IMG/VR virus record: IMGVR_UViG_3300022927_001391
Coordinates: 41,169-105,168 of that record
DNA length: 64,000 bases
From: a virus
Strand: one strand, 5' to 3'
The position numbers were made by a program, and so were the translations under genes. Below the pieces are notes generated by a model that saw only the letters and a list, made by a program, of their open reading frames with translations, did no database searches and was not told the origin of the DNA. Each line of letters opens with the position of its first letter. Position 1 is the first letter of the stretch. Of this stretch, positions 1-64,000 are shown piece by piece.

Positions 1-191
1 TCAGTGATTGTGAACGTATTGTCGTATTCCTTGAGGACTGGCAGAGTGGTCATTACTTCGAGATAGATGGCTGTGGAAAAGTAAATTGGAAAAAGGGTGA
101 CTATGTTTACTGGAAAGGCGACACAGAACATATGGCTGCAAACTTAGGTACCACAAAGAGATACACACTTCAAATAACAGGACACAAATAA
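1..191 (+). CDS. 2OG-Fe(II) oxygenase-like protein, C-terminal fragment
   Basis: The frame is open from the window edge to a TAA at 189-191, giving the last 62 or so residues of a protein whose 5' end lies outside the window. The fragment reads as a cupin-like strand pattern ending in an EHMAANLG segment and a YTLQITG tail. That is the same arrangement (distal metal-binding His, then a basic residue and a final strand) as the end of the complete oxygenase-like protein at 41647-42186, which ends in VIHLGANAG and YTMQISGF. I infer a paralogous Fe(II)/2-oxoglutarate hydroxylase, likely acting on a small molecule or an amino-acid side chain. Its stop overlaps the purT start (TAATG), so the two are translationally coupled. 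The HxD half of the metal site is not in the window. Confidence 0.6.
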
Positions 192-1366
192 TGAAACGTA
201 TATTATTACTAGGTAGCGGTGAACTTGGCAAGGAGTTTGTTATCAGTGCTAAAAGACTTGGCTGTTATGTTGTTGCTTGTGATAGCTATGCAGGTGCGCC
301 GGCGATGCAAGTAGCAGATCAATATGTTGTTTTTGATATGTTAGATGGCGAAATGTTATCTAATATTATAGATGAATACAAACCAGATCTCATAGTACCA
401 GAGATTGAAGCTATCCGTACAGAAGTCTTACTGGAAAAGGAAACACAGGGTTATACAGTTGTTCCTACAGCAAGAGCAACTAACCTAACAATGAATCGAG
501 ATCGTATTAGGGATCGTGCAGTTGAACTTGGTTTGCGTACAGCAAAGTTTGAATATGCTGAGGATTTAGAAATACTACAAAGTGCTTGTAGACGGATTGG
601 GTTTCCCTGCGTTGTAAAGCCTGTAATGAGCTCAAGCGGTAAAGGACAGAGTGTAATTGATGAGGAGCGTGAGGTGGATGCTGCATGGAAATATGCAGTA
701 TCAGGCATGCGTGGCGACAGGCAGCGTGTTATTGTAGAAGAGTTTATTGATTTTGATTTAGAACTTACACTGCTAACTGTAAAGCAACATGATGGACCTA
801 CGCTTTTCTGTCCACCAATTGGTCATTATCAGGAGCGTGGAGACTATCAGTACAGTTGGCAACCTGCACTAGAACAAACTTTTACAGGGCATATTATCGA
901 AACACATGCACAAGAGATGGCAAAAATCATTACAGATGATTTGGGTGGTGCTGGTATATTTGGTGTAGAGTTTTTTGTTAAGACCAAAGGCAATAGTCCT
1001 GAGGTTATCTTCAGCGAACTGAGTCCACGCCCACACGATACTGGAATGGTAACCATGTTTACGCAAAACCTAAGTGAGTTTGACTTACATGCAAGAGCTA
1101 TACTGGGATTACCAATTGGTGAAATTAAACTGGTACGTCCGGGCGCAAGTCACGTTGTACTAGCACATGAAACTATACATGAGTTTATTATAAGCGGTAT
1201 TAACGATGCACTTAAAATACCAGACGTTGATGTAAGAGTGTTTGGTAAGCCTACGACTAGACCATATCGTAGAATGGCAGTTGTACTTGCACCTAGTTTA
1301 GAAATTGCAAAAGAAGCAGCCGGTAAAATTAGTGTGATAGATATTGCAAGTGATGCAGGTGCATAA
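191..1366 (+). CDS. purT: PurT, formate-dependent phosphoribosylglycinamide formyltransferase
   Basis: This is a full-length PurT homologue (391 residues; E. coli PurT is 392). PurT is an ATP-grasp enzyme that makes formyl-GAR from GAR, formate and ATP in purine synthesis, so it needs no folate cofactor. Visible signatures are the N-terminal [11 protein letters not shown] strand-loop (about 5-15), [15 protein letters not shown], the ATP-grasp loop [12 protein letters not shown] (about 143-154), and [11 protein letters not shown] near 278-288, which carries metal and substrate ligands. The ATG overlaps the upstream stop, and the stop overlaps the next ATG. PurT is an unusual choice among phage purine genes, since purH, L, M and N are the familiar ones in cyanophages. 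It may boost purine supply for DNA synthesis. A role in formylating another amine, such as an amino sugar, cannot be excluded from sequence alone. Confidence 0.93.
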
Positions 1367-1968
1367 TGGAATACAAAATTTTAGATAAGTTTGAACATGC
1401 GCTTAGTGTATATACTGGTGCACCATTTGTTGTACTCACTGATAGTTGTACTCATGCTATTGAACTTTGTCTACGACTAAAGCATCCCAAAGGACCTGTA
1501 ATACTTCCCAAACACACCTACATTAGTATCCCAATGACAATACACAAGTTGGGATTAGAGTTATATTGGGACAAGGATTATAACTGGGAGTATGAATATC
1601 GTATTGCTCCTACAAATATCTGGGATAGTGCTAGAGCATTTGATGAAAATATGTATGTCAGCGGTCGTATGCAATGTCTAAGTTTTGGCTGGGATAAACG
1701 TTTGGCTATTGGTCATGGCGGTGCTATTCTACTTGATAGTAGGAGCGATTACTTCCAGTTAAAGCGTATGGCGTATGATGGCAGAACGTTAGATACTTCT
1801 CCTTGGGAGAATCAAACTTATTGGCGTTTAGGGTTTCATTACAATATGAGACTAGAAGATGCAGCAAAGGGCATAGATATGATGTTTCATCCAGAAGAAA
1901 TGCCAAACAAAGAAAGTCAGTTAAAGACTTATCCAGACTGTAGCAATATTAAAGTTGACTTATCTTAA
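1366..1968 (+). CDS. Short DegT/DnrJ/EryC1-like aminotransferase domain protein
   Basis: The 200-residue product resembles the PLP-binding half of DegT/DnrJ/EryC1 sugar aminotransferases, which normally have about 370 residues. The expected landmarks are present: an N-terminal substrate-loop region (VVLTDSCTHAIELCL), the Asp of a WDSAR motif (D87) that would contact the pyridine nitrogen, and SFGWDKRLAIGHGG with K111 where the Schiff-base lysine sits. The C-terminal domain that completes the active site and dimer in the family is missing. The gene ends cleanly before the folE promoter, which overlaps its last codons. It may be a minimal aminotransferase, a regulatory remnant, or a partner of another subunit. 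The full-length paralogue in this window is at 23424-24416. Confidence 0.7.
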   Translation: MEYKILDKFEHALSVYTGAPFVVLTDSCTHAIELCLRLKHPKGPVILPKHTYISIPMTIHKLGLELYWDKDYNWEYEYRIAPTNIWDSARAFDENMYVSGRMQCLSFGWDKRLAIGHGGAILLDSRSDYFQLKRMAYDGRTLDTSPWENQTYWRLGFHYNMRLEDAAKGIDMMFHPEEMPNKESQLKTYPDCSNIKVDLS

Positions 1969-1983
1969 TTTATATCTTATAAT
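1955..1983 (+). promoter_or_regulatory. Sigma70-type promoter for folE
   Basis: TTGACT (1955-1960), a 17-bp spacer and TATAAT (1978-1983) match the bacterial consensus almost perfectly. The predicted start near 1990 leaves a leader of about 20 nt with an AAAGGA ribosome site before folE. The -35 box lies inside the last codons of the preceding gene. Confidence 0.75.
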
Positions 1984-2010
1984 TAAAAAAATTACAAAGG
2001 AACACAGTAC

Positions 2011-2691
2011 ATGAGAAAGACTTCCGATATTATTCGTAATCGCATTCGCGAGACAAACACACGTTTTCATTCTAATGATAACATTAGTGAGTTCATTGAA
2101 GAAGGTGAACTGACACTACTTCAACAAGAAGTTGAAGATAGATTCCAAGAAGTTCTCGATGCACTAATAATTGATACAGAGAACGATCACAATACACAAG
2201 AGACAGCCAAGCGTGTTGCCAAGATGTTTATTAATGAAACATTTGGCGGCCGTTACGCACCAATGCCACGGGTTACGGCATTTCCTAATATGGGTTACAA
2301 GAGCATGTATACCAGCGGCCCTATTAGTATCCGTAGTACCTGTGCTCACCACTTCCAAAACATCGTGGGCAACTGCTGGGTCGGAATTATCCCAGAAGAT
2401 GAAGTAATTGGTCTTAGTAAGTTCAATCGCATCATTCACCATATCGCTGAACGCCCACAGATTCAGGAAGAAATGACTACACAGATTGCAGAAGCATTAA
2501 AAGAATATGCAAAGACAGAGCATATCGCTGTAGTAGTTAAAGCTGAACATCATTGTATGACACATCGTGGTGTTCGCGAACATGAGAGCGATATGACTAC
2601 CGCAGTGATGTGTGGTGGATTTCTAAATGATCCAAGTGTAAAGCAGGAGTTTTACAACATCTGTTTGAGCATGAAGGGTCATAGTAACTAA
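2011..2691 (+). CDS. folE: FolE, GTP cyclohydrolase I
   Basis: The 226-residue product is GTP cyclohydrolase I, which converts GTP to 7,8-dihydroneopterin triphosphate, the entry point to folate and 7-deazaguanine synthesis. The type-I zinc and catalytic signatures are present: STCAHHFQNIVG with C111, H113 and H114, a KFNRI loop, and AEHHCMTHRGVRE with C182. The length and domain order are normal for the family, with an N-terminal helical extension that carries DTENDHNTQETAKRVAKMF. The start has a good AAAGGA site at suitable spacing and its own consensus promoter. With the downstream YhhQ-like transporter and the distant queD and queE genes it most likely feeds a phage 7-deazaguanine pathway rather than folate, because no other folate genes are visible. 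Confidence 0.95.
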   Translation: MRKTSDIIRNRIRETNTRFHSNDNISEFIEEGELTLLQQEVEDRFQEVLDALIIDTENDHNTQETAKRVAKMFINETFGGRYAPMPRVTAFPNMGYKSMYTSGPISIRSTCAHHFQNIVGNCWVGIIPEDEVIGLSKFNRIIHHIAERPQIQEEMTTQIAEALKEYAKTEHIAVVVKAEHHCMTHRGVREHESDMTTAVMCGGFLNDPSVKQEFYNICLSMKGHSN

Positions 2692-2705
2692 TCAGGGAGA
2701 AACAT

Positions 2706-3329
2706 ATGTTGAAGTTACTAGAAGGTGTAGATCGCAAGTTGGTTAATCAGCTTGTTATCATGCACGTAATCGTAATTGCACTTTCAAATTACTTGGTGCA
2801 GTTCAAGTTTAACCTGTTCCCAGGTGCTAACTTGCCATTCTTTGGTGAGTTTCCACTTGCAGTTGCAGCATTTACATTTCCAATTGTAGTTGTTGCCACT
2901 GACTTGACCGTCCGTATGGTGGGCAAGGAAGCAGGCAGGGCAGTTGTTGCCCTAGCAGTCATCCCAGCAATCATTGTAAGTATTTTGGTTGTTTGGGGCG
3001 GCGGTGCACCAGTTGAGAAGGCACTACGTATTGGTGCAGCAAGTGGTGTTGCATATGGCGTTGGTACAATGCTAGACGTTTATGTATTCCAGCATATTCG
3101 TGAGAAGTTCACAGAGATGTGGTGGGCTGCTCCAGCATTTTCAACAGTCTGTGCAAACGTACTAGACACTTATGCGTTCTTCTATACAGCATTTTATCCA
3201 GCACCTTGGGTACATGCTGTTGCGTTCAACCAAACAATTACAAAGATCGTTGTAGGGTTGATTGTGTTCCTACCAGCATATGGTTTCCTACTAGGCCATC
3301 TGCGTAAGAAACTAGGGCGTACTCTATAA
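2706..3329 (+). CDS. yhhQ: YhhQ/VUT-family queuosine-precursor transporter
   Basis: The 207-residue integral membrane protein belongs to the VUT/YhhQ family, whose E. coli member imports preQ0 and preQ1. It has about six hydrophobic segments. Family landmarks are FTFPIVVVATDLTVRM near residues 57-72, the GTMLDVYVFQHIRE segment (about 119-132), and the FSTVCANVLDTYAFF helix carrying the conserved Asn and Asp. A GGGAG ribosome site precedes the ATG, and the gene follows folE by 14 bp, so they are co-transcribed and stop at the hairpin at 3343. The phage may use it to scavenge 7-deazaguanine bases from the medium or to route them during DNA or tRNA modification. Confidence 0.88.
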   Translation: MLKLLEGVDRKLVNQLVIMHVIVIALSNYLVQFKFNLFPGANLPFFGEFPLAVAAFTFPIVVVATDLTVRMVGKEAGRAVVALAVIPAIIVSILVVWGGGAPVEKALRIGAASGVAYGVGTMLDVYVFQHIREKFTEMWWAAPAFSTVCANVLDTYAFFYTAFYPAPWVHAVAFNQTITKIVVGLIVFLPAYGFLLGHLRKKLGRTL

Positions 3330-3342
3330 CAATAACGCTATG

Positions 3343-3375
3343 AAACGGAGGGTCCGTGTTGGGCCCTCCGTTTTC
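3343..3375 (+). terminator. Rho-independent terminator after folE-yhhQ
   Basis: A perfect 10-bp stem (AAACGGAGGG at 3343-3352 pairing with 3364-3373) closes a loop of 11 nt and runs straight into TTTT. It sits 14 bp after the transporter stop and ends the folE operon. Confidence 0.85.
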
Positions 3376-3391
3376 ATAAAGGACAACTTTA

Positions 3392-3694
3392 ATGCCAAAA
3401 ATATATGAATCACCAGACGGTGGTATTACTATACGTGCAAGAGAAATAGGCGATCCTATTTCAAGTACTATTACAATCGGGGGCTCGACCTCAACGGTGA
3501 CAAGTACTGGATTTGGAAATGCAGCTAACATTACCATAACTCCTCCAACTGATCCTCTTGAGGAATATTTGCAACAAAGACTTGATATGATGGACAAGTA
3601 TCCAGAATTAAAAGAAAAATGGGAAGAGTTTGCAGAGTTAGAACGCCATTACAAAGCCTGGGATTTACTTAATATAAAGGAAAGTAAAGTATGA
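3392..3694 (+). CDS. Small conserved phage protein of unknown function
   Basis: This 100-residue protein starts MPKIYESPDGGITIRARE, a beginning that I recognise from small proteins in marine T4-like phages, but I know of no function. The middle is a beta-prone Thr/Ser/Ile-rich stretch (about 24-50). The C-terminal half is helical and charged (EEYLQQRLDMMDKYPELKE) and may form a short coiled coil. There are no membrane segments or catalytic motifs. An AAAGGA site precedes the ATG. The last codons overlap the next gene (ATGA type), so the two are coupled and form a two-gene unit between a terminator on each side. Confidence 0.7.
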   Translation: MPKIYESPDGGITIRAREIGDPISSTITIGGSTSTVTSTGFGNAANITITPPTDPLEEYLQQRLDMMDKYPELKEKWEEFAELERHYKAWDLLNIKESKV

Positions 3695-4011
3695 AATGGT
3701 TTGATAAATGGTTTTATAAACAAAGTAAAAAGGCGTGGGAATCGCAATCTTGTAATTCAACCCCTAGCGTCGACGCTAGGAGTATTCCTAACGTCCCTAC
3801 TCATGGTAGGCCTACTCCCAGTAATATAGGGGTAGAAGGATTAAATATGCAAGTTGCTAGAGCTACAGGTGGATATATAATTCAATTCAATAGATATGAT
3901 GGTCTTAACGACGTTAATAATAGTAATCTTTATATTATCAATGACGAAGATGATTTTGATACAAAAATTAGTAGTATTATTAAGTTGGAAATGTTTAAAC
4001 TTCCACATTAA
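3691..4011 (+). CDS. Small hypothetical protein with a palindrome-encoded linker
   Basis: The 106-residue protein has a short basic, aromatic N-terminus (MKWFDKWFYKQSKKAW), a Pro/Ser/Asn-rich middle (about 22-50), and a C-terminal beta-prone domain (ATGGYIIQFNRYDG, NLYIINDEDDFDTKISS). I do not recognise the family. The low-complexity middle is encoded by a run of nested inverted repeats (3760-3833), which looks like an in-frame insertion that added a linker between two parts. It overlaps the preceding gene by four bases. The coding frame is uninterrupted, so the product is probably made. Confidence 0.65.
   Translation: MKWFDKWFYKQSKKAWESQSCNSTPSVDARSIPNVPTHGRPTPSNIGVEGLNMQVARATGGYIIQFNRYDGLNDVNNSNLYIINDEDDFDTKISSIIKLEMFKLPH
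3760..3833 (+). repeat. Nested palindromes inside a coding gene
   Basis: Four inverted repeats lie within 74 bp. There is a perfect 18-bp palindrome at 3763-3780 (arms CCTAGCGTC/GACGCTAGG), a 10-bp palindrome GTAGGCCTAC near 3806-3815, an outer pair ACCCCTA (3760-3766) with TAGGGGT (3827-3833), and GGAGTA (3779-3784) with TACTCC (3813-3818). The block stays in frame with the host gene. It resembles the small palindromic elements known to insert in-frame in some bacterial genes, but no second copy was noticed in this window. Confidence 0.7.
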
Positions 4012-4030
4012 CAAAAAATTTAAGAAACGG

Positions 4031-4058
4031 TAGACAAGTCTAGACTCTGTGTTATTAT
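4031..4058 (+). promoter_or_regulatory. Extended -10 promoter for the autotransporter gene
   Basis: TAGACA (4031-4036), a 16-bp spacer ending in TGT, then TATTAT (4053-4058), preceded by AAACGG. This matches the promoter family of the 18-19.4 kb block (AAACGGTTGAC, 16-bp spacer, TGn-TATTAT) apart from one -35 mismatch. Confidence 0.65.
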
Positions 4059-4060
4059 AA

Positions 4061-4090
4061 GAGTATGTTCAAGGTGAACATGCTCTTTTT
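4061..4090 (+). terminator. Intrinsic terminator/attenuator just after the promoter
   Basis: An 11-bp stem (4061-4071 with 4075-4085, one G-T pair) has a 3-nt loop and is followed by TTTTT. It lies directly downstream of the -10 box at 4053-4058. It can end the transcript of the two small genes upstream and would also fold, about 7 bp long, in RNA started near 4065. Confidence 0.7.
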
Positions 4091-4113
4091 AGTCAAACTA
4101 ACACGGGGTTAAA

Positions 4114-7100
4114 ATGACTTATAAGACACTAGCAAGCGCATTGCTCGCCACTACAATGCTGACAGCGTGTCAGGGTGGCGGAAGCGCAGTTAACACAGTA
4201 AAGCGTGAACTTAGTCCTACAGCGAATATCAATTTTGCTGCTATCTCAGGTGAAATTTCTGCTCTAGAGGCAGCAGTAATGGAAGCACAGGGCGCATCAA
4301 GCCTTAGTGCAATCCTTAATCCTACACAAGCAGACAAACATATGGCAGGAGACATTGTCAGCAAGATTGACAATGTTATAGCTAGTTGGGATAGCCATAA
4401 GGCAGAAATGAATGCCAAACTCTTGGCAGTAAAACTAGCTGATCCTGACTTTCAGAAAGCTGAAGCTGTAGTAAACATCCTCAAAAATCAGGTGCGTCCA
4501 CTTGTTGTTAACGTAACTGAAGGCAAGGCTTACGATACTACCAAGTTTGTCTTTATGGAAAAGAAAGAATCACTGGATAAGGTTATTGAAGATACTAAAA
4601 AGGATATCTTTAATAATGTTGTACCAACTCTTATTAGCTCAAGCACAAGCGCAGTAAAGGTATCTGAAACTACAGCTACAAGTTCGGCAGAGCGTATTAG
4701 TGAAACCGTTGTTACAGACGGTGAGCAGACAGTGCGTGGCGGCACTGGAATTAGTGACCTAACTCGTACTGCTAGCTGGACACGCACTACAACTAAGAAG
4801 ATGGTATATGATCGTAGCTGGAGTGTTACATTACAGAACGTAACAACCTCTGTATTCAGCGATGGTACAACTAAGACTGAAAATGGTGCAGAACGAGAAG
4901 TTCCTTATAAGGTAACTCTTGATGCATCACCGCAGGTAAGTACTGAATCGCTATCTAAAACTATTGCTTACAGTGTTAAAGAAAATAACGATCCTGCAAT
5001 TACGGTTACACGCGGTTCAGCGTCAGTCGAGAATGTATACGAAGATCGTGTAGAGAAGGTTACACAGAGTGATGGTAGCATTCTACACAATACGATTCGT
5101 AAGACAACTACAACGACTACCACGCCAGTTACTACTACTAAAACTTATCCTAAGATCAGCGTCTATACATATGAGGATGGACACTCGTTCACTCATGATG
5201 CTACGGATGAAGTTATTAGTAGTGTGGAAAACGAAGTAGTAGTAACTACTAGTGAGTCCACTATTAACTCAACTACTGAACATGTGGTTACCAAGGAAAC
5301 AACAACAAACGAAATCATTACTGAAGTAGTAGAGAGCGAGCCGGTATTTGATACTGTTTATGAGGATAAAACTACAACTGAAACAGTTGATAGCAAAATC
5401 ATTACAACAGTTACTCGTTACTATACCACTACAGCCACAGTAACAACTACTACTACCACAAAAACTACTCCAGTCACCAAGCAGATTTGGACTGATGGTA
5501 CTGAGAAGATTATTCGTGGTGACACTGTTACTGATGTAAAGACTGCTAGTACTGTTGCCAAGGATACCTGGACCAAGGTAATGAGCACCACAACCACAGA
5601 TGCGCCGGCTGATACTACGCCTATTGCTGACGATCACCCGGATATGGGAACTCGCACAGCAGGTTATAATACTGATCCAACAAGTTATCGTACATCAGAA
5701 TTTACAGGCACTAAAGGCGTAAACTTTCTGAGTGCTGTTAAAGCAGATGTTGCTTACTCACGTGGTTGGACAGGTAAAGGCAGTCTAATTACCATTGCTG
5801 ATACTGGCTGGGACAGAGATCATACAGATCTTTCTAGTGCGGTGAAGCATGAGTATAATACACTAACTGGCGGCACTAACACTTTTATGGATGACAACGT
5901 TGGTCACGGTAGTCATGTGTTGGGCATCGCGGCTGGGCGTAAGAACGGGTCAGGCATCCACGGTGTTGCATTCGATGCAGACGTAGCTGTAGTTAAGGTG
6001 ACTGACAGCACTGTTTATAGCTTCCAGCGAGCTAGAGCTGGCGCAGCATGGGCCAGAGATTTGGGTAGTATTGCTTTCAGTGCCAGTGCAAACTGGAATG
6101 AAGACAGTGCGTTCAGAAGCAGTATCGTAAATATCGGTTCTGGAATGAATTACAGTAATCACTGGTACTACGGTGAGAATGGATACAATGGTGCTGTAGA
6201 CGAAGCCAAGTTGTGGGCGACTGCACTAGGTAGCGAACAGATCCTTGTGAACAGTGCTGGTAACTTTGCTAAAGACTATGTATCAGGCAGTGCACAGATG
6301 GCCCATGCTACTGATGCAAATGGAAACCTTATTATGGGCGGACGCATGCTGATTGTTGGTAGCTATGATGTTACTAACAATAAAATCTCTAGTTTCAGCA
6401 ACAAGGCTGGTACTGTTTGTGCCACCTGGGACTTTACAAATAATCTCTGTAAAGATGCTGCAAGGGCTAGCGACTTCTATATCCTTGCTCCAGGCGAACG
6501 TATTGAAAGTGCTTACAAGGATGGCACAACTGTAACAATGAGTGGTACAAGTATGGCTGCTCCTGTGGTTACAGGATCACTTGCTATCCTACACCAGATG
6601 TGGCCACATATGAAAGGTGAAAACCTCGTTAAACTTGTTCTGCAGACTACTAACAAGGACCTGCCAGGTTACACTGTGGAAACACATGGACAAGGCATGT
6701 TGGACTTGGACAAGGCTACACAGCCTGTAGGTGCAACAGGTATTCCAACAAGCGGGCGTACGAGTGGTGCTATTGCTAACCTTGAAACACTAAGTGGTGG
6801 CGCTGCTGTCGGAAGTATTAGTAGCGATGCATTTGCGGCACTAAGTAATGTTACGGTGCTTGATAGCTTTGAGCGTGATTTTACAATCAATCTAAACAAC
6901 ACTCAAGCTATTGATACTCGTCCTGGATCGTCAACAGAAGCACTAAGTTTTGGTGCAAACTATGACGGTTATTGGAATCTTGCTAATGCCGGCGAAGGCA
7001 CTAGTGACTTGTTTGGTATTAGGACATCATTCAAGTTTGACCCAGATGCTAAAGCCAATGGCGACTGGGGCATGCGTACAGAGTATGATGTGCATAGTAG

Positions 7101-7662
7101 CGAAGAAACTACTATTACTGCCGCACTTGGAATGATTAAGGAGACAGGTAAGTTCCTTAACAACGTTCAGGAAGGCTTTATGGGAGTTGGTGAGTCACAC
7201 ACCACAAACTATGCAGGCTTGCGTCTCAATCACAAGTTTGATGAGAACTGGTTTGGGTTTGGTAACTTCCAGTTGGGCATGACAGACGTTGAGTCATCCA
7301 AGGAGTTTAGTCTAGTAACTGGGTACAGCACCCTAGTAAGTAACAGTTGGGGTGTCGGTGCAGGTTACAAGTTTACTAACGGGTGGACTGTTGGCGCTAA
7401 CTTTAGTCAGCCAATGACAGTTACAAGCGGTAAGATGAACTACAAGGTTCCAGTAGGACGTACACTTGACGGACAGGTATTATTTAATGAAGGAAGTGCT
7501 GATGCAAGTACGAAAAATATTGAATATGATACCGGTTTGTTTGTAAAATATAATGTAAACAATGTTGCACTTGCTGGCTATGCAGAGCATCGTAGCAATG
7601 TTGCAGGTGTCTCAGGTAACAATGAAGTTAACCTAGGCATGAAAGTGAACTTGAAGTTCTAA
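4114..7662 (+). CDS. Subtilisin-like serine protease, lipoprotein autotransporter
   Basis: The 1182-residue product starts with a lipoprotein signal peptide: hydrophobic core, then LTAC with Cys19 as the lipidation site. Residues about 180-505 are extremely Thr/Val-rich and probably form a stalk. A subtilase (S8) domain follows, with the triad D563 (IADTGWD), H598 (GHGSHVLG) and S813 (SGTSMAAPV), plus an NSAGN segment where the oxyanion Asn lies. After a linker, about 250 C-terminal residues alternate aromatic and polar positions and end in Phe, as outer-membrane beta-barrels do. Subtilase plus lipobox plus autotransporter barrel is the architecture of NalP (Neisseria) and SphB1 (Bordetella), which process surface proteins. 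A phage copy could trim the infected cell's surface. It has its own promoter and an attenuator-like hairpin; the ribosome site (GGGG) is weak. Confidence 0.88.
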   Translation: MTYKTLASALLATTMLTACQGGGSAVNTVKRELSPTANINFAAISGEISALEAAVMEAQGASSLSAILNPTQADKHMAGDIVSKIDNVIASWDSHKAEMNAKLLAVKLADPDFQKAEAVVNILKNQVRPLVVNVTEGKAYDTTKFVFMEKKESLDKVIEDTKKDIFNNVVPTLISSSTSAVKVSETTATSSAERISETVVTDGEQTVRGGTGISDLTRTASWTRTTTKKMVYDRSWSVTLQNVTTSVFSDGTTKTENGAEREVPYKVTLDASPQVSTESLSKTIAYSVKENNDPAITVTRGSASVENVYEDRVEKVTQSDGSILHNTIRKTTTTTTTPVTTTKTYPKISVYTYEDGHSFTHDATDEVISSVENEVVVTTSESTINSTTEHVVTKETTTNEIITEVVESEPVFDTVYEDKTTTETVDSKIITTVTRYYTTTATVTTTTTTKTTPVTKQIWTDGTEKIIRGDTVTDVKTASTVAKDTWTKVMSTTTTDAPADTTPIADDHPDMGTRTAGYNTDPTSYRTSEFTGTKGVNFLSAVKADVAYSRGWTGKGSLITIADTGWDRDHTDLSSAVKHEYNTLTGGTNTFMDDNVGHGSHVLGIAAGRKNGSGIHGVAFDADVAVVKVTDSTVYSFQRARAGAAWARDLGSIAFSASANWNEDSAFRSSIVNIGSGMNYSNHWYYGENGYNGAVDEAKLWATALGSEQILVNSAGNFAKDYVSGSAQMAHATDANGNLIMGGRMLIVGSYDVTNNKISSFSNKAGTVCATWDFTNNLCKDAARASDFYILAPGERIESAYKDGTTVTMSGTSMAAPVVTGSLAILHQMWPHMKGENLVKLVLQTTNKDLPGYTVETHGQGMLDLDKATQPVGATGIPTSGRTSGAIANLETLSGGAAVGSISSDAFAALSNVTVLDSFERDFTINLNNTQAIDTRPGSSTEALSFGANYDGYWNLANAGEGTSDLFGIRTSFKFDPDAKANGDWGMRTEYDVHSSEETTITAALGMIKETGKFLNNVQEGFMGVGESHTTNYAGLRLNHKFDENWFGFGNFQLGMTDVESSKEFSLVTGYSTLVSNSWGVGAGYKFTNGWTVGANFSQPMTVTSGKMNYKVPVGRTLDGQVLFNEGSADASTKNIEYDTGLFVKYNVNNVALAGYAEHRSNVAGVSGNNEVNLGMKVNLKF

Positions 7663-7674
7663 GGAGAAAAGGTA

Positions 7675-8133
7675 TTGAACCTAACTACGCTGACATATGA
7701 AAATGTAGAAGCACTACAGTTTGATACCAACCACGACCCCGTGAGACCCGAGCTTGACCTTAATTTTAGGTTGGGCCCGGGTCGTCGGGTTTATGTGTTG
7801 GAAACGGACGGTAAGTATCAGGCAGCAATTTGCGTTGCCTATACTAATGAAGTACCAACTACTGTAAAGGAACTTGACCTTATGAGTCAGGCTGCTTGTC
7901 AGGAAGATCAACACGGTTCTATTTGCGTAGCATATACAGTTTGGAGTCGTGCGCCACGTGCTGGCAGAGACGTTGTTTTTCGTTTGCTAGATGAATGTCG
8001 TGCAAATGATAAAGTCAAACGTCTTATTACACTAAGTCCAAAAACGGATATGGCACGGAGGTTTCACTTAAACAATGGAGCAGTTACTTTGCAGAACAAT
8101 ACTGCAACTGATAACTACGAATACAGTTTATGA
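7675..8133 (+). CDS. GNAT-like acetyltransferase
   Basis: The 152-residue protein has the strand-helix order of GNAT acyltransferases: VYVLETDGKYQAAICVAY (beta2-4 region), ICVAYTVWSRAPRAGRDVVFRLLDEC (the beta4-alpha3 acetyl-CoA region, with R/G-rich AGRDV in the pyrophosphate-loop position), and a C-terminal KRLITLSPKTDMARRFHL. The last segment, with FHLNNGAVTLQNN and NYEY, recurs in small phage acetyltransferase-like proteins. The start is a TTG at 7675, chosen because a strong AAGGAG site lies six bases upstream. The stop overlaps the next gene. The substrate is unknown. Confidence 0.65.
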   Translation: MNLTTLTYENVEALQFDTNHDPVRPELDLNFRLGPGRRVYVLETDGKYQAAICVAYTNEVPTTVKELDLMSQAACQEDQHGSICVAYTVWSRAPRAGRDVVFRLLDECRANDKVKRLITLSPKTDMARRFHLNNGAVTLQNNTATDNYEYSL

Positions 8134-8567
8134 ATATGTTCAAAGATAGGAAACGTGTAATCCTAGATCGCATTGGGCAGAAGCCCTACTTGGTTAGGTA
8201 TTACTTGTTTCTAAAAGATCGTAAATGGTTTCCATTTAATGTATTTTTACATAAGTTTTTACAAAGCGATCCGGATGAACTACACGATCATCCCTGGCCC
8301 TACTTCACGCTAATCTTACGTGGGGGTTATTGGGAGACTACTCCTAAAGGACGCTTCTGGCGTGGTCCAGGACACATGCGTTTTAGCGGTCCTAAGAGTC
8401 TACATCGTGTAGAACTAGAACCAGGAGTATGTGCTTGGTCACTATTCATTCCTGGTCCTAAACTACGTGAGTGGGGTTTCATTGTCAACGGCAAATGGAT
8501 GCACAATGAAAAGTATTTTGAATGGCGTAAGCAAAAGGTGAGAGATGAAAAAATTATATCTGTCTAA
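8130..8567 (+). CDS. Cupin-like phage protein
   Basis: The 145-residue protein contains a cupin-type metal motif, ELHDHPWPYFTLILRGGYWE (about 51-70), followed by LHRVELEPGVCAWSLFIPG (about 91-109), which would complete a small beta-barrel. Related short cupins occur in marine phages, where the role is unknown. A sugar-nucleotide or small-molecule isomerase or dioxygenase role would fit the fold. It is coupled to both neighbours: it overlaps the GNAT-like gene by four bases and the PRTase-like gene by 23 bases. Confidence 0.7.
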   Translation: MNMFKDRKRVILDRIGQKPYLVRYYLFLKDRKWFPFNVFLHKFLQSDPDELHDHPWPYFTLILRGGYWETTPKGRFWRGPGHMRFSGPKSLHRVELEPGVCAWSLFIPGPKLREWGFIVNGKWMHNEKYFEWRKQKVRDEKIISV

Positions 8568-9057
8568 TCGAGATATTGAAAAGGGTGTACATAACGTTAT
8601 AAAGCAAATGTATGCTGACAACTGGCGGCCCGATTATATTGTAGGTATTACCAGAGGTGGATTAATTCCTGCTGTTCTAATGAGTCATCTTACAGGTATT
8701 AAAATGCACACACTGGATGTTCGTTTGCGTGATGGCGATGAACAAGAATCCAACTGTTGGATGGCAGAAGATGCATTTGGTATTTTCCAAATGGGTGGCA
8801 TATATGAAGATAAGAAAATTCTTATCCTAGACGATATTAACGATAGTGGTGCTACATTCCAATGGATTAAAGAAGATTGGCCGGCAGGCTGTCATCCAAA
8901 TGAACACCGATGGGATAAAGTTTGGAATCAGAATGTTCGCTTTGCAACTATTGTAAACAATCTTGCAAGTCCATTTAACATCGATTATACAAGCATTGAA
9001 ATTAACAAAGCTGAAGAAGATACATGGGTCGTATTCCCCTATGAGGAGTGGTGGTGA
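8545..9057 (+). CDS. Type I phosphoribosyltransferase-like protein
   Basis: The 170-residue product has the PRTase fold signatures: YIVGITRGGLIPAV (about 31-44), which binds pyrophosphate, and the PRPP loop ILILDDINDSGATF (about 92-105), with two acidic residues followed by a small-residue loop. It most resembles hypoxanthine/xanthine phosphoribosyltransferases in length and motif spacing, so purine-base salvage is the natural guess. That would fit the purT and 7-deazaguanine genes nearby, but substrate choice cannot be read from the motif. An AGGTGAG site precedes the ATG, which lies inside the cupin gene. Confidence 0.8.
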   Translation: MKKLYLSNRDIEKGVHNVIKQMYADNWRPDYIVGITRGGLIPAVLMSHLTGIKMHTLDVRLRDGDEQESNCWMAEDAFGIFQMGGIYEDKKILILDDINDSGATFQWIKEDWPAGCHPNEHRWDKVWNQNVRFATIVNNLASPFNIDYTSIEINKAEEDTWVVFPYEEWW

Positions 9058-9419
9058 TGATTGAACTCTTAATAGCACTGCTAGTTAAGCACTGGCTCAG
9101 CGACTTCTGTTTACAAACTCCGTGGATGATCCAGGCAAAAAGTAAACCATTTGGTCTAGGTGGACTGATCCATGCAGCTATACACGGTGTCTTTACATTT
9201 GTTATTTGTTATTATTTTATTGGTTGGCCTTTTGCTCTATTTGTTGGATTAGCTGATTTCGCCGTACACTACACTATTGATTATTGTAAAGAACTAGTAT
9301 CGCGTGTTATGAAACTGACACCAGCACATCAGCAGTATTGGATATTGTTTGGTTTTGATCAACTATTACATATGTTAACATATGTTGCTATTTGGAGTTA
9401 TGCACGTGGCATTATTTGA
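9057..9419 (+). CDS. DUF3307-type membrane protein
   Basis: This small integral membrane protein (120 residues) has about three hydrophobic helices and the features of the DUF3307 family: an N-terminal KHWLSDFCLQTPWM segment, GGLIHAAIHG, and a C-terminal HQQYWILFGFDQLLHML. The His and Asp residues in the helices are conserved in that family, whose function is unknown. I chose the ATG at 9057 because AGGAG lies eight bases upstream and it overlaps the PRTase stop (TGATG); three in-frame GTG codons just before it are poorer starts. Confidence 0.75.
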   Translation: MIELLIALLVKHWLSDFCLQTPWMIQAKSKPFGLGGLIHAAIHGVFTFVICYYFIGWPFALFVGLADFAVHYTIDYCKELVSRVMKLTPAHQQYWILFGFDQLLHMLTYVAIWSYARGII

Positions 9420-9981
9420 AACACACAAAGACTGGATCTCAGAGGATGAACATGGCATGTTACAAGCATTGGTGTTGTATGCTCCACGCTGGCGTTTTGG
9501 TCAGGTAAGCGACAATACAATCCAACCAAACTATCCCATGTGGTTCCAAAACTTTTGGGATATTAGAACATTTGAGTTCAAACCAGATCAAGAGATAGTG
9601 ACCAATCTGTTACGTTCACTAAAAGATAGATTTTTAGAGTTATGCCCGGGCAATTATAAACTTGTTAGGTTTATGGCCAGTAGTAATACGTTTGGCATTG
9701 ATGGTGATATCCATACAGACTGGCCACATCCTGATGTAAGTATTACAGGTGTACTTTATACAGACAAGGTATGGGAACAGAACTGGGGCGGGGAAACGGC
9801 CTTTTATAAGGATGGTGTCGTAGAAGCTAGCGAATATGAACCCAGAAAGCTTATTACATTTGATAGTAGTATTGCCCATGTAGGCAAAGGGCCGCAGCGA
9901 CGTTGTAAGGAAATGAGAACAATTATAGCGTTTCAAGCAGTTAGCGAAGATGCTCTAAATGCTAAAATGAGAAAGAATTAA
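9406..9981 (+). CDS. 2OG-Fe(II) oxygenase (prolyl-4-hydroxylase-like)
   Basis: The product has the double-stranded beta-helix iron site of Fe(II)/2-oxoglutarate oxygenases: HTDWPH with H103 and D105, a WGGETAFY strand, and a distal His in SSIAHVGKG (H158), followed by a basic segment ending MRTIIAFQ that would bind 2-oxoglutarate. The family hydroxylates proteins or small molecules, and such genes are frequent in marine T4-like phages, usually with unknown substrate. The start is uncertain. GTG at 9406 has GGAG eight bases upstream; ATG codons at 9400 and 9382 are in frame. It overlaps the DUF3307 gene and its stop overlaps the next start. Confidence 0.8.
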   Translation: MALFETHKDWISEDEHGMLQALVLYAPRWRFGQVSDNTIQPNYPMWFQNFWDIRTFEFKPDQEIVTNLLRSLKDRFLELCPGNYKLVRFMASSNTFGIDGDIHTDWPHPDVSITGVLYTDKVWEQNWGGETAFYKDGVVEASEYEPRKLITFDSSIAHVGKGPQRRCKEMRTIIAFQAVSEDALNAKMRKN

Positions 9982-10802
9982 TGATCATAACTGGCGATGG
10001 TGGATTAGATAACTGGTATAATGTCACTGTAAATACGTCATTGAACACATTTGAGGTTAATTTTAATCACAAGTCTCCGGCTCGACAACTGAATTTTTTT
10101 GAAGCTGCTGATTACACTGCAAGAACAATAGCTGAAAAATACAAAGATATCTTCCTAGGACTTAGTGGAGGCATGGATAGTCAATTTGTTGCTGAAACTT
10201 TGTATAAAAATAATATTAACTTTACACCATTAATAGGAATAAACCCTACTAATAATGATCATGAATTTGCTATAGATTGGTGTAATGCGCGGAATATAAA
10301 ATCTATCATTCTTGACTTAGAATTTTATTCACAAGATATTTTAAAAATTTATACGACCTTTTTAAAAAAAGTTCCGTTTGTTAATATAGGAAATTGCATA
10401 GATCTTTTTTTAAGTAGTATTGCAAAAAAACATTCTGGTCATTTAATAGTCGGTGGTCCTACACTTCCTTTAACACCTTATCACCCAAAGCAAGCTAGTA
10501 AAGAACCCATTTATTCTGTAGAGATAAGTGAATTTGCTCTTGAGTTGACCAATCAACTAATTGGTGGATTCTTCTTCTTTACTCCCGAAATTCTACTATC
10601 ACAGGCAATCAATCTAGATATTACAAAGACGGATGATTACTCTCGAGCTGCTTTATATAATTTTCCTGTCAGACATAAGACACTAGAATATAGATTATTT
10701 CCAGATTCTATTCATCTTAAACTAGTACATATAACTAAAAATAGAAAAATCAATAACCAAGATTGGTCAAAAACTAATCTCATTAACTTACTTCAGAATT
10801 AA
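9981..10802 (+). CDS. PP-loop ATP pyrophosphatase (asparagine-synthase-like)
   Basis: The 273-residue protein carries the PP-loop FLGLSGGMDSQF (about 57-68), which binds ATP for adenylation of a substrate, as in asparagine synthetase, QueC, GMP synthetase and tRNA thiolases. The segments after the loop (substrate specificity) match asparagine-synthase-like proteins better than QueC, because the C-terminal Cys cluster that holds the zinc of QueC is absent. It lies directly before queD and queE and could adenylate a carboxylate in that pathway, but that is inference. The gene is clearly more AT-rich than its neighbours, with many AAA and ATA codons, which hints at a different origin. Confidence 0.7.
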   Translation: MIITGDGGLDNWYNVTVNTSLNTFEVNFNHKSPARQLNFFEAADYTARTIAEKYKDIFLGLSGGMDSQFVAETLYKNNINFTPLIGINPTNNDHEFAIDWCNARNIKSIILDLEFYSQDILKIYTTFLKKVPFVNIGNCIDLFLSSIAKKHSGHLIVGGPTLPLTPYHPKQASKEPIYSVEISEFALELTNQLIGGFFFFTPEILLSQAINLDITKTDDYSRAALYNFPVRHKTLEYRLFPDSIHLKLVHITKNRKINNQDWSKTNLINLLQN

Positions 10803-10803
10803 A

Positions 10804-10832
10804 TTGACTCTCAATCATAAATATCTTACAAT
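10804..10832 (+). promoter_or_regulatory. Sigma70-type promoter for queD
   Basis: TTGACT (10804-10809), a 17-bp spacer and TACAAT (10827-10832). It starts right after the stop of the PP-loop gene and predicts a transcript start near 10839 and a leader of about 69 nt. Confidence 0.7.
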
Positions 10833-10838
10833 GTAATT

Positions 10839-10907
10839 ACATTAGAGGACTAAGGTGTTCGACCCTCTTTAAATATTCCGCACACTCCATAACCAAGGAG
10901 TATAAAC
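10839..10907 (+). promoter_or_regulatory. Structured 5' leader of queD, possible riboswitch
   Basis: The leader can form a hairpin AGAGG (10844-10848) with CCTCT (10864-10868). The loop holds GGUGU (10854-10858), which can pair with ACACU (10882-10886) as an H-type pseudoknot. ACUCC (10884-10888) can instead pair with GGAGU (10897-10901), covering the ribosome site. The two 3' pairings share bases and exclude each other. The stem letters match those of the preQ1-I riboswitch, but the A-rich tail of that class is missing. Folding was done by eye. Confidence 0.4.
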
Positions 10908-11381
10908 ATGGCAAAATATATTAGTACAAAAACATACAGGCATTTAGGTCCAGTAGCATACAGACAGTGGAGAGCAGATTCACACTGCAATCTTATCCAC
11001 GGATACGCATTAAGTTTCCATTTTGAATTTGAAACTGATGACCTAGATGCTCGTAACTGGGTAGTAGACTTTGGTGGATTACGTCCACTAAAGGATAGCT
11101 TAGAAGATTGGTTTGATCACACTCTGCTAGTAGCACAGGATGATCCAGACCGCGACACGCTACTAGAACTAGGCAAGAAAGGCCTAGCAAAGATTACAGA
11201 AGTTGAAAAGACTGGATGTGAAGGTCTGTCAGACTTTTTGTATGAATACGTAAACACAATATTTTTACCTAGTTGGGAACCTGGCACTAGGGTATGGTGC
11301 TGTAAGGTTGAGGTAAGAGAAACTGACTCAAATATGGCTATGCGAGTTGGTCACAGAGAAGATGGAGAATTCGATGTTTAA
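10908..11381 (+). CDS. queD: QueD-family 6-carboxy-tetrahydropterin synthase
   Basis: The 157-residue protein belongs to the 6-pyruvoyl/6-carboxy-tetrahydropterin synthase family and would turn dihydroneopterin triphosphate into 6-carboxy-tetrahydropterin. It shows ADSHCNLIHGYALSF, NWVVDFGGLRPLKDSLEDWFDHTLLV and VEVRET, as in alphaproteobacterial QueD proteins. The usual zinc triad is H, then HxH; here H26 and H31 are present but the third position is Tyr33. From memory this variant is shared by the alphaproteobacterial subgroup, so it need not mean inactivity. A GGAG site precedes the ATG and may be controlled by the leader structure. It overlaps the next small gene by eight bases. Confidence 0.88.
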   Translation: MAKYISTKTYRHLGPVAYRQWRADSHCNLIHGYALSFHFEFETDDLDARNWVVDFGGLRPLKDSLEDWFDHTLLVAQDDPDRDTLLELGKKGLAKITEVEKTGCEGLSDFLYEYVNTIFLPSWEPGTRVWCCKVEVRETDSNMAMRVGHREDGEFDV

Positions 11382-11562
11382 ATGCATTATGAAATGGCTA
11401 GGAGTTGGAGACACACCTGCTGTTATTACAGAAGCTGAGCTTAACAAGATGACAAAGAAGCAAGTTGATGACTGGGCAGCAGATCATGGTATCAACCTCG
11501 ATCGTCGTCTTACAAAGGCTAAGATGATTGATGAACTAAAAAAACACGTAACTGTAGACTAA
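11374..11562 (+). CDS. Small SAP/HeH-like domain protein
   Basis: This is a 62-residue protein. After a short hydrophobic N-terminus (MFKCIMKWLG), the segment ITEAELNKMTKKQVDDWAADHGINLDRR and then TKAKMIDELKKH has the helix-extended loop-helix pattern of SAP, HeH and LEM-type nucleic-acid-binding motifs. I chose the ATG at 11374 because GGAG lies six bases upstream; an ATG further upstream at 11347 lacks a site. It sits between queD and queE and overlaps queD. A role as a DNA- or RNA-binding accessory is possible but unproven. Confidence 0.65.
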   Translation: MFKCIMKWLGVGDTPAVITEAELNKMTKKQVDDWAADHGINLDRRLTKAKMIDELKKHVTVD

Positions 11563-11571
11563 GAGGCGTCA

Positions 11572-12435
11572 ATGAAAGTAAGATATACTGAAGCGTTTTA
11601 TTCAGTTCAAGGAGAAGGTCGCTGGACAGGTGTGCCCAGTGTATTCCTTCGTATGTATGGTTGTAACTTTACTTGTCCTAAGTTTGGTATTGCTAGGAAC
11701 AGTAACGAAACAGCAGAGCCTCAGATCCAAAAGATTGTAGATGAGATTGATAACTATGATACACTTGAGGATCTCCCACTTGTGACTGTAGGGTGCGATA
11801 GCTATGCTGCTTGGCACCCTGCATTCAAACGTTTTCAACATGATGTAGACATTGATCAGCTGGTTGATGATCTACTTGCACTTACACCAACAGGTGCATG
11901 GTCATTGGATAATGGTCAGGATATCCATTTGGTAATCACAGGCGGTGAGCCTCTATTAGGTTGGCAACGAGCATATATACAGTTGCTAGAACATCCACGC
12001 ATGAAGGACTTGAAGAATGTCACGTTCGAAACTAATACTACACAATCTCTGTCAGAGGATTTCAAAACGTACCTCACAGATAATCAACAGGTACACATTA
12101 CATTCTCTTGCTCCCCTAAACTATCGGTTAGTGGACATACTTGGGTTGATGCTATCAAGCCTGATGTTGCTGTTAAGTACGCTAGTGTTCCTAACAGCCA
12201 CTTGTATCTTAAGTTCGTTGTTTCTGATGATGTTGACGTGGCAGAAGTTGATAGAGCTGTTGCAGAATATAGATCTGCGGGACTTGAAGCGCCGGTTTAC
12301 CTCATGCCTGTTGGCGGTACGACAGACAGTTACTTCAAAAACGGTCGTCAAGTCGCAGAGCTCGCCCTCGAAAAAGGCTACAGATATAGCCCACGCCTCC
12401 ACGTCGACGTCTTCGGTAACGCCTGGGGAACCTAA
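11572..12435 (+). CDS. queE: QueE-like radical SAM enzyme, 7-carboxy-7-deazaguanine synthase
   Basis: The 287-residue protein starts with the QueE hallmark YSVQGEGRWTGVPSVFLRM followed by GCNFTC, and has the radical-SAM GGEPLL segment (about 125-130). QueE rearranges 6-carboxy-tetrahydropterin into 7-carboxy-7-deazaguanine. The 4Fe-4S motif is unusual. C31 and C35 keep the CxxxC spacing, but the next position is Phe38; the expected third Cys appears as C75 in GCDSYAAW, after an insertion of about 37 residues. That segment matches the CDTxYAW that follows the cluster in ordinary QueE, so the motif looks split rather than lost. It follows the SAP-like gene by nine bases with an AGAGG site. Confidence 0.87.
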   Translation: MKVRYTEAFYSVQGEGRWTGVPSVFLRMYGCNFTCPKFGIARNSNETAEPQIQKIVDEIDNYDTLEDLPLVTVGCDSYAAWHPAFKRFQHDVDIDQLVDDLLALTPTGAWSLDNGQDIHLVITGGEPLLGWQRAYIQLLEHPRMKDLKNVTFETNTTQSLSEDFKTYLTDNQQVHITFSCSPKLSVSGHTWVDAIKPDVAVKYASVPNSHLYLKFVVSDDVDVAEVDRAVAEYRSAGLEAPVYLMPVGGTTDSYFKNGRQVAELALEKGYRYSPRLHVDVFGNAWGT

Positions 12436-12468
12436 CTTAGAAAATAAGTTACGTAAAGCTGGTGCAAT

Positions 12469-13026
12469 ATGAGAACAGTTTGGGTAAGACACGGACAAAG
12501 CGAATATAATGCTAAAAATTTAGCAACGGGTTGGCACGATCCTGATCTTACCCAACTTGGGGTAGAACAGGCATTTGAAACAGCTAGAATTTTAGCTCAA
12601 AGATACACAATGATCGCTAGTATACATACTAGCGATCTTCGTAGAGCAGTACAGACAGCTAGTATAATTTTACAAAGCTCGCCATGGTTTGTTGAGACAG
12701 AAATAGATAGTAGATTGCGTGAACGTGACTATGGTGATTGGAGCGGTAAAAACAAGGATGAAAACCGTTTAAGTGTAGGAGATGAAAGATTTTTATCTAT
12801 ACGCCGAGGCTGGGACATTGCTCCCCCTAACGGTGAGAGTTTGAAAGATACTGCTAGTAGAGTAGCAAATTATTTGGACAATATAGAACAAAGTAATCTT
12901 CCGATTATTTTTGTTTGTCACGGAAATACTATAAGAGCAGCAAGTGTGATTTTTGGAAAAAATACACCGGAATCTGTTGTAGATTGGGAAATAGAGACTG
13001 GAGGTTTCATAGAATGGGAATACTAG
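12469..13026 (+). CDS. Histidine phosphatase (phosphoglycerate-mutase-like)
   Basis: The 185-residue product is a branch-1 histidine phosphatase. It has VRHGQSEYNAKN with catalytic H8 and R7, then ATGWHDPDLTQLG, SDLRRAVQTA, the acidic RERDYG, and the second catalytic His in VCHGNTIRA (H151). Small members of this family dephosphorylate sugar phosphates, nucleotides or pathway intermediates such as alpha-ribazole phosphate, so a role in clearing a phosphate from a pterin or nucleotide intermediate would suit the neighbourhood, but this is inference. It ends inside the start of the next gene. Confidence 0.85.
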   Translation: MRTVWVRHGQSEYNAKNLATGWHDPDLTQLGVEQAFETARILAQRYTMIASIHTSDLRRAVQTASIILQSSPWFVETEIDSRLRERDYGDWSGKNKDENRLSVGDERFLSIRRGWDIAPPNGESLKDTASRVANYLDNIEQSNLPIIFVCHGNTIRAASVIFGKNTPESVVDWEIETGGFIEWEY

Positions 13027-13382
13027 ACGACGCAAAAAGTGCTATGGGTTTGGGTAAAGCCAAACGTGTTGAGGAACCTAAGCCACGCGCACCTAAAAAA
13101 TCAGAAAAGGAAATTGCTACAGAAAAGGGTGAGCCCTGGGTTAGTGTCCTTAGTGTAGAAGTTGATCAGGAAAATCCTGGCAATGGTGCTTTTGAATTAG
13201 ACTGGAACCAACCTTTTATTAAATTGCTTTGGAAAAAAGGTTACCGTGACGAAAATGAAAACGATATGGTAGATCGCTGGTTTCAGGATGTCTGCAGGCA
13301 CGTGGTTATGGAAAGCTATGAAAAAGATGAAGCTATGGTAACTCGTAACGACTTAGGTGATGGCAGAGTAGAGTATAAATGA
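13014..13382 (+). CDS. Conserved marine-phage protein of unknown function
   Basis: The 122-residue protein has a short N-terminal helix (MGILDDAKSAMGLGKAKR), a lysine/proline/glutamate-rich linker (about 19-42), and a compact domain with WVSVLSVEVDQENPGNG, AFELDWNQPFIKLLWKKGY and VDRWFQDVCRHV. The FELDWN...GY...VDRWF pattern recurs in cyanophage and pelagiphage proteins without assigned function. I chose the ATG at 13014 because GGAGG lies nine bases upstream. It overlaps the phosphatase gene by 13 bases. Confidence 0.75.
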   Translation: MGILDDAKSAMGLGKAKRVEEPKPRAPKKSEKEIATEKGEPWVSVLSVEVDQENPGNGAFELDWNQPFIKLLWKKGYRDENENDMVDRWFQDVCRHVVMESYEKDEAMVTRNDLGDGRVEYK

Positions 13383-13480
13383 TACGAGCAGTTCCTGCTG
13401 AATATGCAAACCACTATTTAAATGGTAGCTGGGTTTTTAATTCTCTTATCACATTTTTAATACATAATGCCCTGCTATAA
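13379..13480 (+). CDS. 33-residue ORF, possible gene remnant
   Basis: An ATG overlapping the previous stop (ATGA) opens a 33-codon frame beginning MIRAVPAEYANHYLNG. Such a beginning is common in small phage proteins of GNAT-like type, which run to well over 100 residues, so this may be the front end of a gene that lost the rest. It could also be a genuine micropeptide. The 15 bp between its stop and the next ATG hold no feature. Confidence 0.35.
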   Translation: MIRAVPAEYANHYLNGSWVFNSLITFLIHNALL

Positions 13481-13495
13481 AAGAAGTAAATTATA

Positions 13496-14269
13496 ATGCT
13501 TGTCTATGTTAATGGAGATAGTCATAGTGCAGGAGCAGAGCTAGTAGAAGATTTCTGCTTTGCCATGGACGACAGAAGATACATTCATCTAGGTCGCACA
13601 CCACACCCTGAAGCTATACCCTATACCTTTGGATATTTTCTCAGCCAGAGTTTAAATGCTGGTTACTTCTTAGATGCAGAAAGTGCAGGTAGTAACCAGA
13701 GAATACTAAGAACTACAACTACATTCTTAGAAGAAAAATATAGTTCTCATACCACCATAATTATTGGCTGGAGTACATGGGAAAGAGAAGAATGGCTACA
13801 CGAAGATTTATACTATCAGGTTACAGCAAGCGGTACTGATAGTGTTCCAGCAGAACTTGTAGACAAATATAAACAATGGGTAACAGAGCAAACCCAACAA
13901 GAGTTGGCTAAAAAACAAAGGTACTGGCACAATAAAATCTATGAATTCCATTTAGATTTACAAAGTAAAAATATCTCACATTTGTTTTTTAATAGTTACA
14001 ATCACTTTAATATGTCTGATGCAGAAAAGTTTGATTGGCAAAACTGTTATATAAATCCCTATGAAGACGCAGGCACTTATTTTAACTGGTGTAAGGAACA
14101 CGGCTTTAAAACAGTCAACAATGGTTTACATTATGGAAGAGATGCCCAAATAGCCTGGGGAAAGTATCTGTTGCCCTGGTTGACAAACACCAATCAAAGT
14201 AGTATAATACAAGCAGTAAAGGTTAATCCCAACCAACAAGTAAAATTTGGACCTACGAGGACTGGATGA
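13496..14269 (+). CDS. SGNH-hydrolase-like phage protein (DUF6071-like)
   Basis: The 257-residue protein opens with VNGDSHSAGAEL, which fits block I (GDS) of SGNH/GDSL hydrolases with S9 as the nucleophile. SAGSNQR supplies a possible oxyanion Asn, and HYGRDAQIAWGKYLLPWL near the C-terminus gives a possible catalytic His. Proteins with this beginning are frequent in marine phages, where I recall them as DUF6071, without a proven substrate. SGNH enzymes remove or transfer acyl groups on glycans and lipids. Three related proteins lie in the minus-strand island (25597, 38533, 45357). A perfect promoter for the next gene lies inside its 3' end. Confidence 0.65.
   Translation: MLVYVNGDSHSAGAELVEDFCFAMDDRRYIHLGRTPHPEAIPYTFGYFLSQSLNAGYFLDAESAGSNQRILRTTTTFLEEKYSSHTTIIIGWSTWEREEWLHEDLYYQVTASGTDSVPAELVDKYKQWVTEQTQQELAKKQRYWHNKIYEFHLDLQSKNISHLFFNSYNHFNMSDAEKFDWQNCYINPYEDAGTYFNWCKEHGFKTVNNGLHYGRDAQIAWGKYLLPWLTNTNQSSIIQAVKVNPNQQVKFGPTRTG
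14180..14208 (+). promoter_or_regulatory. Perfect consensus promoter inside a gene, ahead of the exonuclease
   Basis: TTGACA (14180-14185), a 17-bp spacer and TATAAT (14203-14208) match the sigma70 consensus at all twelve positions. It lies in the 3' end of the SGNH-like gene and 58 bp before the exonuclease ATG. Confidence 0.75.
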
Positions 14270-15270
14270 CGACTTATCTACTAGTTGATACCGCTAACAC
14301 ATTCTTTCGTGCAAGACACGTTGCCCATCGTGGCATGGATTCATGGACTAAACTGGGCTTTGCAATTCATGTAACACTTAATGCTGTAAACAAAGCACAC
14401 AGAATCGCCGGGGCTGATCATGTAATATTTGCGCTGGAAGGCAGAAGCTGGCGTAAGGACTATTACACACCTTATAAGCGCAACAGGTCAGATGCAAGAG
14501 CAGCACTAACAGAAGCAGAGCAGGAAGAAGATAAACTGTTCTGGGAGGCATATGATGAACTTACGACATTCCTAAAAGATAGTTCAAATTGCAGCGTCCT
14601 TAGATGCGAAATTGCGGAGGCTGACGATATTATCGCACGGTTTATTAATATGCACCCTAACGACAACCACGTTATTGTTAGCAGTGATACTGATTTTGTT
14701 CAGCTAGTTAGTGATAACGTTCGTCAATACAACGGTATTCAAAATCATATGATTACCCTAGAGGGTATCTTTGACGATTATGGCAAGCCTGTTAAGGATA
14801 AAAAAACTGGGGAAGCAAAGATTGCTCCAGATCCAGAGTGGCTGCTATTTGAAAAATGCATGCGTGGTGATCCTACTGACAATGTATTCAGTGCTTATCC
14901 AGGTGTCCGAACCAAAGGCAGTAAAAATAAGGTAGGACTATTAGAAGCATATGAGGATCGTGCCAATCGCGGTTATAACTGGAATAACATGATGCTACAG
15001 CGTTGGGTAGATCATAACGGTGAAGAGCATCGTGTTCTCGACGACTACGAGCGCAATCGCACACTGGTGGATCTCACAGCACAGCCTGCAGAGATCAAAG
15101 AGTATGTTGACGAAACAATCCGTTCGCAGGTTACGGACAAGCACATGGGTATGGTTGGTGCTAAGTTCCTAAAGTTCTGCGGTAAGTATGAACTCAATAG
15201 GCTAGCTGAAGACGCTACAAAGTTTGCAGAATGGTTGAACAAAGGCTATGAATATGAAGTTACAAGCTAA
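14266..15270 (+). CDS. 5'-3' exonuclease, FEN/T4 RNase H family
   Basis: The 334-residue enzyme has the acidic metal sites of the flap-endonuclease superfamily: LLVDTAN (D8), YKRNRS after a helical arch region, EIAEADDIIARF (about 115-126), VSSDTDFVQL (about 137-146), and MRGDPTDNVFSAYPGVRTK, which has the GDxxDN and helix-hairpin-helix features. T4 RNase H (Rnh) of this family removes RNA primers and degrades 5' flaps at the replication fork, and marine T4-like phages carry it as a core replication gene. It overlaps the preceding gene by four bases but also has a perfect promoter of its own. It overlaps the next gene by 23 bases. Confidence 0.92.
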   Translation: MTTYLLVDTANTFFRARHVAHRGMDSWTKLGFAIHVTLNAVNKAHRIAGADHVIFALEGRSWRKDYYTPYKRNRSDARAALTEAEQEEDKLFWEAYDELTTFLKDSSNCSVLRCEIAEADDIIARFINMHPNDNHVIVSSDTDFVQLVSDNVRQYNGIQNHMITLEGIFDDYGKPVKDKKTGEAKIAPDPEWLLFEKCMRGDPTDNVFSAYPGVRTKGSKNKVGLLEAYEDRANRGYNWNNMMLQRWVDHNGEEHRVLDDYERNRTLVDLTAQPAEIKEYVDETIRSQVTDKHMGMVGAKFLKFCGKYELNRLAEDATKFAEWLNKGYEYEVTS

Positions 15271-15724
15271 AGCTATTGTAGATAATACCTTCTGGATTAT
15301 CGAACGCAATGGCGAAAAGGTAGGTACCCTTCGCCACAGTAATGACTATGTGCTAACAGTAAATAGTAAAAACTTCCGTTATCCGGATTTGAAATCGCTG
15401 AGTACTAAGTTGGATATAGACTTTCAAAATAATTTAGTGAGGATTGAACCTGCCGGCAAAAAGCAGTTTGATGTACATGGGTATCCATGCAAGACATTAC
15501 CATTTAATGGTATTTTTGACCTAAAGCGTAAACTACCATTGTATACCAAGACTGAAAAAAGCCAATGCTTCTACTGCGCTGGATATTATGCAATCAATTT
15601 TGAGAACGGCTGGGTTCCTGCATATTGCCCTAAACTTATTACTTTGGGTAGAAACGAACATAAGGGACCATACAAAACAAAGTTAGAGATGCAGGAAGTT
15701 ATTAGAAACCTATCAAATGGCTAA
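15248..15724 (+). CDS. Conserved T4-like marine phage protein with Cys pairs
   Basis: The 158-residue product starts MKLQAKAIVDNTFWIIERNGEKVGTL and has HGYPCKTLPFNGIFDLKRKLPLYTK, then SQCFYCAGYYAI and PAYCPKLITL. A protein with this layout occurs in many cyanophages and pelagiphages with no known role. The Cys residues (one in GYPC, a CxxC pair, one in YCP) could bind a metal. The start is inside the exonuclease gene; Met1 or Met3 could be used. The stop overlaps the next start. Confidence 0.75.
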   Translation: MNMKLQAKAIVDNTFWIIERNGEKVGTLRHSNDYVLTVNSKNFRYPDLKSLSTKLDIDFQNNLVRIEPAGKKQFDVHGYPCKTLPFNGIFDLKRKLPLYTKTEKSQCFYCAGYYAINFENGWVPAYCPKLITLGRNEHKGPYKTKLEMQEVIRNLSNG

Positions 15725-15932
15725 AATCCCACACTTCGGCAATCTTGAAAAACTAGCAAGCAAATGTGCTTTAATTAAATCAGAAAATCTGATAATTAAT
15801 AAAACTGAAGCACAACACATTGCAATGGAATACCAGAAGCTTATTGGATACATAACTCAGATACAGGATGAGTTATTAGCTGAGCGAGAACGTCAGGCTA
15901 CTGAGATAGAGATCTTAGGTCCAAATTTTTAA
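15717..15932 (+). CDS. Small helical protein of unknown function
   Basis: The 71-residue protein is predicted by eye to be almost all helix (EAQHIAMEYQKLIGYITQIQDELLAERERQ), possibly a short coiled coil, after an N-terminal MAKIPHFGNLEKLASKCAL. I know of no function. It overlaps the preceding gene by eight bases and is followed by a 52-bp gap with a late-promoter-like motif, so it closes the operon that starts at the exonuclease. Confidence 0.65.
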   Translation: MAKIPHFGNLEKLASKCALIKSENLIINKTEAQHIAMEYQKLIGYITQIQDELLAERERQATEIEILGPNF

Positions 15933-15951
15933 TAAACTACTCATATTTCCA

Positions 15952-15974
15952 GATAAATAATATTGTATTATAAT
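15952..15974 (+). promoter_or_regulatory. Promoter-like elements before a conserved phage gene
   Basis: GATAAATA (15952-15959) resembles the T4 late promoter TATAAATA and lies 26 bp before the next ATG. Slightly downstream a perfect TATAAT (15969-15974) has a weak -35 (TTTCCA at 15946) at 17 bp. Which one is used cannot be told from the sequence. Confidence 0.4.
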
Positions 15975-15984
15975 TGGAAAATCC

Positions 15985-16281
15985 ATGAGTAGACCCAAGC
16001 CCACAGTTTTATTAGAAAAGGTTGATAAGCAGACTTACAAGTCTGATCAGGTCCTTGCTAGCGAAGGAATCTGGAGTGTATTCTATAAAAACCAACCTAT
16101 TAATCTAAAGAGTAGTAATATGCTTATTAGCTATCCTGGTCCTAAATATAAGAAGGTCTCATTCAGCAATCCAGGCCATGCTATAAATCTTGCCAAAAAG
16201 CTTAATAAGAATTTCAACTGCTCTGACTTCACGGTAGTATTACTGAGCAGTGGTGAGATCATCTACCCAGATGCCCAATAA
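15985..16281 (+). CDS. Conserved T4-like phage protein of unknown function
   Basis: The 98-residue protein MSRPKPTVLLEKVDKQTYKS... with IWSVFYKNQPINLKS and SYPGPKYKKVSFSNPGHAIN is a conserved small protein of marine T4-like phages; the YPGPKYKKVSFSN and GHA..LA..LN patterns recur there. The fold looks like a mixed alpha/beta single domain, with no catalytic motif. No function is established to my knowledge. It overlaps the next gene by 11 bases, forming a three-gene unit that ends at the convergent VWA gene. Confidence 0.75.
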   Translation: MSRPKPTVLLEKVDKQTYKSDQVLASEGIWSVFYKNQPINLKSSNMLISYPGPKYKKVSFSNPGHAINLAKKLNKNFNCSDFTVVLLSSGEIIYPDAQ

Positions 16282-16639
16282 ACAAGAATACACACAAGCA
16301 TTTCTAAAAAACATTGAAACTACTACTGTGCCCGCCGGTGACGAGCTTGCATTCTTTTGGCTTAATATTAGAGATACTGGAGGGTTAAGGCTAACTGAAA
16401 ATGGGTATTTTTGTCTAGTAGAAGATATTAAGTTAGAAAGCTGGGAAATAGACATCCGTGAACAAAAGATAACCCAAAGGTTCCTTTTAGACTTGGATCG
16501 TTTTATGAACTGCCCCTACTATGTGCAGCGCGGCCGGTGGCCCAAAGTTATCCTGTTTAGTGAACAAACCTATTTCTGGCTGGTACTACATAACCAGGAT
16601 TTTGAAAGGTTCTTAAATGCCAACAAAATATCGTCTTAG
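16271..16639 (+). CDS. Conserved phage protein of unknown function
   Basis: The product is 122 residues if the ATG at 16271 is used (a GTG at 16250 is possible). It contains VPAGDELAFFWLNIRDTGGLRLTENG in the N-terminal half and CPYYVQRGRWPKVILFSEQTYFWLVLHNQDF later, an alpha/beta pattern rich in aromatic residues. PAGDELAFFWLN also appears in proteins of related marine phages as I remember them, without annotation. It overlaps both neighbours, by 11 and 23 bases, so translation is coupled. Confidence 0.65.
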   Translation: MPNKQEYTQAFLKNIETTTVPAGDELAFFWLNIRDTGGLRLTENGYFCLVEDIKLESWEIDIREQKITQRFLLDLDRFMNCPYYVQRGRWPKVILFSEQTYFWLVLHNQDFERFLNANKISS

Positions 16640-16931
16640 ACACAATAAGCACCTAGAAAACTGTCAGTGGTTACATCTAATAAGTGTAGATTTCCCTGAA
16701 ACTCGTCATAGGCCTTATGATTATGATTACTGGGGATATCGTAACGTAGAAATAATTGACAGTGTAGAAGAACAAAAGGAAACCATCCTGGGCCTACTAC
16801 ACGAAAGTTATGGGCCGCAGGATGGTTTATGGAATATAAGATGGAGTGACGCAGGTGCAGACATCAGATTTAAAACTGAATCTGATGCTGCTAGTTTCCT
16901 GATGCTGTATACCCTTCAGCCTATTAGTTAA
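16617..16931 (+). CDS. Small hypothetical protein
   Basis: The 104-residue protein is rich in Tyr, Trp and His (WLHLISVDFPETRHRPYDYDYWGYRN) and ends in WNIRWSDAGADIRFKTESDAASFLMLYTLQPIS. The second half, with a strand and a helix ending in SDAASFLMLY, is reminiscent of small alpha/beta domains, but I cannot name a family. Its 3' end overlaps the convergent VWA gene by eight bases, so no terminator separates the two transcription units. Confidence 0.55.
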   Translation: MPTKYRLRHNKHLENCQWLHLISVDFPETRHRPYDYDYWGYRNVEIIDSVEEQKETILGLLHESYGPQDGLWNIRWSDAGADIRFKTESDAASFLMLYTLQPIS

Positions 16932-18216
16932 CCTTTTTGTCGTAATAAGCCCAGTTACCAAATGCTGGCTTGATGTTATCCGGACCATGGATAATAAACA
17001 CAGTATCGCAGTAGAATTCGTCACCCCAGGTACCACAGGGATAACCATCAGTAAACATCACAAACCGGTTAGGCTGGATGTCGTTGTCCTTCATAAATTT
17101 CCAGTTACATTCAAACATCGTACCGCCACCGCCCTGGGGCTCATATGTCATGATGTCGTCGATGTTGGTAGCGTCAAACTCAGCGTAGTTATAGACTTCG
17201 GTATCGAAGCACCAGAGCTTGATCTTGAAGTCTGTGTACATATCCATGATGGCCTTAATCTCGCTAAAGAAATCACGGGCCTGTTCGTTGCTGATGCTGC
17301 CGCTCATATCCACAGCAACCGCAATATCAATGGTAGTCTCAGGAACCATGCCGGGCAGCAGGAAGTCACTGCCCCAGCTCTTACGGCTACGGCGCATAAA
17401 ACTGTAGTCGCTTTTGATTGAGCTTTCAATGCTCATCGCAAGCATGCTGCGCCAGTCCATCTTGGGCTCAGTAAGATCCTTAACAATGCGAGCAACACCT
17501 GCAGGAAGGTTACCAGCGCCACCAGCCTGCTTGGCACTGTTGATTAATGCTTCCTTAATCTCATCACGGATCTTCTTGCGCTCTTCGTCAGAATAAGTGG
17601 GCTTACCCGAGCTCTTGAGGTTACCGTTCTCGTCCTCACTAATGCCGCCAGAACCGCCCTCGCCATCATCGCCTTCAAGATGCTCGTCCAGCAGCATATC
17701 AATATACTGCTCTAGATCAATCTTTTCAGCGTTGTCATAGAGATCGTCGTAAATCTCCTCCATGCTCATATTGTAGTACTTACGGTCATGTAGAGCAGGC
17801 ACTGTAGTAATAAGCTCACCAATGCGGCTCTGCACCAGATCTCCGTTTACAGCAAAGTCAGCAGCAATGTTCGCAATCTGAGCGTCATGTTTGTTGAGCT
17901 TGCTACGGCCCAGATGCTCGTAGACATTGTGAAGTACCTCATGCCCAAACAGGAACTCTACTTCCTTGCTCTTGAGCATGTTGATGAACTTGCTATTATA
18001 ATAGAAGTGGCGACCGTCAGTAGCTGCTGTGGGCAACCACTGATCTGCATTCACAAGCGGCAACCGAGTTGCCATATTACCAAACCATGCTGCCTTGAGA
18101 AGCAGGCTAACGCGAGCAGTAGTGAGCTTCTCGCGAGCATCTAGATCTTCCTGACGAACTGTCTCGAACCCCACAGGGAGGTTTACGTGCTTCTTGTTTG
18201 CTGTAGTCGTGGTCAT
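16924..18216 (-). CDS. VWA-domain metallopeptidase-like protein (DUF2201/CobT-like)
   Basis: The 430-residue protein joins two domains. The N-terminal part carries FGHEVLHNVYEH with the zincin motif HExxH (H92, E93, H96). A flexible acidic, Gly-rich linker near 185-215 (EGDDGEGGSGGISEDENG) follows. The C-terminal part is a von Willebrand A domain with the MIDAS sequence DMSGS at about 303, then a Thr (GGGGTMF) and FTDG. Such proteins work with MoxR/CobS-type AAA+ ATPases as metal-chelatase-like or remodelling machines, and the ATPase is encoded divergently at 19446. In cyanophages the corresponding pair is annotated cobS and a CobT-like peptidase. The gene has its own promoter (18236-18263) and an AGGAGA site. 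It is GC-richer than the genes to its left. Confidence 0.85.
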   Translation of the reverse strand: MTTTTANKKHVNLPVGFETVRQEDLDAREKLTTARVSLLLKAAWFGNMATRLPLVNADQWLPTAATDGRHFYYNSKFINMLKSKEVEFLFGHEVLHNVYEHLGRSKLNKHDAQIANIAADFAVNGDLVQSRIGELITTVPALHDRKYYNMSMEEIYDDLYDNAEKIDLEQYIDMLLDEHLEGDDGEGGSGGISEDENGNLKSSGKPTYSDEERKKIRDEIKEALINSAKQAGGAGNLPAGVARIVKDLTEPKMDWRSMLAMSIESSIKSDYSFMRRSRKSWGSDFLLPGMVPETTIDIAVAVDMSGSISNEQARDFFSEIKAIMDMYTDFKIKLWCFDTEVYNYAEFDATNIDDIMTYEPQGGGGTMFECNWKFMKDNDIQPNRFVMFTDGYPCGTWGDEFYCDTVFIIHGPDNIKPAFGNWAYYDKKVN

Positions 18217-18235
18217 ATGTATCTCCTATATGTAT

Positions 18236-18263
18236 ATATTAACATAAGGACAGCGGCTGTCAA
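18236..18263 (-). promoter_or_regulatory. Promoter of the VWA gene
   Basis: On the minus strand: GCGGTTGACA, with TTGACA at 18263-18258, a 16-bp spacer ending in TGT, then TAATAT at 18241-18236. It is a member of the GGTTGAC/16-bp family. The transcript would start about 14 bp before the ribosome site. Confidence 0.8.
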
Positions 18264-18265
18264 CC

Positions 18266-18295
18266 GCTTACCCCCCAATTTGCAGAGGGGTAAGC
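18266..18295 (-). terminator. Hairpin at the end of the 96-residue gene
   Basis: A perfect 9-bp inverted repeat, GCTTACCCC (18266-18274) and GGGGTAAGC (18287-18295), spans the stop codon at 18268 and sits immediately before the promoter of the VWA gene. It has no T-run on the minus strand, so it may stabilise the mRNA end rather than terminate. Confidence 0.4.
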
Positions 18296-18558
18296 ATGTT
18301 AGCAGGAACCTTCCAAACAGTGTTGGTATTGCCTTCGAACACATTCACCCACTTGCGACCAACCTTGCGGACCTTGCCCGTTACAGTTGAGCCAGTGCGG
18401 GTGGACTCAAAGCTGACAATATCACCAACCATCAGCTTGCGAATGTTCTGCTTAGTGAGCTGCTGACGACGCATCTTAATAGCATGGACGACATCGTCCA
18501 GCTGGCGGTCTGTCATCTGCTGAATATCTGCTACGACACTGTCTACTACGTGGATCAT
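18268..18558 (-). CDS. Small SH3/KOW-like phage protein
   Basis: The 96-residue product has an N-terminal helical part (DIQQMTDRQLDDVVHAIKMRRQQLTKQNIRKL) and a beta-rich C-terminus, VGDIVSFESTRTGSTVTGKVRKVGRKWVNV...WKVPANML. That is the layout of KOW/SH3-like nucleic-acid- or ribosome-associated small domains. Proteins of this layout are widespread in T4-like and other phages; the function is unknown. Its ribosome site (GAGGAGCAAG) and leader are shared with the genes at 18756 and 19045, and its promoter (18589-18616) belongs to the same family. It was probably expressed early. Confidence 0.75.
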   Translation of the reverse strand: MIHVVDSVVADIQQMTDRQLDDVVHAIKMRRQQLTKQNIRKLMVGDIVSFESTRTGSTVTGKVRKVGRKWVNVFEGNTNTVWKVPANMLTPLQIGG

Positions 18559-18588
18559 CTCTTGCTCCTCAATTTCAACTTATAATGT

Positions 18589-18616
18589 ATAATAGCACGG
18601 ATGCTATTATCGTCAA
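18589..18616 (-). promoter_or_regulatory. Promoter of the SH3/KOW-like gene
   Basis: On the minus strand: GGTTGACG with the -35 at 18616-18611, a 16-bp spacer ending CCGTGC, then TATTAT at 18594-18589. It has an extended -10 (TGC) and is divergent from the promoter at 18697. Confidence 0.85.
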
Positions 18617-18626
18617 CCAAAAAAAC

Positions 18627-18683
18627 CCGCAGAAAACTACGATTCTATTATTTTTTTAAACCGCAGAAAACTGCGATTTTTTT
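18627..18683 (+). terminator. Tandem terminator-like hairpins between divergent promoters
   Basis: An 18-bp unit, CCGCAGAAAACTRCGATT, occurs at 18627-18644 and 18661-18678. The second copy forms CGCAG-AAAA-CTGCG followed by A and seven Ts, a good plus-strand intrinsic terminator. The first has one stem mismatch and reaches a T-run ten bases later. They would stop plus-strand read-through (antisense to the minus-strand genes) before the promoter at 18697. Confidence 0.7.
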
Positions 18684-18696
18684 AGGTTAGAAACGG

Positions 18697-18724
18697 TTGA
18701 CTATCTGGTTACCCGTGCTATTAT
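18697..18724 (+). promoter_or_regulatory. Promoter of the 75-residue gene
   Basis: AAACGGTTGACT with the -35 at 18697-18702, a 16-bp spacer ending CCGTGC, then TATTAT at 18719-18724. It has an extended -10 (TGC). The leader carries GAGGAGCAAGCA like its neighbours. Confidence 0.85.
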
Positions 18725-18755
18725 GAAGCATAAGTTGGAAATGAGGAGCAAGCAT

Positions 18756-18983
18756 ATGTTTATAAGCGAATGGAAGAAATCGGATTGGCGTACCACAGAA
18801 ACGTGGGAGTCGATCAACTGTTCGAGCGGTGATGTAACAATCACCAAGATTGGCGATGGATTCATGGGTCGCGACCCTAACGGCATGCTGGTTTCACAGT
18901 TTCCTGATACCTGGGAAAACACTGTTCGGATGATGGAATCTTGCTTTGATTGGCGTATAGATTTAGGTGAAAAAATAGCCTAA
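18756..18983 (+). CDS. Small hypothetical protein, likely early
   Basis: The 75-residue protein is MFISEWKKSDWRTTETWES... with NCSSGDVTITKIGDGFMGRDP in the middle and WENTVRMMESCFDWRI near the end. I do not recognise it. I chose the ATG at 18756 because GAGGAG lies seven bases upstream in a leader that is nearly identical to that of the 19045 gene; an earlier ATG lies inside the promoter. It has its own promoter of the common family and no terminator before the next promoter, which suggests a phage early gene that could act on the host. Confidence 0.6.
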   Translation: MFISEWKKSDWRTTETWESINCSSGDVTITKIGDGFMGRDPNGMLVSQFPDTWENTVRMMESCFDWRIDLGEKIA

Positions 18984-18988
18984 AACGG

Positions 18989-19016
18989 TTGACGAAACCC
19001 TTATACGTGCTAATAT
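18989..19016 (+). promoter_or_regulatory. Promoter of the 113-residue gene
   Basis: AAACGGTTGACG with the -35 at 18989-18994, a 16-bp spacer ending TACGTGC, then TAATAT at 19011-19016. It is an extended -10 promoter, directly after the previous stop. Confidence 0.85.
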
Positions 19017-19044
19017 GTATATATAGGAAATGAGGAGCAAGCAC

Positions 19045-19386
19045 ATGGACAAGATGTACAAAGTTATCGAAGATTTGGACAACAAGCGCAACGAGCAGGG
19101 TTTTGAGACTCGTTGGAGCATGTTTGGCGAAGAGATTGTTGATCTCAACGACCGTGTTGTTAACGAAGAGCGTGATATGTATCGTGTAACTTATCGTGCT
19201 TTTGACGAGAACCTGCAGGAATATGAGTTTAGCTCGTTCACTGCTACGAACACTGTAGAGGGTTTTTGGGCAGCGGCTGAGTCCGTTTTCCAGCAGGCCA
19301 GACGTGAAGTTGGTGATTGGCATGTGTTTGTCGAAGGCTTTAATCTCGTTGAGGATGGTAGCTTCCGGCTTACCACTGGCTCGTAA
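19045..19386 (+). CDS. Small hypothetical protein, likely early
   Basis: The 113-residue protein is MDKMYKVIEDLDNKRNEQG..., with MYRVTYRAFDENLQEYEFSS, FWAAAESVFQQARREVGDWHVFVEGF and a Phe-rich C-terminus. It is a compact alpha/beta protein without a signal peptide or known motif. I chose the ATG at 19045, which is preceded by GAGGAGCAAGCAC. Its leader and promoter match those of the 18756 gene, so the two are probably co-regulated early genes, expressed as separate transcripts. I have no assignment for its function. Confidence 0.6.
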   Translation: MDKMYKVIEDLDNKRNEQGFETRWSMFGEEIVDLNDRVVNEERDMYRVTYRAFDENLQEYEFSSFTATNTVEGFWAAAESVFQQARREVGDWHVFVEGFNLVEDGSFRLTTGS

Positions 19387-19389
19387 AGG

Positions 19390-19417
19390 TTGACACATAG
19401 CACAGATGTGCTATGTT
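19390..19417 (+). promoter_or_regulatory. Promoter of the MoxR/CobS-like ATPase gene
   Basis: AAAGGTTGACA with the -35 at 19390-19395, a 16-bp spacer ending ATGTGC, then TATGTT at 19412-19417. It has a perfect -35 and extended TGC but a weaker -10. An AAGGAG site follows, seven bases before the ATG. Confidence 0.75.
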
Positions 19418-19445
19418 TAGATATTAGTTAAACAAGGAGAAAGAA

Positions 19446-20555
19446 ATGGCAGACATTGATGCCCGTACTGTTACTCTTGCAGAAGCCGAGAATCGTATCG
19501 TTCGTGCTTTCCGCAATAAGCTTCCGGTTTTCCTCTGGGGGCCTCCGGGTGTAGGCAAGAGCGAGCTTATGGCTGGCATTGCTGACAAGGGCACCTTGGG
19601 TAATACTGCCCTGGTAGATATCCGTGTTGCTCTTATGGAGCCTACGGACCTGCGTGGCATGCCGTTCCTTAGCAAGAGTCAGGATAACATGCTCTGGGCT
19701 CCCCCTGTGGATCTGCCCAGCGAGGAGATGGCTGCTGAGTATGATACTGTCATCCTGTTCCTGGATGAAATGAACTCAGCCGCGCCGGCTGTGCAGGCCG
19801 CTGCCTACCAGCTGATTCTCAACCGTCGCATCGGCACCTACAAGCTTCCCGATAACGTGGTTATCGTTGCTGCTGGTAACCGTGAGAGCGACAAGGGTGT
19901 TACCTACCGTATGCCCACTCCGCTGGCCAACCGTTTCGTCCACCTTGAGGTCCGTCCGGACTATGAGAGCTGGCTGAACTGGGCTGTTAACAACCAGATC
20001 AATGAAGATGTGGTGGGTTATATCAGCTTCGCCAAGCAGGATCTCATGGACTTTGATCCTCGCTCTAGCGGCCGCTCGTTTGCTACGCCGCGTAGCTGGA
20101 CCTATGTTAGCCGCTTCCTGGAGGACGACGCAATCTCTGACAGCGAGCTCACTGACCTAGTCAGCGGTTGCGTGGGTGAGGGTGTTGCGATTAAGTTTAT
20201 GGCGCACCGTAAGGTTGCCAAGGACATGCCGCATCCTGCGGATATCCTTGCTGGCAAGGTTAAGGAGCTCAAGATTAAGGAGATCAGCGCCCAGTATGCC
20301 CTGACTATTGGCATGTGTTACGAGCTCAAGAATGCCTACGACGACTTTGGTAAGAAGGACGCCAAGCGGTGGCACGAGATGGCTGACAACTTCTTCCGGT
20401 TCATGATGGACTTCTTCCCCACGGAGATGACTGTTATGGGTGCTCGTACGGCTATCACCAACTACAACCTGCCCTTCCAGCCGGACAAGCTGGCGAACTT
20501 TAAGGAGTTTTTTGACCGGTTTGGCAAGTATGTTGTTAAGGCTATGGAGAACTAA
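19446..20555 (+). CDS. MoxR/CobS-like AAA+ ATPase
   Basis: The 369-residue protein is a MoxR-type AAA+ ATPase: Walker A GPPGVGKS (32-39), Walker B ILFLDE (about 103-108) followed by MNSAAPAVQAAAYQLILNRRIG, sensor-1 VIVAAGN, and an arginine-finger region MPTPLANRFVHLEV. In bacteria MoxR ATPases activate or assemble protein complexes together with a VWA-domain partner, and CobS drives metal insertion by the CobNST chelatase. Cyanophages carry cobS as a core gene. The VWA partner here is at 16924-18216. Base composition (many GCC, CTG and CTC codons) is GC-richer than most of the window. It has its own promoter, and the next gene follows one base after its stop. Confidence 0.92.
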   Translation: MADIDARTVTLAEAENRIVRAFRNKLPVFLWGPPGVGKSELMAGIADKGTLGNTALVDIRVALMEPTDLRGMPFLSKSQDNMLWAPPVDLPSEEMAAEYDTVILFLDEMNSAAPAVQAAAYQLILNRRIGTYKLPDNVVIVAAGNRESDKGVTYRMPTPLANRFVHLEVRPDYESWLNWAVNNQINEDVVGYISFAKQDLMDFDPRSSGRSFATPRSWTYVSRFLEDDAISDSELTDLVSGCVGEGVAIKFMAHRKVAKDMPHPADILAGKVKELKIKEISAQYALTIGMCYELKNAYDDFGKKDAKRWHEMADNFFRFMMDFFPTEMTVMGARTAITNYNLPFQPDKLANFKEFFDRFGKYVVKAMEN

Positions 20556-20556
20556 G

Positions 20557-20826
20557 ATGACTGACCTTACACTCGCGGAAGACTTTGCGCCCTGGTGGGA
20601 GTTGTACAAGTACAAAGATCGTGAAATTCCAGCCAGGGAGTTTGGTGACCAAAAGGTTGTTTATAAGCATGGTAGCAACCGCGGATGGCCTGGCGATGAA
20701 GAGGATGTACAGTATTGGGTGGAACTTGAGAACGGATTTGCTGTAGGTATGCGTCATGGACGTGGACCCAGCGGCGCTCGTAGAGCACAGTATGCTGAAT
20801 TTCCTGTGGTTAGAATGAAAGCTTAA
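20557..20826 (+). CDS. Small hypothetical protein downstream of the AAA+ ATPase
   Basis: The 89-residue protein begins MTDLTLAEDFAPWWELYKYKD and has NRGWPGDEEDVQYWVELENGFAVGMRHGRG, an acidic and aromatic small domain that I cannot assign. It starts one base after the ATPase stop, so it is co-transcribed, but no clear ribosome site precedes it and it may be reached by termination-reinitiation. It ends six bases before the convergent exported-protein gene; an AACCAA/TTGGTT repeat across the junction may form a weak hairpin. Confidence 0.55.
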   Translation: MTDLTLAEDFAPWWELYKYKDREIPAREFGDQKVVYKHGSNRGWPGDEEDVQYWVELENGFAVGMRHGRGPSGARRAQYAEFPVVRMKA

Positions 20827-20832
20827 CCAAGT

Positions 20833-21291
20833 CTAATTTTTAAGAAGTTTGGTTAGTTCCTCTATAACTTTGGAACACTGAGCGCTTTTGTGGAATAACA
20901 TCTGTATCTGCTCCTTAGCAGGTACAGATTCCACAATTTTTTGTAATAACGTAGTTTGCTCTAAGGTGTACAGCGCCATAATTTGATCGTTAGTAATGCT
21001 ATTAGATTGAATAAGTATGTTGCCTATCTCTACGGATATCTTTTCGCCGGCATCCCAGTCAGCTTTAAGATTTTCCTTTATAGCATTGGCACTAGCGGCA
21101 GGTTCAGTTTTTTCTAGGTCCTCCTTAAACGCCTGGTAAATATCAACATAAACTGCTGCTATTTTATATGAGGCCTGGCAGGATATTATAGAACTTAGTC
21201 CGTTACGTAACGTGTCTATTTTAGATTGAGCATACGCCATATTACTAAAGAGAAAAAAAGACAATAAAGTTAAGATTAATTTTGACTTCAT
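20833..21291 (-). CDS. Sec-exported protein of unknown function
   Basis: The 152-residue precursor starts MKSKLILTLLSFFLFSNMAYAQ: positive n-region, hydrophobic core and AYA-Q cleavage site, so signal peptidase I should release a mature protein of about 130 residues. The mature part is mostly helical (LRNGLSSIISCQASYKIAAVYVDIYQAF, EKTEPAASANAIKENL) with two Cys that could form one disulfide. I chose the ATG at 21291 because AAAGG lies nine bases upstream; a TTG at 21300 is less likely. It is a lone minus-strand gene among plus-strand genes. A periplasmic role in lysis control, superinfection exclusion or cell-envelope effects is possible, but nothing in the sequence proves one. Confidence 0.65.
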   Translation of the reverse strand: MKSKLILTLLSFFLFSNMAYAQSKIDTLRNGLSSIISCQASYKIAAVYVDIYQAFKEDLEKTEPAASANAIKENLKADWDAGEKISVEIGNILIQSNSITNDQIMALYTLEQTTLLQKIVESVPAKEQIQMLFHKSAQCSKVIEELTKLLKN

Positions 21292-21339
21292 GATAAACAA
21301 CCTTTATCATATACTTATACATATATCTAGGAGATAACA

Positions 21340-21612
21340 ATGACAGATGAAACACAAGTAGAAACAAGCGAGACAGAAGCAGAAGCAGAACAGGCCGAAG
21401 CGCCTGCTGCACCCAACTTAGAAATTAATGACCTAGTTTTGGTCGCTAATGTAATCCAGGCAGTAGCACAGAGGGGCGCCATTCGTGCCAACGAGATGGC
21501 TACTGTAGGCAATCTATACAACAAACTAATGGCATTTCTAACAGCTAACGGTGCGATTGCTGCGCCACAGGCTGATGAGGCTGAAGAACAAACAGGAGAT
21601 ACTGATGCTTAA
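21340..21612 (+). CDS. Conserved phage protein with acidic tail
   Basis: The 90-residue protein has a very acidic N-terminus (Glu/Thr/Ala, about 1-27) and an ALPHA-type core, NLEINDLVLVANVIQAVAQRGAIRANEMATVGNLYNKLMAFL. A similar core (RGA...EM..VG..Y.KL..FL) occurs in many T4-like marine phages beside the protein encoded next here. The function is not known. A GGAGA site is followed by the ATG at suitable spacing; the stop overlaps the next start. Confidence 0.7.
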   Translation: MTDETQVETSETEAEAEQAEAPAAPNLEINDLVLVANVIQAVAQRGAIRANEMATVGNLYNKLMAFLTANGAIAAPQADEAEEQTGDTDA

Positions 21613-22237
21613 ACATGTTGGGAGACAAGGTGGGGAGAACGTCGTAGTAGTTTTCCGTGAAGTTCCCGGTGAGGAACATATGTGCCTGGTAGTTTACCCA
21701 GGTCAACTACCCACATCATTTCATGATGACCTTATGCGGTGTATTGAGAGTAACGCAGGACAATCATCAAGTCATCTAGGCGAAGCAATGAGTCGTGTAG
21801 TAGGTACTGATGGTCGTAATCTGCTACAAGCAGTACATGCAGAACGATGGATGAAGAAGATTCGTTGTCAGGATGTTATCATGACTCCAGTACCAAATAA
21901 ACCAGGCGCTCGGTTAGATGAAATTAACAAGATCATTGCTGAAATGGAATCAGGTGCAGATGCTGCCAAGCGTATGGCAGAGATTGATGCACAAGCTGGT
22001 CTAGCAGATCCGGCTAAGACTATTGACAATACAGCATATGCTGCAAGTGCTCAGGGTGTACTAACTGATGCAGATATTGCTGCAGACCTGCTGAAGCAGG
22101 CAACACAAATGGAATCACAGATTGCAGGACTACAGGCAGAAGTTGCACGTCTTACTGAAGAAGCAACTGCACTTGATCCGAGTGTTGCTCCAGCACCTGC
22201 TCCTAAGAAGCGTGGCCGTAAGAAGGCTGCTGCCTAA
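21605..22237 (+). CDS. Conserved T4-like marine phage protein
   Basis: The 210-residue product has a beta-rich N-terminal domain (VVVVFREVPGEEHMCLVVYPGQL, FHDDLMRCIESNAGQSS, HLGEAMSRVV), a middle segment PNKPGARLDEINKIIAEM, an Ala-rich coiled-coil-like region (ADLLKQATQMESQIAGLQAEVARLTEEA) and a Lys/Arg-rich tail, PKKRGRKKAAA, which could bind nucleic acid. This architecture is shared by cyanophage and pelagiphage proteins of unknown function. I chose the ATG at 21605 because AGGAGA lies six bases upstream. It overlaps its left neighbour by eight bases and shares its stop base with the thyX start (TAATG). Confidence 0.75.
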   Translation: MLKHVGRQGGENVVVVFREVPGEEHMCLVVYPGQLPTSFHDDLMRCIESNAGQSSSHLGEAMSRVVGTDGRNLLQAVHAERWMKKIRCQDVIMTPVPNKPGARLDEINKIIAEMESGADAAKRMAEIDAQAGLADPAKTIDNTAYAASAQGVLTDADIAADLLKQATQMESQIAGLQAEVARLTEEATALDPSVAPAPAPKKRGRKKAAA

Positions 22238-22917
22238 TGAAGGTAAGCCTGGTTAGTTTTAGTCAAGCCAGTCCAGAGTTTTTAACTGAACACGGTCTTA
22301 CTGACGCAGATGTGCAGGACCTTATTGCGTTCTGTGCTAGAGTCAGCAACCCTAGTGGACAGTTAAACATGGAAACTAGCGCCAAGCTCATCAAATATCT
22401 CATCAAACACAAGCACTGGTCTCCCCTAGAAATGGTTAGTGCTTGTATGGAGATTGAAACTACTCGTGACATAGCAAGGCAGATCCTACGTCACAGGAGT
22501 TTTAGTTTCCAGGAATTTAGTCAACGCTATGCTGATCCCACAAAGGATTTAGAGTTCGTTACCCGTGAAGCACGTTTGCAGGATACTACAAACAGGCAGA
22601 ACAGCATTGATACAGAAGATGCTAGTCTACAAGCAACATGGGAAAATAAACAGCTCAATGTTATCGAAGCTGCTCAAAAGGCATATGCGTGGGCTATTGA
22701 GAATGGTATTGCTAAAGAACAAGCCAGAGCTGTATTGCCTGAGGGCAATACAGTAAGCCGCATGTATATGAACGGTACGCTACGTAGTTGGGTACACTAC
22801 ATTGAACTACGTGGTGCTAATGGTACTCAAAAAGAACACATGGATATTGCCCATGCGTGTGCACGAGTAATTGCAGATGTGTTCCCACTTGCGGACGAAA
22901 TGTTTGAATGGACGTAA
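22237..22917 (+). CDS. thyX: ThyX, flavin-dependent thymidylate synthase
   Basis: The 226-residue enzyme methylates dUMP to dTMP using FAD and methylene-tetrahydrofolate. It has the ThyX signature RHRSFSFQEFSQRY (about 85-98), preceded by HWSPLEMVSACMEIETT, and C-terminal VLPEGNTVSRMYMNGTLRSWVHYIELR, which carries the Arg/Ser residues that bind dUMP. Size and spacing are normal. With dCMP deaminase at 27192 it gives the phage a supply of dTMP for genome synthesis. It overlaps the upstream gene by a base and the downstream gene by ten. Confidence 0.95.
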   Translation: MKVSLVSFSQASPEFLTEHGLTDADVQDLIAFCARVSNPSGQLNMETSAKLIKYLIKHKHWSPLEMVSACMEIETTRDIARQILRHRSFSFQEFSQRYADPTKDLEFVTREARLQDTTNRQNSIDTEDASLQATWENKQLNVIEAAQKAYAWAIENGIAKEQARAVLPEGNTVSRMYMNGTLRSWVHYIELRGANGTQKEHMDIAHACARVIADVFPLADEMFEWT

Positions 22918-23180
22918 CTCACAACTGGGTACCTAAACATTCATACCCACAAGGTTGCGGTTACTGGAAAGTATACGAACATCAAATACCCCTCGAGCGT
23001 GATGGTGTAATTGGCGAGAGCATATGGTGGGCGGCAAATAAATGTAAAAGTCGCTGGGGTTGGTATTTTACAGAACATGACAGTCATGCTGTTACAGGCA
23101 ATGCTGTTATGACATTTGAAGATCCTAAAGAAATGGTTTTTTGGGCAATACGTTGGCTAGCAGAACATAGGAAAAAATAA
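22908..23180 (+). CDS. Small hypothetical protein beside thyX
   Basis: The 90-residue protein (MDVTHNWVPKHSYPQGCGYWKVYEHQIPL...) is rich in Trp, His and Tyr, with ESIWWAANKCKSRWGWYFTEHD and ENDING residues AIRWLAEHRKK. It has no signal or membrane segment. I cannot assign a family; several Cys and His could bind a metal. It overlaps thyX by ten bases and its stop shares a base with the next start, so the four genes from thyX to the aminotransferase are a coupled unit. Confidence 0.6.
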   Translation: MDVTHNWVPKHSYPQGCGYWKVYEHQIPLERDGVIGESIWWAANKCKSRWGWYFTEHDSHAVTGNAVMTFEDPKEMVFWAIRWLAEHRKK

Positions 23181-23449
23181 TGGCAAAAGTTATTAAGAAA
23201 ATTATTACTACTCCACCTGATATAGATAGTATTACTCAAAAGCTTGGTATTGGTAGATTAGAACTGGTCAGCATTGCAGCTAATATAGCCAGAACTAAAA
23301 GGGTAAAAGCTACCGAGGCATTGTGGATGCTGGATCGGGGCGAAGTGGCCTTGGAGCAAGTTCGAGAAAATATTGTTCTACAGTTACAAAAACACGTTCC
23401 AGAACTGGAACAAAAGCAAGAAGATGATACGCCTACACAATCTGAATAG
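23180..23449 (+). CDS. Small hypothetical protein
   Basis: The 89-residue protein is helical: PPDIDSITQKLGIGRLELVSIAANIARTKRVKATEALWMLDRGEVALEQVRENIVLQL in segments, ending in an acidic tail. The LGIGRLELVSIA and ARTKRVKATEAL segments look like two short helices with a turn, and a helix-turn-helix role is possible but I cannot support it. It overlaps the next gene by 26 bases. Confidence 0.55.
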   Translation: MAKVIKKIITTPPDIDSITQKLGIGRLELVSIAANIARTKRVKATEALWMLDRGEVALEQVRENIVLQLQKHVPELEQKQEDDTPTQSE

Positions 23450-24416
23450 ACTATACGAGGAACTATCTCCAAGTTTAGAACGCATGAACGACCTGGTTTT
23501 AAAATCAGGTCGTGTCATGTTGGGCGAATTTACTGAAAAATTTGAAAACAGAATAGCAACTGTTGCTGGTGTTGAACATGCCGCAGTAGTAGGCAGTGGC
23601 AGTGATGCCTTGTATTATGCTCTAATAGCAGAAAAGGTAGATGGACCAGTAGCAATGCCTGCGCAAACATTTATTGCTACTAGCAATAGCATCGCAAGAG
23701 CAGGATGTCAGCCTGTGTGTATTGACATTAAACCTAATGGATTGCTTGATTGGAATTTAGTTCCGCAAGAGATTGAAACAGCGGTATGGGTAGGATTGTT
23801 TGGAAACACTGAACATATTCCTGATGACTGTTTTGTAATAGAAGATGGTGCTCAACATTTTGGAGCGCCCTTACAAGCAGACACTGCTGCTTACAGTTTT
23901 GATCCCACAAAAGCATTACCCAACTTTGGCAATGGTGGTGCTGTAGTAAGCTGGGATAAAAAGGTTATTGATAGAGTAAAAGAATTACGTAGACATCATA
24001 CAGTAGACGGGCATGTTGGTGGCAATAGTATTATGAGCGAGCGTGATTGTGCTGAGATGCTAGTTAAATTAGATCATTTCCCGTTCTGGCAAGAGCGTAG
24101 ACAGGAGATTGCTAGAGATTATCATCAGCAGTTAGGCAGATACGTAAAGTGTGTAACTGATGCAGATGGACAAGTTAGTAAGTTTGTTATTGAAACATCA
24201 CGTAGAGCTGACTTACAAGCACATCTAACACATCGTAAAATAGAAACAAAACGTGCCTATAGTGAGCCTATTGCTACACTAGACAGAGCAGTGGCAAACT
24301 GTCATAAGTTTTTACAGTTGCCTTGCGATCCATATATGACTGATGAAGAACTGTTAGCTGTTGTAGTGGCTATCAAAGAATTCTTTGAGGAAAGCCCACT
24401 CGAAGGTTTGCTGTAG
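23424..24416 (+). CDS. DegT/DnrJ/EryC1-family sugar aminotransferase
   Basis: The 330-residue protein is a PLP-dependent aminotransferase of the type that aminates nucleotide-linked keto-sugars. It shows VVGSGSDALYYAL (substrate and phosphate loop), MPAQTFIATSNSIARAG, VIEDGAQHFGA with the pyridine-binding Asp, and YSFDPTKALPNFGNGGAVV with the Schiff-base Lys; the overall order matches the family. It is a little short compared with the usual 370. I chose the ATG at 23424; the earlier in-frame start lies inside the previous gene. Its 3' end overlaps the first gene of the minus-strand island by 63 bp, tail to tail, so it may supply an amino sugar to that system. Confidence 0.85.
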   Translation: MIRLHNLNRLYEELSPSLERMNDLVLKSGRVMLGEFTEKFENRIATVAGVEHAAVVGSGSDALYYALIAEKVDGPVAMPAQTFIATSNSIARAGCQPVCIDIKPNGLLDWNLVPQEIETAVWVGLFGNTEHIPDDCFVIEDGAQHFGAPLQADTAAYSFDPTKALPNFGNGGAVVSWDKKVIDRVKELRRHHTVDGHVGGNSIMSERDCAEMLVKLDHFPFWQERRQEIARDYHQQLGRYVKCVTDADGQVSKFVIETSRRADLQAHLTHRKIETKRAYSEPIATLDRAVANCHKFLQLPCDPYMTDEELLAVVVAIKEFFEESPLEGLL

Positions 24417-25595
24417 ATCATTTCCATCTTGAACATACTTGACTGCATCTTCAGCACCTCGCACACTCCACTCACCGTTCTCACCATTACCAACTGTACT
24501 CCATTGCTCTAGTCTATAACGACTCTCAATGTCCGACTGTTGAGTAAGTTTAACACACTCACGAAACGCTGTACGCCAAGTTTCATATGGTGTGGTGTTA
24601 AAGTCAGCAGTGCTTCCTACGACAGGTACTACACCATGTCTAGCACTTAGCGTAAAATCCAATCCCCATTCTGTAGCATCTAACACCATCTGTTTGTGGT
24701 ATGCAATAATACCCATGTGCCCATATTCTAGTCCGTTAACAGGATTACGACTATGAAATATCCAGTGTTTGGGCCCTTGTAGCCAGTCCGGTTGCCACTT
24801 AAAATTAAAGTCGGGCTCGACGATACACTTAGCAAACACGTTAAAGAACCAGGGTGTTTCGCTTATCTCAGCACAGGCTTTGTATGCTTGTGCTCTGCCT
24901 GTGACGCCGTCTATGCGCTTGGCTCTAGGGCACTGTGCCTTTAACAGAAACCAGTTTTTATCGGCGTTTTTTTCACCATTACTAAGATATACAACATCTA
25001 GTGGCTTTTCTTCTATATTATAGTCCGTATGACGCAATATGTATGGGTAGTCATAGAATTGGTCCTTAAAATGCTGTTTACAGTCCCTAGGCACTAGTAG
25101 TACACTGCCGCTCTGTGTAAAGGCGTGTAGATCACGTTTTTTCCATAGACTGGGATCATAGTTAATGTCTGCGGGAGTTTGCTTGTGCCATGCATATAGG
25201 CTTGTTTGTTCATTCAAACTATCAACTGTAGGCCACTCATAACGCTGTATATAGGGCTCTGTATGCCAGTTGATATGCTTGTACCACTCTAGTAGTTTAA
25301 GGCCCTCTTGTTGACGCTTAAAAGCAGCTACAGGCACTAGGAAAGTATCCCCAAACTGCTGGTTACCGCTAGCCCAACAGTGTATCTGATCTGCTTCCCA
25401 GGGTGCAGGTTGCCATGTAAAATCAAATGTTGCATAATTGCAACAGTCTGCTACAATCCACACATACTCTGTACGAGCACGGTTAACACACCTACGTATT
25501 GTATCTAGGTGTGTACCGTTCCAACGAGTGTATTGTGTGTGGGCTGGTAGGTCAACAGTATTACCTGTAATCTGCATGCAAAAGATATCAAACAT
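24354..25595 (-). CDS. Glycosyltransferase-like protein with duplicated domain
   Basis: The 413-residue protein contains two related halves. The first has TEYVWIVADCCNYATFDF...WQPAPWEADQ; the second has AEISETPWFFNVFAKCIVEP...WQPDWLQGPK. Both continue into a segment with GNQQFGDTFLVPVAAFK or NPVNGLEYGHMGIIAYHK. The second half also matches the complete protein at 42187 (KRIDGVTGRAQAYKACAEIS against KRVDGVEGSDAAHKAAAAAS). In 42187 the site reads LIDGDN, a DxD-like nucleotide-sugar motif, but here it reads NVFAKC, so metal binding may be lost. It may be a scaffold or a degenerate transferase. It is the last gene of the minus-strand operon and overlaps a convergent gene. Confidence 0.65.
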   Translation of the reverse strand: MFDIFCMQITGNTVDLPAHTQYTRWNGTHLDTIRRCVNRARTEYVWIVADCCNYATFDFTWQPAPWEADQIHCWASGNQQFGDTFLVPVAAFKRQQEGLKLLEWYKHINWHTEPYIQRYEWPTVDSLNEQTSLYAWHKQTPADINYDPSLWKKRDLHAFTQSGSVLLVPRDCKQHFKDQFYDYPYILRHTDYNIEEKPLDVVYLSNGEKNADKNWFLLKAQCPRAKRIDGVTGRAQAYKACAEISETPWFFNVFAKCIVEPDFNFKWQPDWLQGPKHWIFHSRNPVNGLEYGHMGIIAYHKQMVLDATEWGLDFTLSARHGVVPVVGSTADFNTTPYETWRTAFRECVKLTQQSDIESRYRLEQWSTVGNGENGEWSVRGAEDAVKYVQDGNDLQQTFEWAFLKEFFDSHYNS

Positions 25596-25596
25596 T

Positions 25597-26247
25597 CTAT
25601 AAAAACTTATTCATAATGAAATCAGCTATAGCCCTATGTCCTATTCTGTTAGGATGCATTTCACATGGCCTTATAAAATTTTGAACATCACTATTATTAT
25701 CTTGTAGCCAACATGAAAAATCTCCACAATGTGGATATTCTGCAAAGTAATTTTGTGTGTCAAAAACTTCTTTGACTAAACAAGAACGTTTACTAATTAA
25801 CCATGCGTTATCTGGAATCAGATCGTACAAGAAACTTTCTGCTAACTGCCCTGCAAATAAATTTACAAAGTAGCACTGTATACCCAAATCCTGGCACCAT
25901 TTATATAAAATATAAAGAGTTTGGCTTGCAACTATGTCATCATTGTAGTCGTTGCCAGTCATTTGTAGTATGCGAAGTTCACTAATTTCTTGGGCAGTGC
26001 CTTCTGAATAATCTATGTAGTTATTGTAATCTTTGTAAAACATCTGTCTACTTGGATCTGTCAAACAAAAAATTGCTATACTAAAATCTTTTCGTACCTC
26101 ATTAAAACGTCTAAGTAATCCAGGAATACTTGTTCCGTTAACACCATAGTTGTTTGATCCTAACAAACAAGGAAAAGACCACTTACTATCTAACTCAGCT
26201 CCATATACCCAACTATCTCCAAAAAAAACTACACGATTAAAATCCAA
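25597..26247 (-). CDS. SGNH-hydrolase-like protein
   Basis: The 216-residue protein opens VVFFGDSWVYGAEL, block I of SGNH/GDSL hydrolases with Ser as nucleophile, and ends with CEMHPNRIGHRAIADFIMNKF, where a His in HPN follows the block V pattern. The Gly and Asn of blocks II and III are less clear (VNGTSIPGLLRRF). Such enzymes remove or transfer acyl groups on glycans, which fits an acetyl or acyl step within the island. It is separated from the gene downstream by one base, and its start overlaps the preceding glycosyltransferase gene by 11 bases. AT-rich, like its left neighbours. Confidence 0.7.
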   Translation of the reverse strand: MDFNRVVFFGDSWVYGAELDSKWSFPCLLGSNNYGVNGTSIPGLLRRFNEVRKDFSIAIFCLTDPSRQMFYKDYNNYIDYSEGTAQEISELRILQMTGNDYNDDIVASQTLYILYKWCQDLGIQCYFVNLFAGQLAESFLYDLIPDNAWLISKRSCLVKEVFDTQNYFAEYPHCGDFSCWLQDNNSDVQNFIRPCEMHPNRIGHRAIADFIMNKFL

Positions 26248-27202
26248 GATACTGCTCCCTATTATTAATTAAAAAATTAGTTTCCTGTTCAATCCAATTG
26301 AGTGTGTTTAGACTGCGTTGGACATTCTTTCGATACACATTTCTATTATGATTAAATCTAGATTCGAGTTGAACGATATCATATTCTGTTAACGGTATTT
26401 TACTTAACCTCAATACTTCTTGCTGGAATCTCCACATACGGACATCATGATTAGACTCATTGTCAAAACTTGTATCAACAATGTTATCAAAAACATCAAA
26501 TCCTAAATTTTTAAGATACTGGTAAGTGCCCCTGGGTCCATAGATAAGAGGTATGTAGCCCCATAAAAAAGGTTTAATACTTTTTTCTGTTAATCCTATA
26601 TAATTTTCTGTACAGTAGGTTTCTGCACATACGTCAAACAAAAAGTTATGCACAGGATAGAAGTTTCCTACATTGGGACCTATATCCCTATGTACTTTGT
26701 CCTCCAAAAAGTTTTTATACGGTTGTTCTATTTCATCTTCTATATAGCCGCGCTGGCTATTATTATTATAACTTGCATATGATAAATCTAATAACTGGTT
26801 GTCTTTAAAAAAATAAAATAGTTCTTTTCTTGGCTTAGTAGGTCGGTTGTTAAGGAAACAAAAAGTTTTCTCAAGGGAGACTTTCCTAAGTTTAGGCAAC
26901 TCATCAAAAGTATGATCAAAATTTACAGCATTCTGAAATTTTAAAAATAATAATTCGGGTCTATAAACATAGTTAAAGTTTGAAAAATGATTGATAAACA
27001 GAGAGGGATAATAACAAAAACTGTACAGTCTGTAATATTTTGTGTAAAGGTTGTTTATTTTTTTGTCAGTAACCTGTTTTACCCATTCAACAATATCTTT
27101 ATCAAAATTGTCGTCCCAATGGATTAATGTTACTATACTCGACCGTTCGTTTTTCCAGTAAATATCATGGTAAATTTCAAAATTTGATAATTTAGGAATC
27201 AC
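26237..27202 (-). CDS. GT10-like glycosyltransferase
   Basis: The 321-residue protein shows the C-terminal nucleotide-sugar segment of fucosyltransferase-like (GT10) enzymes: GLTEKSIKPFLWGYIPLIYG, then TYQYLKNLGFDVFDNI. The TEK motif and the following hydrophobic-Gly-Asn/Pro pattern are shared with three paralogues in the island (31942, 36697, 40722). An upstream basic segment FCFLNNRPTKPRKEL and a helix-rich N-terminus complete the usual two-domain GT-B layout. Donor sugar and acceptor are unknown. It is AT-rich (many AAA and ATT), and its start overlaps the dCMP deaminase end by 11 bases. Confidence 0.65.
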   Translation of the reverse strand: MIPKLSNFEIYHDIYWKNERSSIVTLIHWDDNFDKDIVEWVKQVTDKKINNLYTKYYRLYSFCYYPSLFINHFSNFNYVYRPELLFLKFQNAVNFDHTFDELPKLRKVSLEKTFCFLNNRPTKPRKELFYFFKDNQLLDLSYASYNNNSQRGYIEDEIEQPYKNFLEDKVHRDIGPNVGNFYPVHNFLFDVCAETYCTENYIGLTEKSIKPFLWGYIPLIYGPRGTYQYLKNLGFDVFDNIVDTSFDNESNHDVRMWRFQQEVLRLSKIPLTEYDIVQLESRFNHNRNVYRKNVQRSLNTLNWIEQETNFLINNREQYLGF

Positions 27203-27662
27203 TTAATTGCTCCACTGGTATGTTACATTCCTGCAGAAACTTTAGTCCAGCATCCAGTCTATATGGATGCACATAATACACTTCACTAATGCCGCTTTGA
27301 TATAAAAGTTTAGCACATTCCATACAAGGTTGATGTGTTATAAAAGCACTGGCACCTTCGCCGCTCTCACTACAGCGAGCAAGTTTCGCGATAGCATTAG
27401 ACTCTGCATGAAGCACTTCTGGTTTAGTAACTAACTCCTTTGTTACCTCAATCTTAGATACTTTAGAAAAGACCTCATCTTCACATTCATTAGTCCAGCC
27501 GCTGGGCATCCCATTGTAGCCAATGCTAATAACACGATTGTCTTTAACAATCACACAACCAACCTTTAATCTGACAGCAGTACTACATTCAGCATATGCA
27601 AACGCTGCTTTCATGTGTGCTACTTTGTGCTTTTCTTTCACAGTCCTAAATCCATTCTCCAT
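27192..27662 (-). CDS. dCMP deaminase
   Basis: The 156-residue enzyme has the zinc site of the cytidine-deoxycytidylate deaminase family: HAE with H85 and E87, and PCMEC with C113 and C116. It also has the segment VGCVIVKDNRVISIGYNGMPSG, as in T4 dCMP deaminase. It makes dUMP from dCMP and so feeds ThyX. Its place inside the glycan-like operon suggests that transcription units were shuffled, or that it is simply coupled to late nucleotide demand. It overlaps both neighbours (11 bases each side or more). Confidence 0.92.
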   Translation of the reverse strand: MENGFRTVKEKHKVAHMKAAFAYAECSTAVRLKVGCVIVKDNRVISIGYNGMPSGWTNECEDEVFSKVSKIEVTKELVTKPEVLHAESNAIAKLARCSESGEGASAFITHQPCMECAKLLYQSGISEVYYVHPYRLDAGLKFLQECNIPVEQLSDS

Positions 27663-27985
27663 GGATACATCGTATAGCCAAGAGGACGTAAGACGAACTC
27701 TTCAAATAGTATAATGACAACAATACCAAATACCCATTGCACCCAACGTGGCCATGTTGCTTGCCAGCGTGTAAATGGACGTAATATCCATGCCAATATA
27801 TTGGTTACCTTGCCCCAGAACCAATCACCTACACTAAAGGGAGGAACTTTCCACAGTACTACAGGAACTATTAACCACCATACCCACTGTGGATAATCAT
27901 CATTAGGATCATCTATTACAATCATTAGAACTAGTAGTGCTAGTAGGTATGCACCGATCCATTTTTTCATATGTGCTAGGAACAT
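27638..27985 (-). CDS. Small integral membrane protein
   Basis: The 115-residue protein has about three hydrophobic segments: IGAYLLALLVLMIVI near the N-terminus, WVWWLIVPVVLWKVP in the middle, and WVFGIVVIILFEEFVL near the C-terminus, with many Trp residues at the membrane edges. It has no recognisable family motif. The ATG at 27985 has GGAG seven bases upstream. It overlaps both the carbamoyltransferase and dCMP deaminase genes. It could anchor or export a product of the operon, a flippase or holin-like role being possible but unsupported. Confidence 0.65.
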   Translation of the reverse strand: MFLAHMKKWIGAYLLALLVLMIVIDDPNDDYPQWVWWLIVPVVLWKVPPFSVGDWFWGKVTNILAWILRPFTRWQATWPRWVQWVFGIVVIILFEEFVLRPLGYTMYPWRMDLGL

Positions 27986-29502
27986 ACTCTTACTCCATAT
28001 TTCTTTTCAAAACGATTTGCGTCTGTGCGATCATTTACCATTGGCTCTCCACGAATATTAAGACTAGTGTTTAGTAGCATAGGACAGTCCGTTAACACAT
28101 ACCATTTCTCTAATAAATCTCTAGCACCCGTCTTATCATCCTTGCCCACGGTTTGCACACGGCTCGTACCGTCATGATGTACAATGGCAGGAAAACGTTC
28201 AGGGTGCTTGCACTTATAGGTATGTTGCATATATGGACTTTTATCCCCGTCCATTTTAAAATAATCTTGTGCATGTTCCTCGAGTATCATAGGCGCAAAA
28301 GGTCTAAACTTTTGTCTACGTTTGATTTCGTTTACGCGGTCCTTGATATCTGCACCACGTGGATCAGCAAGTAGACTACGATTACCTAGGGCACGTGGAC
28401 CAAACTCTGCACGACCACTTGCAACTCCTACAATACCTTCACGCTGTAGCTCACCAATAATCTCTTCACTTGGATATTCTCCAGGAATGTTTGTGCCTAA
28501 ATACGGCCCTTGCCAGTTTAACTGTTTACCATATGCTAGCGCGGCTGCGCCTAGACTTGAACCACAGTCTCCTGGATTAGGCATAATCCACATATCATTC
28601 CATATATCTCTGATGTGACTGTTTGCCACACAATTAAGAGCAACTCCACCCATGAACACACAATTTTGTAAGTGTAAACCCCAACGTGTGCCTGCAAGTT
28701 GTCGCATAAAAGTTCCTAAAAAACGTTCTGTGGTTAACTGAGTTGCACGAGCAAGAGTCTCTTTGCCGTATTCAGCACCAAACTCGTATTCTATGCCTGT
28801 ATGAAAGTTTCGTTTAAATTTTTGTTTGTGATCCTGATCAATAGCCATTTCCCATACGTCACGATATGCATCTTTTTTACCGTATGCAGCCATACCCATT
28901 AGAATGTATTCTTCTTCCATAGGCTTCAAGCCTACACGATGTGTCATAGCACTATAAAATAAACCTAGACTATGAGGATAAAGCTGACGATATAATCTTT
29001 GATATTGTGCATGACCATCGTCGTCATACCAAGCTCGCCATGCTGTAATAGTATCCCATTCTCCTATGGCATCGATGACGACAACCATTGCTTCTTCAAA
29101 TGGGCTAGTTTGAAATCCTGCTGCTGCATGACTCAAGTGATGGCTGTATGTACGAATTCTTCTAGTAGGTCGACTGTCCATGCTAACAGATGTTGGCATA
29201 ACATCATTGAGGTAAGGACTTAGATGTGCCCTAGGACTTTTATCGTTCAAAGCCTTTCGCCATTCACCGCTATAAATTTGACGTGTCTTTTTTAGCCAAG
29301 GACGTTCATACCATGCAATTACATCAGGCATCCCGTATCCTAGTGCCTCTTGCATAATGCCATCATTAAGTTCAGCATCATTTTTAATTTTGCTATAGCG
29401 TTCGCTATGACCAGCAAATAATATATTGCCGTTACCGTCTACAACACTCACACCAGCATCATGAAAGCCGGCGCTCACACCCATGTATGTTTTAATTTTC
29501 AT
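27976..29502 (-). CDS. NodU/TobZ-type carbamoyltransferase
   Basis: The 508-residue enzyme belongs to the carbamoyltransferase family that uses carbamoyl phosphate and ATP to put a carbamoyl group on hydroxyls of sugars or antibiotics (NodU, TobZ, CmcH). It has GVSAGFHDAGVSVV, HHLSHAAAGFQTSP, GGVALNCVANSHI and the C-terminal SGRAEFGPRALGNRSLL. Both the Kae1-like N-terminal and the YrdC-like C-terminal parts are present, although it is shorter than the 550-600 usual. Such genes appear in some marine phages. Its presence among glycosyltransferases strongly suggests a carbamoylated sugar product. It overlaps its neighbours by 4 and 10 bases. Confidence 0.9.
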   Translation of the reverse strand: MKIKTYMGVSAGFHDAGVSVVDGNGNILFAGHSERYSKIKNDAELNDGIMQEALGYGMPDVIAWYERPWLKKTRQIYSGEWRKALNDKSPRAHLSPYLNDVMPTSVSMDSRPTRRIRTYSHHLSHAAAGFQTSPFEEAMVVVIDAIGEWDTITAWRAWYDDDGHAQYQRLYRQLYPHSLGLFYSAMTHRVGLKPMEEEYILMGMAAYGKKDAYRDVWEMAIDQDHKQKFKRNFHTGIEYEFGAEYGKETLARATQLTTERFLGTFMRQLAGTRWGLHLQNCVFMGGVALNCVANSHIRDIWNDMWIMPNPGDCGSSLGAAALAYGKQLNWQGPYLGTNIPGEYPSEEIIGELQREGIVGVASGRAEFGPRALGNRSLLADPRGADIKDRVNEIKRRQKFRPFAPMILEEHAQDYFKMDGDKSPYMQHTYKCKHPERFPAIVHHDGTSRVQTVGKDDKTGARDLLEKWYVLTDCPMLLNTSLNIRGEPMVNDRTDANRFEKKYGVRVCS

Positions 29503-29600
29503 TTGTAAATAAAAGGATCTCTTTTACGTAGTTCTTTTAGTCGCTTGCGATACTGTATCTCAAGTTTAATTCTATTAATAAGGTTGCGAATCCATTTCAT
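29499..29600 (-). CDS. 33-residue conserved phage micropeptide
   Basis: A 33-codon frame lies exactly between the genes at 27976 and 29600. Its start shares a base with the upstream stop (TAATG), and its stop overlaps the carbamoyltransferase start (ATGA). The product is very basic and helical, ending RKRLKELRKRDPFIYK. The RK..DPFIY ending is a pattern I remember from small proteins of cyanophages and pelagiphages. The exact tiling and that ending argue that it is translated. Function unknown; a nucleic-acid or ribosome contact is possible given eleven Lys/Arg. Confidence 0.6.
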   Translation of the reverse strand: MKWIRNLINRIKLEIQYRKRLKELRKRDPFIYK

Positions 29601-30670
29601 TATAATAATCCTAGTGCTTGCATCTGCACATTTTCATAGTCTTCATCGTCTACAGTATAATTAAAGTAGTAGGGAACACCATCTACTTCAATAATATGTA
29701 TGTTTAAGAGAGGGCTCATCATATCCCAAATCTGTTCAGGATCGGTTGTTCCAAAACTACTTAGTACATCTACTTGCCCTAGTGGCAAATAACCTAAACT
29801 AAGCATGGGATCATTTATGTCTTTACTGTTTTCTGTAAGCCAAGAGTAATACTTGTCCATAGTACTATCATGCCAGGGTTGATCACCACCACGTACTACA
29901 TCACGACCCCATTCAATATCAAACTCTCCGCTATAATATTTTAAATCTGTAATTGCTTCGCATACAGCATTGGTAAGTTTAGGCGCACCTTCATCACGGA
30001 AAACTTCGAAGTATGTTTTACCGATCTGACACCAGTGCATATAAACACCACCAAATACACGATCATATCCGTTAGTTATAAATCCATCGCGATATTCGTC
30101 TTGTAAATGTAAGCGTGGAGCATTTAAAAATGTAGTGATCTGGCTAGGACGAGTCCAGTAGGGATTACGCTCATGCTTTACACGACTAAGAATATACGAT
30201 TCCATTTCGTGGCACAGATTATTCAATTGTCTGATACTATACTTTACATATGGGTTAGCTTCATGATAGTACTGGCTCATGTTGCCAACCGTGCCTTGTA
30301 ATATTTCAAAATGATTGTGTAGCATATTAAACGTGTCGTGTTTAATATACTCAGGATCTTTATCAAACTTATATTTGTCTGGATGGTACCAAACAGTATC
30401 CAGAGTATACTCTTCATCAATATTATATTTTAGAGGGCTCCTATTAATACGAGTAATATGCCGATTAAGGTCAGATAGCATTGCTTCCAGACCACGTGTC
30501 TGTTTTGGAAACCCCATAAAGCAAAAGTTCTTTTCCAAGTGTAGCCCACGCTCGAGAATATCTACTAGAGCAGACTTCCATGCACGAGCCAAGGGAATAT
30601 CGTGGGGAGTTATTGTGTAGTCTAACTCACCGCCACCTTTGTAAGGGCTTTTAAGAACTACTCGTATCAA
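29600..30670 (-). CDS. Unknown protein of the rSAM/GT island
   Basis: The 356-residue protein has no motif that I recognise. Landmarks are MIRVVLKSPYKGGGELDYTITPHD at the start, NFCFMGFPKQTRGLEAMLSDLN, many His, Tyr and Trp residues, and RHLQDEYRDGFITNGYDRVFGGVYMHW-like segments in the middle (HLQDEYRDGF, GGVYMHWCQIGKTYFEVFRDEGAP). It is probably soluble with no signal or membrane helix. Its start overlaps the upstream radical-SAM gene by 20 bases, and it is presumably part of the same pathway. It could be a carrier, a tailoring enzyme or the recognition factor of the radical-SAM proteins. Confidence 0.6.
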   Translation of the reverse strand: MIRVVLKSPYKGGGELDYTITPHDIPLARAWKSALVDILERGLHLEKNFCFMGFPKQTRGLEAMLSDLNRHITRINRSPLKYNIDEEYTLDTVWYHPDKYKFDKDPEYIKHDTFNMLHNHFEILQGTVGNMSQYYHEANPYVKYSIRQLNNLCHEMESYILSRVKHERNPYWTRPSQITTFLNAPRLHLQDEYRDGFITNGYDRVFGGVYMHWCQIGKTYFEVFRDEGAPKLTNAVCEAITDLKYYSGEFDIEWGRDVVRGGDQPWHDSTMDKYYSWLTENSKDINDPMLSLGYLPLGQVDVLSSFGTTDPEQIWDMMSPLLNIHIIEVDGVPYYFNYTVDDEDYENVQMQALGLL

Positions 30671-31949
30671 TGCTTGCCCACCATTGCTTTAGTTTACCAT
30701 ACACCCAAGGATCATTACCAATTCTTAAGGTATCTATAAACTTTAAACCACTCCTACGACTGTCGTATAGGTCCATTCGTTTTTTGGCTTTTCGTCTAGC
30801 CTCTTGATATGTGTCGGGATACTCTTCAGCAAACGTAGGCCGATTGAGTAAGTTTACCAACACATCATGCATTGCCCCATTGGTTAGAGGAAGTACACGA
30901 TTTATTATAGCATGAAGCTCTTGCTTGGGCAAGAATAAAGGAGACATTGCAATATCTGGCGTAAACGCAAAACACACCTTTACTAATAGATCCACATTTA
31001 ACTCATTGGCTAGCTCTTGTATTTTTAGAATTTGGCCTAGTCCAGGCGTAGTTAGTGTAAAGTCCAGTCGCATTTGTCTACGATGCTTGCTATGTTCTAA
31101 ACCTTGCTTGAAGTTTTCTATAAACTTGTTATAGTTTAATCCAGTACGTATGTACTCTCCAACCTCACCAACACCGTCAAGGCTAGCACAGATTTGCCAG
31201 TCTCTTACCTTCGCAAGTATGTCAGTATAAAGGTTGCAACCACCTAACTCAATACGGCTAAGGTTGGTATTGTACCTAGCGTATATACGTGGACCATCTC
31301 CAAGTTCTATAATGCGTTGCATATACCGCCAGTGCTGTTCATACATAAGTGGCTCTCCGCCCACCCAGTATATTTCCTCAACGCGATGTTCCTCGACTGC
31401 ACTAGCAAACTCCTGTTCTACAGTATCTTTTTGAAACTGGTCAATGGCTTGCTTTACAGATGTTTCCATCCAAGGTTCTATTTTACCATCCATACGTGCT
31501 TCTGCTTCCCAACTGCTACTCAGCATTGGACCGCACATACGACACTTAAAGTTGCATAGGTTAGTAAAACGATAGTCCCAACTAACAGGCTGCATACTAG
31601 TATAGCCTGTGTCATCCGTTGTTCGTGCTATGTCATCATACTTGTGTTTGAATAAATGCCAAAAGTAATCACGGTAAACATCTGTGTTAAGTAACTTCTT
31701 GTCACATACTTCACACTCAGGTGGTAGTTCGTTTGCTAGCATTTGACGTCGTACTCTGCGAATATGTTCGCCATTCCACCATTCTTCTAGTGTTTGTGGC
31801 ACATATTCATTTGTGCCATCAGCAGTGTCTATATACTGACGGAAGTTTTGTGCAGGTTCTCTGCTAGCACAACATAACCTACGCTCTGTCTGTGGACTTA
31901 GATAGGTATGCGTCCAGGGAGCCATACATAGGTTATCTGGTTTATCCAT
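30651..31949 (-). CDS. Radical SAM protein with N-terminal twitch/SPASM-like domain (CC type)
   Basis: The 432-residue protein has its auxiliary iron-sulfur module at the N-terminus: LCMAPW with C8, C26-C27, then a CxxC pair C79/C82, before the radical-SAM core with CNFKCRMCG (C132, C136, C139) and a GGEPLMYEQHW segment. Classical SPASM proteins carry the auxiliary module at the C-terminus; NCBI calls the reversed form N-terminal twitch radical SAM. Such enzymes modify peptides or small molecules with an Ado radical. The C-terminal region (about 290-432) is the substrate half. It overlaps the neighbouring genes by 20 and 8 bases. Confidence 0.85.
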   Translation of the reverse strand: MDKPDNLCMAPWTHTYLSPQTERRLCCASREPAQNFRQYIDTADGTNEYVPQTLEEWWNGEHIRRVRRQMLANELPPECEVCDKKLLNTDVYRDYFWHLFKHKYDDIARTTDDTGYTSMQPVSWDYRFTNLCNFKCRMCGPMLSSSWEAEARMDGKIEPWMETSVKQAIDQFQKDTVEQEFASAVEEHRVEEIYWVGGEPLMYEQHWRYMQRIIELGDGPRIYARYNTNLSRIELGGCNLYTDILAKVRDWQICASLDGVGEVGEYIRTGLNYNKFIENFKQGLEHSKHRRQMRLDFTLTTPGLGQILKIQELANELNVDLLVKVCFAFTPDIAMSPLFLPKQELHAIINRVLPLTNGAMHDVLVNLLNRPTFAEEYPDTYQEARRKAKKRMDLYDSRRSGLKFIDTLRIGNDPWVYGKLKQWWASIDTSSS

Positions 31950-32925
31950 TTATAAACTCTAGTATTTTTTCTTTAGTTTGCATGTTGCGTTTGTTAATCA
32001 CATCAAAAAACTTATTGTAAAAATAGTCATAATTATAATCAACTTGATCCTGTTGGTCGAGATCAAAACTAAAGTTGCTTATTAAGTTTTTGACATAATC
32101 AACTCTTTCGAAATCCCATTCTTCGTCCCAATTAATACCAAAATAATCTTCAAACGTTTCAAATCCTAATCCACGTAACCGTGCGTAGCCTAATCTTTGT
32201 CCAGTCATTACAAACATACTCTTTGATACTATTGGTTTAATAATTTTTTCTGTCAAATAACCATGCAATCTGTTATCATGACTATTGCATAAACTTTCAT
32301 TTGTCCAAATTAATTTGCAATCATTACAAATTACATTGTCAGTTGACCATTGATCTCCGGCGATACTGCGTTTTGGTATATTATATTTTGACTGATACGT
32401 CGGGTTAACCGGGTTTTCCAACCACGTATACTGTGTATCAGGATAATTATCCAACAGATGTTTGAGTATTTCCTCTTTATGCCAATCAGCTCTACGATTT
32501 AGACAACCAAATGTATATTGCCTTTGGTTTAAATTCTTTCTTGGTATTTTTGCAAACCATTTAAAATTAGGATGTGTATACCAGTGTAAATGTTCCATAT
32601 GAAAATATGTTACATCTAAGGTGTTCACAGTGTCACCTAAATGTTGACTTGTTATTATAATTTTTCTGCCGGTATACTTCTTTATGGTGTCTACCAAGTC
32701 AATATTCTCACATTCGCCTAAATTTGTTATAATATAGGTATCGTAACCTTTGGGGGGCGGCTTTTGACTCCAATCTCCTGTCATTACAAGATACGTATTG
32801 GTTTTATCTGTGACGTGTTTTAAAAATTCTAGATCTGTGCCACACTCTTGATAATATTTTCCAAATTCATAATTGTCTAGTGTACCATTATACAAGGTAA
32901 AGCCTAATATTTCCCATTCATTCAT
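31942..32925 (-). CDS. GT10-like glycosyltransferase
   Basis: The 327-residue protein is a paralogue of those at 26237, 36697 and 40722. Its C-terminal donor-binding segment is YLTEKIIKPIVSKSMFVMTG followed by LRGLGFETFEDYF. The N-terminal half carries TYLVMTGDWSQKPPPKGYD and a Cys pair CNDCKLIW near the middle (perhaps structural). Basic residues RQYTFGCLNRRADWHKEEIL would bind the nucleotide. It sits between two radical-SAM genes, overlapping each by eight bases. Fucose or another deoxy-sugar transfer is the family analogy, not a proof. Confidence 0.65.
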   Translation of the reverse strand: MNEWEILGFTLYNGTLDNYEFGKYYQECGTDLEFLKHVTDKTNTYLVMTGDWSQKPPPKGYDTYIITNLGECENIDLVDTIKKYTGRKIIITSQHLGDTVNTLDVTYFHMEHLHWYTHPNFKWFAKIPRKNLNQRQYTFGCLNRRADWHKEEILKHLLDNYPDTQYTWLENPVNPTYQSKYNIPKRSIAGDQWSTDNVICNDCKLIWTNESLCNSHDNRLHGYLTEKIIKPIVSKSMFVMTGQRLGYARLRGLGFETFEDYFGINWDEEWDFERVDYVKNLISNFSFDLDQQDQVDYNYDYFYNKFFDVINKRNMQTKEKILEFING

Positions 32926-34060
32926 AACCTATTAATCTCGCAACTTCTGGATGTGTATCTGCAAAACTTACGCCTCTAAACTTATCTGTCTCACGTATTT
33001 TTGCAAATATCTTCTCTGGATCAATTACAGGCTGAGAAAGTGTAATTGCTTTAATACTACGGATCTGATCTGCATAGTCACTGTGCATAACTATTGCCTT
33101 GTCTAGTCTATGCATAAACTCTGCATGTGCATCGCGAGGTAGATTGAGTAAACTATACTCCTCAGGATCATGCATTAGATTAAAGTGTATGTCATCTATT
33201 CCACTCTGCTTTGCCCAGTTAAGTATCTCAGTCATGTAATAAGTGTTCTGTAGATTCCAAGTAATACACAACTGCAAACTAAATGGATAGCCTTGTTCCT
33301 TCATTTCAATGAAACGTTTGATATTACGATTTACTGTACGCCACTTTGCGCCATCACGTTCATACTCAAAACGTTTGCCGGTATTGTCTATGCTAAATGC
33401 AATCTGTACATGTTTAAAGTGCCGCCATACTTCATGCTGTTTGGGGAACTGTGTGCCATTTGTGTTATAGTGGATGTCAATCTCGCCTGCATGCCCCTGA
33501 TCCACTGCACGTTGTAGTAAATCAAAATGCTGTTTAATAAGGAAAGGTTCACCTCCAGTAAATTCAAAGTACTTTAGATTTGGTAGTAGGCTATCCAAAT
33601 TGTCCCAAAAACCTTGACTGCGTCTTGGCCATTGGCCCTCTCGTAACCACTGCTTGGCAATATGCTTGTCCCCAAACTGTGCAATTTGTTCTTGTGCCCA
33701 TTTACTGCTACTCCAACTGCCGCATATGCGACATTTAAGATTACAGATGTTGCCTAGTTTAAGATCAAGGAATATTAGGTCAGGTTCAAAAGGTACGTGC
33801 TTAAACTTTTCCAACATGTATTCACGCTTGGACTTTTTTCCAGCCGTTTCTTCAATCCAACAGCGTTCACACTGTTCAGGCTGTTTACCTTGTTCAAAAG
33901 TTTCTCGCAACTCTTGCATTGCACTGCTGTTAAATGCTTCTTCTAAAGTATGTGTACGCAAGTTTAATCCAGGTAGTTCACCTTTGTACAAACAACAGGG
34001 ACGAACACCGCCTAGTGGTGTTGTTTCCAAACTAATCCATGGCAGTATACATTTATGCAT
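32918..34060 (-). CDS. Radical SAM protein with N-terminal twitch/SPASM-like domain (CC type)
   Basis: Using the ATG at 34060 the protein has 380 residues and starts MHKCILPWISLETTP, which lines up with the CxxPW beginning of its paralogues; an upstream start would add 30 residues that overlap the neighbour more heavily. The twitch part has C4, C22-C23 and C64/C67 (QCERCW). The radical-SAM core has CNLKCRICG (C106, C110, C113) and a TGGEPFLIKQHFDLL segment. Its C-terminal half has HFNLMHDPEEYSLL. The start overlaps the previous stop by eight bases. Substrate unknown. Confidence 0.82.
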   Translation of the reverse strand: MHKCILPWISLETTPLGGVRPCCLYKGELPGLNLRTHTLEEAFNSSAMQELRETFEQGKQPEQCERCWIEETAGKKSKREYMLEKFKHVPFEPDLIFLDLKLGNICNLKCRICGSWSSSKWAQEQIAQFGDKHIAKQWLREGQWPRRSQGFWDNLDSLLPNLKYFEFTGGEPFLIKQHFDLLQRAVDQGHAGEIDIHYNTNGTQFPKQHEVWRHFKHVQIAFSIDNTGKRFEYERDGAKWRTVNRNIKRFIEMKEQGYPFSLQLCITWNLQNTYYMTEILNWAKQSGIDDIHFNLMHDPEEYSLLNLPRDAHAEFMHRLDKAIVMHSDYADQIRSIKAITLSQPVIDPEKIFAKIRETDKFRGVSFADTHPEVARLIGYE

Positions 34061-35366
34061 AGTCTTGTAATCTTTCGAGTTCAGGGAATACGCTGAAGAA
34101 ACTTTCATTGCGCCAACGATCAAGTTCCTTAGCCCGCATAACAAACTCATGAATGAGCTTGCTGTTATCAGTTGTTTGCATATACTTTACTGCACTCTTA
34201 AACCCATTTGTAGCTCTTGTTAAATGATCCTGCGGTTCAAGCCATGCAATATGTTCATTGTATATATCTACTAGTTCAGTCTTCATGTCATTGGGTAGTA
34301 CATCCAAACGGAAACGCACAGGATCTTGTAATATATTAACATTCCAATCACTGGGTTTGACTAGTCCTAGCTCTACCCATTCTCTATGAAAGTTAACAAT
34401 ATTATAACTGTTCATCAGGCTTAGTGTTGAACTTACATAAAAATCTACAGTAGGACACTTCTCTAGCATACGTTCTCTGTTTGCTACAATCTTACTCCAC
34501 TCTGTACCTTTACGCATGAGCTCACCACGTGCATAGTTTGCATCCAAACTTGCCCCAATGCTTACAATGTCAAACTCATTCCACATGTCCAGCACATCCT
34601 GCTGTTTGAATACTAGCTCTGTAAAGTTTGTATTGTAGTTTAGTCTAACATCTGTGCGGCCTCTGCGTAATAGTTCACGAAGCAATTTGTAATGCTCTGC
34701 CATCATTAGTGGTTCACCACCTGCAAAGTAAATGTTTTCTATGCTGTCTATGTGTGGTTCTAACTGTTCCCACATGTCCATTTCGTAGCGTCCTGCGTAC
34801 TGCACGTTGGGATGATCCTGTGGTAACCAACTCATCTTCTTTGCTTCTTTTACCCAGTTGCTGCTAAAAATATCACCGCATGTACGACAAGCTAGGTTAC
34901 ATAAATTACTAAAGCGTATGTCATAGTACTTGAGTTCAAAACGATCTAGTGTTCCGTCATCTAGTGTTTCATCTACAACCGCAATGTGATGACCTTCATT
35001 TTTGTTTTGACTGTAGCGCATGCTAACAAAGCCTGCTGCTTCCTGTTCATAACATTTGGTACACTGTTTGCAAGGTTTATCTGCTAACATGTTACGACGC
35101 ATTTCACGTAATGGTTCGTCGTTCCATACTTCAGCCATAGTCTGTTCACGCAGGTTACCAACTGGATGTTCCATTAGTCCCAAGCAACAAGGATAGGCAC
35201 GGCCATCTGGAAACGCATGCAAGTGAATCCATGGCAGTATACAAAATGATTCACTGGTTAACAGTCTGTCACGCTGCACGTCTGTAAGATCTTCTACATC
35301 AATGTACACAGGTTTACGTGTATGATAATCGTAGTTTTTATAATAATTTTCTAATTTGTCTGTCAT
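34053..35366 (-). CDS. Radical SAM protein with N-terminal twitch/SPASM-like domain (CC type)
   Basis: The 437-residue protein has a 35-residue basic lead, then the twitch motifs SFCILPWIHLHAFPDGRAYPC (C42 and C60-C61), LREQTMAEVWNDEPLREMR, and KPCKQCTKCYEQE with C99/C102/C105. The core carries LCNLACRTCG (C156, C160, C163), AGGEPLMMAEHYKLL and a later RLDVLPNDMK. This is the clearest SPASM-like copy in the set: the GNL...W......LR spacing is exactly that of peptide-modifying SPASM enzymes. It overlaps the genes on both sides (by 8 and 4 bases). Confidence 0.87.
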   Translation of the reverse strand: MTDKLENYYKNYDYHTRKPVYIDVEDLTDVQRDRLLTSESFCILPWIHLHAFPDGRAYPCCLGLMEHPVGNLREQTMAEVWNDEPLREMRRNMLADKPCKQCTKCYEQEAAGFVSMRYSQNKNEGHHIAVVDETLDDGTLDRFELKYYDIRFSNLCNLACRTCGDIFSSNWVKEAKKMSWLPQDHPNVQYAGRYEMDMWEQLEPHIDSIENIYFAGGEPLMMAEHYKLLRELLRRGRTDVRLNYNTNFTELVFKQQDVLDMWNEFDIVSIGASLDANYARGELMRKGTEWSKIVANRERMLEKCPTVDFYVSSTLSLMNSYNIVNFHREWVELGLVKPSDWNVNILQDPVRFRLDVLPNDMKTELVDIYNEHIAWLEPQDHLTRATNGFKSAVKYMQTTDNSKLIHEFVMRAKELDRWRNESFFSVFPELERLQDYA

Positions 35367-36709
35367 AGACTGTTATACCATTCAGCTAATTCTGGGAAAG
35401 TCTCAGTAAAGTTTTTATTCCTGCGCACATCATACTGCCTATAAAACTTTTTAAAGTCGTTGTGTAGTTTAGGCATTTCAAACGCTTCACTATGCGGCGT
35501 TTCTACTGTACGCAAATATGTTACCAGTCGTTCCAACTGTCCTTGTTCAAACTGATGCATTGGCGTGCTGCGGTTAAGGTACTTGGGTGCCCAACGTTTG
35601 TATAAGTCTTCTAGTCTATCAGCGTGACGATTACGAATATCATTAGGAAGTACTAAGGGCGACTGAAAACTTGGAAAGCGTAATATATTTAAACTGAATA
35701 CTGCAAAGTTATTTCCTAACAGTTTTCTTGCTTGTAATATTTGATCGATTAGATCCGGTAGTGTTTCTAAACACAATGCGTTAATGGTCATCATACAATG
35801 TGTACCGATGCCTGCCTCACTTAATTTACAAATATTTTCCCACCAGTATTCAAAGTCCAAACCATCACGAATATATTCTGCTCTTGCACTAGTGCTTTCA
35901 CAACTTGTATAAACATCCAAACTAGGCAAATAACTACGTGCGCTTATTAGTCTATCAATGAATTCCTGCTTACCGCCTAAGTTACTATTAATAGCAAGTT
36001 TGGTTTGACTTTTGTCTACGTTAGCTTTGAACCAATCTATCAAACGCCACAAGTCTGCACTCATTGTTGGCTCACCGCCGGTTACTCGTAGTTCACGTAG
36101 TGTACTGTGGAGATCAGTTTCCCACCATTTAAAAAATGCTTCTACGTAAGGATTTCTATCCTCCACCCCATAAAGCTGGCTACTACTATGAACGTGAGTA
36201 AAGTGGTTGCGGCCATCACTAACAAGGCCTTGATAACTACCATTTGTTTTTAAGTCCTTTACCCATGTGCTACTAAAAGCAGGATTACAATAACTGCAAG
36301 CAAAATTGCAGGTACGATCAAAGGCAATTTCGAGTGTTCGGAGATTGACGTCACTATCATGCGGGCTATTTCGCGCATCTTGTAATTCCTCATCAGTATA
36401 TATCTTACTTTTGTATACACGGTCACTTATAAAGTTAGAACCCATGTCCTCTATTTTCCAACAGTATTCACAACCCTGTGGTCGTTCCCCACACTGCATT
36501 TGTCGTCTTTGTTCTTTTTTCTCCGGTGTATTATGTAACAGTTTTGGGTTTGCTTCTACCTCAACAGGATCTACTTTATGTGGCAATGGATGATGGCAAC
36601 TGGTGGTCATGCCACTACCTAACCATATGGTGGCATTGTACCACTTAGCACCGCAGAAGGTCGGACTAAGTTTATCGAGGACCTGCTGCTTGTAGGTTAG
36701 ATCATCCAT
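35363..36709 (-). CDS. Radical SAM protein with N-terminal twitch-like domain (SCHHP type)
   Basis: The 448-residue protein belongs to a second subtype. Its N-terminal module has TFCGAKW (C19), SCHHP (C38 with H39 and H40) in place of the CC pair, and a CEYCW pair (C80/C83), preceded by the helix KLLHNTPEKKEQRRQM. The core has CNFACSYCNPAFSSTW (C134, C138, C141) and VTGGEPTMSADLWRL. The gene at 39359 is its closest paralogue here. The His-rich variant implies a different auxiliary-cluster ligand set or a mononuclear metal site. Start and stop overlap the neighbours by 13 and 4 bases. Confidence 0.83.
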   Translation of the reverse strand: MDDLTYKQQVLDKLSPTFCGAKWYNATIWLGSGMTTSCHHPLPHKVDPVEVEANPKLLHNTPEKKEQRRQMQCGERPQGCEYCWKIEDMGSNFISDRVYKSKIYTDEELQDARNSPHDSDVNLRTLEIAFDRTCNFACSYCNPAFSSTWVKDLKTNGSYQGLVSDGRNHFTHVHSSSQLYGVEDRNPYVEAFFKWWETDLHSTLRELRVTGGEPTMSADLWRLIDWFKANVDKSQTKLAINSNLGGKQEFIDRLISARSYLPSLDVYTSCESTSARAEYIRDGLDFEYWWENICKLSEAGIGTHCMMTINALCLETLPDLIDQILQARKLLGNNFAVFSLNILRFPSFQSPLVLPNDIRNRHADRLEDLYKRWAPKYLNRSTPMHQFEQGQLERLVTYLRTVETPHSEAFEMPKLHNDFKKFYRQYDVRRNKNFTETFPELAEWYNSL

Positions 36710-37731
36710 TCAAAGATATGTTCCATTTTGTATTCTTGTTCACTACTGAACTCATAAAAACGTTCTTTATTATAACGTAGATCGTCTAGCATGTCACTAT
36801 ACATACTAGTCAAATCCTGTGTTTGTAAATGCTCTAACACTTGCCACACAGTATCGTGAGGGCCTTGTGTTTCAGCTGGTATATGATCCCAGTAATGATT
36901 GAATGTTTTAAACCCATGATTACGCATCCATGCATAGGTTTTAGGATTTCCGTGTACAATGTATGGACGTAATCCTATTGTAGCTTTCCACATTTTCTCC
37001 GTAACTAACAACGGTTGCCATTCGTCAAAAACAGTTTCACTGATAATGTTCAAGAAATGATTCTGCCATAAATCTAGTCTGCCTAATGTTACTAGATCAT
37101 TCGGAATACCTGCAAAATCATCATGACTGCCGTTGTGCAGATAGTTTTCTGGATAGTCTTCGATAGTTATTGGTTCCCAGTGTTGTATGCCACCTTGCCA
37201 GTCAATTCCCTCTTGTGGTCCACCTAGTGTCACTATACCATGTTTGAGTAAATCTCTTAGTCTAAGTATTTCAGTTATCTCAACTCTATGTAATCTAGGT
37301 TTGCGTTGATATAGCATGTACATGTATATAGGTTGTTGCATAACTACTTGATCTTCAGTGTACTTTGGCATTAAGTCTTTGCCAATTAGTCCATGGAAGT
37401 TCCATTCATAGGGACTGTTTTCAAACATGCCTATACGGTAAATGTTTTTGATATTATATTTCTTTACAATACTATCTAGATCTTCGCTGGTAAGATATAC
37501 CGGATCAATTACACTTAGTAAAAACAAGTTATCAAAATCGTGCGTAAAGCTCATTGCACGTTTATATTCGTTGTTTTCAAACTGACTACCAAACCAAGTT
37601 GTATTAATAACGAGATTACGATCGTTAGGAAAAGCACTAGCTACTTGTTGTACTGTGCTGTCAAAAATGTGTTTTTCTTCAGGGCCATATTGCCAACTAA
37701 TTGGAAAATGAGTGCCTACACGTTCTAGCAT
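36697..37731 (-). CDS. GT10-like glycosyltransferase
   Basis: The 344-residue protein has the donor-binding segment LLVTEKMWKATIGLRPYIVHG followed by WMRNHGFKTFNHYWDHIP, as in the other TEK-motif proteins of the island. The front half has a Rossmann-like pattern (NLVINTTWFGSQFE, FDNLFLLSVIDPVYLTSED, NIKNIYRIGMFE). Acceptor and donor are unknown. It overlaps its radical-SAM neighbour by 13 bases and shares one base with the epimerase gene, so it may use the sugar nucleotide that enzyme makes. Confidence 0.65.
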   Translation of the reverse strand: MLERVGTHFPISWQYGPEEKHIFDSTVQQVASAFPNDRNLVINTTWFGSQFENNEYKRAMSFTHDFDNLFLLSVIDPVYLTSEDLDSIVKKYNIKNIYRIGMFENSPYEWNFHGLIGKDLMPKYTEDQVVMQQPIYMYMLYQRKPRLHRVEITEILRLRDLLKHGIVTLGGPQEGIDWQGGIQHWEPITIEDYPENYLHNGSHDDFAGIPNDLVTLGRLDLWQNHFLNIISETVFDEWQPLLVTEKMWKATIGLRPYIVHGNPKTYAWMRNHGFKTFNHYWDHIPAETQGPHDTVWQVLEHLQTQDLTSMYSDMLDDLRYNKERFYEFSSEQEYKMEHIFEWMI

Positions 37732-38555
37732 TAGATCATATTCCTAACACCGTCTCTGAAACTGGTTGGGCATTCTAGACCCAAGCTCTTCATACGAGTA
37801 GTATCTGCATATCTATGACCTGCACCTTCTGGCTCATCAGTGTCTCGCTCTACAGGCACACGCTCTCCCCATATAAGTTCATAGATAGTTTCCGCGACTT
37901 CAATAAAGTCAATTGGAATACCTGTTCCAATATTGACTGTTATACTATCATCTCTTTGGATTAGCGTGTTCCAAATAGCCAGTGCATCGTCAATATAAAC
38001 CCAGTCACGTGTTTGTGTCCCGCTACCCCATACACTACACTGCTTACGTTTGGCACGTTCGATAATAGCAGGTAGCGGATAGTCCATGCTCTGTCCAGGT
38101 CCATATATACTAAAAGGTCTAACAACCATACTAGGTATTTTGCAAAACTCTAGCATACGTTCTGCCATAAGTTTTTCCATACCGTATAAGTCAAACGTAT
38201 CACTACTGCCAAATGTATCCTCTTGCATAGGAGTACCAGTTTTATGCTGTAGGTCCACGGGATATGCTGCACAACTACTTGGGTAAAGTATTTTACCACA
38301 ATGCTGTTCTGCCCAACTAAAGGCAATCCTATCTAGTTCAGCGTTCTCTGCAATACGCCAATAGTTATTATCGATACCTTTGCGTCCTCCTACGTAGGCT
38401 GCAAAATGTATGAGCACATCAAAGTTTTCATTGGGCATACCCTTGCGTATGTCTTCTTGAATGTCCATGCCTGTAACAGCATGACCTTGATCTGCAAAAT
38501 ATTTTTGTGCGTGGCTACCTAAAAAGCCTCTGTTACCTGTAATTAATATTTTCAT
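37731..38555 (-). CDS. NAD-dependent sugar-nucleotide epimerase/dehydratase
   Basis: The 274-residue protein is an extended short-chain dehydrogenase: GNRGFLGSH (the GxxGxxG NAD loop, about 7-15), SSCAAYPV with the active Ser, YGMEK (YxxxK catalytic pair), and TRDWVYIDDAL. Family members interconvert sugar nucleotides (UDP-glucose 4-epimerase, GDP-mannose epimerase/reductase such as GDP-fucose synthase); the exact reaction is not clear. It is shorter than the usual 310-340. It would provide the activated sugar for the GT10-like proteins, and it overlaps the SGNH gene by 23 bases. Confidence 0.88.
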   Translation of the reverse strand: MKILITGNRGFLGSHAQKYFADQGHAVTGMDIQEDIRKGMPNENFDVLIHFAAYVGGRKGIDNNYWRIAENAELDRIAFSWAEQHCGKILYPSSCAAYPVDLQHKTGTPMQEDTFGSSDTFDLYGMEKLMAERMLEFCKIPSMVVRPFSIYGPGQSMDYPLPAIIERAKRKQCSVWGSGTQTRDWVYIDDALAIWNTLIQRDDSITVNIGTGIPIDFIEVAETIYELIWGERVPVERDTDEPEGAGHRYADTTRMKSLGLECPTSFRDGVRNMI

Positions 38556-39393
38556 ATACGTACTCTGCCCATTGTTTGTGATAGTCTGCTAACGGATGTT
38601 GATTACGGAATATATTAGTATCTGAGTAATGCTGTTCTCTGTATTCAACACTGTCTATTAGCTGTAACATCCATTGCTTAAAGTCTACTAGTTGTTTACC
38701 GCTAACAAACTCTTCGATAGTCAGCAGTCTTTCAACTGCTGTCATATCTGTATAGACACATTTGTCGTCAGTAATTCCTATTGTTTTGTACCAAGCGTCA
38801 AAACTTGAAGTGAAACCTAAACTATCTATCATATTAGTAGTAAGGTATAGATTAACGTGAGGAAACTGTAAACTGTTGCGTATTTGTTTTATAGCCGTTG
38901 TATTTAACAATTCCAAAAGACTGTAATAATCATTAGGTGTGTTTATATTTTGTTTGAACCACTCTACGTAGTCAAAGTCATGATCAATATCTGTGTTAAA
39001 CATTCTACCAGCACCTGTAAACACACAGACTACTAGGATCTTTTCATAGTTTAACAATGGCACAATATTGGCAAACTCAGTTATCCTGTTAGCCATCCAT
39101 TGATTTCCTTGAGCACACAATGCGAGATTTAACCAGTCCGAGCCCATCATACCTGAGAGTTGGTTTCCCCAAACGGATTTTAATCTATAGTCATCGTCAG
39201 AGTTGTTCTCGCTTATATCGCTACCCCAAGTCCAACTATCTCCGACAGTAACTAGTAGAATGTTGCTTGATCTGCTTACAAAGTCAAAAGTGTTTGTAGG
39301 AGTTAGATACCAGCTATTAGTGCTATCAGCGATAGTAAAATACCTAGGAAGTACTTCTTTAGCTAAAACTATTGGCAATGTATTTGCACTCAT
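38533..39393 (-). CDS. SGNH-hydrolase-like protein
   Basis: The 286-residue protein contains LLVTVGDSWTWGSDI (about 46-60), block I of SGNH hydrolases, followed by LNLALCAQGNQWMANRI with a block-II/III-like Gly-Asn. The last part has NIFRNQHPLADYHKQWAEY, where HPLADYH fits the C-terminal catalytic His block. It is a paralogue of the proteins at 25597 and 45357. Deacylation or O-acyl transfer on a glycan is the likely activity. It overlaps its neighbours by 23 and 35 bases, which is typical for this island. Confidence 0.65.
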   Translation of the reverse strand: MSANTLPIVLAKEVLPRYFTIADSTNSWYLTPTNTFDFVSRSSNILLVTVGDSWTWGSDISENNSDDDYRLKSVWGNQLSGMMGSDWLNLALCAQGNQWMANRITEFANIVPLLNYEKILVVCVFTGAGRMFNTDIDHDFDYVEWFKQNINTPNDYYSLLELLNTTAIKQIRNSLQFPHVNLYLTTNMIDSLGFTSSFDAWYKTIGITDDKCVYTDMTAVERLLTIEEFVSGKQLVDFKQWMLQLIDSVEYREQHYSDTNIFRNQHPLADYHKQWAEYVYENINYR

Positions 39394-40729
39394 TCCAAAA
39401 CTCTGACATTTCAGGAAATGTTTCTAAAAAGTTCGTACCGCGTCTGCGATCATGTTCACTAAAAAATCTATAAAAGTCTGCTCTGCGTGTATCAATGTCA
39501 CTTACATTATCCACACCTTGCATCCATGCTAGATCACGTCTCATCTTTAGTACTTCGTAGTCCTTAAATCCGTGCATCTCATCTAAATTGGATTCCATAA
39601 ATTTTATACAGTCTTTAAGATATAACTGATATGCCGGAGTTAATATCTGCATACTTTGCCATTCAGGAGTATACAGTAATGGAGTATCAAACCAAATACG
39701 CTGATAACTTTTGGTATAAGTCTTGCGAAGGTATAAAATATACTCTAGCAGTTTCTGCAGACTAATAATACTTAAATTATTCATTGTAATTATCAAGGTA
39801 AGACTGGAACGCTCAGGAACCTCTTTTATAAACTGTTCAATGCGTGACTTACAAAGTTCAAAGTCAAGTCCATGCCTAATGTATTCTGCTTGTGCACCCC
39901 AAGTATCCAAGCTGACAAACTGCATGAAGTGTTCTATTTGTTCGCCAGTGCATAGTCGTTTAACATAGTCCATGTAGCGAGTAAAGATACGTTCGTCCAC
40001 ACTAAAGTTACTTGTTACGTTTAAGTGAAGATCAGGCTTTGGGTTCTCAAGTACATAATCAAACACACGATAGGTGTTTGGATCCATGGTAGGTTCGCCG
40101 CCGGTCATACGAAAGTGTTTAAGGTCTTTGTATAGGTCTGGCCACCAACGCCAGAATGCTTCACGATATGGATTAGTGTCCCTATTAGGAATAGGCTTAC
40201 GTTCGCCTTTAAAATGTGCAGGATCATTATGAGGAGTGCTTGTAGGATAAGCACCAAACTCATCTGCTTCACGTTCCCATGTACTGCTAAACTGTGGACT
40301 ACAATAACTACACTTTAGATTACAACTGTTATTAAAGTTAACTTCTACGTAACTGGGATTAACATCTGCTTGTGGGTTTGCTACAATGTCTTCGAATGCC
40401 TCCATAGCCCAAGGCTCACCGCTGCGATAATGCCTATCACTGAGGTCACCGTTTTTCTCAATATTCCAACAGTAGTTACATTCGGCACACTTTACACCTG
40501 CCATCATTTCGGCACGTCGTTCTTTCTTGTGTGCTGTATTGTGTAGTGCGCTTGGATTACTTGCTAGTGGCTCTACGGGTATGCGGTGCAATGGGGGATG
40601 GTAGCAACTGTTAGTATGCCCTGTTGTTAGATGTAAACTAACTTGTTTCCATTTTGCCAAGCAGAAACTGCCGCTAACACCTGCCATACGTGCTTTTGCT
40701 ATGTTTGCGTCTGTCAGATAGTCACTCAT
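39359..40729 (-). CDS. Radical SAM protein with N-terminal twitch-like domain (SCYHPP type)
   Basis: The 456-residue protein has SFCLAKW (C23), SCYHPP (C42 and H44) and the CAECNYCW cluster (C81, C84, C87) as its N-terminal module. It then has the radical-SAM core SCNLKCSYCS (C136, C140, C143) with QFSSTWE, and MTGGEPTMDPNTYRV. It resembles the 35363 protein in its auxiliary ligands and in the segment after the core, so those two form a subfamily within the island. Start and stop overlap neighbours by eight and 35 bases. Substrate unknown. Confidence 0.83.
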   Translation of the reverse strand: MSDYLTDANIAKARMAGVSGSFCLAKWKQVSLHLTTGHTNSCYHPPLHRIPVEPLASNPSALHNTAHKKERRAEMMAGVKCAECNYCWNIEKNGDLSDRHYRSGEPWAMEAFEDIVANPQADVNPSYVEVNFNNSCNLKCSYCSPQFSSTWEREADEFGAYPTSTPHNDPAHFKGERKPIPNRDTNPYREAFWRWWPDLYKDLKHFRMTGGEPTMDPNTYRVFDYVLENPKPDLHLNVTSNFSVDERIFTRYMDYVKRLCTGEQIEHFMQFVSLDTWGAQAEYIRHGLDFELCKSRIEQFIKEVPERSSLTLIITMNNLSIISLQKLLEYILYLRKTYTKSYQRIWFDTPLLYTPEWQSMQILTPAYQLYLKDCIKFMESNLDEMHGFKDYEVLKMRRDLAWMQGVDNVSDIDTRRADFYRFFSEHDRRRGTNFLETFPEMSEFWNECKYIANSFS

Positions 40730-41657
40730 TGGCTAACTCTATCAAACGTTGTTGATTATTTTTAAGCCTGTCAGTTATAGTGTTGTAGTCTACAGGGTTT
40801 CGCATAAACTTTTGTAAACTATTAAAAACTTTATCCACTCTTATATAGCTGCTTTCGGTATCATAGGTTTTATCTAGTATATCATCGAACGTATCAAAAC
40901 CTAATTCTCTGAGATTACGCTCATAGTTAGGACTTCCTATTACTAGAAAAAGTCTACCGTAATATATTGGCCTAAATATTTTTTCTGTCATAAAAAAAGT
41001 TCCAGAAGCTATATTTGTTTCGCACACAATTTCAATAGCTATATTATTATACGTTTCATGCCAAATTGGATCCAAGTCAAATCTACAAATCTGTGTAAAT
41101 GTATCTTGTGTACCGAAATGAAAATTTTTATCTATAATATCACTATAGGGCAGGATTGGTTTTATTTCCTGCCATTTTTCGTTGTTTTCACAAATAAAGG
41201 GAGTGAAATCACAGTTGGATTCTAAAGTATTATTAATGTTTACATGGCAAGTAGCGATACAGTTTTGCATCTTTCTTGATTTCCAAAATGCATATAAACG
41301 TTCATTAGTACCTCTACCTGTAAACAAACCAAAATTATTTTTATATGGATTGTTGAAGTCAATAGGTTTTAAATTTTTTGGCAGTAGACGGTTTTTAACT
41401 GTATTTACAACAAATGTTTCACTTTTGCCTAGCCTATCTGTAGATTCAAAAGTTATATTACTATACGGAATATGAAGTTTATTGGCAATGTCTTTTACTA
41501 TATTTTCTATACCATTGGCAACAATATCCCAGCCATCAGTACCTAAACTTAAAACAATAGGTTTACCTGTTTTATGTATTGCTGCTATTTCTAGTGCTAG
41601 AAGATGAGTGTCTCTAATGTGACTAGCACCGCAGTATTTTGTTAAATCAATCTTCAC
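40722..41657 (-). CDS. GT10-like glycosyltransferase
   Basis: The protein has FFMTEKIFRPIYYGRLFLVIG then LRELGFDTFDDILDKTYDTESS, the donor-site pattern of the TEK family. Its front half carries KPIVLSLGTDGWDIVANG (Rossmann-like) and the basic FGLFTGRGTNERLYAFW. I chose the GTG at 41657 because it leaves an 11-base overlap, as elsewhere in the operon; the longest frame starts at 41714 and would overlap by 68 bases. It is AT-rich. It is the fourth paralogue of its kind here. Confidence 0.62.
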   Translation of the reverse strand: MKIDLTKYCGASHIRDTHLLALEIAAIHKTGKPIVLSLGTDGWDIVANGIENIVKDIANKLHIPYSNITFESTDRLGKSETFVVNTVKNRLLPKNLKPIDFNNPYKNNFGLFTGRGTNERLYAFWKSRKMQNCIATCHVNINNTLESNCDFTPFICENNEKWQEIKPILPYSDIIDKNFHFGTQDTFTQICRFDLDPIWHETYNNIAIEIVCETNIASGTFFMTEKIFRPIYYGRLFLVIGSPNYERNLRELGFDTFDDILDKTYDTESSYIRVDKVFNSLQKFMRNPVDYNTITDRLKNNQQRLIELANE

Positions 41658-42186
41658 GCAAAAACCCACTAATTTGCATGGTGTATTTGTCTTGCATGCC
41701 TGCATTAGCACCAAGATGTATTACACTGCTATCCCATAGTAATGCATCACCTTGTTTCCAATGTGTAAAGTTTTTAAATTCCTTACCGTCTTCGCTATAC
41801 TGTATAAAATGTCCCAGACAGTAATCTTCCATATGTATATTGGCACGTACTTTAAGTTCTGTTCTTTCAGGAAATTTTTTATTGATCTGATAAAATGTAT
41901 CTCTATGTAGTGGTATAACACAACCTGGGGGTTGTTTAATGGCGCTGACAGTAACAACTTCGATACCTATCTGATTGCCAATTTCATCGAAATCAATATC
42001 ATCCTTAGTATACCATAACTGATGTATGCGAGTATTAAGGTATTCGTAAGCAGTAGGTGCACCATATTTTTTATGAAGATCTGTTAGTTCATGTACCTGA
42101 TGACTAATACAACTACCTTCATGTAATGTAAAGTCTGCTTGTAAAAACTTGTCGTAATCTATATTTAATTTAAGTTTCTTAAACAT
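41647..42186 (-). CDS. 2OG-Fe(II) oxygenase-like protein (HxD...H)
   Basis: The 179-residue protein has a compact beta-helix iron site, IPLHRDTF with H94 and D96, and a distal His in SSVIHLGANAG, followed by the tail KYTMQISGFLRED, where a basic or aromatic residue would hold 2-oxoglutarate. The middle has ANIHMEDYCLGHFIQYSE and WKQGDALLWD. It looks like the complete version of the fragment at 1-191. Likely an hydroxylase; its position in the island suggests a sugar or peptide substrate. It follows the 42187 gene without a gap. Confidence 0.72.
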   Translation of the reverse strand: MFKKLKLNIDYDKFLQADFTLHEGSCISHQVHELTDLHKKYGAPTAYEYLNTRIHQLWYTKDDIDFDEIGNQIGIEVVTVSAIKQPPGCVIPLHRDTFYQINKKFPERTELKVRANIHMEDYCLGHFIQYSEDGKEFKNFTHWKQGDALLWDSSVIHLGANAGMQDKYTMQISGFLRED

Positions 42187-43113
42187 TTACCATCCTTCAA
42201 CTTTCCTAATAACTTCTAGTTCTGTAGTCATAGGATCATATGCGTGATAAGTCTGACTGTAGTAGTGTTTAAAGAACCGGCTCTCTTCTGCTGTATAATC
42301 CACAATAGGAAGTTCTAGTTTACGTCTAAGTTGCACACCATATTCTGTAAAGTTAGTATCCAACCAAGATTGTTCTTCTTCCCAAATCTGATCAAGGGCT
42401 GCAAAGTCTCTTACTTCATGCCAGTCCCAGTCTGTCAGCATGAGCTTGTATGTGCCATAACGTGCACCATACATTGCTTCATAACCATACTCAGTGTCCT
42501 GTCCTACACTTTGCCAGATGCAGAGCTTGTCAAAGTTTTTTGCGTGTACCTGCTGTTTGAATTCTTCCAGTGTAGGCTTGCGTCCTTTCATCAAACACAT
42601 CTTTACACCTTCTCTGAATCCTGCACGCCACGCATGTTTAGCATCGCCATTAGGATAGGTAGTACTATATACATTGTTCATTGGAATGTACTTGCTGTCG
42701 TAGCAAAACTCTACTACGGTTTCGTCACTACCATCTGTTGCTTCGTGTGTTTGCATATTATTTACAAACTCACGTGTCCAACAACTAAGTCCACCATTGC
42801 CGTACATAAGTCCGTTAACAGCGTTACGTGCTTTCCAACGAAACACACAATCCTCATGCTCGGGCTTAATATCTAACTGTAGGTCAAAGAATGATTCGTC
42901 AGGTATATTGTCTCCGTCTATGAGAACAAAGCGTTCTGTTTCACTTGCTGCGGCGGCTGCTTTGTGTGCTGCGTCACTGCCTTCAACGCCATCCACACGT
43001 TTAGCCCAAGGCACAATGTTTTGTATCCTTACCCAAAACTCTTCTTTCTGTGGTTCGTCGTAGCTTAGATAGATGCAGTCTAAGTCAGCTATGTCTACTA
43101 GTTGTCCAGCCAC
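42187..43113 (-). CDS. Glycosyltransferase-like protein with DxD motif
   Basis: The 308-residue protein has the GT-A-like order: IYLSYDEPQKEEFW, AKRVDGVEGSDAAHKAAAAASETERFVLIDGDNIPD (DxD-like at IDGD), NAVNGLMYGNGGLSCWTREFV, and AWRAGFREGVKM. It lines up with the second half of the 24354 protein, so it is likely the active member of the pair. Donor and acceptor are unknown. The gene overlaps the 76-residue gene by 16 bases and abuts the oxygenase gene. Confidence 0.72.
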   Translation of the reverse strand: MAGQLVDIADLDCIYLSYDEPQKEEFWVRIQNIVPWAKRVDGVEGSDAAHKAAAAASETERFVLIDGDNIPDESFFDLQLDIKPEHEDCVFRWKARNAVNGLMYGNGGLSCWTREFVNNMQTHEATDGSDETVVEFCYDSKYIPMNNVYSTTYPNGDAKHAWRAGFREGVKMCLMKGRKPTLEEFKQQVHAKNFDKLCIWQSVGQDTEYGYEAMYGARYGTYKLMLTDWDWHEVRDFAALDQIWEEEQSWLDTNFTEYGVQLRRKLELPIVDYTAEESRFFKHYYSQTYHAYDPMTTELEVIRKVEGW

Positions 43114-43328
43114 TCATGCAACCTTGCTACATCTTCGTGACTGTCTGTTATAACACGAATACCACGTGCATATACTGTGCGGTCTAGTTCGTAAGTAGAA
43201 CTAAATGACTGTTCACAAAACTGTTTTAGCTCTGTAAATAGTTCTTGATTGTCCTTAAACTGACTTTCTAGAATTTGCTCGCCCTTTTCTACACTATGGG
43301 GCAGAGGAACAAATACTTCATTTTGCAT
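43098..43328 (-). CDS. Small hypothetical protein
   Basis: The 76-residue protein is MQNEVFVPLPHSVEKGEQIL..., acidic and helical, with ELFTELKQFCEQSFSS and TVYARGIRVITDSHEDVARLHEWL. I do not recognise it. The last segment (RGIRVITDSHEDVARL) looks like a small alpha/beta unit. It overlaps both neighbours (11 and 16 bases), so it is expressed with the glycosyltransferase genes. Confidence 0.5.
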   Translation of the reverse strand: MQNEVFVPLPHSVEKGEQILESQFKDNQELFTELKQFCEQSFSSTYELDRTVYARGIRVITDSHEDVARLHEWLDN

Positions 43329-43635
43329 TTTGAATCTCCTTTATACAAAAATATGGATTATTTTTTAAAGTAATTGCTGGTGTTACTTGCCAATATACAT
43401 GGATAGCTGTATCTATATCTACGATTTTGCCATCTTGAACACGCTGTCTCAGAGGATATACTAGTGTATCTTCTGATATAACAATATAATCTTCAGTCCA
43501 GTGTTCTGCTTTATTTACGTGACACCAGTTAATAATTTCACCAGTTTCTTTATTATAACGCAAACGAACTTCCAGTTCAATTTTAGTGCGCTTTTGTAGC
43601 TTTTTAGCTATTAATTGTTCTAACTCTGTACTCAT
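43318..43635 (-). CDS. Small hypothetical protein
   Basis: The 105-residue protein has an N-terminal basic helix (ELEQLIAKKLQKRTKIELEVRLRY) and a beta-rich C-terminus (WTEDYIVISEDTLVYPLRQ, HVYWQVTPAITLKNNPYFCIKE). The layout resembles small nucleic-acid or regulatory proteins, but I cannot name one. It overlaps the glycosyltransferase gene by 32 bases at its start and the 76-residue gene by 11 bases at its end. Confidence 0.5.
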   Translation of the reverse strand: MSTELEQLIAKKLQKRTKIELEVRLRYNKETGEIINWCHVNKAEHWTEDYIVISEDTLVYPLRQRVQDGKIVDIDTAIHVYWQVTPAITLKNNPYFCIKEIQNAK

Positions 43636-44449
43636 ATCTATCTATCAATTCTGGAGTGCAAAATGTTTTATCGAAATAATGGAACGGATACTGTTGCGCA
43701 TACCCGCCTACAATTAGATCAAAGTCGTCTGTTAGTGTCCATGGTACAGCATCCTGCCAGCGCATGCTATTCTTCCAGTTATTAATAGCTGGCTTCATGT
43801 GTGTAAATGTAGGATAACTTAATTTGTTTGAACAAGGTATTCCAAGATTTGACTGGGCCAATCCATATAGAACATCAGTGTCAGGTTTGTCATAGATGCT
43901 ATACTCAAGAACACTGTCACGCAACTCAGCCCAATGGTGTATCGCCTGCTCAATAGCTCTACAGAAGCCCACACTAGTCCTACTATACCTAAAATATGAA
44001 AACCCATTATAAGCATCATCAAGGGAATTGGCATCAAAAAACTTCCTGTAGTAACGTGTTTGGGCAATATTACCCTGATAGTCTCTTACACTATTAGTAT
44101 AGCACACATCTTGTAATCTACAACCATTCCACCAGTGGTCCAAACTGCGAGGAATCAGCATGTCGCTTTCTACTTTAAATGTTTCCTTAAAAGGTGTAAC
44201 ATTCATTACCCACGCTTCGTTATAGAAAGGCTCTGTGTGTGGTACTGTAATAATGTGATCAAAGGTTTTACGTTGCTGTTCTGTAATGGTCGCCTCAGAT
44301 TCAGCATCAACTACTACAGCAAATCTATTATGCTTACAGGTTGCTTTTACACTAAGAGCAAGCAAATAGGCGAGGTCAACATAGTTTGTTGTCTCACTAT
44401 TCTGTGCAAATGTTAGCCAACCCTGTGGTTCTACTTTTTCTCGATACAT
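43604..44449 (-). CDS. GT8-like glycosyltransferase
   Basis: The 281-residue protein has the pattern of GT-A retaining transferases: NYVDLAYLLALSVKATC and FAVVVDAESEATITEQQ early, then NEAWVMNVTPFKETFKVESDMLI. The ESD stretch in KVESDML occupies the DxD position (metal and nucleotide-sugar binding). The rest is Trp/Tyr-rich (FSYFRYSRTSVGFCRAIEQAIHHW). The gene at 44582 is a likely paralogue with DVD in the same place. Donor unknown. It overlaps the AbrB-like gene by 19 bases and the downstream gene by 32. Confidence 0.65.
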   Translation of the reverse strand: MYREKVEPQGWLTFAQNSETTNYVDLAYLLALSVKATCKHNRFAVVVDAESEATITEQQRKTFDHIITVPHTEPFYNEAWVMNVTPFKETFKVESDMLIPRSLDHWWNGCRLQDVCYTNSVRDYQGNIAQTRYYRKFFDANSLDDAYNGFSYFRYSRTSVGFCRAIEQAIHHWAELRDSVLEYSIYDKPDTDVLYGLAQSNLGIPCSNKLSYPTFTHMKPAINNWKNSMRWQDAVPWTLTDDFDLIVGGYAQQYPFHYFDKTFCTPELIDRYEYRVRTINS

Positions 44450-44601
44450 AAACCGACTTCTGTTTGTTCTACTATTAATATATCGCCTTCTTTCCAGCCT
44501 GTCATTTCTAATAGCTCTGCAGGTAGATTCATTATAACATTGTTGGGATCATCCTGAATGTCTTCAAAAATATCTTTGACTTTAAATGTTAGCGTAGTCA
44601 T
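44431..44601 (-). CDS. AbrB/MazE-like small protein
   Basis: A 56-residue frame exactly fills the space between two glycosyltransferase genes, with overlaps of 19 and 20 bases. The second half, NVIMNLPAELLEMTGWKEGD followed by ILIVEQTEVGLCIEK, is the swapped-hairpin AbrB/MazE pattern (a strand with NLP, a short helix, a GD turn, and two more strands). Small proteins of this type occur in marine T4-like phages, without a toxin partner; the role there is unknown. DNA binding as a dimer is the family expectation. No neighbouring toxin is seen. Confidence 0.7.
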   Translation of the reverse strand: MTTLTFKVKDIFEDIQDDPNNVIMNLPAELLEMTGWKEGDILIVEQTEVGLCIEKK

Positions 44602-45364
44602 ACAATGCTCCGTATATTTCTGGATCCTGTAAGCAGGCTTTGTTCATACAGTGTAGGTTTACACCTTTAAGTTTAACAGCATTATACTTGTCACCGTCTT
44701 GATAGCGTATGCGTAGTTCATCTCCGTTAGCAGAATAGATAGTGTCCATTGTACTCAAACTACCCAGTGGATGATTAAAGTAGGTACCACTAGCATAGCC
44801 ATTCATAAGCTGATGTGCAATTGTTAGACTAAAGTCATTGCGATATTTGCCTGCTACAAATCCCCAAAACTTTGCATAGTAACGCCAGTTGGCTTGTACG
44901 TTCTTCATCATTTCAAATATATTATGGGCTAGGTCGCACTTGCGAAAGTAAACGACCGTAGCCCATAACATTGGATGGCCGGCCCTGGTCATCCTTTGAT
45001 CGTTACGGAAACTATTTGTGGAGGTAACATCCCATACACGATCATAACATAAAAACTCATTTGTACTACCAAAGTACTGCTTAAGATTATCATTAAAAGT
45101 AAGGTAGTCTACGTCTATTAAGAGTGTTTCATCATAAGGGCTTAAATCATATGCCAGTGTTCTATCACTGTTGTACCAGGGCACTGTGACAACTTCGCCT
45201 TCATGCCAGCGGAATGCTCTAGTATTGCCAGGCCGCGCTTCACCTACATATATATGTGTTTCAATGTCTAAATGTTTTTCTACAAGTTTGGCAGCTAGTT
45301 TAGCAAACCCTATGTAGTCTATTGTTTCATGTGGTGTAGCAAGTAGTAGTGCACCCTTACTCAT
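44582..45364 (-). CDS. GT8-like glycosyltransferase
   Basis: The 260-residue protein shows DYIGFAKLAAKLVEKHLDIETHIYVGE at the front and SPYDETLLIDVDYLTFNDNL, where DVD marks the DxD site. HPMLWATVVYFRKCDLAHNIFEMM and NHPLGSLSTMD follow. It is a probable paralogue of the 43604 protein; both are close to GT8 in layout. Overlaps are 20 bases with the AbrB-like gene and eight bases with the SGNH gene. The substrate is not known. Confidence 0.65.
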   Translation of the reverse strand: MSKGALLLATPHETIDYIGFAKLAAKLVEKHLDIETHIYVGEARPGNTRAFRWHEGEVVTVPWYNSDRTLAYDLSPYDETLLIDVDYLTFNDNLKQYFGSTNEFLCYDRVWDVTSTNSFRNDQRMTRAGHPMLWATVVYFRKCDLAHNIFEMMKNVQANWRYYAKFWGFVAGKYRNDFSLTIAHQLMNGYASGTYFNHPLGSLSTMDTIYSANGDELRIRYQDGDKYNAVKLKGVNLHCMNKACLQDPEIYGALYDYANI

Positions 45365-46034
45365 CTAAGATACTATCCAATAAAAAATCAGCATAAGCAG
45401 CATGCCCTTTTTCATCAGGATGACCTGCCCATCCATATTGATCATGATCCCAGGGTGTTAGATTATTATCTTGCATTATTTGGTGCAAACTATTTTCAAA
45501 CATGTTTATAAATCTAGGTCTGGACTGTATTTGTTCGTATATTTTATTAGCAAATACAAAATCATTGTCAATGTCAAAGTTGAAACCTAAATTATGTATT
45601 ATAAAATTTTTATTATTGTGGCTAAGATAATCATGTAGTTGAAGTAGATTAAACAGAACATTTACTTCCATATACTGCCAGTCAAATAATTGTTGTGTTT
45701 CTCTAGTAGCATCAGTAATTTGAAAACTTTTAATACTGTCCTCTTCTCTCCATCTTTTATATTCGTTGTCTCTAATACTATAGCTAGGAACATCATCTGT
45801 GAAGTGTTCTAAACGTTGTACAACTCCTATGCCAATAAGCATAAGACTGTCTTGTTCACTTAGACTGTACCTAATAGCTGATCTTATAATTTGGGCAGGG
45901 CTTTTCCGGGTAAATCCATAGTGCTCTAAATCTAAACCTAGTCTTTGTGCTAATATATGACCAGTTGTTGTTTTTTGTCCGGCAGGCAATGCCATACTAT
46001 GACTATCCCCATCGTAATATAATTTTTTAGTCAT
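45357..46034 (-). CDS. SGNH-hydrolase-like protein
   Basis: The 225-residue protein has LYYDGDSHSMALPAG (block I, with the Ser nucleophile), and near the end WAGHPDEKGHAAYADFLL, where GHPD is the block V His region (DxxH-type). LMLIGIGVVQRLEH gives a Gly-rich block II/III. It has the same family layout as the proteins at 13496, 25597 and 38533. A deacylase or acyl-transfer role on a glycan is likely. It overlaps its neighbours by 8 and 4 bases. Confidence 0.7.
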   Translation of the reverse strand: MTKKLYYDGDSHSMALPAGQKTTTGHILAQRLGLDLEHYGFTRKSPAQIIRSAIRYSLSEQDSLMLIGIGVVQRLEHFTDDVPSYSIRDNEYKRWREEDSIKSFQITDATRETQQLFDWQYMEVNVLFNLLQLHDYLSHNNKNFIIHNLGFNFDIDNDFVFANKIYEQIQSRPRFINMFENSLHQIMQDNNLTPWDHDQYGWAGHPDEKGHAAYADFLLDSILDE

Positions 46035-46357
46035 AGTTGTTCTACACGTCTAACCTTTTTTAATTCAGCATGTTGATTGTGCCAATCATTCATTACTTCG
46101 TACCAGCGTTGTCTACAGTGTACTAACATGTCACAAGCATCTGTAATCTTTACTGGATTATCGTAGTCGTCTACGAGATATAGCAGTTCATCTGCTGGCC
46201 ATGTTGCTAGTAGGGCTATTAGTTCTACTGTAACTTTAAACTGTCCACCATCATATGTGATAGTGAGACGCTGTTCCTGTTGTTCTTTAAGAGCCAAGCG
46301 TTGACGATTGTGGTCAAGACGCTGGCGTGCGAATTGTTCAAATGTTTCTAAGGTCAT
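46031..46357 (-). CDS. Small phage protein, first gene of the island
   Basis: The 108-residue protein begins MTLETFEQFARQRLDHNRQRLALKEQQ and continues ITYDGGQFKVTVELIALLATWPADELLYLVDDYDNPVKI. This DGG..V...LI..L..W...LLDD.DNP pattern is common in T4-like marine phages without a function. I chose the ATG at 46357. No ribosome site precedes it, and the predicted start of transcription (about 46358) is only a base away, so the mRNA may be leaderless. A longer frame would begin with a TTG inside the promoter, which is unlikely. Overlaps the next gene by four bases. Confidence 0.65.
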   Translation of the reverse strand: MTLETFEQFARQRLDHNRQRLALKEQQEQRLTITYDGGQFKVTVELIALLATWPADELLYLVDDYDNPVKITDACDMLVHCRQRWYEVMNDWHNQHAELKKVRRVEQL

Positions 46358-46364
46358 GTAAGAT

Positions 46365-46393
46365 AGTATAACAGGGCTCGAAAGCCCTGTCAA
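46365..46393 (-). promoter_or_regulatory. Consensus promoter at the head of the rSAM/GT operon
   Basis: On the minus strand: TTGACA (46393-46388), a 17-bp spacer and TATACT (46370-46365). It is the only clear promoter before the 22-kb island. Its spacer is almost completely filled by a perfect hairpin (46371-46390). Confidence 0.65.
46371..46390 (-). terminator. UUCG-loop hairpin in the promoter spacer
   Basis: ACAGGGCT and AGCCCTGT form a perfect 8-bp stem; on the minus strand the loop reads TTCG, the stable tetraloop typical of T4 terminators. Only a short A/T stretch (TATACTATCTT) follows, not a T-run. It could stop transcripts from the structural genes at 46400 onward while sitting inside the promoter of the next operon. 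Confidence 0.6.
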
Positions 46394-46399
46394 TTACTA

Positions 46400-47341
46400 T
46401 TAAGATTCTGTGTTAACTGTTGTTGCCCAGCTGGGTGTGCCCCAGGTTGCACTAATGTATGTAGTAGCGGGTGCTTGATAACTGAATGTTGTTGTCTTGC
46501 TACCATCTACTTGGTCAAGAACGTTATAAATGTTCTTGTTGTATGATGTTTCGTCTGCTGCGTCGTCAACCCACTCACTCTTGAGTGTCATTACAGTTGA
46601 ACTTCCTGCTGCTGCATTAAGATTTGTTGTAAGTTGAATGTAATTTGCTGTGTATGGAGCACTATCTTCTAATTGTTTAAACACTATTGTTGGTGTTGCG
46701 TTCATATCCCAAAAACCTTCGTTTGTTAGGTTAGTATCAGGTGTACCTGATCCGCCACTCTTGCCACTTGTTGTATTGTAAATGTAGTATGTACCACATG
46801 CTGTGGCAAGTGCTGCCCACTCGTTGTACTTGTCATCAGCAGTACCACCTGATATACTCCAATCTACGTATACACGGCCGCCTGCGTTAAAGAAGTAACG
46901 CATTGCATTAGTACTAGTAAATGTAAGTGTATCGGTTTGTGTAATTGTATTTGTAAATGTTCCGCTTACTACTGCTGTATCTGTAACTGCTGTTGCGTAT
47001 CCTGCTGCTACACTCGCTACAGCAATCTGTGCACCATCGATGACTCCAATGTCTGCTGCTAGTGTGCTAAACGCACTAATTGTATTACCAGCACTTGGGT
47101 TTGCAACTTCATCAATTGTAATACCACCGTCTTGACCGTAGTGATCACTGAGTGAACGAACTCTATCTAGTAGTGTACTCCACTGTGTTGCAGTAACAGT
47201 ATTTCCTGCACTAACTGCGGATACAGTTGTGCCCTGGCCAATGCCACGATTTCCTGTACCTGTTCCCCACAAAGCATTAACGCTTGTAACAAATCCATTG
47301 TAGTGTGTGGCTGCGATTGTATCACCAGATGTATATGCCAT
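46400..47341 (-). CDS. Virion structural protein (T4-like marine phage tail/baseplate type)
   Basis: The 313-residue protein opens MAYTSGDTIAATHYNGFVTSVNALWGTGTGNRGIGQG, a beginning shared with structural proteins of cyanophages, and has VTATQWSTLLDRVRSLSDHYGQDGG. The rest is beta-rich with Thr/Ser/Asn (TFTNTITQTDTLTFTSTNAMRYF) and ends in YISATWGTPSWATTV. It is a likely tail or fibre-associated protein. The AGGAAG site precedes the ATG; it lies 15 bp after the fibre gene. The hairpin at 46371 follows. Confidence 0.78.
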   Translation of the reverse strand: MAYTSGDTIAATHYNGFVTSVNALWGTGTGNRGIGQGTTVSAVSAGNTVTATQWSTLLDRVRSLSDHYGQDGGITIDEVANPSAGNTISAFSTLAADIGVIDGAQIAVASVAAGYATAVTDTAVVSGTFTNTITQTDTLTFTSTNAMRYFFNAGGRVYVDWSISGGTADDKYNEWAALATACGTYYIYNTTSGKSGGSGTPDTNLTNEGFWDMNATPTIVFKQLEDSAPYTANYIQLTTNLNAAAGSSTVMTLKSEWVDDAADETSYNKNIYNVLDQVDGSKTTTFSYQAPATTYISATWGTPSWATTVNTES

Positions 47342-47356
47342 GTTTTGTTCTTCCTA

Positions 47357-48796
47357 TTAGTTAATTGTTACGAAGGCTTCTACTGTTCCGGTACCTTCGG
47401 TTGTTTTGGATTCGATAGCACGGCCAATTACGTTAAATGATGTTGCTTCACCGGGGTGTGCTGCTCTTGCCAGTCCGTTACCTGCACTAACTAGTCTATC
47501 ACCTTTATTTATTAGGCCAGTCACATTTACTGGTGTTCTGCCCGCAACAGCGACCGGAGAACCATCTCTTAGTTTAGCGTTCATTAGGTATGCTGGTTGA
47601 TTGCTAATTACACCAAATACAGTATCACTTAGTTCTTCGTTAACACGAGTAATTTCTGCTGCACCTCCTAGTGCAACAACTGTACCAGGAGCATACTGTG
47701 CGTCTGCAGCAAAGTTTTCTGCAACGTCAGCGTATTGTGCGCTTGTTGCTACACCATAGAATGTATCTGCATACACTGCATTAAACGGTGTACCACTTGA
47801 ACCAATGTCCTGTGTTCCATCTAAGCTTAGTAGGTCACCACTGAGTGTTGCTGTAAGTAATGTGCTTGTTGCGTTATCAACATAATTCTTTGTTGCTACA
47901 CCATTGCTAGTTGTTGGATCACCAGCAACTACTAGTCTTGATGTTGCACCATCAATTGTTAGTGCAGTTGTAGTAACACCACCATCATTTACTTTAAAAA
48001 TAAGGTCGCCGTCGCTGGTCACGTTTGAAACTGTAACATCGCTACCGCTTACGCCCACTGTAAAGTCACTGTCAACACCAACAACAATACCAGTATCGTT
48101 TAGGATACTTAGTACGCCGCTTGTGCTATCACTAGCATCAGCACGTAAGAAGTTTGCTGCTGCTACGCCGCCTAGTGCGTCTGCGTCTGTTGCTGTACCC
48201 TGGAACTTAGCACCACTAACTGTTGAACTTAGCTGTACACCTGGCTTAATTGTGGAGAAGCCGCCAAGTGCGCTCTGTGGTGTAAATTCTGTGTCTTTGC
48301 TAACAGTACCAACTACAGTGTTTGCTACATATAGTTTAACAACTACGTGGTCTGTAGCACCGCTATCTGTAACTGTTTCAACAATAGCACCAGAAGTACC
48401 AGATCCGCTAGTAAATGCTGGACCAATAGTTACGAAACTAGAACCGTTATAAACCTTTAACTGTCCGTTGGTTGTATCCCACCAAAGATCGCCAGTTACA
48501 CTACCAGTTGGTGTGCTAGCACTAGCTGTACTCGAGCTAACAGTTTTAAATGCAGTGCCAGTATAAACCTTAAGTAGGCTATTTGTACTGTCCCACCACA
48601 TCTGTCCAGCCACTGGGCTGCTTGGTGCGCTAGTATTACTAAAATTTTCTAATAATTTAACGAAGTTTTCGTTAAGGAACTCGCCGTATCCAGCGTAGTT
48701 CTTACCAACAAGTGTTATGTCAGTAGTGGTATCGATCGTACCGTCTGAAACAGTTGTTAGCACTGTACCACTGGTTTTATTAATTGTATAAGCCAT
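47357..48796 (-). CDS. Tail-fibre-like structural protein
   Basis: The 479-residue protein starts MAYTINKTSGTVLTTVSDGT and has IDTTTDITLVGKNYAGYGE, LNENFVKLLENF and two copies of a W-W-D module (GQMWWDSTNSLLKVYTG, GDLWWDTTNGQLKVYNG). That N-terminal part is common in T4-like tail fibres. The middle is Thr/Val-rich repetitive beta structure. The C-terminal 120 residues (AQYADVAENF...GTVVALGGAAEITRVN...PAYLMN...VAVAGRTPVNV) match the end of the 49520 protein, a shared fibre tip module. Late promoter at 48827. Function: host attachment. Confidence 0.85.
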   Translation of the reverse strand: MAYTINKTSGTVLTTVSDGTIDTTTDITLVGKNYAGYGEFLNENFVKLLENFSNTSAPSSPVAGQMWWDSTNSLLKVYTGTAFKTVSSSTASASTPTGSVTGDLWWDTTNGQLKVYNGSSFVTIGPAFTSGSGTSGAIVETVTDSGATDHVVVKLYVANTVVGTVSKDTEFTPQSALGGFSTIKPGVQLSSTVSGAKFQGTATDADALGGVAAANFLRADASDSTSGVLSILNDTGIVVGVDSDFTVGVSGSDVTVSNVTSDGDLIFKVNDGGVTTTALTIDGATSRLVVAGDPTTSNGVATKNYVDNATSTLLTATLSGDLLSLDGTQDIGSSGTPFNAVYADTFYGVATSAQYADVAENFAADAQYAPGTVVALGGAAEITRVNEELSDTVFGVISNQPAYLMNAKLRDGSPVAVAGRTPVNVTGLINKGDRLVSAGNGLARAAHPGEATSFNVIGRAIESKTTEGTGTVEAFVTIN

Positions 48797-48826
48797 ATCG
48801 TTTAGTTCTCCACAAACTTTATAAAT

Positions 48827-48834
48827 TATTTATC
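48827..48834 (-). promoter_or_regulatory. T4-type late promoter motif
   Basis: GATAAATA on the minus strand at 48834-48827, one base from the T4 late consensus TATAAATA, lies about 30 bp before the 47357-48796 start. A GTGGAG ribosome site sits between them. Confidence 0.55.
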
Positions 48835-48854
48835 ATTAAAATAATATTGTAGTT

Positions 48855-49514
48855 TTATAAACTCGTTAAATTGGTAAGAGTCTGAATACGAATTGTATAA
48901 TCTATCTGTATTAATCTGTTCAAACTCTTTTGTACAGGATGGAAAATAACATGAGTAAGTAGCTTTCCAGTATTAACTGTACCTGCCCAGCTCTTTAACC
49001 CTAACTCGTCAAATGTAAAGTTTTCGTTGAAGTTGCTGGTATTGTCAAATGCCTGCTGTCCGCTAGGCTCGCCATAGTCAAGCAAACAACTTACTACAAC
49101 ATCAGTATAAATGTTACCGCTAACGTGGCTTACAGTAAGTTTGTTTCTGCCCTGATCTGTATTTAGGCTAGAATTATCATCTACTACTTTATAGTATGTT
49201 TGGTTATATAATGCTGCGTTAGCGCCAGTACTGTTGGCTGGCAGATATGTAATAACGCCAGTAGGGTCTACACTAGTCCCGCCGTTGCCAAACGCCATTT
49301 CATGTATAAAGCCGGTTGTTTTGTTAGCAATGCTAAGAGCAAGTGCTTCGCTCATATTTTCGTAATGGATCGCGTTACGTTTGTTTACAAAGTCCTCACC
49401 AGTCTCAGGGTCAAAAATTCGAATATGTCCTTCCATGAGAACACCGCCGTTTTCCCGTAATCCTGGCTTGGTTTTGTCTCGCTGCTCATCAGTCATGTTG
49501 TTCTCTTCTGTCAT
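48855..49514 (-). CDS. Conserved structural protein of T4-like marine phages
   Basis: The 219-residue protein contains EGHIRIFDPETGEDFVNKRNAIHYENM, AFGNGGTSVDPTGVITYLPANSTG and LDYGEPSGQQAFDN, which form a signature of a cyanophage virion protein family. It ends GKLLTHVIFHPVQKSLNRL and YTIRIQTLTNL. The baseplate or fibre-connector region is the likely location. I chose the ATG at 49514, since it follows AAAGG; an earlier Met lies inside the upstream gene. Five bases separate it from the preceding gene. Confidence 0.8.
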   Translation of the reverse strand: MTEENNMTDEQRDKTKPGLRENGGVLMEGHIRIFDPETGEDFVNKRNAIHYENMSEALALSIANKTTGFIHEMAFGNGGTSVDPTGVITYLPANSTGANAALYNQTYYKVVDDNSSLNTDQGRNKLTVSHVSGNIYTDVVVSCLLDYGEPSGQQAFDNTSNFNENFTFDELGLKSWAGTVNTGKLLTHVIFHPVQKSLNRLIQIDYTIRIQTLTNLTSL

Positions 49515-49519
49515 TATAG

Positions 49520-52402
49520 TTATACCTTTAGGACACATTCAATAAGTTTTTCACCTGTATCAGCATTTGTTTCAAGAGCTATGCCAACACGAGCGCCATC
49601 TGCTGTCGCACTAGCAACACCGTCGTGATCCGCATAAACCGCTTGACCCTTTACTACTGAACCTACTACTCTCACAGGAACACGACCTACTAGTGCGACA
49701 GCAACGCCGTTTTCTAAATCGCTATTCATTAGATAGGCTGGTGCAGTACTTATCACACCTACAGGTATGCTGTCTTGTTTACAATATGTTACTTCTGCAC
49801 CGCCACCAACTGTCATTACTGTACCAAATGGATATTCTGCATCTGGTAGATAACGTTCTGCTAAGTCAGCGTATTGCGCTGCTGTGGTTGTAGCAGTGAT
49901 AGTGCCTGCACTAAAGTTACCGCTACCATCACGGAATACAATAGTACTTGCAGTATTTGAGCTTGTAGCATTGGATGTAACAGTAAATGTCGCACCTTCT
50001 GCGCTTGCGCTGCCAGTTAGTCCATTACCGCTTACTGCGCCTGCTGCAACGTAGTTACCAGTTGTGTCTGTACCTAGTGCAACTGAGTTGGCAGCGATCG
50101 TTGTAGTAATGCTAATATTGCCAGATCCATTAAATGATGCGCTCGTTCCGGTCACATCACCTGTCAAACTTAGAGTACGAGCAGTTTGCCAAGCTGTTGC
50201 CGTGGTAGCGTTGCCACTTAGTGAAGCAGTAATTGTGCCTGCTGTTAGATTTCCATATGCAAAATTAGCATCGCCAGTATCAATTGTGGTTCCGGTGGGC
50301 TCTGCTCCGTAATCACCAAACAGCTTCCACATACCACCATCACTAGCGTCACGGAATAAACCAGCATGAGCTGCTCTACTACCATTGTAATAATGTCCAG
50401 CAAATCCAATATCTACTAAGTCACTAGACTCGTTCCCAACTGCCAAACGGATTAAAGGATCAGCAACATCCAAGTCAGTAGCACTGACTGTTGTCGTCGT
50501 ACCCAATACGCTCAAGTTGCCTGTGACTTCCAAAGCGCCACCAACACTTAAATCATTTGTAATTGTTACATCACTTGGCAATCCTATTGTTACAGTATTA
50601 TCTGTAACTGCTGTTTCGATCTCATTTGCTGTACCACTAAATGTAAGTGTATCAGTACCAAGAGTAATTGTATCTGTACCACTGTCACCAGCAATATCTG
50701 TAGTTGTCACTATGCTAGATGTTTGTGTGTCAACATATTCTTTTGTAGCAGCATCAGAGTTTACAGTTGGAGTTGCTAGATTAGTAATTTTGTTGGCGCC
50801 AACATCAATTGTCTGACTGCCTGCTACCGTAAATCCAGCGTCAAAATCAGCACTTGTGGAAAAAGTTATAGCATTGCTAAATGTAATAGCGCCTGTTACT
50901 GTACTACCAATACTTGTAATGTCACTTAAATTACCTGTTGTAATAACTGTACCACTAACATCAGGCAGTGTAACTGTGCGATCTGCGGTTGGATCTGTAA
51001 CAGTTAGTGTAGTTTCAAAAGCGTTGTCAGTAGCACCTTCAAAAACGATGTTGGCAGCAGTAGTAATATCACCGGAAATATCCAATCCTGTTAGTGTGCC
51101 TACACTTGTAATATTTGTTTGTGCTACGGTGGTAAGTGTTCCTGCTAGATTTGTTGCTGTTACTGTATCAATGTAAGCTTGTGCCCATTCTGTACCTACT
51201 GCACCTAAGTCATAAGTGCTATCTACGCCTGGCAGTAAATCACCTGTAATGTTTACTGTTCCTGTACCATTGGTAACGATGTTGATATCGTTATTAGTGA
51301 CAAGATTGCTGATTGTGTTACCACCAATTTCAATATTACCGAAGTCTGGTGCAGCAGTAAGAGCAATGCTAATATCGTCTGTATTTTCAGTTACACTAAA
51401 ATTGCTGTCAAAAATTAGCGTTTTCAGTTTGAAATCTACACCAACTTTAGTTTTAAAAATCTCAGCACCTGTACCCACATTTGAAATTGTGTTTGCTTCA
51501 CCGCCAGATGCTCCAGGTGCAACTGCTGGTTCCCATTCTCCGTCCATAGCGTTCCATGTTAAAACATCGTTTGCATTAGGCGTAGCACTTGTAACATCCA
51601 CGTCACTTAGGTCGCCAATACTTGCTGCTGCGATGCGAGCGTCTGATCTAGCATTTGTATAGTATAAGTTCGATGCACCTTCTGGCAATACATCTGTATT
51701 AACCTGATTTGCGCCAGTACCAAAATCAATATGTGTATCATTAATACCATCTGCTGCTAGTACAACATTACCGCTAGTTACTATAAAGTTTGTAGTATCA
51801 AAACTTGCTATGCCCTTGTTAGATATACTTGCATCTTCAGCACTAATAGTTAATGTGTCACCACTCTGTGCAGTGTCAATACCTTCACCACCTGTTACTG
51901 TAAGGGTGTCGCCTAGATCAATAGCTGTGCTACCACTATCGCCTGCCAGTGTAATAGTACTGTTTGTAATACTACTATTAGGAATACTTGCTAGAGCAAT
52001 TACACCAGTGCCAGCAGTGTAGGTAATACCAGTAGCCGTTGTAGCACTGAAATGGGCTCGTACTTCACTTGCGCTAGGTCCAGTGTAGGTTATAACACCT
52101 GTTGTACTATTGTAACTTAGACTGCCATCACCACCACTATCTGTAACACTAATAGCAGCTCTAGCTCTGGTATTTGTGAAGTACATAGTTCCGCTAGTTA
52201 CGCTAGCACTAGGGTCTTCCGTTAAGTCTGATGTATCAATAACTAAATTATTTGTGGATGCGCTAGTAATTGCAACTCCATTAATAGTTTTTACATAGTT
52301 ATTTTCCAAATCGTTAGTTCTAGTATTCAGATCAGAAAAGTTTCCATCTACTTCTGTAAATGTAAGTGGTGTACTTTTACTACTACGGAGAACTATTGCC
52401 AT
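49520..52402 (-). CDS. Large tail-fibre-like structural protein
   Basis: The 960-residue protein starts MAIVLRSSKSTPLTFTEVDGNF, a beginning seen in phage fibres, and is built from repetitive beta-strands (NLYYTNARSDARI, TGTVNITGDLLPGVD, ATTATAWQTARTLSLTGDVTGT). A near C-terminal module (AAQYADLAERYLPDAEYPFG, AEVTYCKQDSIPVGV, APAYLMNSDLENG, VGRVPVRV) is homologous to that of the 47357 protein. The perfect late promoter TATAAATA is 26 bp upstream. It is the main candidate for receptor binding along its length. Its many Thr/Ser/Asn repeats make it likely to recombine and vary. Confidence 0.87.
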   Translation of the reverse strand: MAIVLRSSKSTPLTFTEVDGNFSDLNTRTNDLENNYVKTINGVAITSASTNNLVIDTSDLTEDPSASVTSGTMYFTNTRARAAISVTDSGGDGSLSYNSTTGVITYTGPSASEVRAHFSATTATGITYTAGTGVIALASIPNSSITNSTITLAGDSGSTAIDLGDTLTVTGGEGIDTAQSGDTLTISAEDASISNKGIASFDTTNFIVTSGNVVLAADGINDTHIDFGTGANQVNTDVLPEGASNLYYTNARSDARIAAASIGDLSDVDVTSATPNANDVLTWNAMDGEWEPAVAPGASGGEANTISNVGTGAEIFKTKVGVDFKLKTLIFDSNFSVTENTDDISIALTAAPDFGNIEIGGNTISNLVTNNDINIVTNGTGTVNITGDLLPGVDSTYDLGAVGTEWAQAYIDTVTATNLAGTLTTVAQTNITSVGTLTGLDISGDITTAANIVFEGATDNAFETTLTVTDPTADRTVTLPDVSGTVITTGNLSDITSIGSTVTGAITFSNAITFSTSADFDAGFTVAGSQTIDVGANKITNLATPTVNSDAATKEYVDTQTSSIVTTTDIAGDSGTDTITLGTDTLTFSGTANEIETAVTDNTVTIGLPSDVTITNDLSVGGALEVTGNLSVLGTTTTVSATDLDVADPLIRLAVGNESSDLVDIGFAGHYYNGSRAAHAGLFRDASDGGMWKLFGDYGAEPTGTTIDTGDANFAYGNLTAGTITASLSGNATTATAWQTARTLSLTGDVTGTSASFNGSGNISITTTIAANSVALGTDTTGNYVAAGAVSGNGLTGSASAEGATFTVTSNATSSNTASTIVFRDGSGNFSAGTITATTTAAQYADLAERYLPDAEYPFGTVMTVGGGAEVTYCKQDSIPVGVISTAPAYLMNSDLENGVAVALVGRVPVRVVGSVVKGQAVYADHDGVASATADGARVGIALETNADTGEKLIECVLKV

Positions 52403-52428
52403 CTTTATTATATTCCTGCTTTATTCTA

Positions 52429-52436
52429 TATTTATA
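52429..52436 (-). promoter_or_regulatory. Perfect T4 late promoter motif
   Basis: TATAAATA on the minus strand at 52436-52429, identical to the T4 late promoter, 26 bp before the 960-residue fibre gene, followed by an AGGAA ribosome site. The genes before it are structural, so late transcription fits. Confidence 0.7.
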
Positions 52437-52446
52437 TAAACTTTCG

Positions 52447-55400
52447 TTAGGGTCTTACCTCAACATAACCGTCCTCTACATATCCATCTTCTAGATAATA
52501 TGGAGAGTTACTCTCTGCTATGAAGTTGGGTACAAATGCTTCTCGTGCTCTTAAGAATCTAGCATTCACACTATTACTTGCCTGTAAGCCAGCACCATTA
52601 GCTGCTGATCCTACTCCAGCATCATACCATATATGTGTATGCGTATTAGTTTCTGGTAAATTTTGATCAGAACTTGCATCAATCACTCTTGTACCTACAC
52701 GGTGTATTGTAGCAAATCTGGTGCCAGCAGTACTTCTTCTAATATTGGTAATATAATTGTCTTCTGTGTTAATTTCCCAATAAGTTACACGCTCATTGCC
52801 AACAAAAATTACACCTGGATTATCACTGTCTACACTTGCCTGTGGTAGCTTACTGACATCATCCACATAGATTTTTGTATCAGTTGGGTATAAGTTTTGT
52901 GTTAATTCTGTTGTATTATCAGCGGCAATTCTCAAATATTCATAATCACCCAGCATGTTTTTAAAGATTCTAAAACCAATAGTTGGTTGGACGACATTTT
53001 CTGTAAAATGAGATATAACTATTATACTAGTAGAATCAATAGTTTGACCAGATAAGTCAATAACGTTTCCATTTTCAATTATAAACTGTCCGGGATGTAG
53101 TTTTACACCGTTTAACGTTATCCACAAATTATTGCTATTGGTTACTGTACGATCCAGGGCATATTTGCTAGGAGAGCTACCAGCTAGTGATATTCCGTCA
53201 AAGTCGCCAGAGTCAAAGCTATCATCGTCAAATCCTATTACTGTTTCTAAAATCTCCGAACCTAATCCTACGAATACCTTGGTTTGTATACGTAATGGAT
53301 CATGGTTAGCAAATGTTGTAACATACAATTTATCACCTGTACTGAAACTTACGCTGCTAGTAAGTGTAATAGTGTTTCCATCTACTAGATATTCTGCTCC
53401 TGTTCTCACACTTACAATAACTGTATCACCTGAGCTTGGTGCAGTATAGAATGTTATAGTTCTTAAACTACTGCCATCTGTTGGATCAACAACATAATCA
53501 ATACTTGCTACTTTGTTGGTTGGTGGATTTAGTGTACTACTGTCATCTTTGCTTATGACAGTTACTCGGATATCACCATCGTTAACAAGAGCGCTTTCTT
53601 CTGCTGTGCCTGGGATACTATAAGTTACTGTACTACCATCGCCCACATAGTGCTTTGCGTTTGTTGGTCGTAGTCTTAAATTGTTAAGTTCAACAATAAC
53701 ATTGCCCTCAAAAGGTTGAGCATATCGTACAGTTTTATTCAACTCGTATGTATTAGTACCAGAAGTTAAGGTTATTTCCTGAGTATCGATCTCAGTATAC
53801 GCTTGTCTGCTAGGATCTTTGTTGAAAGCAAACACGTGAACATGATCATTTTCTGCAGGAACGTCATTTAATATAAGGATGCTAAGTCCATTGTCTTGCA
53901 CTGTATATTCTGCTGTTGACAAGGTTTCACCATTTATCAATACAAGATATTGTTGTGCTAAGTCGTAATTGATACCTAAAGTAAATGTAAATGTTTCACC
54001 ATCTGTAAAGAACGATTCCTCATGCACGGGCTTTTCACCAGTGTTACCAAAACTGTAAATGTACACTGTTTGACCTACAGTAGGTGCAGTAGCTAATGTT
54101 ACTGTTCTATTCAAATAATTTTTAGTGAATGATCTAACAGGTGTAGCGTTTAAGTACACAAACACGTTTTCTACATCTTGTGCTTTTGTAGTATTACTAA
54201 AAATAAACGTATTAGTTGTGCCATCCCCTTCATAAGATCTAAACACTGTTTCAACGCCATTACCATCCCATTCAAAATCATCACTAGGATCTGTAAAGAC
54301 TTCCATATCCAATGTGTCAAATACTATACCTGGTATTACTTCTTCTGGCGCATGACTATTGTATTCATCTACAAACTGTCCACCATTTACATCAATATCT
54401 TCTGGACGAGTTCCTAATGCTAGGTCCTGGAACGTACTCTTAATAATGCTATCAAGTGCGCTAGCACCACTTAATACTGTAAGTCCGTCAGTATCAATAT
54501 CAAAATCGTCAAAACCAACATTATCAAATGCCGCTGTGTCCCAGCCTGGTTCTCTTTCAAAGCCAGCGCCAGATACTCTTACACCTTTATAATCAGTTCC
54601 GCGCTGTAATAGGTCTAGATCGTCACCAAGCATGCCGGCTGTAGGAGTATAAAATGCAGCAATCCTATCAGCATTACTTGCTAGATTTTCATCTGCATAA
54701 ACTTCTAATACTGTAGTTCCGCTTGAGTTCTCTACACTGAAAGTACTGCCGCTGGTAAACCCACCTGAAACGATGCATTTATACACTTCTTGAGAACCTG
54801 TAACTGAGTTATAGTAGGAAATTAAATCATTTTGACTATAAGATGTATTAGCTGCCCAGTTCATAACTGTTGAACTGTAGGTAATTCTATCAAACTTCAT
54901 GCTAATATCAAATTCACGATTTGTATTATTAGCCATTCTGGCTAGTAGAATACATCCTGTTCCAGCACCAGTTACTGTAATAGTAGGAGTAGTAATATAA
55001 CCGCTACCAGGATTTGTAATTCTTACTCTAATAATATTATTAGTATTACTAACAGCAACTACAGTCGCTCTTACTCCGCCAGCAAGATCTGGTGCACTAA
55101 CAGTAACTATCGGATCCTGAATATAACCAGACCCAGCAGCATATATTTCTACGCTTGACAGGAAGTAACTATAATTTTTACTCCAGGGATTATTCAAACC
55201 CTGTGTACGGAGTATTTCATCGCCACTGTAATCACCACTGGGCTTTCTAAACAGCATTAGATTTTCATCATAAAATGCATGAACGTCAAAGTCGGTTACG
55301 TCTCCGTCAAAATTATCATTACCATCAAATTTAGATACATATTCTCTGATCTTGGTATGGTACGGTTTTACCTCGTTTATATAATCTTCAATAAGGTGAT

Positions 55401-58400
55401 CATTGTCATTCTTAAATGTTGGATACTGTGCAAGGGATCTTAACTTATGCAATACAGTTAAGAAACTTGTTTTAAATACCCAGTCGACCTGGTTAACTGA
55501 CTCGTGTAGACTATATTCTATTAATCTAAAGAATAACTGATTGAAATAAATTGCTCGATCGTCAATGAATATTTCGTTCTTTAGGGCTTTGAGAATATTT
55601 CTAACTTCCTGAACCGGTATTTTGTCAAAGTAATTGAAGTCAAATACATCGTTATCAAATCCAATAAAACTGCCATAGTAGGAACTTGTATAATCATAGA
55701 TACTAGATTTTAGCTGGATAGTTCCACGCTCTATAATTACTTCACGCCAGGTTCCGTTACTCTGGTAAACAAAGAAACTAAAATTGCCATCATCGTTTGT
55801 AGTTACTTTAGCTAACTCACCTACAGTTGCATTTAAAGTTAATAGACCAGCTTCGTTACTAACCTGATAATTGGGAATAGTTAACTCATTGTACCCGTCA
55901 GCATACCAGGTTGCATACTCCCAGAATTTTGTAGTATCGTAACTCTGTACCTTAGTAAGGAACCAGGTTTTGTCTGCCTGTAAGGTGTAAATTGTCCACA
56001 AATCGTCAAGTGTCTCATCATTGTCTACTAGCACCTTGTAGCCAGTTGATAAAGTAATAGTATTTAGATAATCTCTCTCTACTATGCTTGCTACTTTTGT
56101 ATTCCATTCTCCACTTACTATTGTAGGTTGCAATTCGCTACTAAACAACGAAGTCAACGTACTCTGCCTAATTACTGGGTAACTCTTAAATATTTTGTTT
56201 GTATAATCAACTAATACCTTTAGAGCCTGCTGCCTGTTAACAAACATTGTTTGTCTAGGTCTTAATCCTATACCATATTTTTCAGCATCGCTCAGGGTAG
56301 GGTCAGGAACAACACCGCCTAGGCTATCTTGTCCTGCTAAACTGTCTACTAGTTTGTTATAGATTCTTGCAGGTAGTTGCTGCGCAGGGTTATTTTCCTG
56401 AACCAGGTCCCATTCACTGTGTAGTATTCCGTCATTGTTAACAACATCGTAGTTCACAGCTAGTACTAGATCATCACTTTTTAGATCATTTTTAATATTG
56501 GTGATTGATAGTGCATTTTGAGCAAGCACTTGGATAAATTTTAAGCCTGCGCTTTTTGGATCTTCAATTAATTGAGCGACGCTACTTGTACTAATATTTC
56601 TAAACGCGACTTCAGGAACCTCTGTGCTATTTTTTACCCAGAAGTAGTATTTTGTGACTGTGGTTCCTGCGGCAGGATCAAACTGCACAGTTGTTGCAAA
56701 GTTTGAATCATCAGGGTGCTTTACTTCTCCTGATCCTGTATATTCACTAGGCAATACTGCGCTTTCTACCCATTCATAAATGTCAATGCTACTGCCTGGG
56801 AAAAATCTTCCCCAATAGGTTGTTCTATAGTCTAAATCACCTTGCTCATAATCCAACACAGCACAAGCTGACAAATCCCACCAAACTTTACCTACTCGCT
56901 CATCGTTCCATGCTGCACCTGGCATTTGGGTTCCTGTATTACTCACTGTATAGACAGCAGGGTCATAACCTAATACATAGTCTATCTCAGCTTGCGCAGG
57001 TCCTGCTATTTTTTGTTTGTAAGGGTCTATATAATCAATAACACTGACTACAGATCGAGAAACGTTGTCGTATATAGACACTCTGTTTACCCTATCAACG
57101 TCGACCTTGGAATTTTCTGATCTATATGGCTGCCATGCGCTTGCTCTTGAGAAATTATTAAACTGATACCAACCACCAGCATTCTGAGCATAGGCATCAT
57201 CTAGTGGGGCGCCTACTAAGAGTTTGTCATCGTTAAAAGCTAATGCAGCACCAAACTGATCCAAATAACTGATGTCATTACTAACTAGTTGCTGAACATA
57301 AATTAACTTTTGTGTATTAGATACAGTTTCTGGTGACACTGCATCCAAGGTTTCATATATATAGACAGCACCGCTCTGAGTAATCACATCAACAAACTTA
57401 GTACTGTTGTTATCAAATGTTGTTAGGTATTCACCATAAGTTTCACTAGTTGTGACTGTGTCAATGTCAAATCTTGTTTTAGCCAGTGAACTTGCTCTAT
57501 CACTGGATACGGCAAGATTTTGTTTTACAGTTCCATCCACACTTACATACTTGTCAAATGCTACATGCTGACCATAGTTCTCATTTTCTTTTAGAAGAGG
57601 ATGATTCAACTGCTGTGTCATTACATAAGGGTTGAACTTAATACCATCCTTGAATGATGTTCCAGTGCCGGGTCTAATTTTAAGTTTTTTGTTCTTGTTA
57701 ATACTTGTGCTAGTTACAACAATCGTGTCACTATCTGTACCGACTGCTGGTGTAATTAGACTTATGCTAGCATTATTAATATCAGTAATTAGATTAGCAA
57801 CTGTGCTGCCAGTACTGGATACAGTTACTAGCCAATCATTAATATAGAAAGTGTCACCGCTAGTATAACTTATTCCAGTGTCACTGTTGCTAGTTACACT
57901 TCCGTAGCGCAACCCAGCATCAGTAAACACATAAACACTGCCAGTGTTAGGATTAAGCTCATCTTCCCCCGGAACGCCTACAGCAATCATAGCGCCGGTT
58001 GGGTCTACTGATACACTAGTACCAAATAGCTCGCCATCTGTTGGCTCCTCACTGTTCATGTTCTGATCTAGTTTTTGTACTTCAGCAAAGTTACCAGTAA
58101 ACACTTTTATAGTATCAGTGCTCTGTGGCTCATATCTAAAGCTGATAGTGTTTGAAGATCTAGTATAACGATTTTCACTACTGTCACTATCAAACCCACC
58201 AAAAGCGCCATCTGCAAGCGTCTGTTCAACACCATTTACTTCAATATACTCGACAGAACTTATTGTTTCATCGGTTGTAAAGTCCACAGTAGAACCATCG
58301 CCGGCAAAGTTTTGTAAAATGTTACTGAACACATAAACCTCACCAGCATCACTAATAAGTGTACTATCAGCATTAGCCACATCAGCGTATGGAGCACCAA

Positions 58401-61400
58401 CAACAACTGTTCCGCCGTCTGTGCTGCAATCAATGCTATAACCAAACTGATCACCAGCCATTGTATCACTGCCTATGATAGTATCAATTAATTCAAAGTG
58501 GGTTTCTTCTCTAATAACAACATTAAGTCCAACAGCAGGCGCAATGGTAAATGTAATATCTGACCCGGACAAAGTAAAGTCTTTATAGGGAAGATATACC
58601 TTTCCATTGCCGTCCTCTACATACAAACTAATACCTGTAACTGGTGTAAATCCTAATGCATATGTTACTGAAGACCCGTCAGCCGTAAGTGTTACGAGTT
58701 CGTTATCTTTGGTGAGTCTGTCTTTTCTAGCATACACATATACACTATTAGCACCAGGAGCACCAACGAACATATATCTGTCATTTTGTGACATACACAT
58801 ACTAAAACCAAAATTATCACTAACACTAGCACCGTTCAAATAAATTGGTTGGCGCAAATTAAAGTTGCCAGCACCATCGCGTTCATAAACAAATACAGCG
58901 CCTCTGTTACTATTTGTATCAGGAGCACCAACAGCGTACCAGTTGTTACCTCCAGCGACACTAGCGCCAAATCTTGCGACTGATGCACCAATGTCGTTAA
59001 CTGTTAGAGTGACAGTTTCCTCTAGTACTCTGCTTGGATTCAATACATAAGGAACTACGTTACCAACTGATCCGGCGTCGGGGATACCAACTAGAGCACT
59101 TAAACTGTTTTTACCAATAACTATGCTTGTTCCTAAATGTCCATCACCTTCTGTAGATGTGGTTGTTTGAATAGTTGCAGTACTCCAGGGCTCTGCTTTT
59201 TTCAGTGCTGACCATTTACCCAAATTGTTTGTATCAACCCAGGCTATCTCATTTTTATTCCAACCGTAGGGAGGTGTAAAATTAGAAAGATCTGTAATTT
59301 GTTCAAAGCGTACTGATTCCAATTTCCACAATGTAACTGAAAGATTGTCTATGGCTTCGTCAATTTCAATGTCCTGTTCTACAGTTAAAGTATTGTTTGT
59401 TGTTGAAGCTAGTTTAAAAAATCCTCCAAATGGCGGATCTAGTCTTACAACAACTTTGTCATTTTTCACAAGTCCATGGTTAGAATCTGTGGTAAATGTC
59501 AACAATCCATTTGTAGAAGATTGAATGCCTGTGATATTTGTAGTAACTTCAGTAACTCTTAATATATCCCAACTGTTGTTGTCAGACTTTGCTACCCAAA
59601 TCTTTGACCCTCTGCCAATCTGACTTAAATTACTATTAAGAGAACTTATATTGTTGATATCAAACAATGTTAGATCTATATCATCAATGCGTGGATAACC
59701 AGCATTGCTAATATCATCTTTATTTGAGCCTGAGCGTAAACTGAATAAGTTTTTAGTATAATTGTTAGGAACTTTATAAAGGTCTACCTGCTTAAATCCC
59801 AAGTAGTCAGGATTACTTACAGTATCTCCTGAGTCTAAAAATTCTATCACAACTGGATTGTTTTGTGATTGTGCTTCTGGCAAAATTACTTCAACTACTT
59901 GGTTACTATCAATGCTGCCATATTCACCAACTCTGAACGCCCATTCTTCAAAGAAATCTACCTCTTGATCTAGGTTTGTTAGATCTGCCTTTGTTAATTT
60001 GTTGATAACTTCAGGTGTGCCCTTGCCTTTAATCATGCCCTGATAGAACTTAACCTGGCTTACATCATCCAAACCTATGTTCTCTAAATAATCTCTACTA
60101 CGGAAACCTATTGTTCCTTTAGCAGCATGATCAGTACTAGTTTCCAAATTAACATTATCAATATCAAAGAAGTCAGTAAATCTCTGTGCCTTATTACTAA
60201 TATTTGGCACTAGGCCTGTTCTTTGATTTGGACTTAGTATCCAATTGTTATAATCAAATACAAGTGTACCACCATGATCTTTGGCAGCAACATAAATTTT
60301 GTTATTGAAACTTACGTAATCTGCTCGTTTATAATCTTTGTCCTGCTGCCATAAATCGTATTCACTATCATTGATAAAATAACCAGGAGCATGGATAGTA
60401 CCATTCCAACTACCTGCCTTAGTACCAACAATTTTCATGCGCTCCTGTCTATTGCCCAATTCTGGTTGATAGATAATATCGTTGAAAATTGTAGAGTTAT
60501 TAAACACTATAACATGTTCATACTGAATAGGATCTAGTACAGCACTATACAAATATGTTTTGTCTGGATTGATAGTAATTGTTGTATTATTATCAATACG
60601 ACGAACATTATAATCCACCTTCTTAATAGGCTGGTTGTTAGCATCACGCAATGTTATACGTCTACTAAAATCATCAGTAGTTGTAAACTCTCGTTCAACT
60701 TCTAAAATATCATAGCAAGGACTTGCGCTGAATACGCTGTCATTTGGCCAAATTTGTTGTGTCCAAAAAACAAACTCTTGAGCAGTTAGGGTAAAATCCT
60801 TAACTTCTCCATTAACAGTACTATTAAATACCAAACCTTTAGATTCCAGATACCTTTGGTAACTAACAAACAAATCACATACTTGCTGCACACTTGTGAG
60901 TGTGACTCCATATGGAATATCTGCTGTATAATTTTCAAAATCATTGAATACAAATATGTTTGTATTGCCAACTGTCTTTATAATTCTATTTGTAGAATTC
61001 ACACTAGGAATAATTCTAAAATAGGGATTGTCTATGTCGTAGCCGGTAATCTGATAACCGTCTGATCTTTTAATAACTTGTATACCACTATAAGTTACTT
61101 TGTCAACAGGAGTGCTTTTTAAAGTAATTAAACTATAATCGTCGTCTGGTATGAAAACAGTTTGGTTGCTACTATTAGGGGTAGCACTCTCAGCTACAAC
61201 TTTTAGGAAATTTTTATCACTAAAGCCAGCAAGTTTGTAGGCAAGGTTTAATCCAAGGTTTCTAATCCTAGTGTTATAATCTGTAGGATTTAGATCCATA
61301 TATTTGAGGTAATTGTACAAGAACTGGTTTGCACCTTCAACGCGATTTATATTACCATTATCTGTAACACCATGCATGTGGAAATCACTAATTACAGGCC

Positions 61401-64000
61401 TATAACTCTTGCCTGTTTTAAGTAACTGATTAAACTCTGTGTTTAGTTGTATTAAGTTTGTATCATATAGCAAACCAAAATATTTTGCAGGTTGTTGTAG
61501 CATTGCAATTAATTGCATTGCGAATGGATATTCACTACTACGAACCCAAGCAGTTTCTACTGGGCTCTCATCTCCAAAGGCCCATGGATCATTAGTGTTA
61601 GAACTTACAGCGTCTATTGTTAAGAAATCCGATGGTGCTCGTAGTACGCCCTGTTGGTCAACTGGCACAACACTTGTAAGGCCAGGACGCTTATAATTTT
61701 TTTGTATTGAAAAATCTTCATTGATTATACCATTGTACAATTTACCTGCTTCTAGATCTTCCCAGAGTACTGTATTACCAGCAGTATAAGGAGCCTCGCC
61801 ATACCTATCATCCCACCAGGTAGGTTTTTGTGTTTGACCTAACATCTCCCAGGGTGTTAGATGTGGCGTATCAGTATCATAAAGCCAGCGATAGATAGCA
61901 CGCCAGCTGCCAGGCAATTTTGTATTAGTTAATTTTTCAACACTGTTTTTATAGTTCCAGCTAAATTTATTTTCTTCTGTAAAGGTACTATTTTTGTAAC
62001 TATCCAAGCGGTTTTTTTGTGCCCAGGATCCAAACAACCCACGAATAATACTTAACTGTTCGTTTCTATCAGCCAGTGTGGATCTAAAGTAACCGGGCAG
62101 TAGATCGCTAAAATCAAATAGATCTTTTCTATACTGAGTTTTAATATTATTATAGATACGCTTTTCTAGTTCTAGAATAATATCATCTCTTAAATCGTTA
62201 TAGGCGGCCCATTTACTACCGTCATGTCCTTGTATGATATTAAGTGTAGTACTGAAGGTATTATCAGCGTAAACTCTAGGAGTATATTTTGGCCATAGTC
62301 CTAGTTTTGTTGGCGTTGGTGGTACGAAACTACCGTCTGTGTTGGTGTACTCTACCATCTCAATAACATCACCAACTTGTAATACTACATCGTTAGTAAA
62401 AGTAACTTTTGGTTCATCTGTATCAAAAGAATAGTCCACGCCTTCAGTTAACAGTAGTACATTTTGTCCTCTTACTCTATAAACAAGTAATCCGCGAGTG
62501 CTTATTGAAGTTAAATCGAACTGGTTGTTAAATTCAAATGTTCTTTCTGTAGCGTCGTCAATAGTATAATACACAGTTGTTTTTTGACTGCCCCAGGGAA
62601 GCATGTCACTATAATAAAACGCAAATTCTTCGTTTTTACTACCTACCATAAACTCAAGTATCTGATCAACACATCCACGAATATTTCTAAGATCTAAATC
62701 AAGTTTATTCATGTTATCAATAAACTTGTTTTTAAATCTTGAGTATTCCTCCATACTAAATCTTAAAGCATTAACTATACTAGCATCAGTATTTGTAAAG
62801 AGATATAATGGTAAAATAGATCCCGCACTGTGCTGTAGAATCTTGCCAGGATATTGTTTTACTGGCAAATCTCGTGTGTTATTGCTACCCAGGGCAACTC
62901 CTGTAAATTCTTTAATTGTCCTAGTAGACTCTACTAGATGGTTTCTAATTTGTCCCAGTGTAAGGTTTTCAAAGTCACCATTATTTGCATTGTTTTCTAA
63001 GTTTTTAGGAACTTCATAATAACCTAATAGGTTTTTATAAGTGCTATAAACCTTAATAGTAATATTATCATTTGGTGCAAGAGCAGAATTAAATGTAATA
63101 TACCATCTGTTGTTTGTTTCTACAACACTATATTTCTGCTTGTACTGGAAAGTGCCATTCACGTAAACTAACAAACTTTCGTCTGATCTATCTTCTGGCT
63201 CGCTGCCAATCTCAAAACTATATAATTCATCGGTTACAGTATATTCAACAATCTGGAACTGTCTACTTTCACTGGCAATTTTCGTCCATCCATTCAGCAG
63301 TGTCTTTACTGTGCCTGTTCTGTCATACTGATGTACATGGCCGCTTTTAACAATAACATTTACTTGACCAGTTCCTGTTTTTGTATAAGCAAACGAATCT
63401 GAAATAAAATTATTGTCAAATACAATATCACCTACGTTGTTAAAGTTTTTATAGCTAAGGCCAAAATTAAGAATACTATCATTTACACCATTAAGATTTC
63501 TCTTATAGCTAAAGAGTTTAGTGCCAGCAAAGTTAGTGCTAGGATATGAGGTTACAGTGCTAAAACTATTATGAGCACCATCAAACACATCAAACAATGG
63601 TTCTTGATTTAACTTAGTTTTTTGTTGAGCTAGTCCCCATGCACTATTTTTGTAATAGTAAACAACACCCTGATTGCTTGCTCCTAAGGAACTAAGCACA
63701 TTTGTATTTTCAGGCACTGTGTCAATTTGTACTAGATTGATAATTTTAGCAGTGTTAACGTTGCTGTCCTCATCAATAAAATCTACACGATAAACTTTAT
63801 TTCTTACATGTGGATCTGTATCACTAGCAAAAATAACTGTCATGTCAGGTGTAAGAGCAATGCCGTCAGCAAAGTATCCAGTAGTTCCATTTACATTGCT
63901 AAGTGCATCGTCTTGTTCAGTATCAATAATACTAACTGGTGCCTTACTAGTAATTCCCATATTATAGAGATGCAAATTAGGTATAAATTCTATAATTGGT
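52447..64000 (-). CDS. Giant virion structural protein, N-terminus outside the window
   Basis: At least 3,850 residues; the frame stays open to the right edge, so the true start lies beyond 64000. Residues are counted here from a TTG codon at 63975. The protein is repetitive. It has FG-GAP-like units near 1665-2265 (such as FGASVAGGNNWYAVGAP, FGYSIDCSTDGGTVVVGAP, FGTSVSVDPTGAMIAVGVP, FGAALAFNDDKLLVGAP), as in integrin-alpha-type propellers; a segment GIGLRPRQTMFVNRQQALK that recurs in cyanophage structural proteins; PGSGY repeats near 2950; and many copies of a strand module of the type VYVNG...YTV...APxxGDxI. It ends EDGYVEDGYVEV. Giant proteins of this kind occur in cyanophage and pelagiphage genomes as virion components, probably baseplate or fibre-associated. 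It is followed by the late promoter at 52429. Confidence 0.85.
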   Translation of the reverse strand, partial: PIIEFIPNLHLYNMGITSKAPVSIIDTEQDDALSNVNGTTGYFADGIALTPDMTVIFASDTDPHVRNKVYRVDFIDEDSNVNTAKIINLVQIDTVPENTNVLSSLGASNQGVVYYYKNSAWGLAQQKTKLNQEPLFDVFDGAHNSFSTVTSYPSTNFAGTKLFSYKRNLNGVNDSILNFGLSYKNFNNVGDIVFDNNFISDSFAYTKTGTGQVNVIVKSGHVHQYDRTGTVKTLLNGWTKIASESRQFQIVEYTVTDELYSFEIGSEPEDRSDESLLVYVNGTFQYKQKYSVVETNNRWYITFNSALAPNDNITIKVYSTYKNLLGYYEVPKNLENNANNGDFENLTLGQIRNHLVESTRTIKEFTGVALGSNNTRDLPVKQYPGKILQHSAGSILPLYLFTNTDASIVNALRFSMEEYSRFKNKFIDNMNKLDLDLRNIRGCVDQILEFMVGSKNEEFAFYYSDMLPWGSQKTTVYYTIDDATERTFEFNNQFDLTSISTRGLLVYRVRGQNVLLLTEGVDYSFDTDEPKVTFTNDVVLQVGDVIEMVEYTNTDGSFVPPTPTKLGLWPKYTPRVYADNTFSTTLNIIQGHDGSKWAAYNDLRDDIILELEKRIYNNIKTQYRKDLFDFSDLLPGYFRSTLADRNEQLSIIRGLFGSWAQKNRLDSYKNSTFTEENKFSWNYKNSVEKLTNTKLPGSWRAIYRWLYDTDTPHLTPWEMLGQTQKPTWWDDRYGEAPYTAGNTVLWEDLEAGKLYNGIINEDFSIQKNYKRPGLTSVVPVDQQGVLRAPSDFLTIDAVSSNTNDPWAFGDESPVETAWVRSSEYPFAMQLIAMLQQPAKYFGLLYDTNLIQLNTEFNQLLKTGKSYRPVISDFHMHGVTDNGNINRVEGANQFLYNYLKYMDLNPTDYNTRIRNLGLNLAYKLAGFSDKNFLKVVAESATPNSSNQTVFIPDDDYSLITLKSTPVDKVTYSGIQVIKRSDGYQITGYDIDNPYFRIIPSVNSTNRIIKTVGNTNIFVFNDFENYTADIPYGVTLTSVQQVCDLFVSYQRYLESKGLVFNSTVNGEVKDFTLTAQEFVFWTQQIWPNDSVFSASPCYDILEVEREFTTTDDFSRRITLRDANNQPIKKVDYNVRRIDNNTTITINPDKTYLYSAVLDPIQYEHVIVFNNSTIFNDIIYQPELGNRQERMKIVGTKAGSWNGTIHAPGYFINDSEYDLWQQDKDYKRADYVSFNNKIYVAAKDHGGTLVFDYNNWILSPNQRTGLVPNISNKAQRFTDFFDIDNVNLETSTDHAAKGTIGFRSRDYLENIGLDDVSQVKFYQGMIKGKGTPEVINKLTKADLTNLDQEVDFFEEWAFRVGEYGSIDSNQVVEVILPEAQSQNNPVVIEFLDSGDTVSNPDYLGFKQVDLYKVPNNYTKNLFSLRSGSNKDDISNAGYPRIDDIDLTLFDINNISSLNSNLSQIGRGSKIWVAKSDNNSWDILRVTEVTTNITGIQSSTNGLLTFTTDSNHGLVKNDKVVVRLDPPFGGFFKLASTTNNTLTVEQDIEIDEAIDNLSVTLWKLESVRFEQITDLSNFTPPYGWNKNEIAWVDTNNLGKWSALKKAEPWSTATIQTTTSTEGDGHLGTSIVIGKNSLSALVGIPDAGSVGNVVPYVLNPSRVLEETVTLTVNDIGASVARFGASVAGGNNWYAVGAPDTNSNRGAVFVYERDGAGNFNLRQPIYLNGASVSDNFGFSMCMSQNDRYMFVGAPGANSVYVYARKDRLTKDNELVTLTADGSSVTYALGFTPVTGISLYVEDGNGKVYLPYKDFTLSGSDITFTIAPAVGLNVVIREETHFELIDTIIGSDTMAGDQFGYSIDCSTDGGTVVVGAPYADVANADSTLISDAGEVYVFSNILQNFAGDGSTVDFTTDETISSVEYIEVNGVEQTLADGAFGGFDSDSSENRYTRSSNTISFRYEPQSTDTIKVFTGNFAEVQKLDQNMNSEEPTDGELFGTSVSVDPTGAMIAVGVPGEDELNPNTGSVYVFTDAGLRYGSVTSNSDTGISYTSGDTFYINDWLVTVSSTGSTVANLITDINNASISLITPAVGTDSDTIVVTSTSINKNKKLKIRPGTGTSFKDGIKFNPYVMTQQLNHPLLKENENYGQHVAFDKYVSVDGTVKQNLAVSSDRASSLAKTRFDIDTVTTSETYGEYLTTFDNNSTKFVDVITQSGAVYIYETLDAVSPETVSNTQKLIYVQQLVSNDISYLDQFGAALAFNDDKLLVGAPLDDAYAQNAGGWYQFNNFSRASAWQPYRSENSKVDVDRVNRVSIYDNVSRSVVSVIDYIDPYKQKIAGPAQAEIDYVLGYDPAVYTVSNTGTQMPGAAWNDERVGKVWWDLSACAVLDYEQGDLDYRTTYWGRFFPGSSIDIYEWVESAVLPSEYTGSGEVKHPDDSNFATTVQFDPAAGTTVTKYYFWVKNSTEVPEVAFRNISTSSVAQLIEDPKSAGLKFIQVLAQNALSITNIKNDLKSDDLVLAVNYDVVNNDGILHSEWDLVQENNPAQQLPARIYNKLVDSLAGQDSLGGVVPDPTLSDAEKYGIGLRPRQTMFVNRQQALKVLVDYTNKIFKSYPVIRQSTLTSLFSSELQPTIVSGEWNTKVASIVERDYLNTITLSTGYKVLVDNDETLDDLWTIYTLQADKTWFLTKVQSYDTTKFWEYATWYADGYNELTIPNYQVSNEAGLLTLNATVGELAKVTTNDDGNFSFFVYQSNGTWREVIIERGTIQLKSSIYDYTSSYYGSFIGFDNDVFDFNYFDKIPVQEVRNILKALKNEIFIDDRAIYFNQLFFRLIEYSLHESVNQVDWVFKTSFLTVLHKLRSLAQYPTFKNDNDHLIEDYINEVKPYHTKIREYVSKFDGNDNFDGDVTDFDVHAFYDENLMLFRKPSGDYSGDEILRTQGLNNPWSKNYSYFLSSVEIYAAGSGYIQDPIVTVSAPDLAGGVRATVVAVSNTNNIIRVRITNPGSGYITTPTITVTGAGTGCILLARMANNTNREFDISMKFDRITYSSTVMNWAANTSYSQNDLISYYNSVTGSQEVYKCIVSGGFTSGSTFSVENSSGTTVLEVYADENLASNADRIAAFYTPTAGMLGDDLDLLQRGTDYKGVRVSGAGFEREPGWDTAAFDNVGFDDFDIDTDGLTVLSGASALDSIIKSTFQDLALGTRPEDIDVNGGQFVDEYNSHAPEEVIPGIVFDTLDMEVFTDPSDDFEWDGNGVETVFRSYEGDGTTNTFIFSNTTKAQDVENVFVYLNATPVRSFTKNYLNRTVTLATAPTVGQTVYIYSFGNTGEKPVHEESFFTDGETFTFTLGINYDLAQQYLVLINGETLSTAEYTVQDNGLSILILNDVPAENDHVHVFAFNKDPSRQAYTEIDTQEITLTSGTNTYELNKTVRYAQPFEGNVIVELNNLRLRPTNAKHYVGDGSTVTYSIPGTAEESALVNDGDIRVTVISKDDSSTLNPPTNKVASIDYVVDPTDGSSLRTITFYTAPSSGDTVIVSVRTGAEYLVDGNTITLTSSVSFSTGDKLYVTTFANHDPLRIQTKVFVGLGSEILETVIGFDDDSFDSGDFDGISLAGSSPSKYALDRTVTNSNNLWITLNGVKLHPGQFIIENGNVIDLSGQTIDSTSIIVISHFTENVVQPTIGFRIFKNMLGDYEYLRIAADNTTELTQNLYPTDTKIYVDDVSKLPQASVDSDNPGVIFVGNERVTYWEINTEDNYITNIRRSTAGTRFATIHRVGTRVIDASSDQNLPETNTHTHIWYDAGVGSAANGAGLQASNSVNARFLRAREAFVPNFIAESNSPYYLEDGYVEDGYVEVRP

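Follow-up and report, generated by a model that had tools for sequence, protein, structure and literature searches.

A putative two-in-one promoter and RNA hairpin of 29 bp that recurs in phage gene contexts

Can a sequence of 29 bp serve as a promoter for one group of phage genes and, at the same time, encode an RNA hairpin that acts on the transcript of the preceding group? This question is raised by positions 46365-46393 (minus strand) of the DNA stretch analyzed here, which is referred to as the window; it is 64,000 nucleotides long and corresponds to bases 41169-105168 of a 105,168-base virus record. The record encodes a DNA polymerase matching phrog_262 (E 2e-194), which we read as T4-type, and a MoxR-like ATPase (phrog_1297), and the virus is probably a T4-related phage. 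Upstream of the element lies a same-strand gene of 313 aa (46400-47341, minus strand), whose stop codon at 46402-46400 is found 6 nt ahead of TTGACA. This gene adjoins a structural, tail-fibre-like block, in which 47357-48796 (minus strand) matches virion and tail-fibre PHROGs. An open frame of 3842 codons with TTG as its listed start is also present beside the structural genes at 52447-63975 (minus strand). Downstream, the first gene of the block encodes 108 aa (46031-46357, minus strand), with its ATG at the predicted transcript start, and the next conserved gene encodes 260 aa (44582-45364, minus strand) and showed a weak phrog_1903 match. No family match was obtained for either the 108-aa or the 313-aa gene. 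The downstream block, on the minus strand, contains radical-SAM and Nol-like carbamoyltransferase genes; within the island at 27976-45364 (minus strand), the radical-SAM proteins were located at 30651-31949, 35363-36709 and 39359-40729 and the carbamoyltransferase at 27976-29502. The 313-aa gene was syntenic in all 14 loci tested, and the element was flanked by a 313-aa homologue before it and a 108-aa homologue after it in all 14 loci compared. The boundary between structural genes and island, which the original prediction had placed at the element, was thereby found to be real and syntenic.

Read on the minus strand from 46393, the locus consists of TTGACA, the 17-bp spacer GGGCTTTCGAGCCCTGT, TATACT, ATCTTAC and the ATG at 46357-46355. 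The -35 hexamer TTGACA (46388-46393) was invariant in 24 of 24 homologous loci, and the -10 hexamer TATACT (46365-46370), preceded by TGT as in an extended -10, appeared as TATA(A/C)T in the same 24 loci; the spacing between the two hexamers was 17 bp in 22 loci and 18 bp in 2. The 7-nt discriminator ATCTTAC (46358-46364) was assigned from its spacing to the -10. With 11 of 12 hexamer matches and a spacer of 17, the window site conforms to a sigma-70 promoter, defined here by hexamers at 16-18 bp. The earlier proposal of TTGACA and TATACT 17 bp apart on the minus strand was borne out by these results, and a predicted promoter at the window site is strongly supported. The hairpin ACAGGGCT-TTCG-AGCCCTGT (46371-46390, minus strand), an 8-bp stem with a tetraloop, was recognized from sequence, fold and covariation. 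It comprises the whole 17-bp spacer together with the last three bases (ACA) of the -35 box, so that the perfect 8-bp stem and TTCG loop first described were present but were not confined to the spacer. As RNA, the stem contained 10 pairs (UGACAGGGCU/AGCCCUGUUA), with a minimum free energy (MFE) of -15.5 kcal/mol and a z of -5.0.

Within 36001-56000, the window site was one of the two top-scoring promoter-like sites and, of those two, the sole site in which TG precedes the -10; overall, this region was not enriched in promoter-like sites (67 versus 61.4 in shuffles). Under a stricter promoter rule, the 105-kb record contained 46 sites, among which only the window site had a spacer stem of at least 7 bp, whereas dinucleotide shuffling, repeated ten times, left 0.1 such stems per record on average. 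The motif TTGACA-N16-18-TATA(A/C)T occurred twice in the window versus 0.25 expected. The Rfam 15 covariance models, at the gathering score, gave no match in the window, L065 or L066, and the single hit in the region (E 4.1) was at chance level and lay away from the element.

The homologous loci were collected by protein similarity alone with the 108-aa protein as query, which gave 9, another 2 and a further 13 viral contigs. The 24 loci represent the window and 23 contigs; L562, in which the 5' end was absent, was left out, and L568-L578 repeat contigs that were already counted. We found a perfect 8-bp stem in 23 of the 24 loci, the exception being L006 with one A.C mismatch. The 5'-side stem sequences were GGGCT, GGGGC, GGGCC, GGCGC and GGACC, each with its own complement, and the homologous proteins diverged by up to about 59%. 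In the 18 distinct rows, three stem pairs were changed on both sides by compensation, 99.4% of cells were paired versus 87.5% in shuffles, and 22 cells contained two-sided changes versus 8.5 in shuffles. The covariation score was 0.303 against a shuffle mean of 0.091, and no shuffle out of 500 scored as high; this fraction is not a probability because the shuffles permute the 3' letters among related rows. Control structures slid along the alignment, which retain this relatedness, scored 0.010-0.034 versus 0.303 at the true position. Two of the five pair-count measures (pairs with two-sided changes and further pair types) were not above shuffles, a single-mismatch test of G.U versus A.C counts gave no signal, and 6 of the 10 pairs were invariant within the window's family.

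The start of the 108-aa gene is closely tied to the promoter frame. From the -10 spacing, transcription is predicted to start at 46358/46357, and no Shine-Dalgarno (SD) motif was found ahead of the ATG at 46357. In 22 of 24 loci, the homologous ATG was found at the place where a sigma-70 promoter would initiate, 6-7 nt after the -10. In the remaining loci, L010 and L011, the distance from the -10 to the gene start is 37 nt, and an SD-like motif stands in front of that start. At 6 nt after the -10, these two loci still have an ATG, out of frame, which opens a short reading frame before the SD-led start, perhaps a leader peptide. For the window and for homologues that share its ATG position, the leaderless first gene of the original prediction agrees with anatomy and conservation and remains a prediction; it does not extend to L010 and L011. 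Other hairpin-promoter contexts mostly combined an SD-like motif with a start 20-35 nt downstream of the -10, and an SD-like leader was present at 95 of 122 hairpin-promoter sites elsewhere in an older site list, which included loci selected for pairing and treated the bacterial genome loci L361-L397 as viral. Because most other hairpin promoters have such a leader, leaderless initiation would be a trait of the window's family and not of the design.

The first reading of this DNA covered a single site, without recurrence in other phages. In a scan of 2.9 million viral contigs, the pattern TTGACARGGN8CCYTGTTATACT matched 53 stretches. With a variable gap, TTGACAGGGN{2,20}CCCTGTTATACT matched 55 viral stretches, in which the gap was N8 in all but two, and the two N9 exceptions were relatives of the window gene. 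The gap was free to vary from 2 to 20, yet only N8 and N9 were found, which indicates that the hairpin and the 17-18 bp promoter spacing go together. A pairing scan was then based on TTGACA-SSS-N8-SSS-TGTTATA(C/A)T, which allows unpaired arms and has a chance pairing of 1/8. Near-identical sites were merged before counting, which left 60, 94, 117 and 98 sites, split by scan of origin. Among the matches listed, the arms were paired in 54 of 60 distinct viral TATACT sites (from 80 of 119 stretches) and in 74 of 94 distinct viral TATAAT sites, compared with 17 of 117 for the identical pattern in bacterial and archaeal genomes (genome_contigs). When the spacer was wholly unselected, 8-bp stems were found in 6 of 98 viral sites among the matches listed versus about 0.1 expected.

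Altogether, at least 110 viral sites had 8-bp stems, and grouping by flanking-gene homology placed them in 17 gene contexts. The largest context, a MoxR-like ATPase gene followed by a DUF2201 metallopeptidase gene, accounted for 55 of the 110 hairpin sites among the matches listed, so that the site counts are not independent and the totals are lower bounds. Another identified context is the T4-type gp32 gene. The stem arms varied across families (GGG/CCC, CCG/CGG, CGG/CCG and CCC/GGG). Judged from these sequences, the putative two-in-one promoter and hairpin is a recurrent phage architecture. Its universality is contradicted by the upstream regions of genes of cultured relatives, DLP_6 gp32 and PA5oct, in which no such hairpin was present. 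Spread as a mobile cassette was not favoured, as the sites share only the 29-bp frame and their stems differ. Among cultured phages, Synechococcus phage S-SRM01 contained two hairpin-spacer promoters in 113 promoter-like sites (0.2 in shuffles), at record positions 165173-165201 and 184631-184659; one site shares its first base with the end of a tRNA-Thr gene and stands ahead of tRNA-Gly, and the other lies 10 nt upstream of tRNA-Ala.

Several related arrangements were observed in passing. Contig L028 (IMGVR_UViG_3300043571_000361) carried four hairpin-spacer promoters in 9.2 kb, each ahead of a different small gene. L293, L314 and L318 (genome_contigs; Clostridia-type genomes) shared an identical TTGACAGGGGCGAAAGCCCCTGTTATAAT, a rare bacterial instance of the design. 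In the window itself, 19390-19417 (plus strand) consists of TTGACA, 16 bp and TATGTT, with the inverted repeat ACATAGCAC/GTGCTATGT across the spacer; this site lies after a stop codon and ahead of the MoxR-like ATPase gene at 19446-20555, and L201 and L202 retain it in altered form. At 18216-18330 (minus strand), upstream of a phrog_1314 gene (16924-18216, minus strand), a strong hairpin, GCTTACCCC...GGGGTAAGC, is found directly before TTGACA, and a 5-bp stem is also present within the spacer; hairpin and promoter are adjacent here, not fused. Kagunavirus Shashou, one example from the 739 phage-collection records that matched a 31-base query, was set aside, as it has a separate terminator after the promoter, which is a different design.

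Loops and positions were counted over all 110 listed viral sites whose stem has 8 bp; some of these had been selected for pairing, a selection that bears on pairing only. Among the matches listed, the loops belonged to the UNCG (28) or GNRA (11) class in 39 of 64 distinct family-hairpin types, whereas the reverse-complement classes were found in 0 of 64; the loop-closing pair was C-G in 49 of these types and G-C in 5. The loop orientation corresponded to the direction of the downstream gene, that is, to transcripts coming from the upstream gene. Additionally, 88 of the 96 hairpin sites with enough flank followed a same-strand ORF (60 aa or longer) at a distance of 0-25 nt, in contrast to 17 of 70 non-hairpin promoters with identical hexamers (both among the matches listed). 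Since the loops are strand-asymmetric and a DNA operator or cruciform should be direction-blind, the hairpin would act as RNA and not as DNA, and an RNA-level function on the incoming transcript is supported.

The promoter motif and the hairpin, with their conservation, covariation, strand-specific tetraloops and position behind stop codons, probably constitute a composite element, in which a host-type promoter has a spacer that encodes an RNA hairpin ending, or at least shaping, the upstream transcript. At the DNA level, a host-type sigma-70 promoter (TTGACA, 17 bp, extended -10) would transcribe the 108-aa gene together with those downstream of it, and the mRNA would begin at or beside the A of the ATG and be leaderless. 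At the RNA level, in transcripts from the upstream structural gene, the spacer would fold into the tetraloop hairpin right after the stop codon and so mark where the transcript ends, for which the most probable mechanism is Rho-independent termination or pausing, with a weak U-tract. Since the arms of the RNA hairpin match the -35/-10 frame in position, 29 bp would be enough for both jobs. For this composite element we infer promoter activity, the start site, termination and its efficiency, and leaderless translation.

Termination is the vulnerable part of this reading. As in an intrinsic terminator, the RNA hairpin is stable and GC-rich, with the MFE, z and covariation given above, and it lies close behind a same-strand gene, at 6 nt in the window. 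However, a U-tract of 5 U in the 8 nt after the stem was not found at the window site, which has about 4, and the site was not called by a standard terminator scan. Over the hairpin sites, the mean T content was 3.8 in the 8 nt after the stem, with at least 5 of 8 at 13 of 110 sites among the matches listed; the U-tract is weak because the bases behind the stem are the -10 box. Canonical terminators were not abundant relative to shuffling, with 7 versus 10.7 in 36-56 kb, 14 versus 13.4 in 1-20 kb and 14 versus 11.2 in L065. The original prediction had also allowed the hairpin to end transcripts from the structural genes. An RNA-level role is upheld by compensation, tetraloops, strand asymmetry and post-stop position, but the U-poor tail and the negative scan speak against its terminating part, and the hairpin may terminate the upstream transcript.

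A serious rival reading, although an unlikely one, is that the hairpin acts on the incoming RNA without ending transcription, either by capping or stabilising a trimmed or processed upstream 3' end or by blocking ribosomes or read-through mRNA from the downstream start. The RNA signature and the post-stop position fit such a stabilising or processing role equally well, and the weak U-tract favours it, but a separate event would be required to generate the 3' end, and a stem of 8-10 bp counts as short for RNase III.

The composite reading can be extended to a widespread, repeatedly evolved phage class in which the 29 bp are promoter and terminator, the polymerase is released onto the next start and restarts there, and the leaderless gene of the window's family is read mainly from the restarted mRNA; we regard this extension as rather improbable. 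The underlying relay, in which the polymerase would be halted by the hairpin while its active site is still about 4-6 bp short of the downstream start and would itself re-initiate there, appears quite improbable. The geometry of hairpin and promoter would suit it, and the accessible text of PMC11347151 reports that bacterial RNA polymerase, after hairpin-dependent termination, can be recycled to promoters close by. The proposed relay nevertheless depends on termination being efficient, for which the U-tract offers no assurance.

Control at the DNA level, with the inverted repeat as the operator of a dimeric regulator or as a supercoiling-driven cruciform that opens or closes the promoter, is very improbable. 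Dyads between the -35 and -10 are in classical operator positions, the repeat is perfect, and the asymmetry test is compatible with a hairpin formed on the non-template strand alone. In contrast, the bases of the stem are exchanged both within the window's family and between families, and the conserved half-site of a dyad operator was not found, as three inner pairs vary by compensation. The loops are RNA-type and strand-asymmetric (39 versus 0 of 64 among the matches listed), and the sites follow same-strand stop codons. The compensatory stem variation and the strand-asymmetric loops ruled out an operator or cruciform as the main reading. An ordinary promoter with a spacer that is palindromic by accident has a negligible probability, for although the TTGACA and TGTTATA consensus are partly complementary, which gives some pairing free, and the window shows no general enrichment of promoter-like sites, a chance origin was excluded by the record shuffles (0.1 expected), by the design in 24 of 24 homologues and by the enrichment of pairing in viral contigs over the bacterial-genome control, and recent copying is opposed by the divergence of the proteins (up to about 59%) and of the stems at three pairs.

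For the composite element, a single short sequence is apparently under both DNA-level (promoter) and RNA-level (hairpin) selection in at least 17 phage gene contexts. If termination is true, compact phages would follow a rule by which one transcript ends and the next starts within 29 bp, and this rule would be missed when promoters and terminators are annotated separately. If the restart reading is true, phages would link one transcription unit to the next with no intergenic DNA set aside for the purpose. The element may also be a compact natural part for probing polymerase recycling from terminator to promoter, and the S-SRM01 sites make the idea testable in an isolate.

Several known systems come close to the element. 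It resembles a sigma-70 promoter with an extended -10 in its TTGACA, its 17 bp and the TG before TATACT; however, the spacer of such promoters is normally free sequence, whereas that of the window element is a paired hairpin sharing -35 bases. It resembles a Rho-independent terminator in its GC-rich stem and its UNCG or GNRA tetraloop directly behind a stop codon; a terminator has a U-tract, while the phage element has the -10 in that place, with about 4 U in 8. The promoters of the N4 virion RNA polymerase also have a hairpin inside a phage promoter, but there the hairpin is in DNA and is recognized by a phage polymerase, with no -35 or -10, whereas the window element keeps the hexamers and its hairpin signature is RNA-type. 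A full-text literature search, which covered few subscription papers, gave no description of a terminator hairpin as a promoter spacer, and the cyanophage structured RNAs in the accessible text of PMC2864571 include none of the hairpin-promoter kind. The predicted mRNA of the 108-aa gene is like the bacterial leaderless mRNAs in the portions of PMC9031893 consulted, with an AUG at the predicted 5' end and no SD, although only the window's family among the hairpin promoters is predicted to be leaderless. Leaderless transcripts are reported to escape inhibition by kasugamycin (PMC5230787). Finally, the available sections of PMC11347151 describe RNA polymerase recycling in bacteria after hairpin-dependent termination, with terminator-promoter pairs mostly within about 1000 bp. 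The phage element is similar to these pairs in that a termination site would lie beside a start site, but the bacterial pairs described there consist of two separate elements, whereas the phage element would do both in 29 bp.
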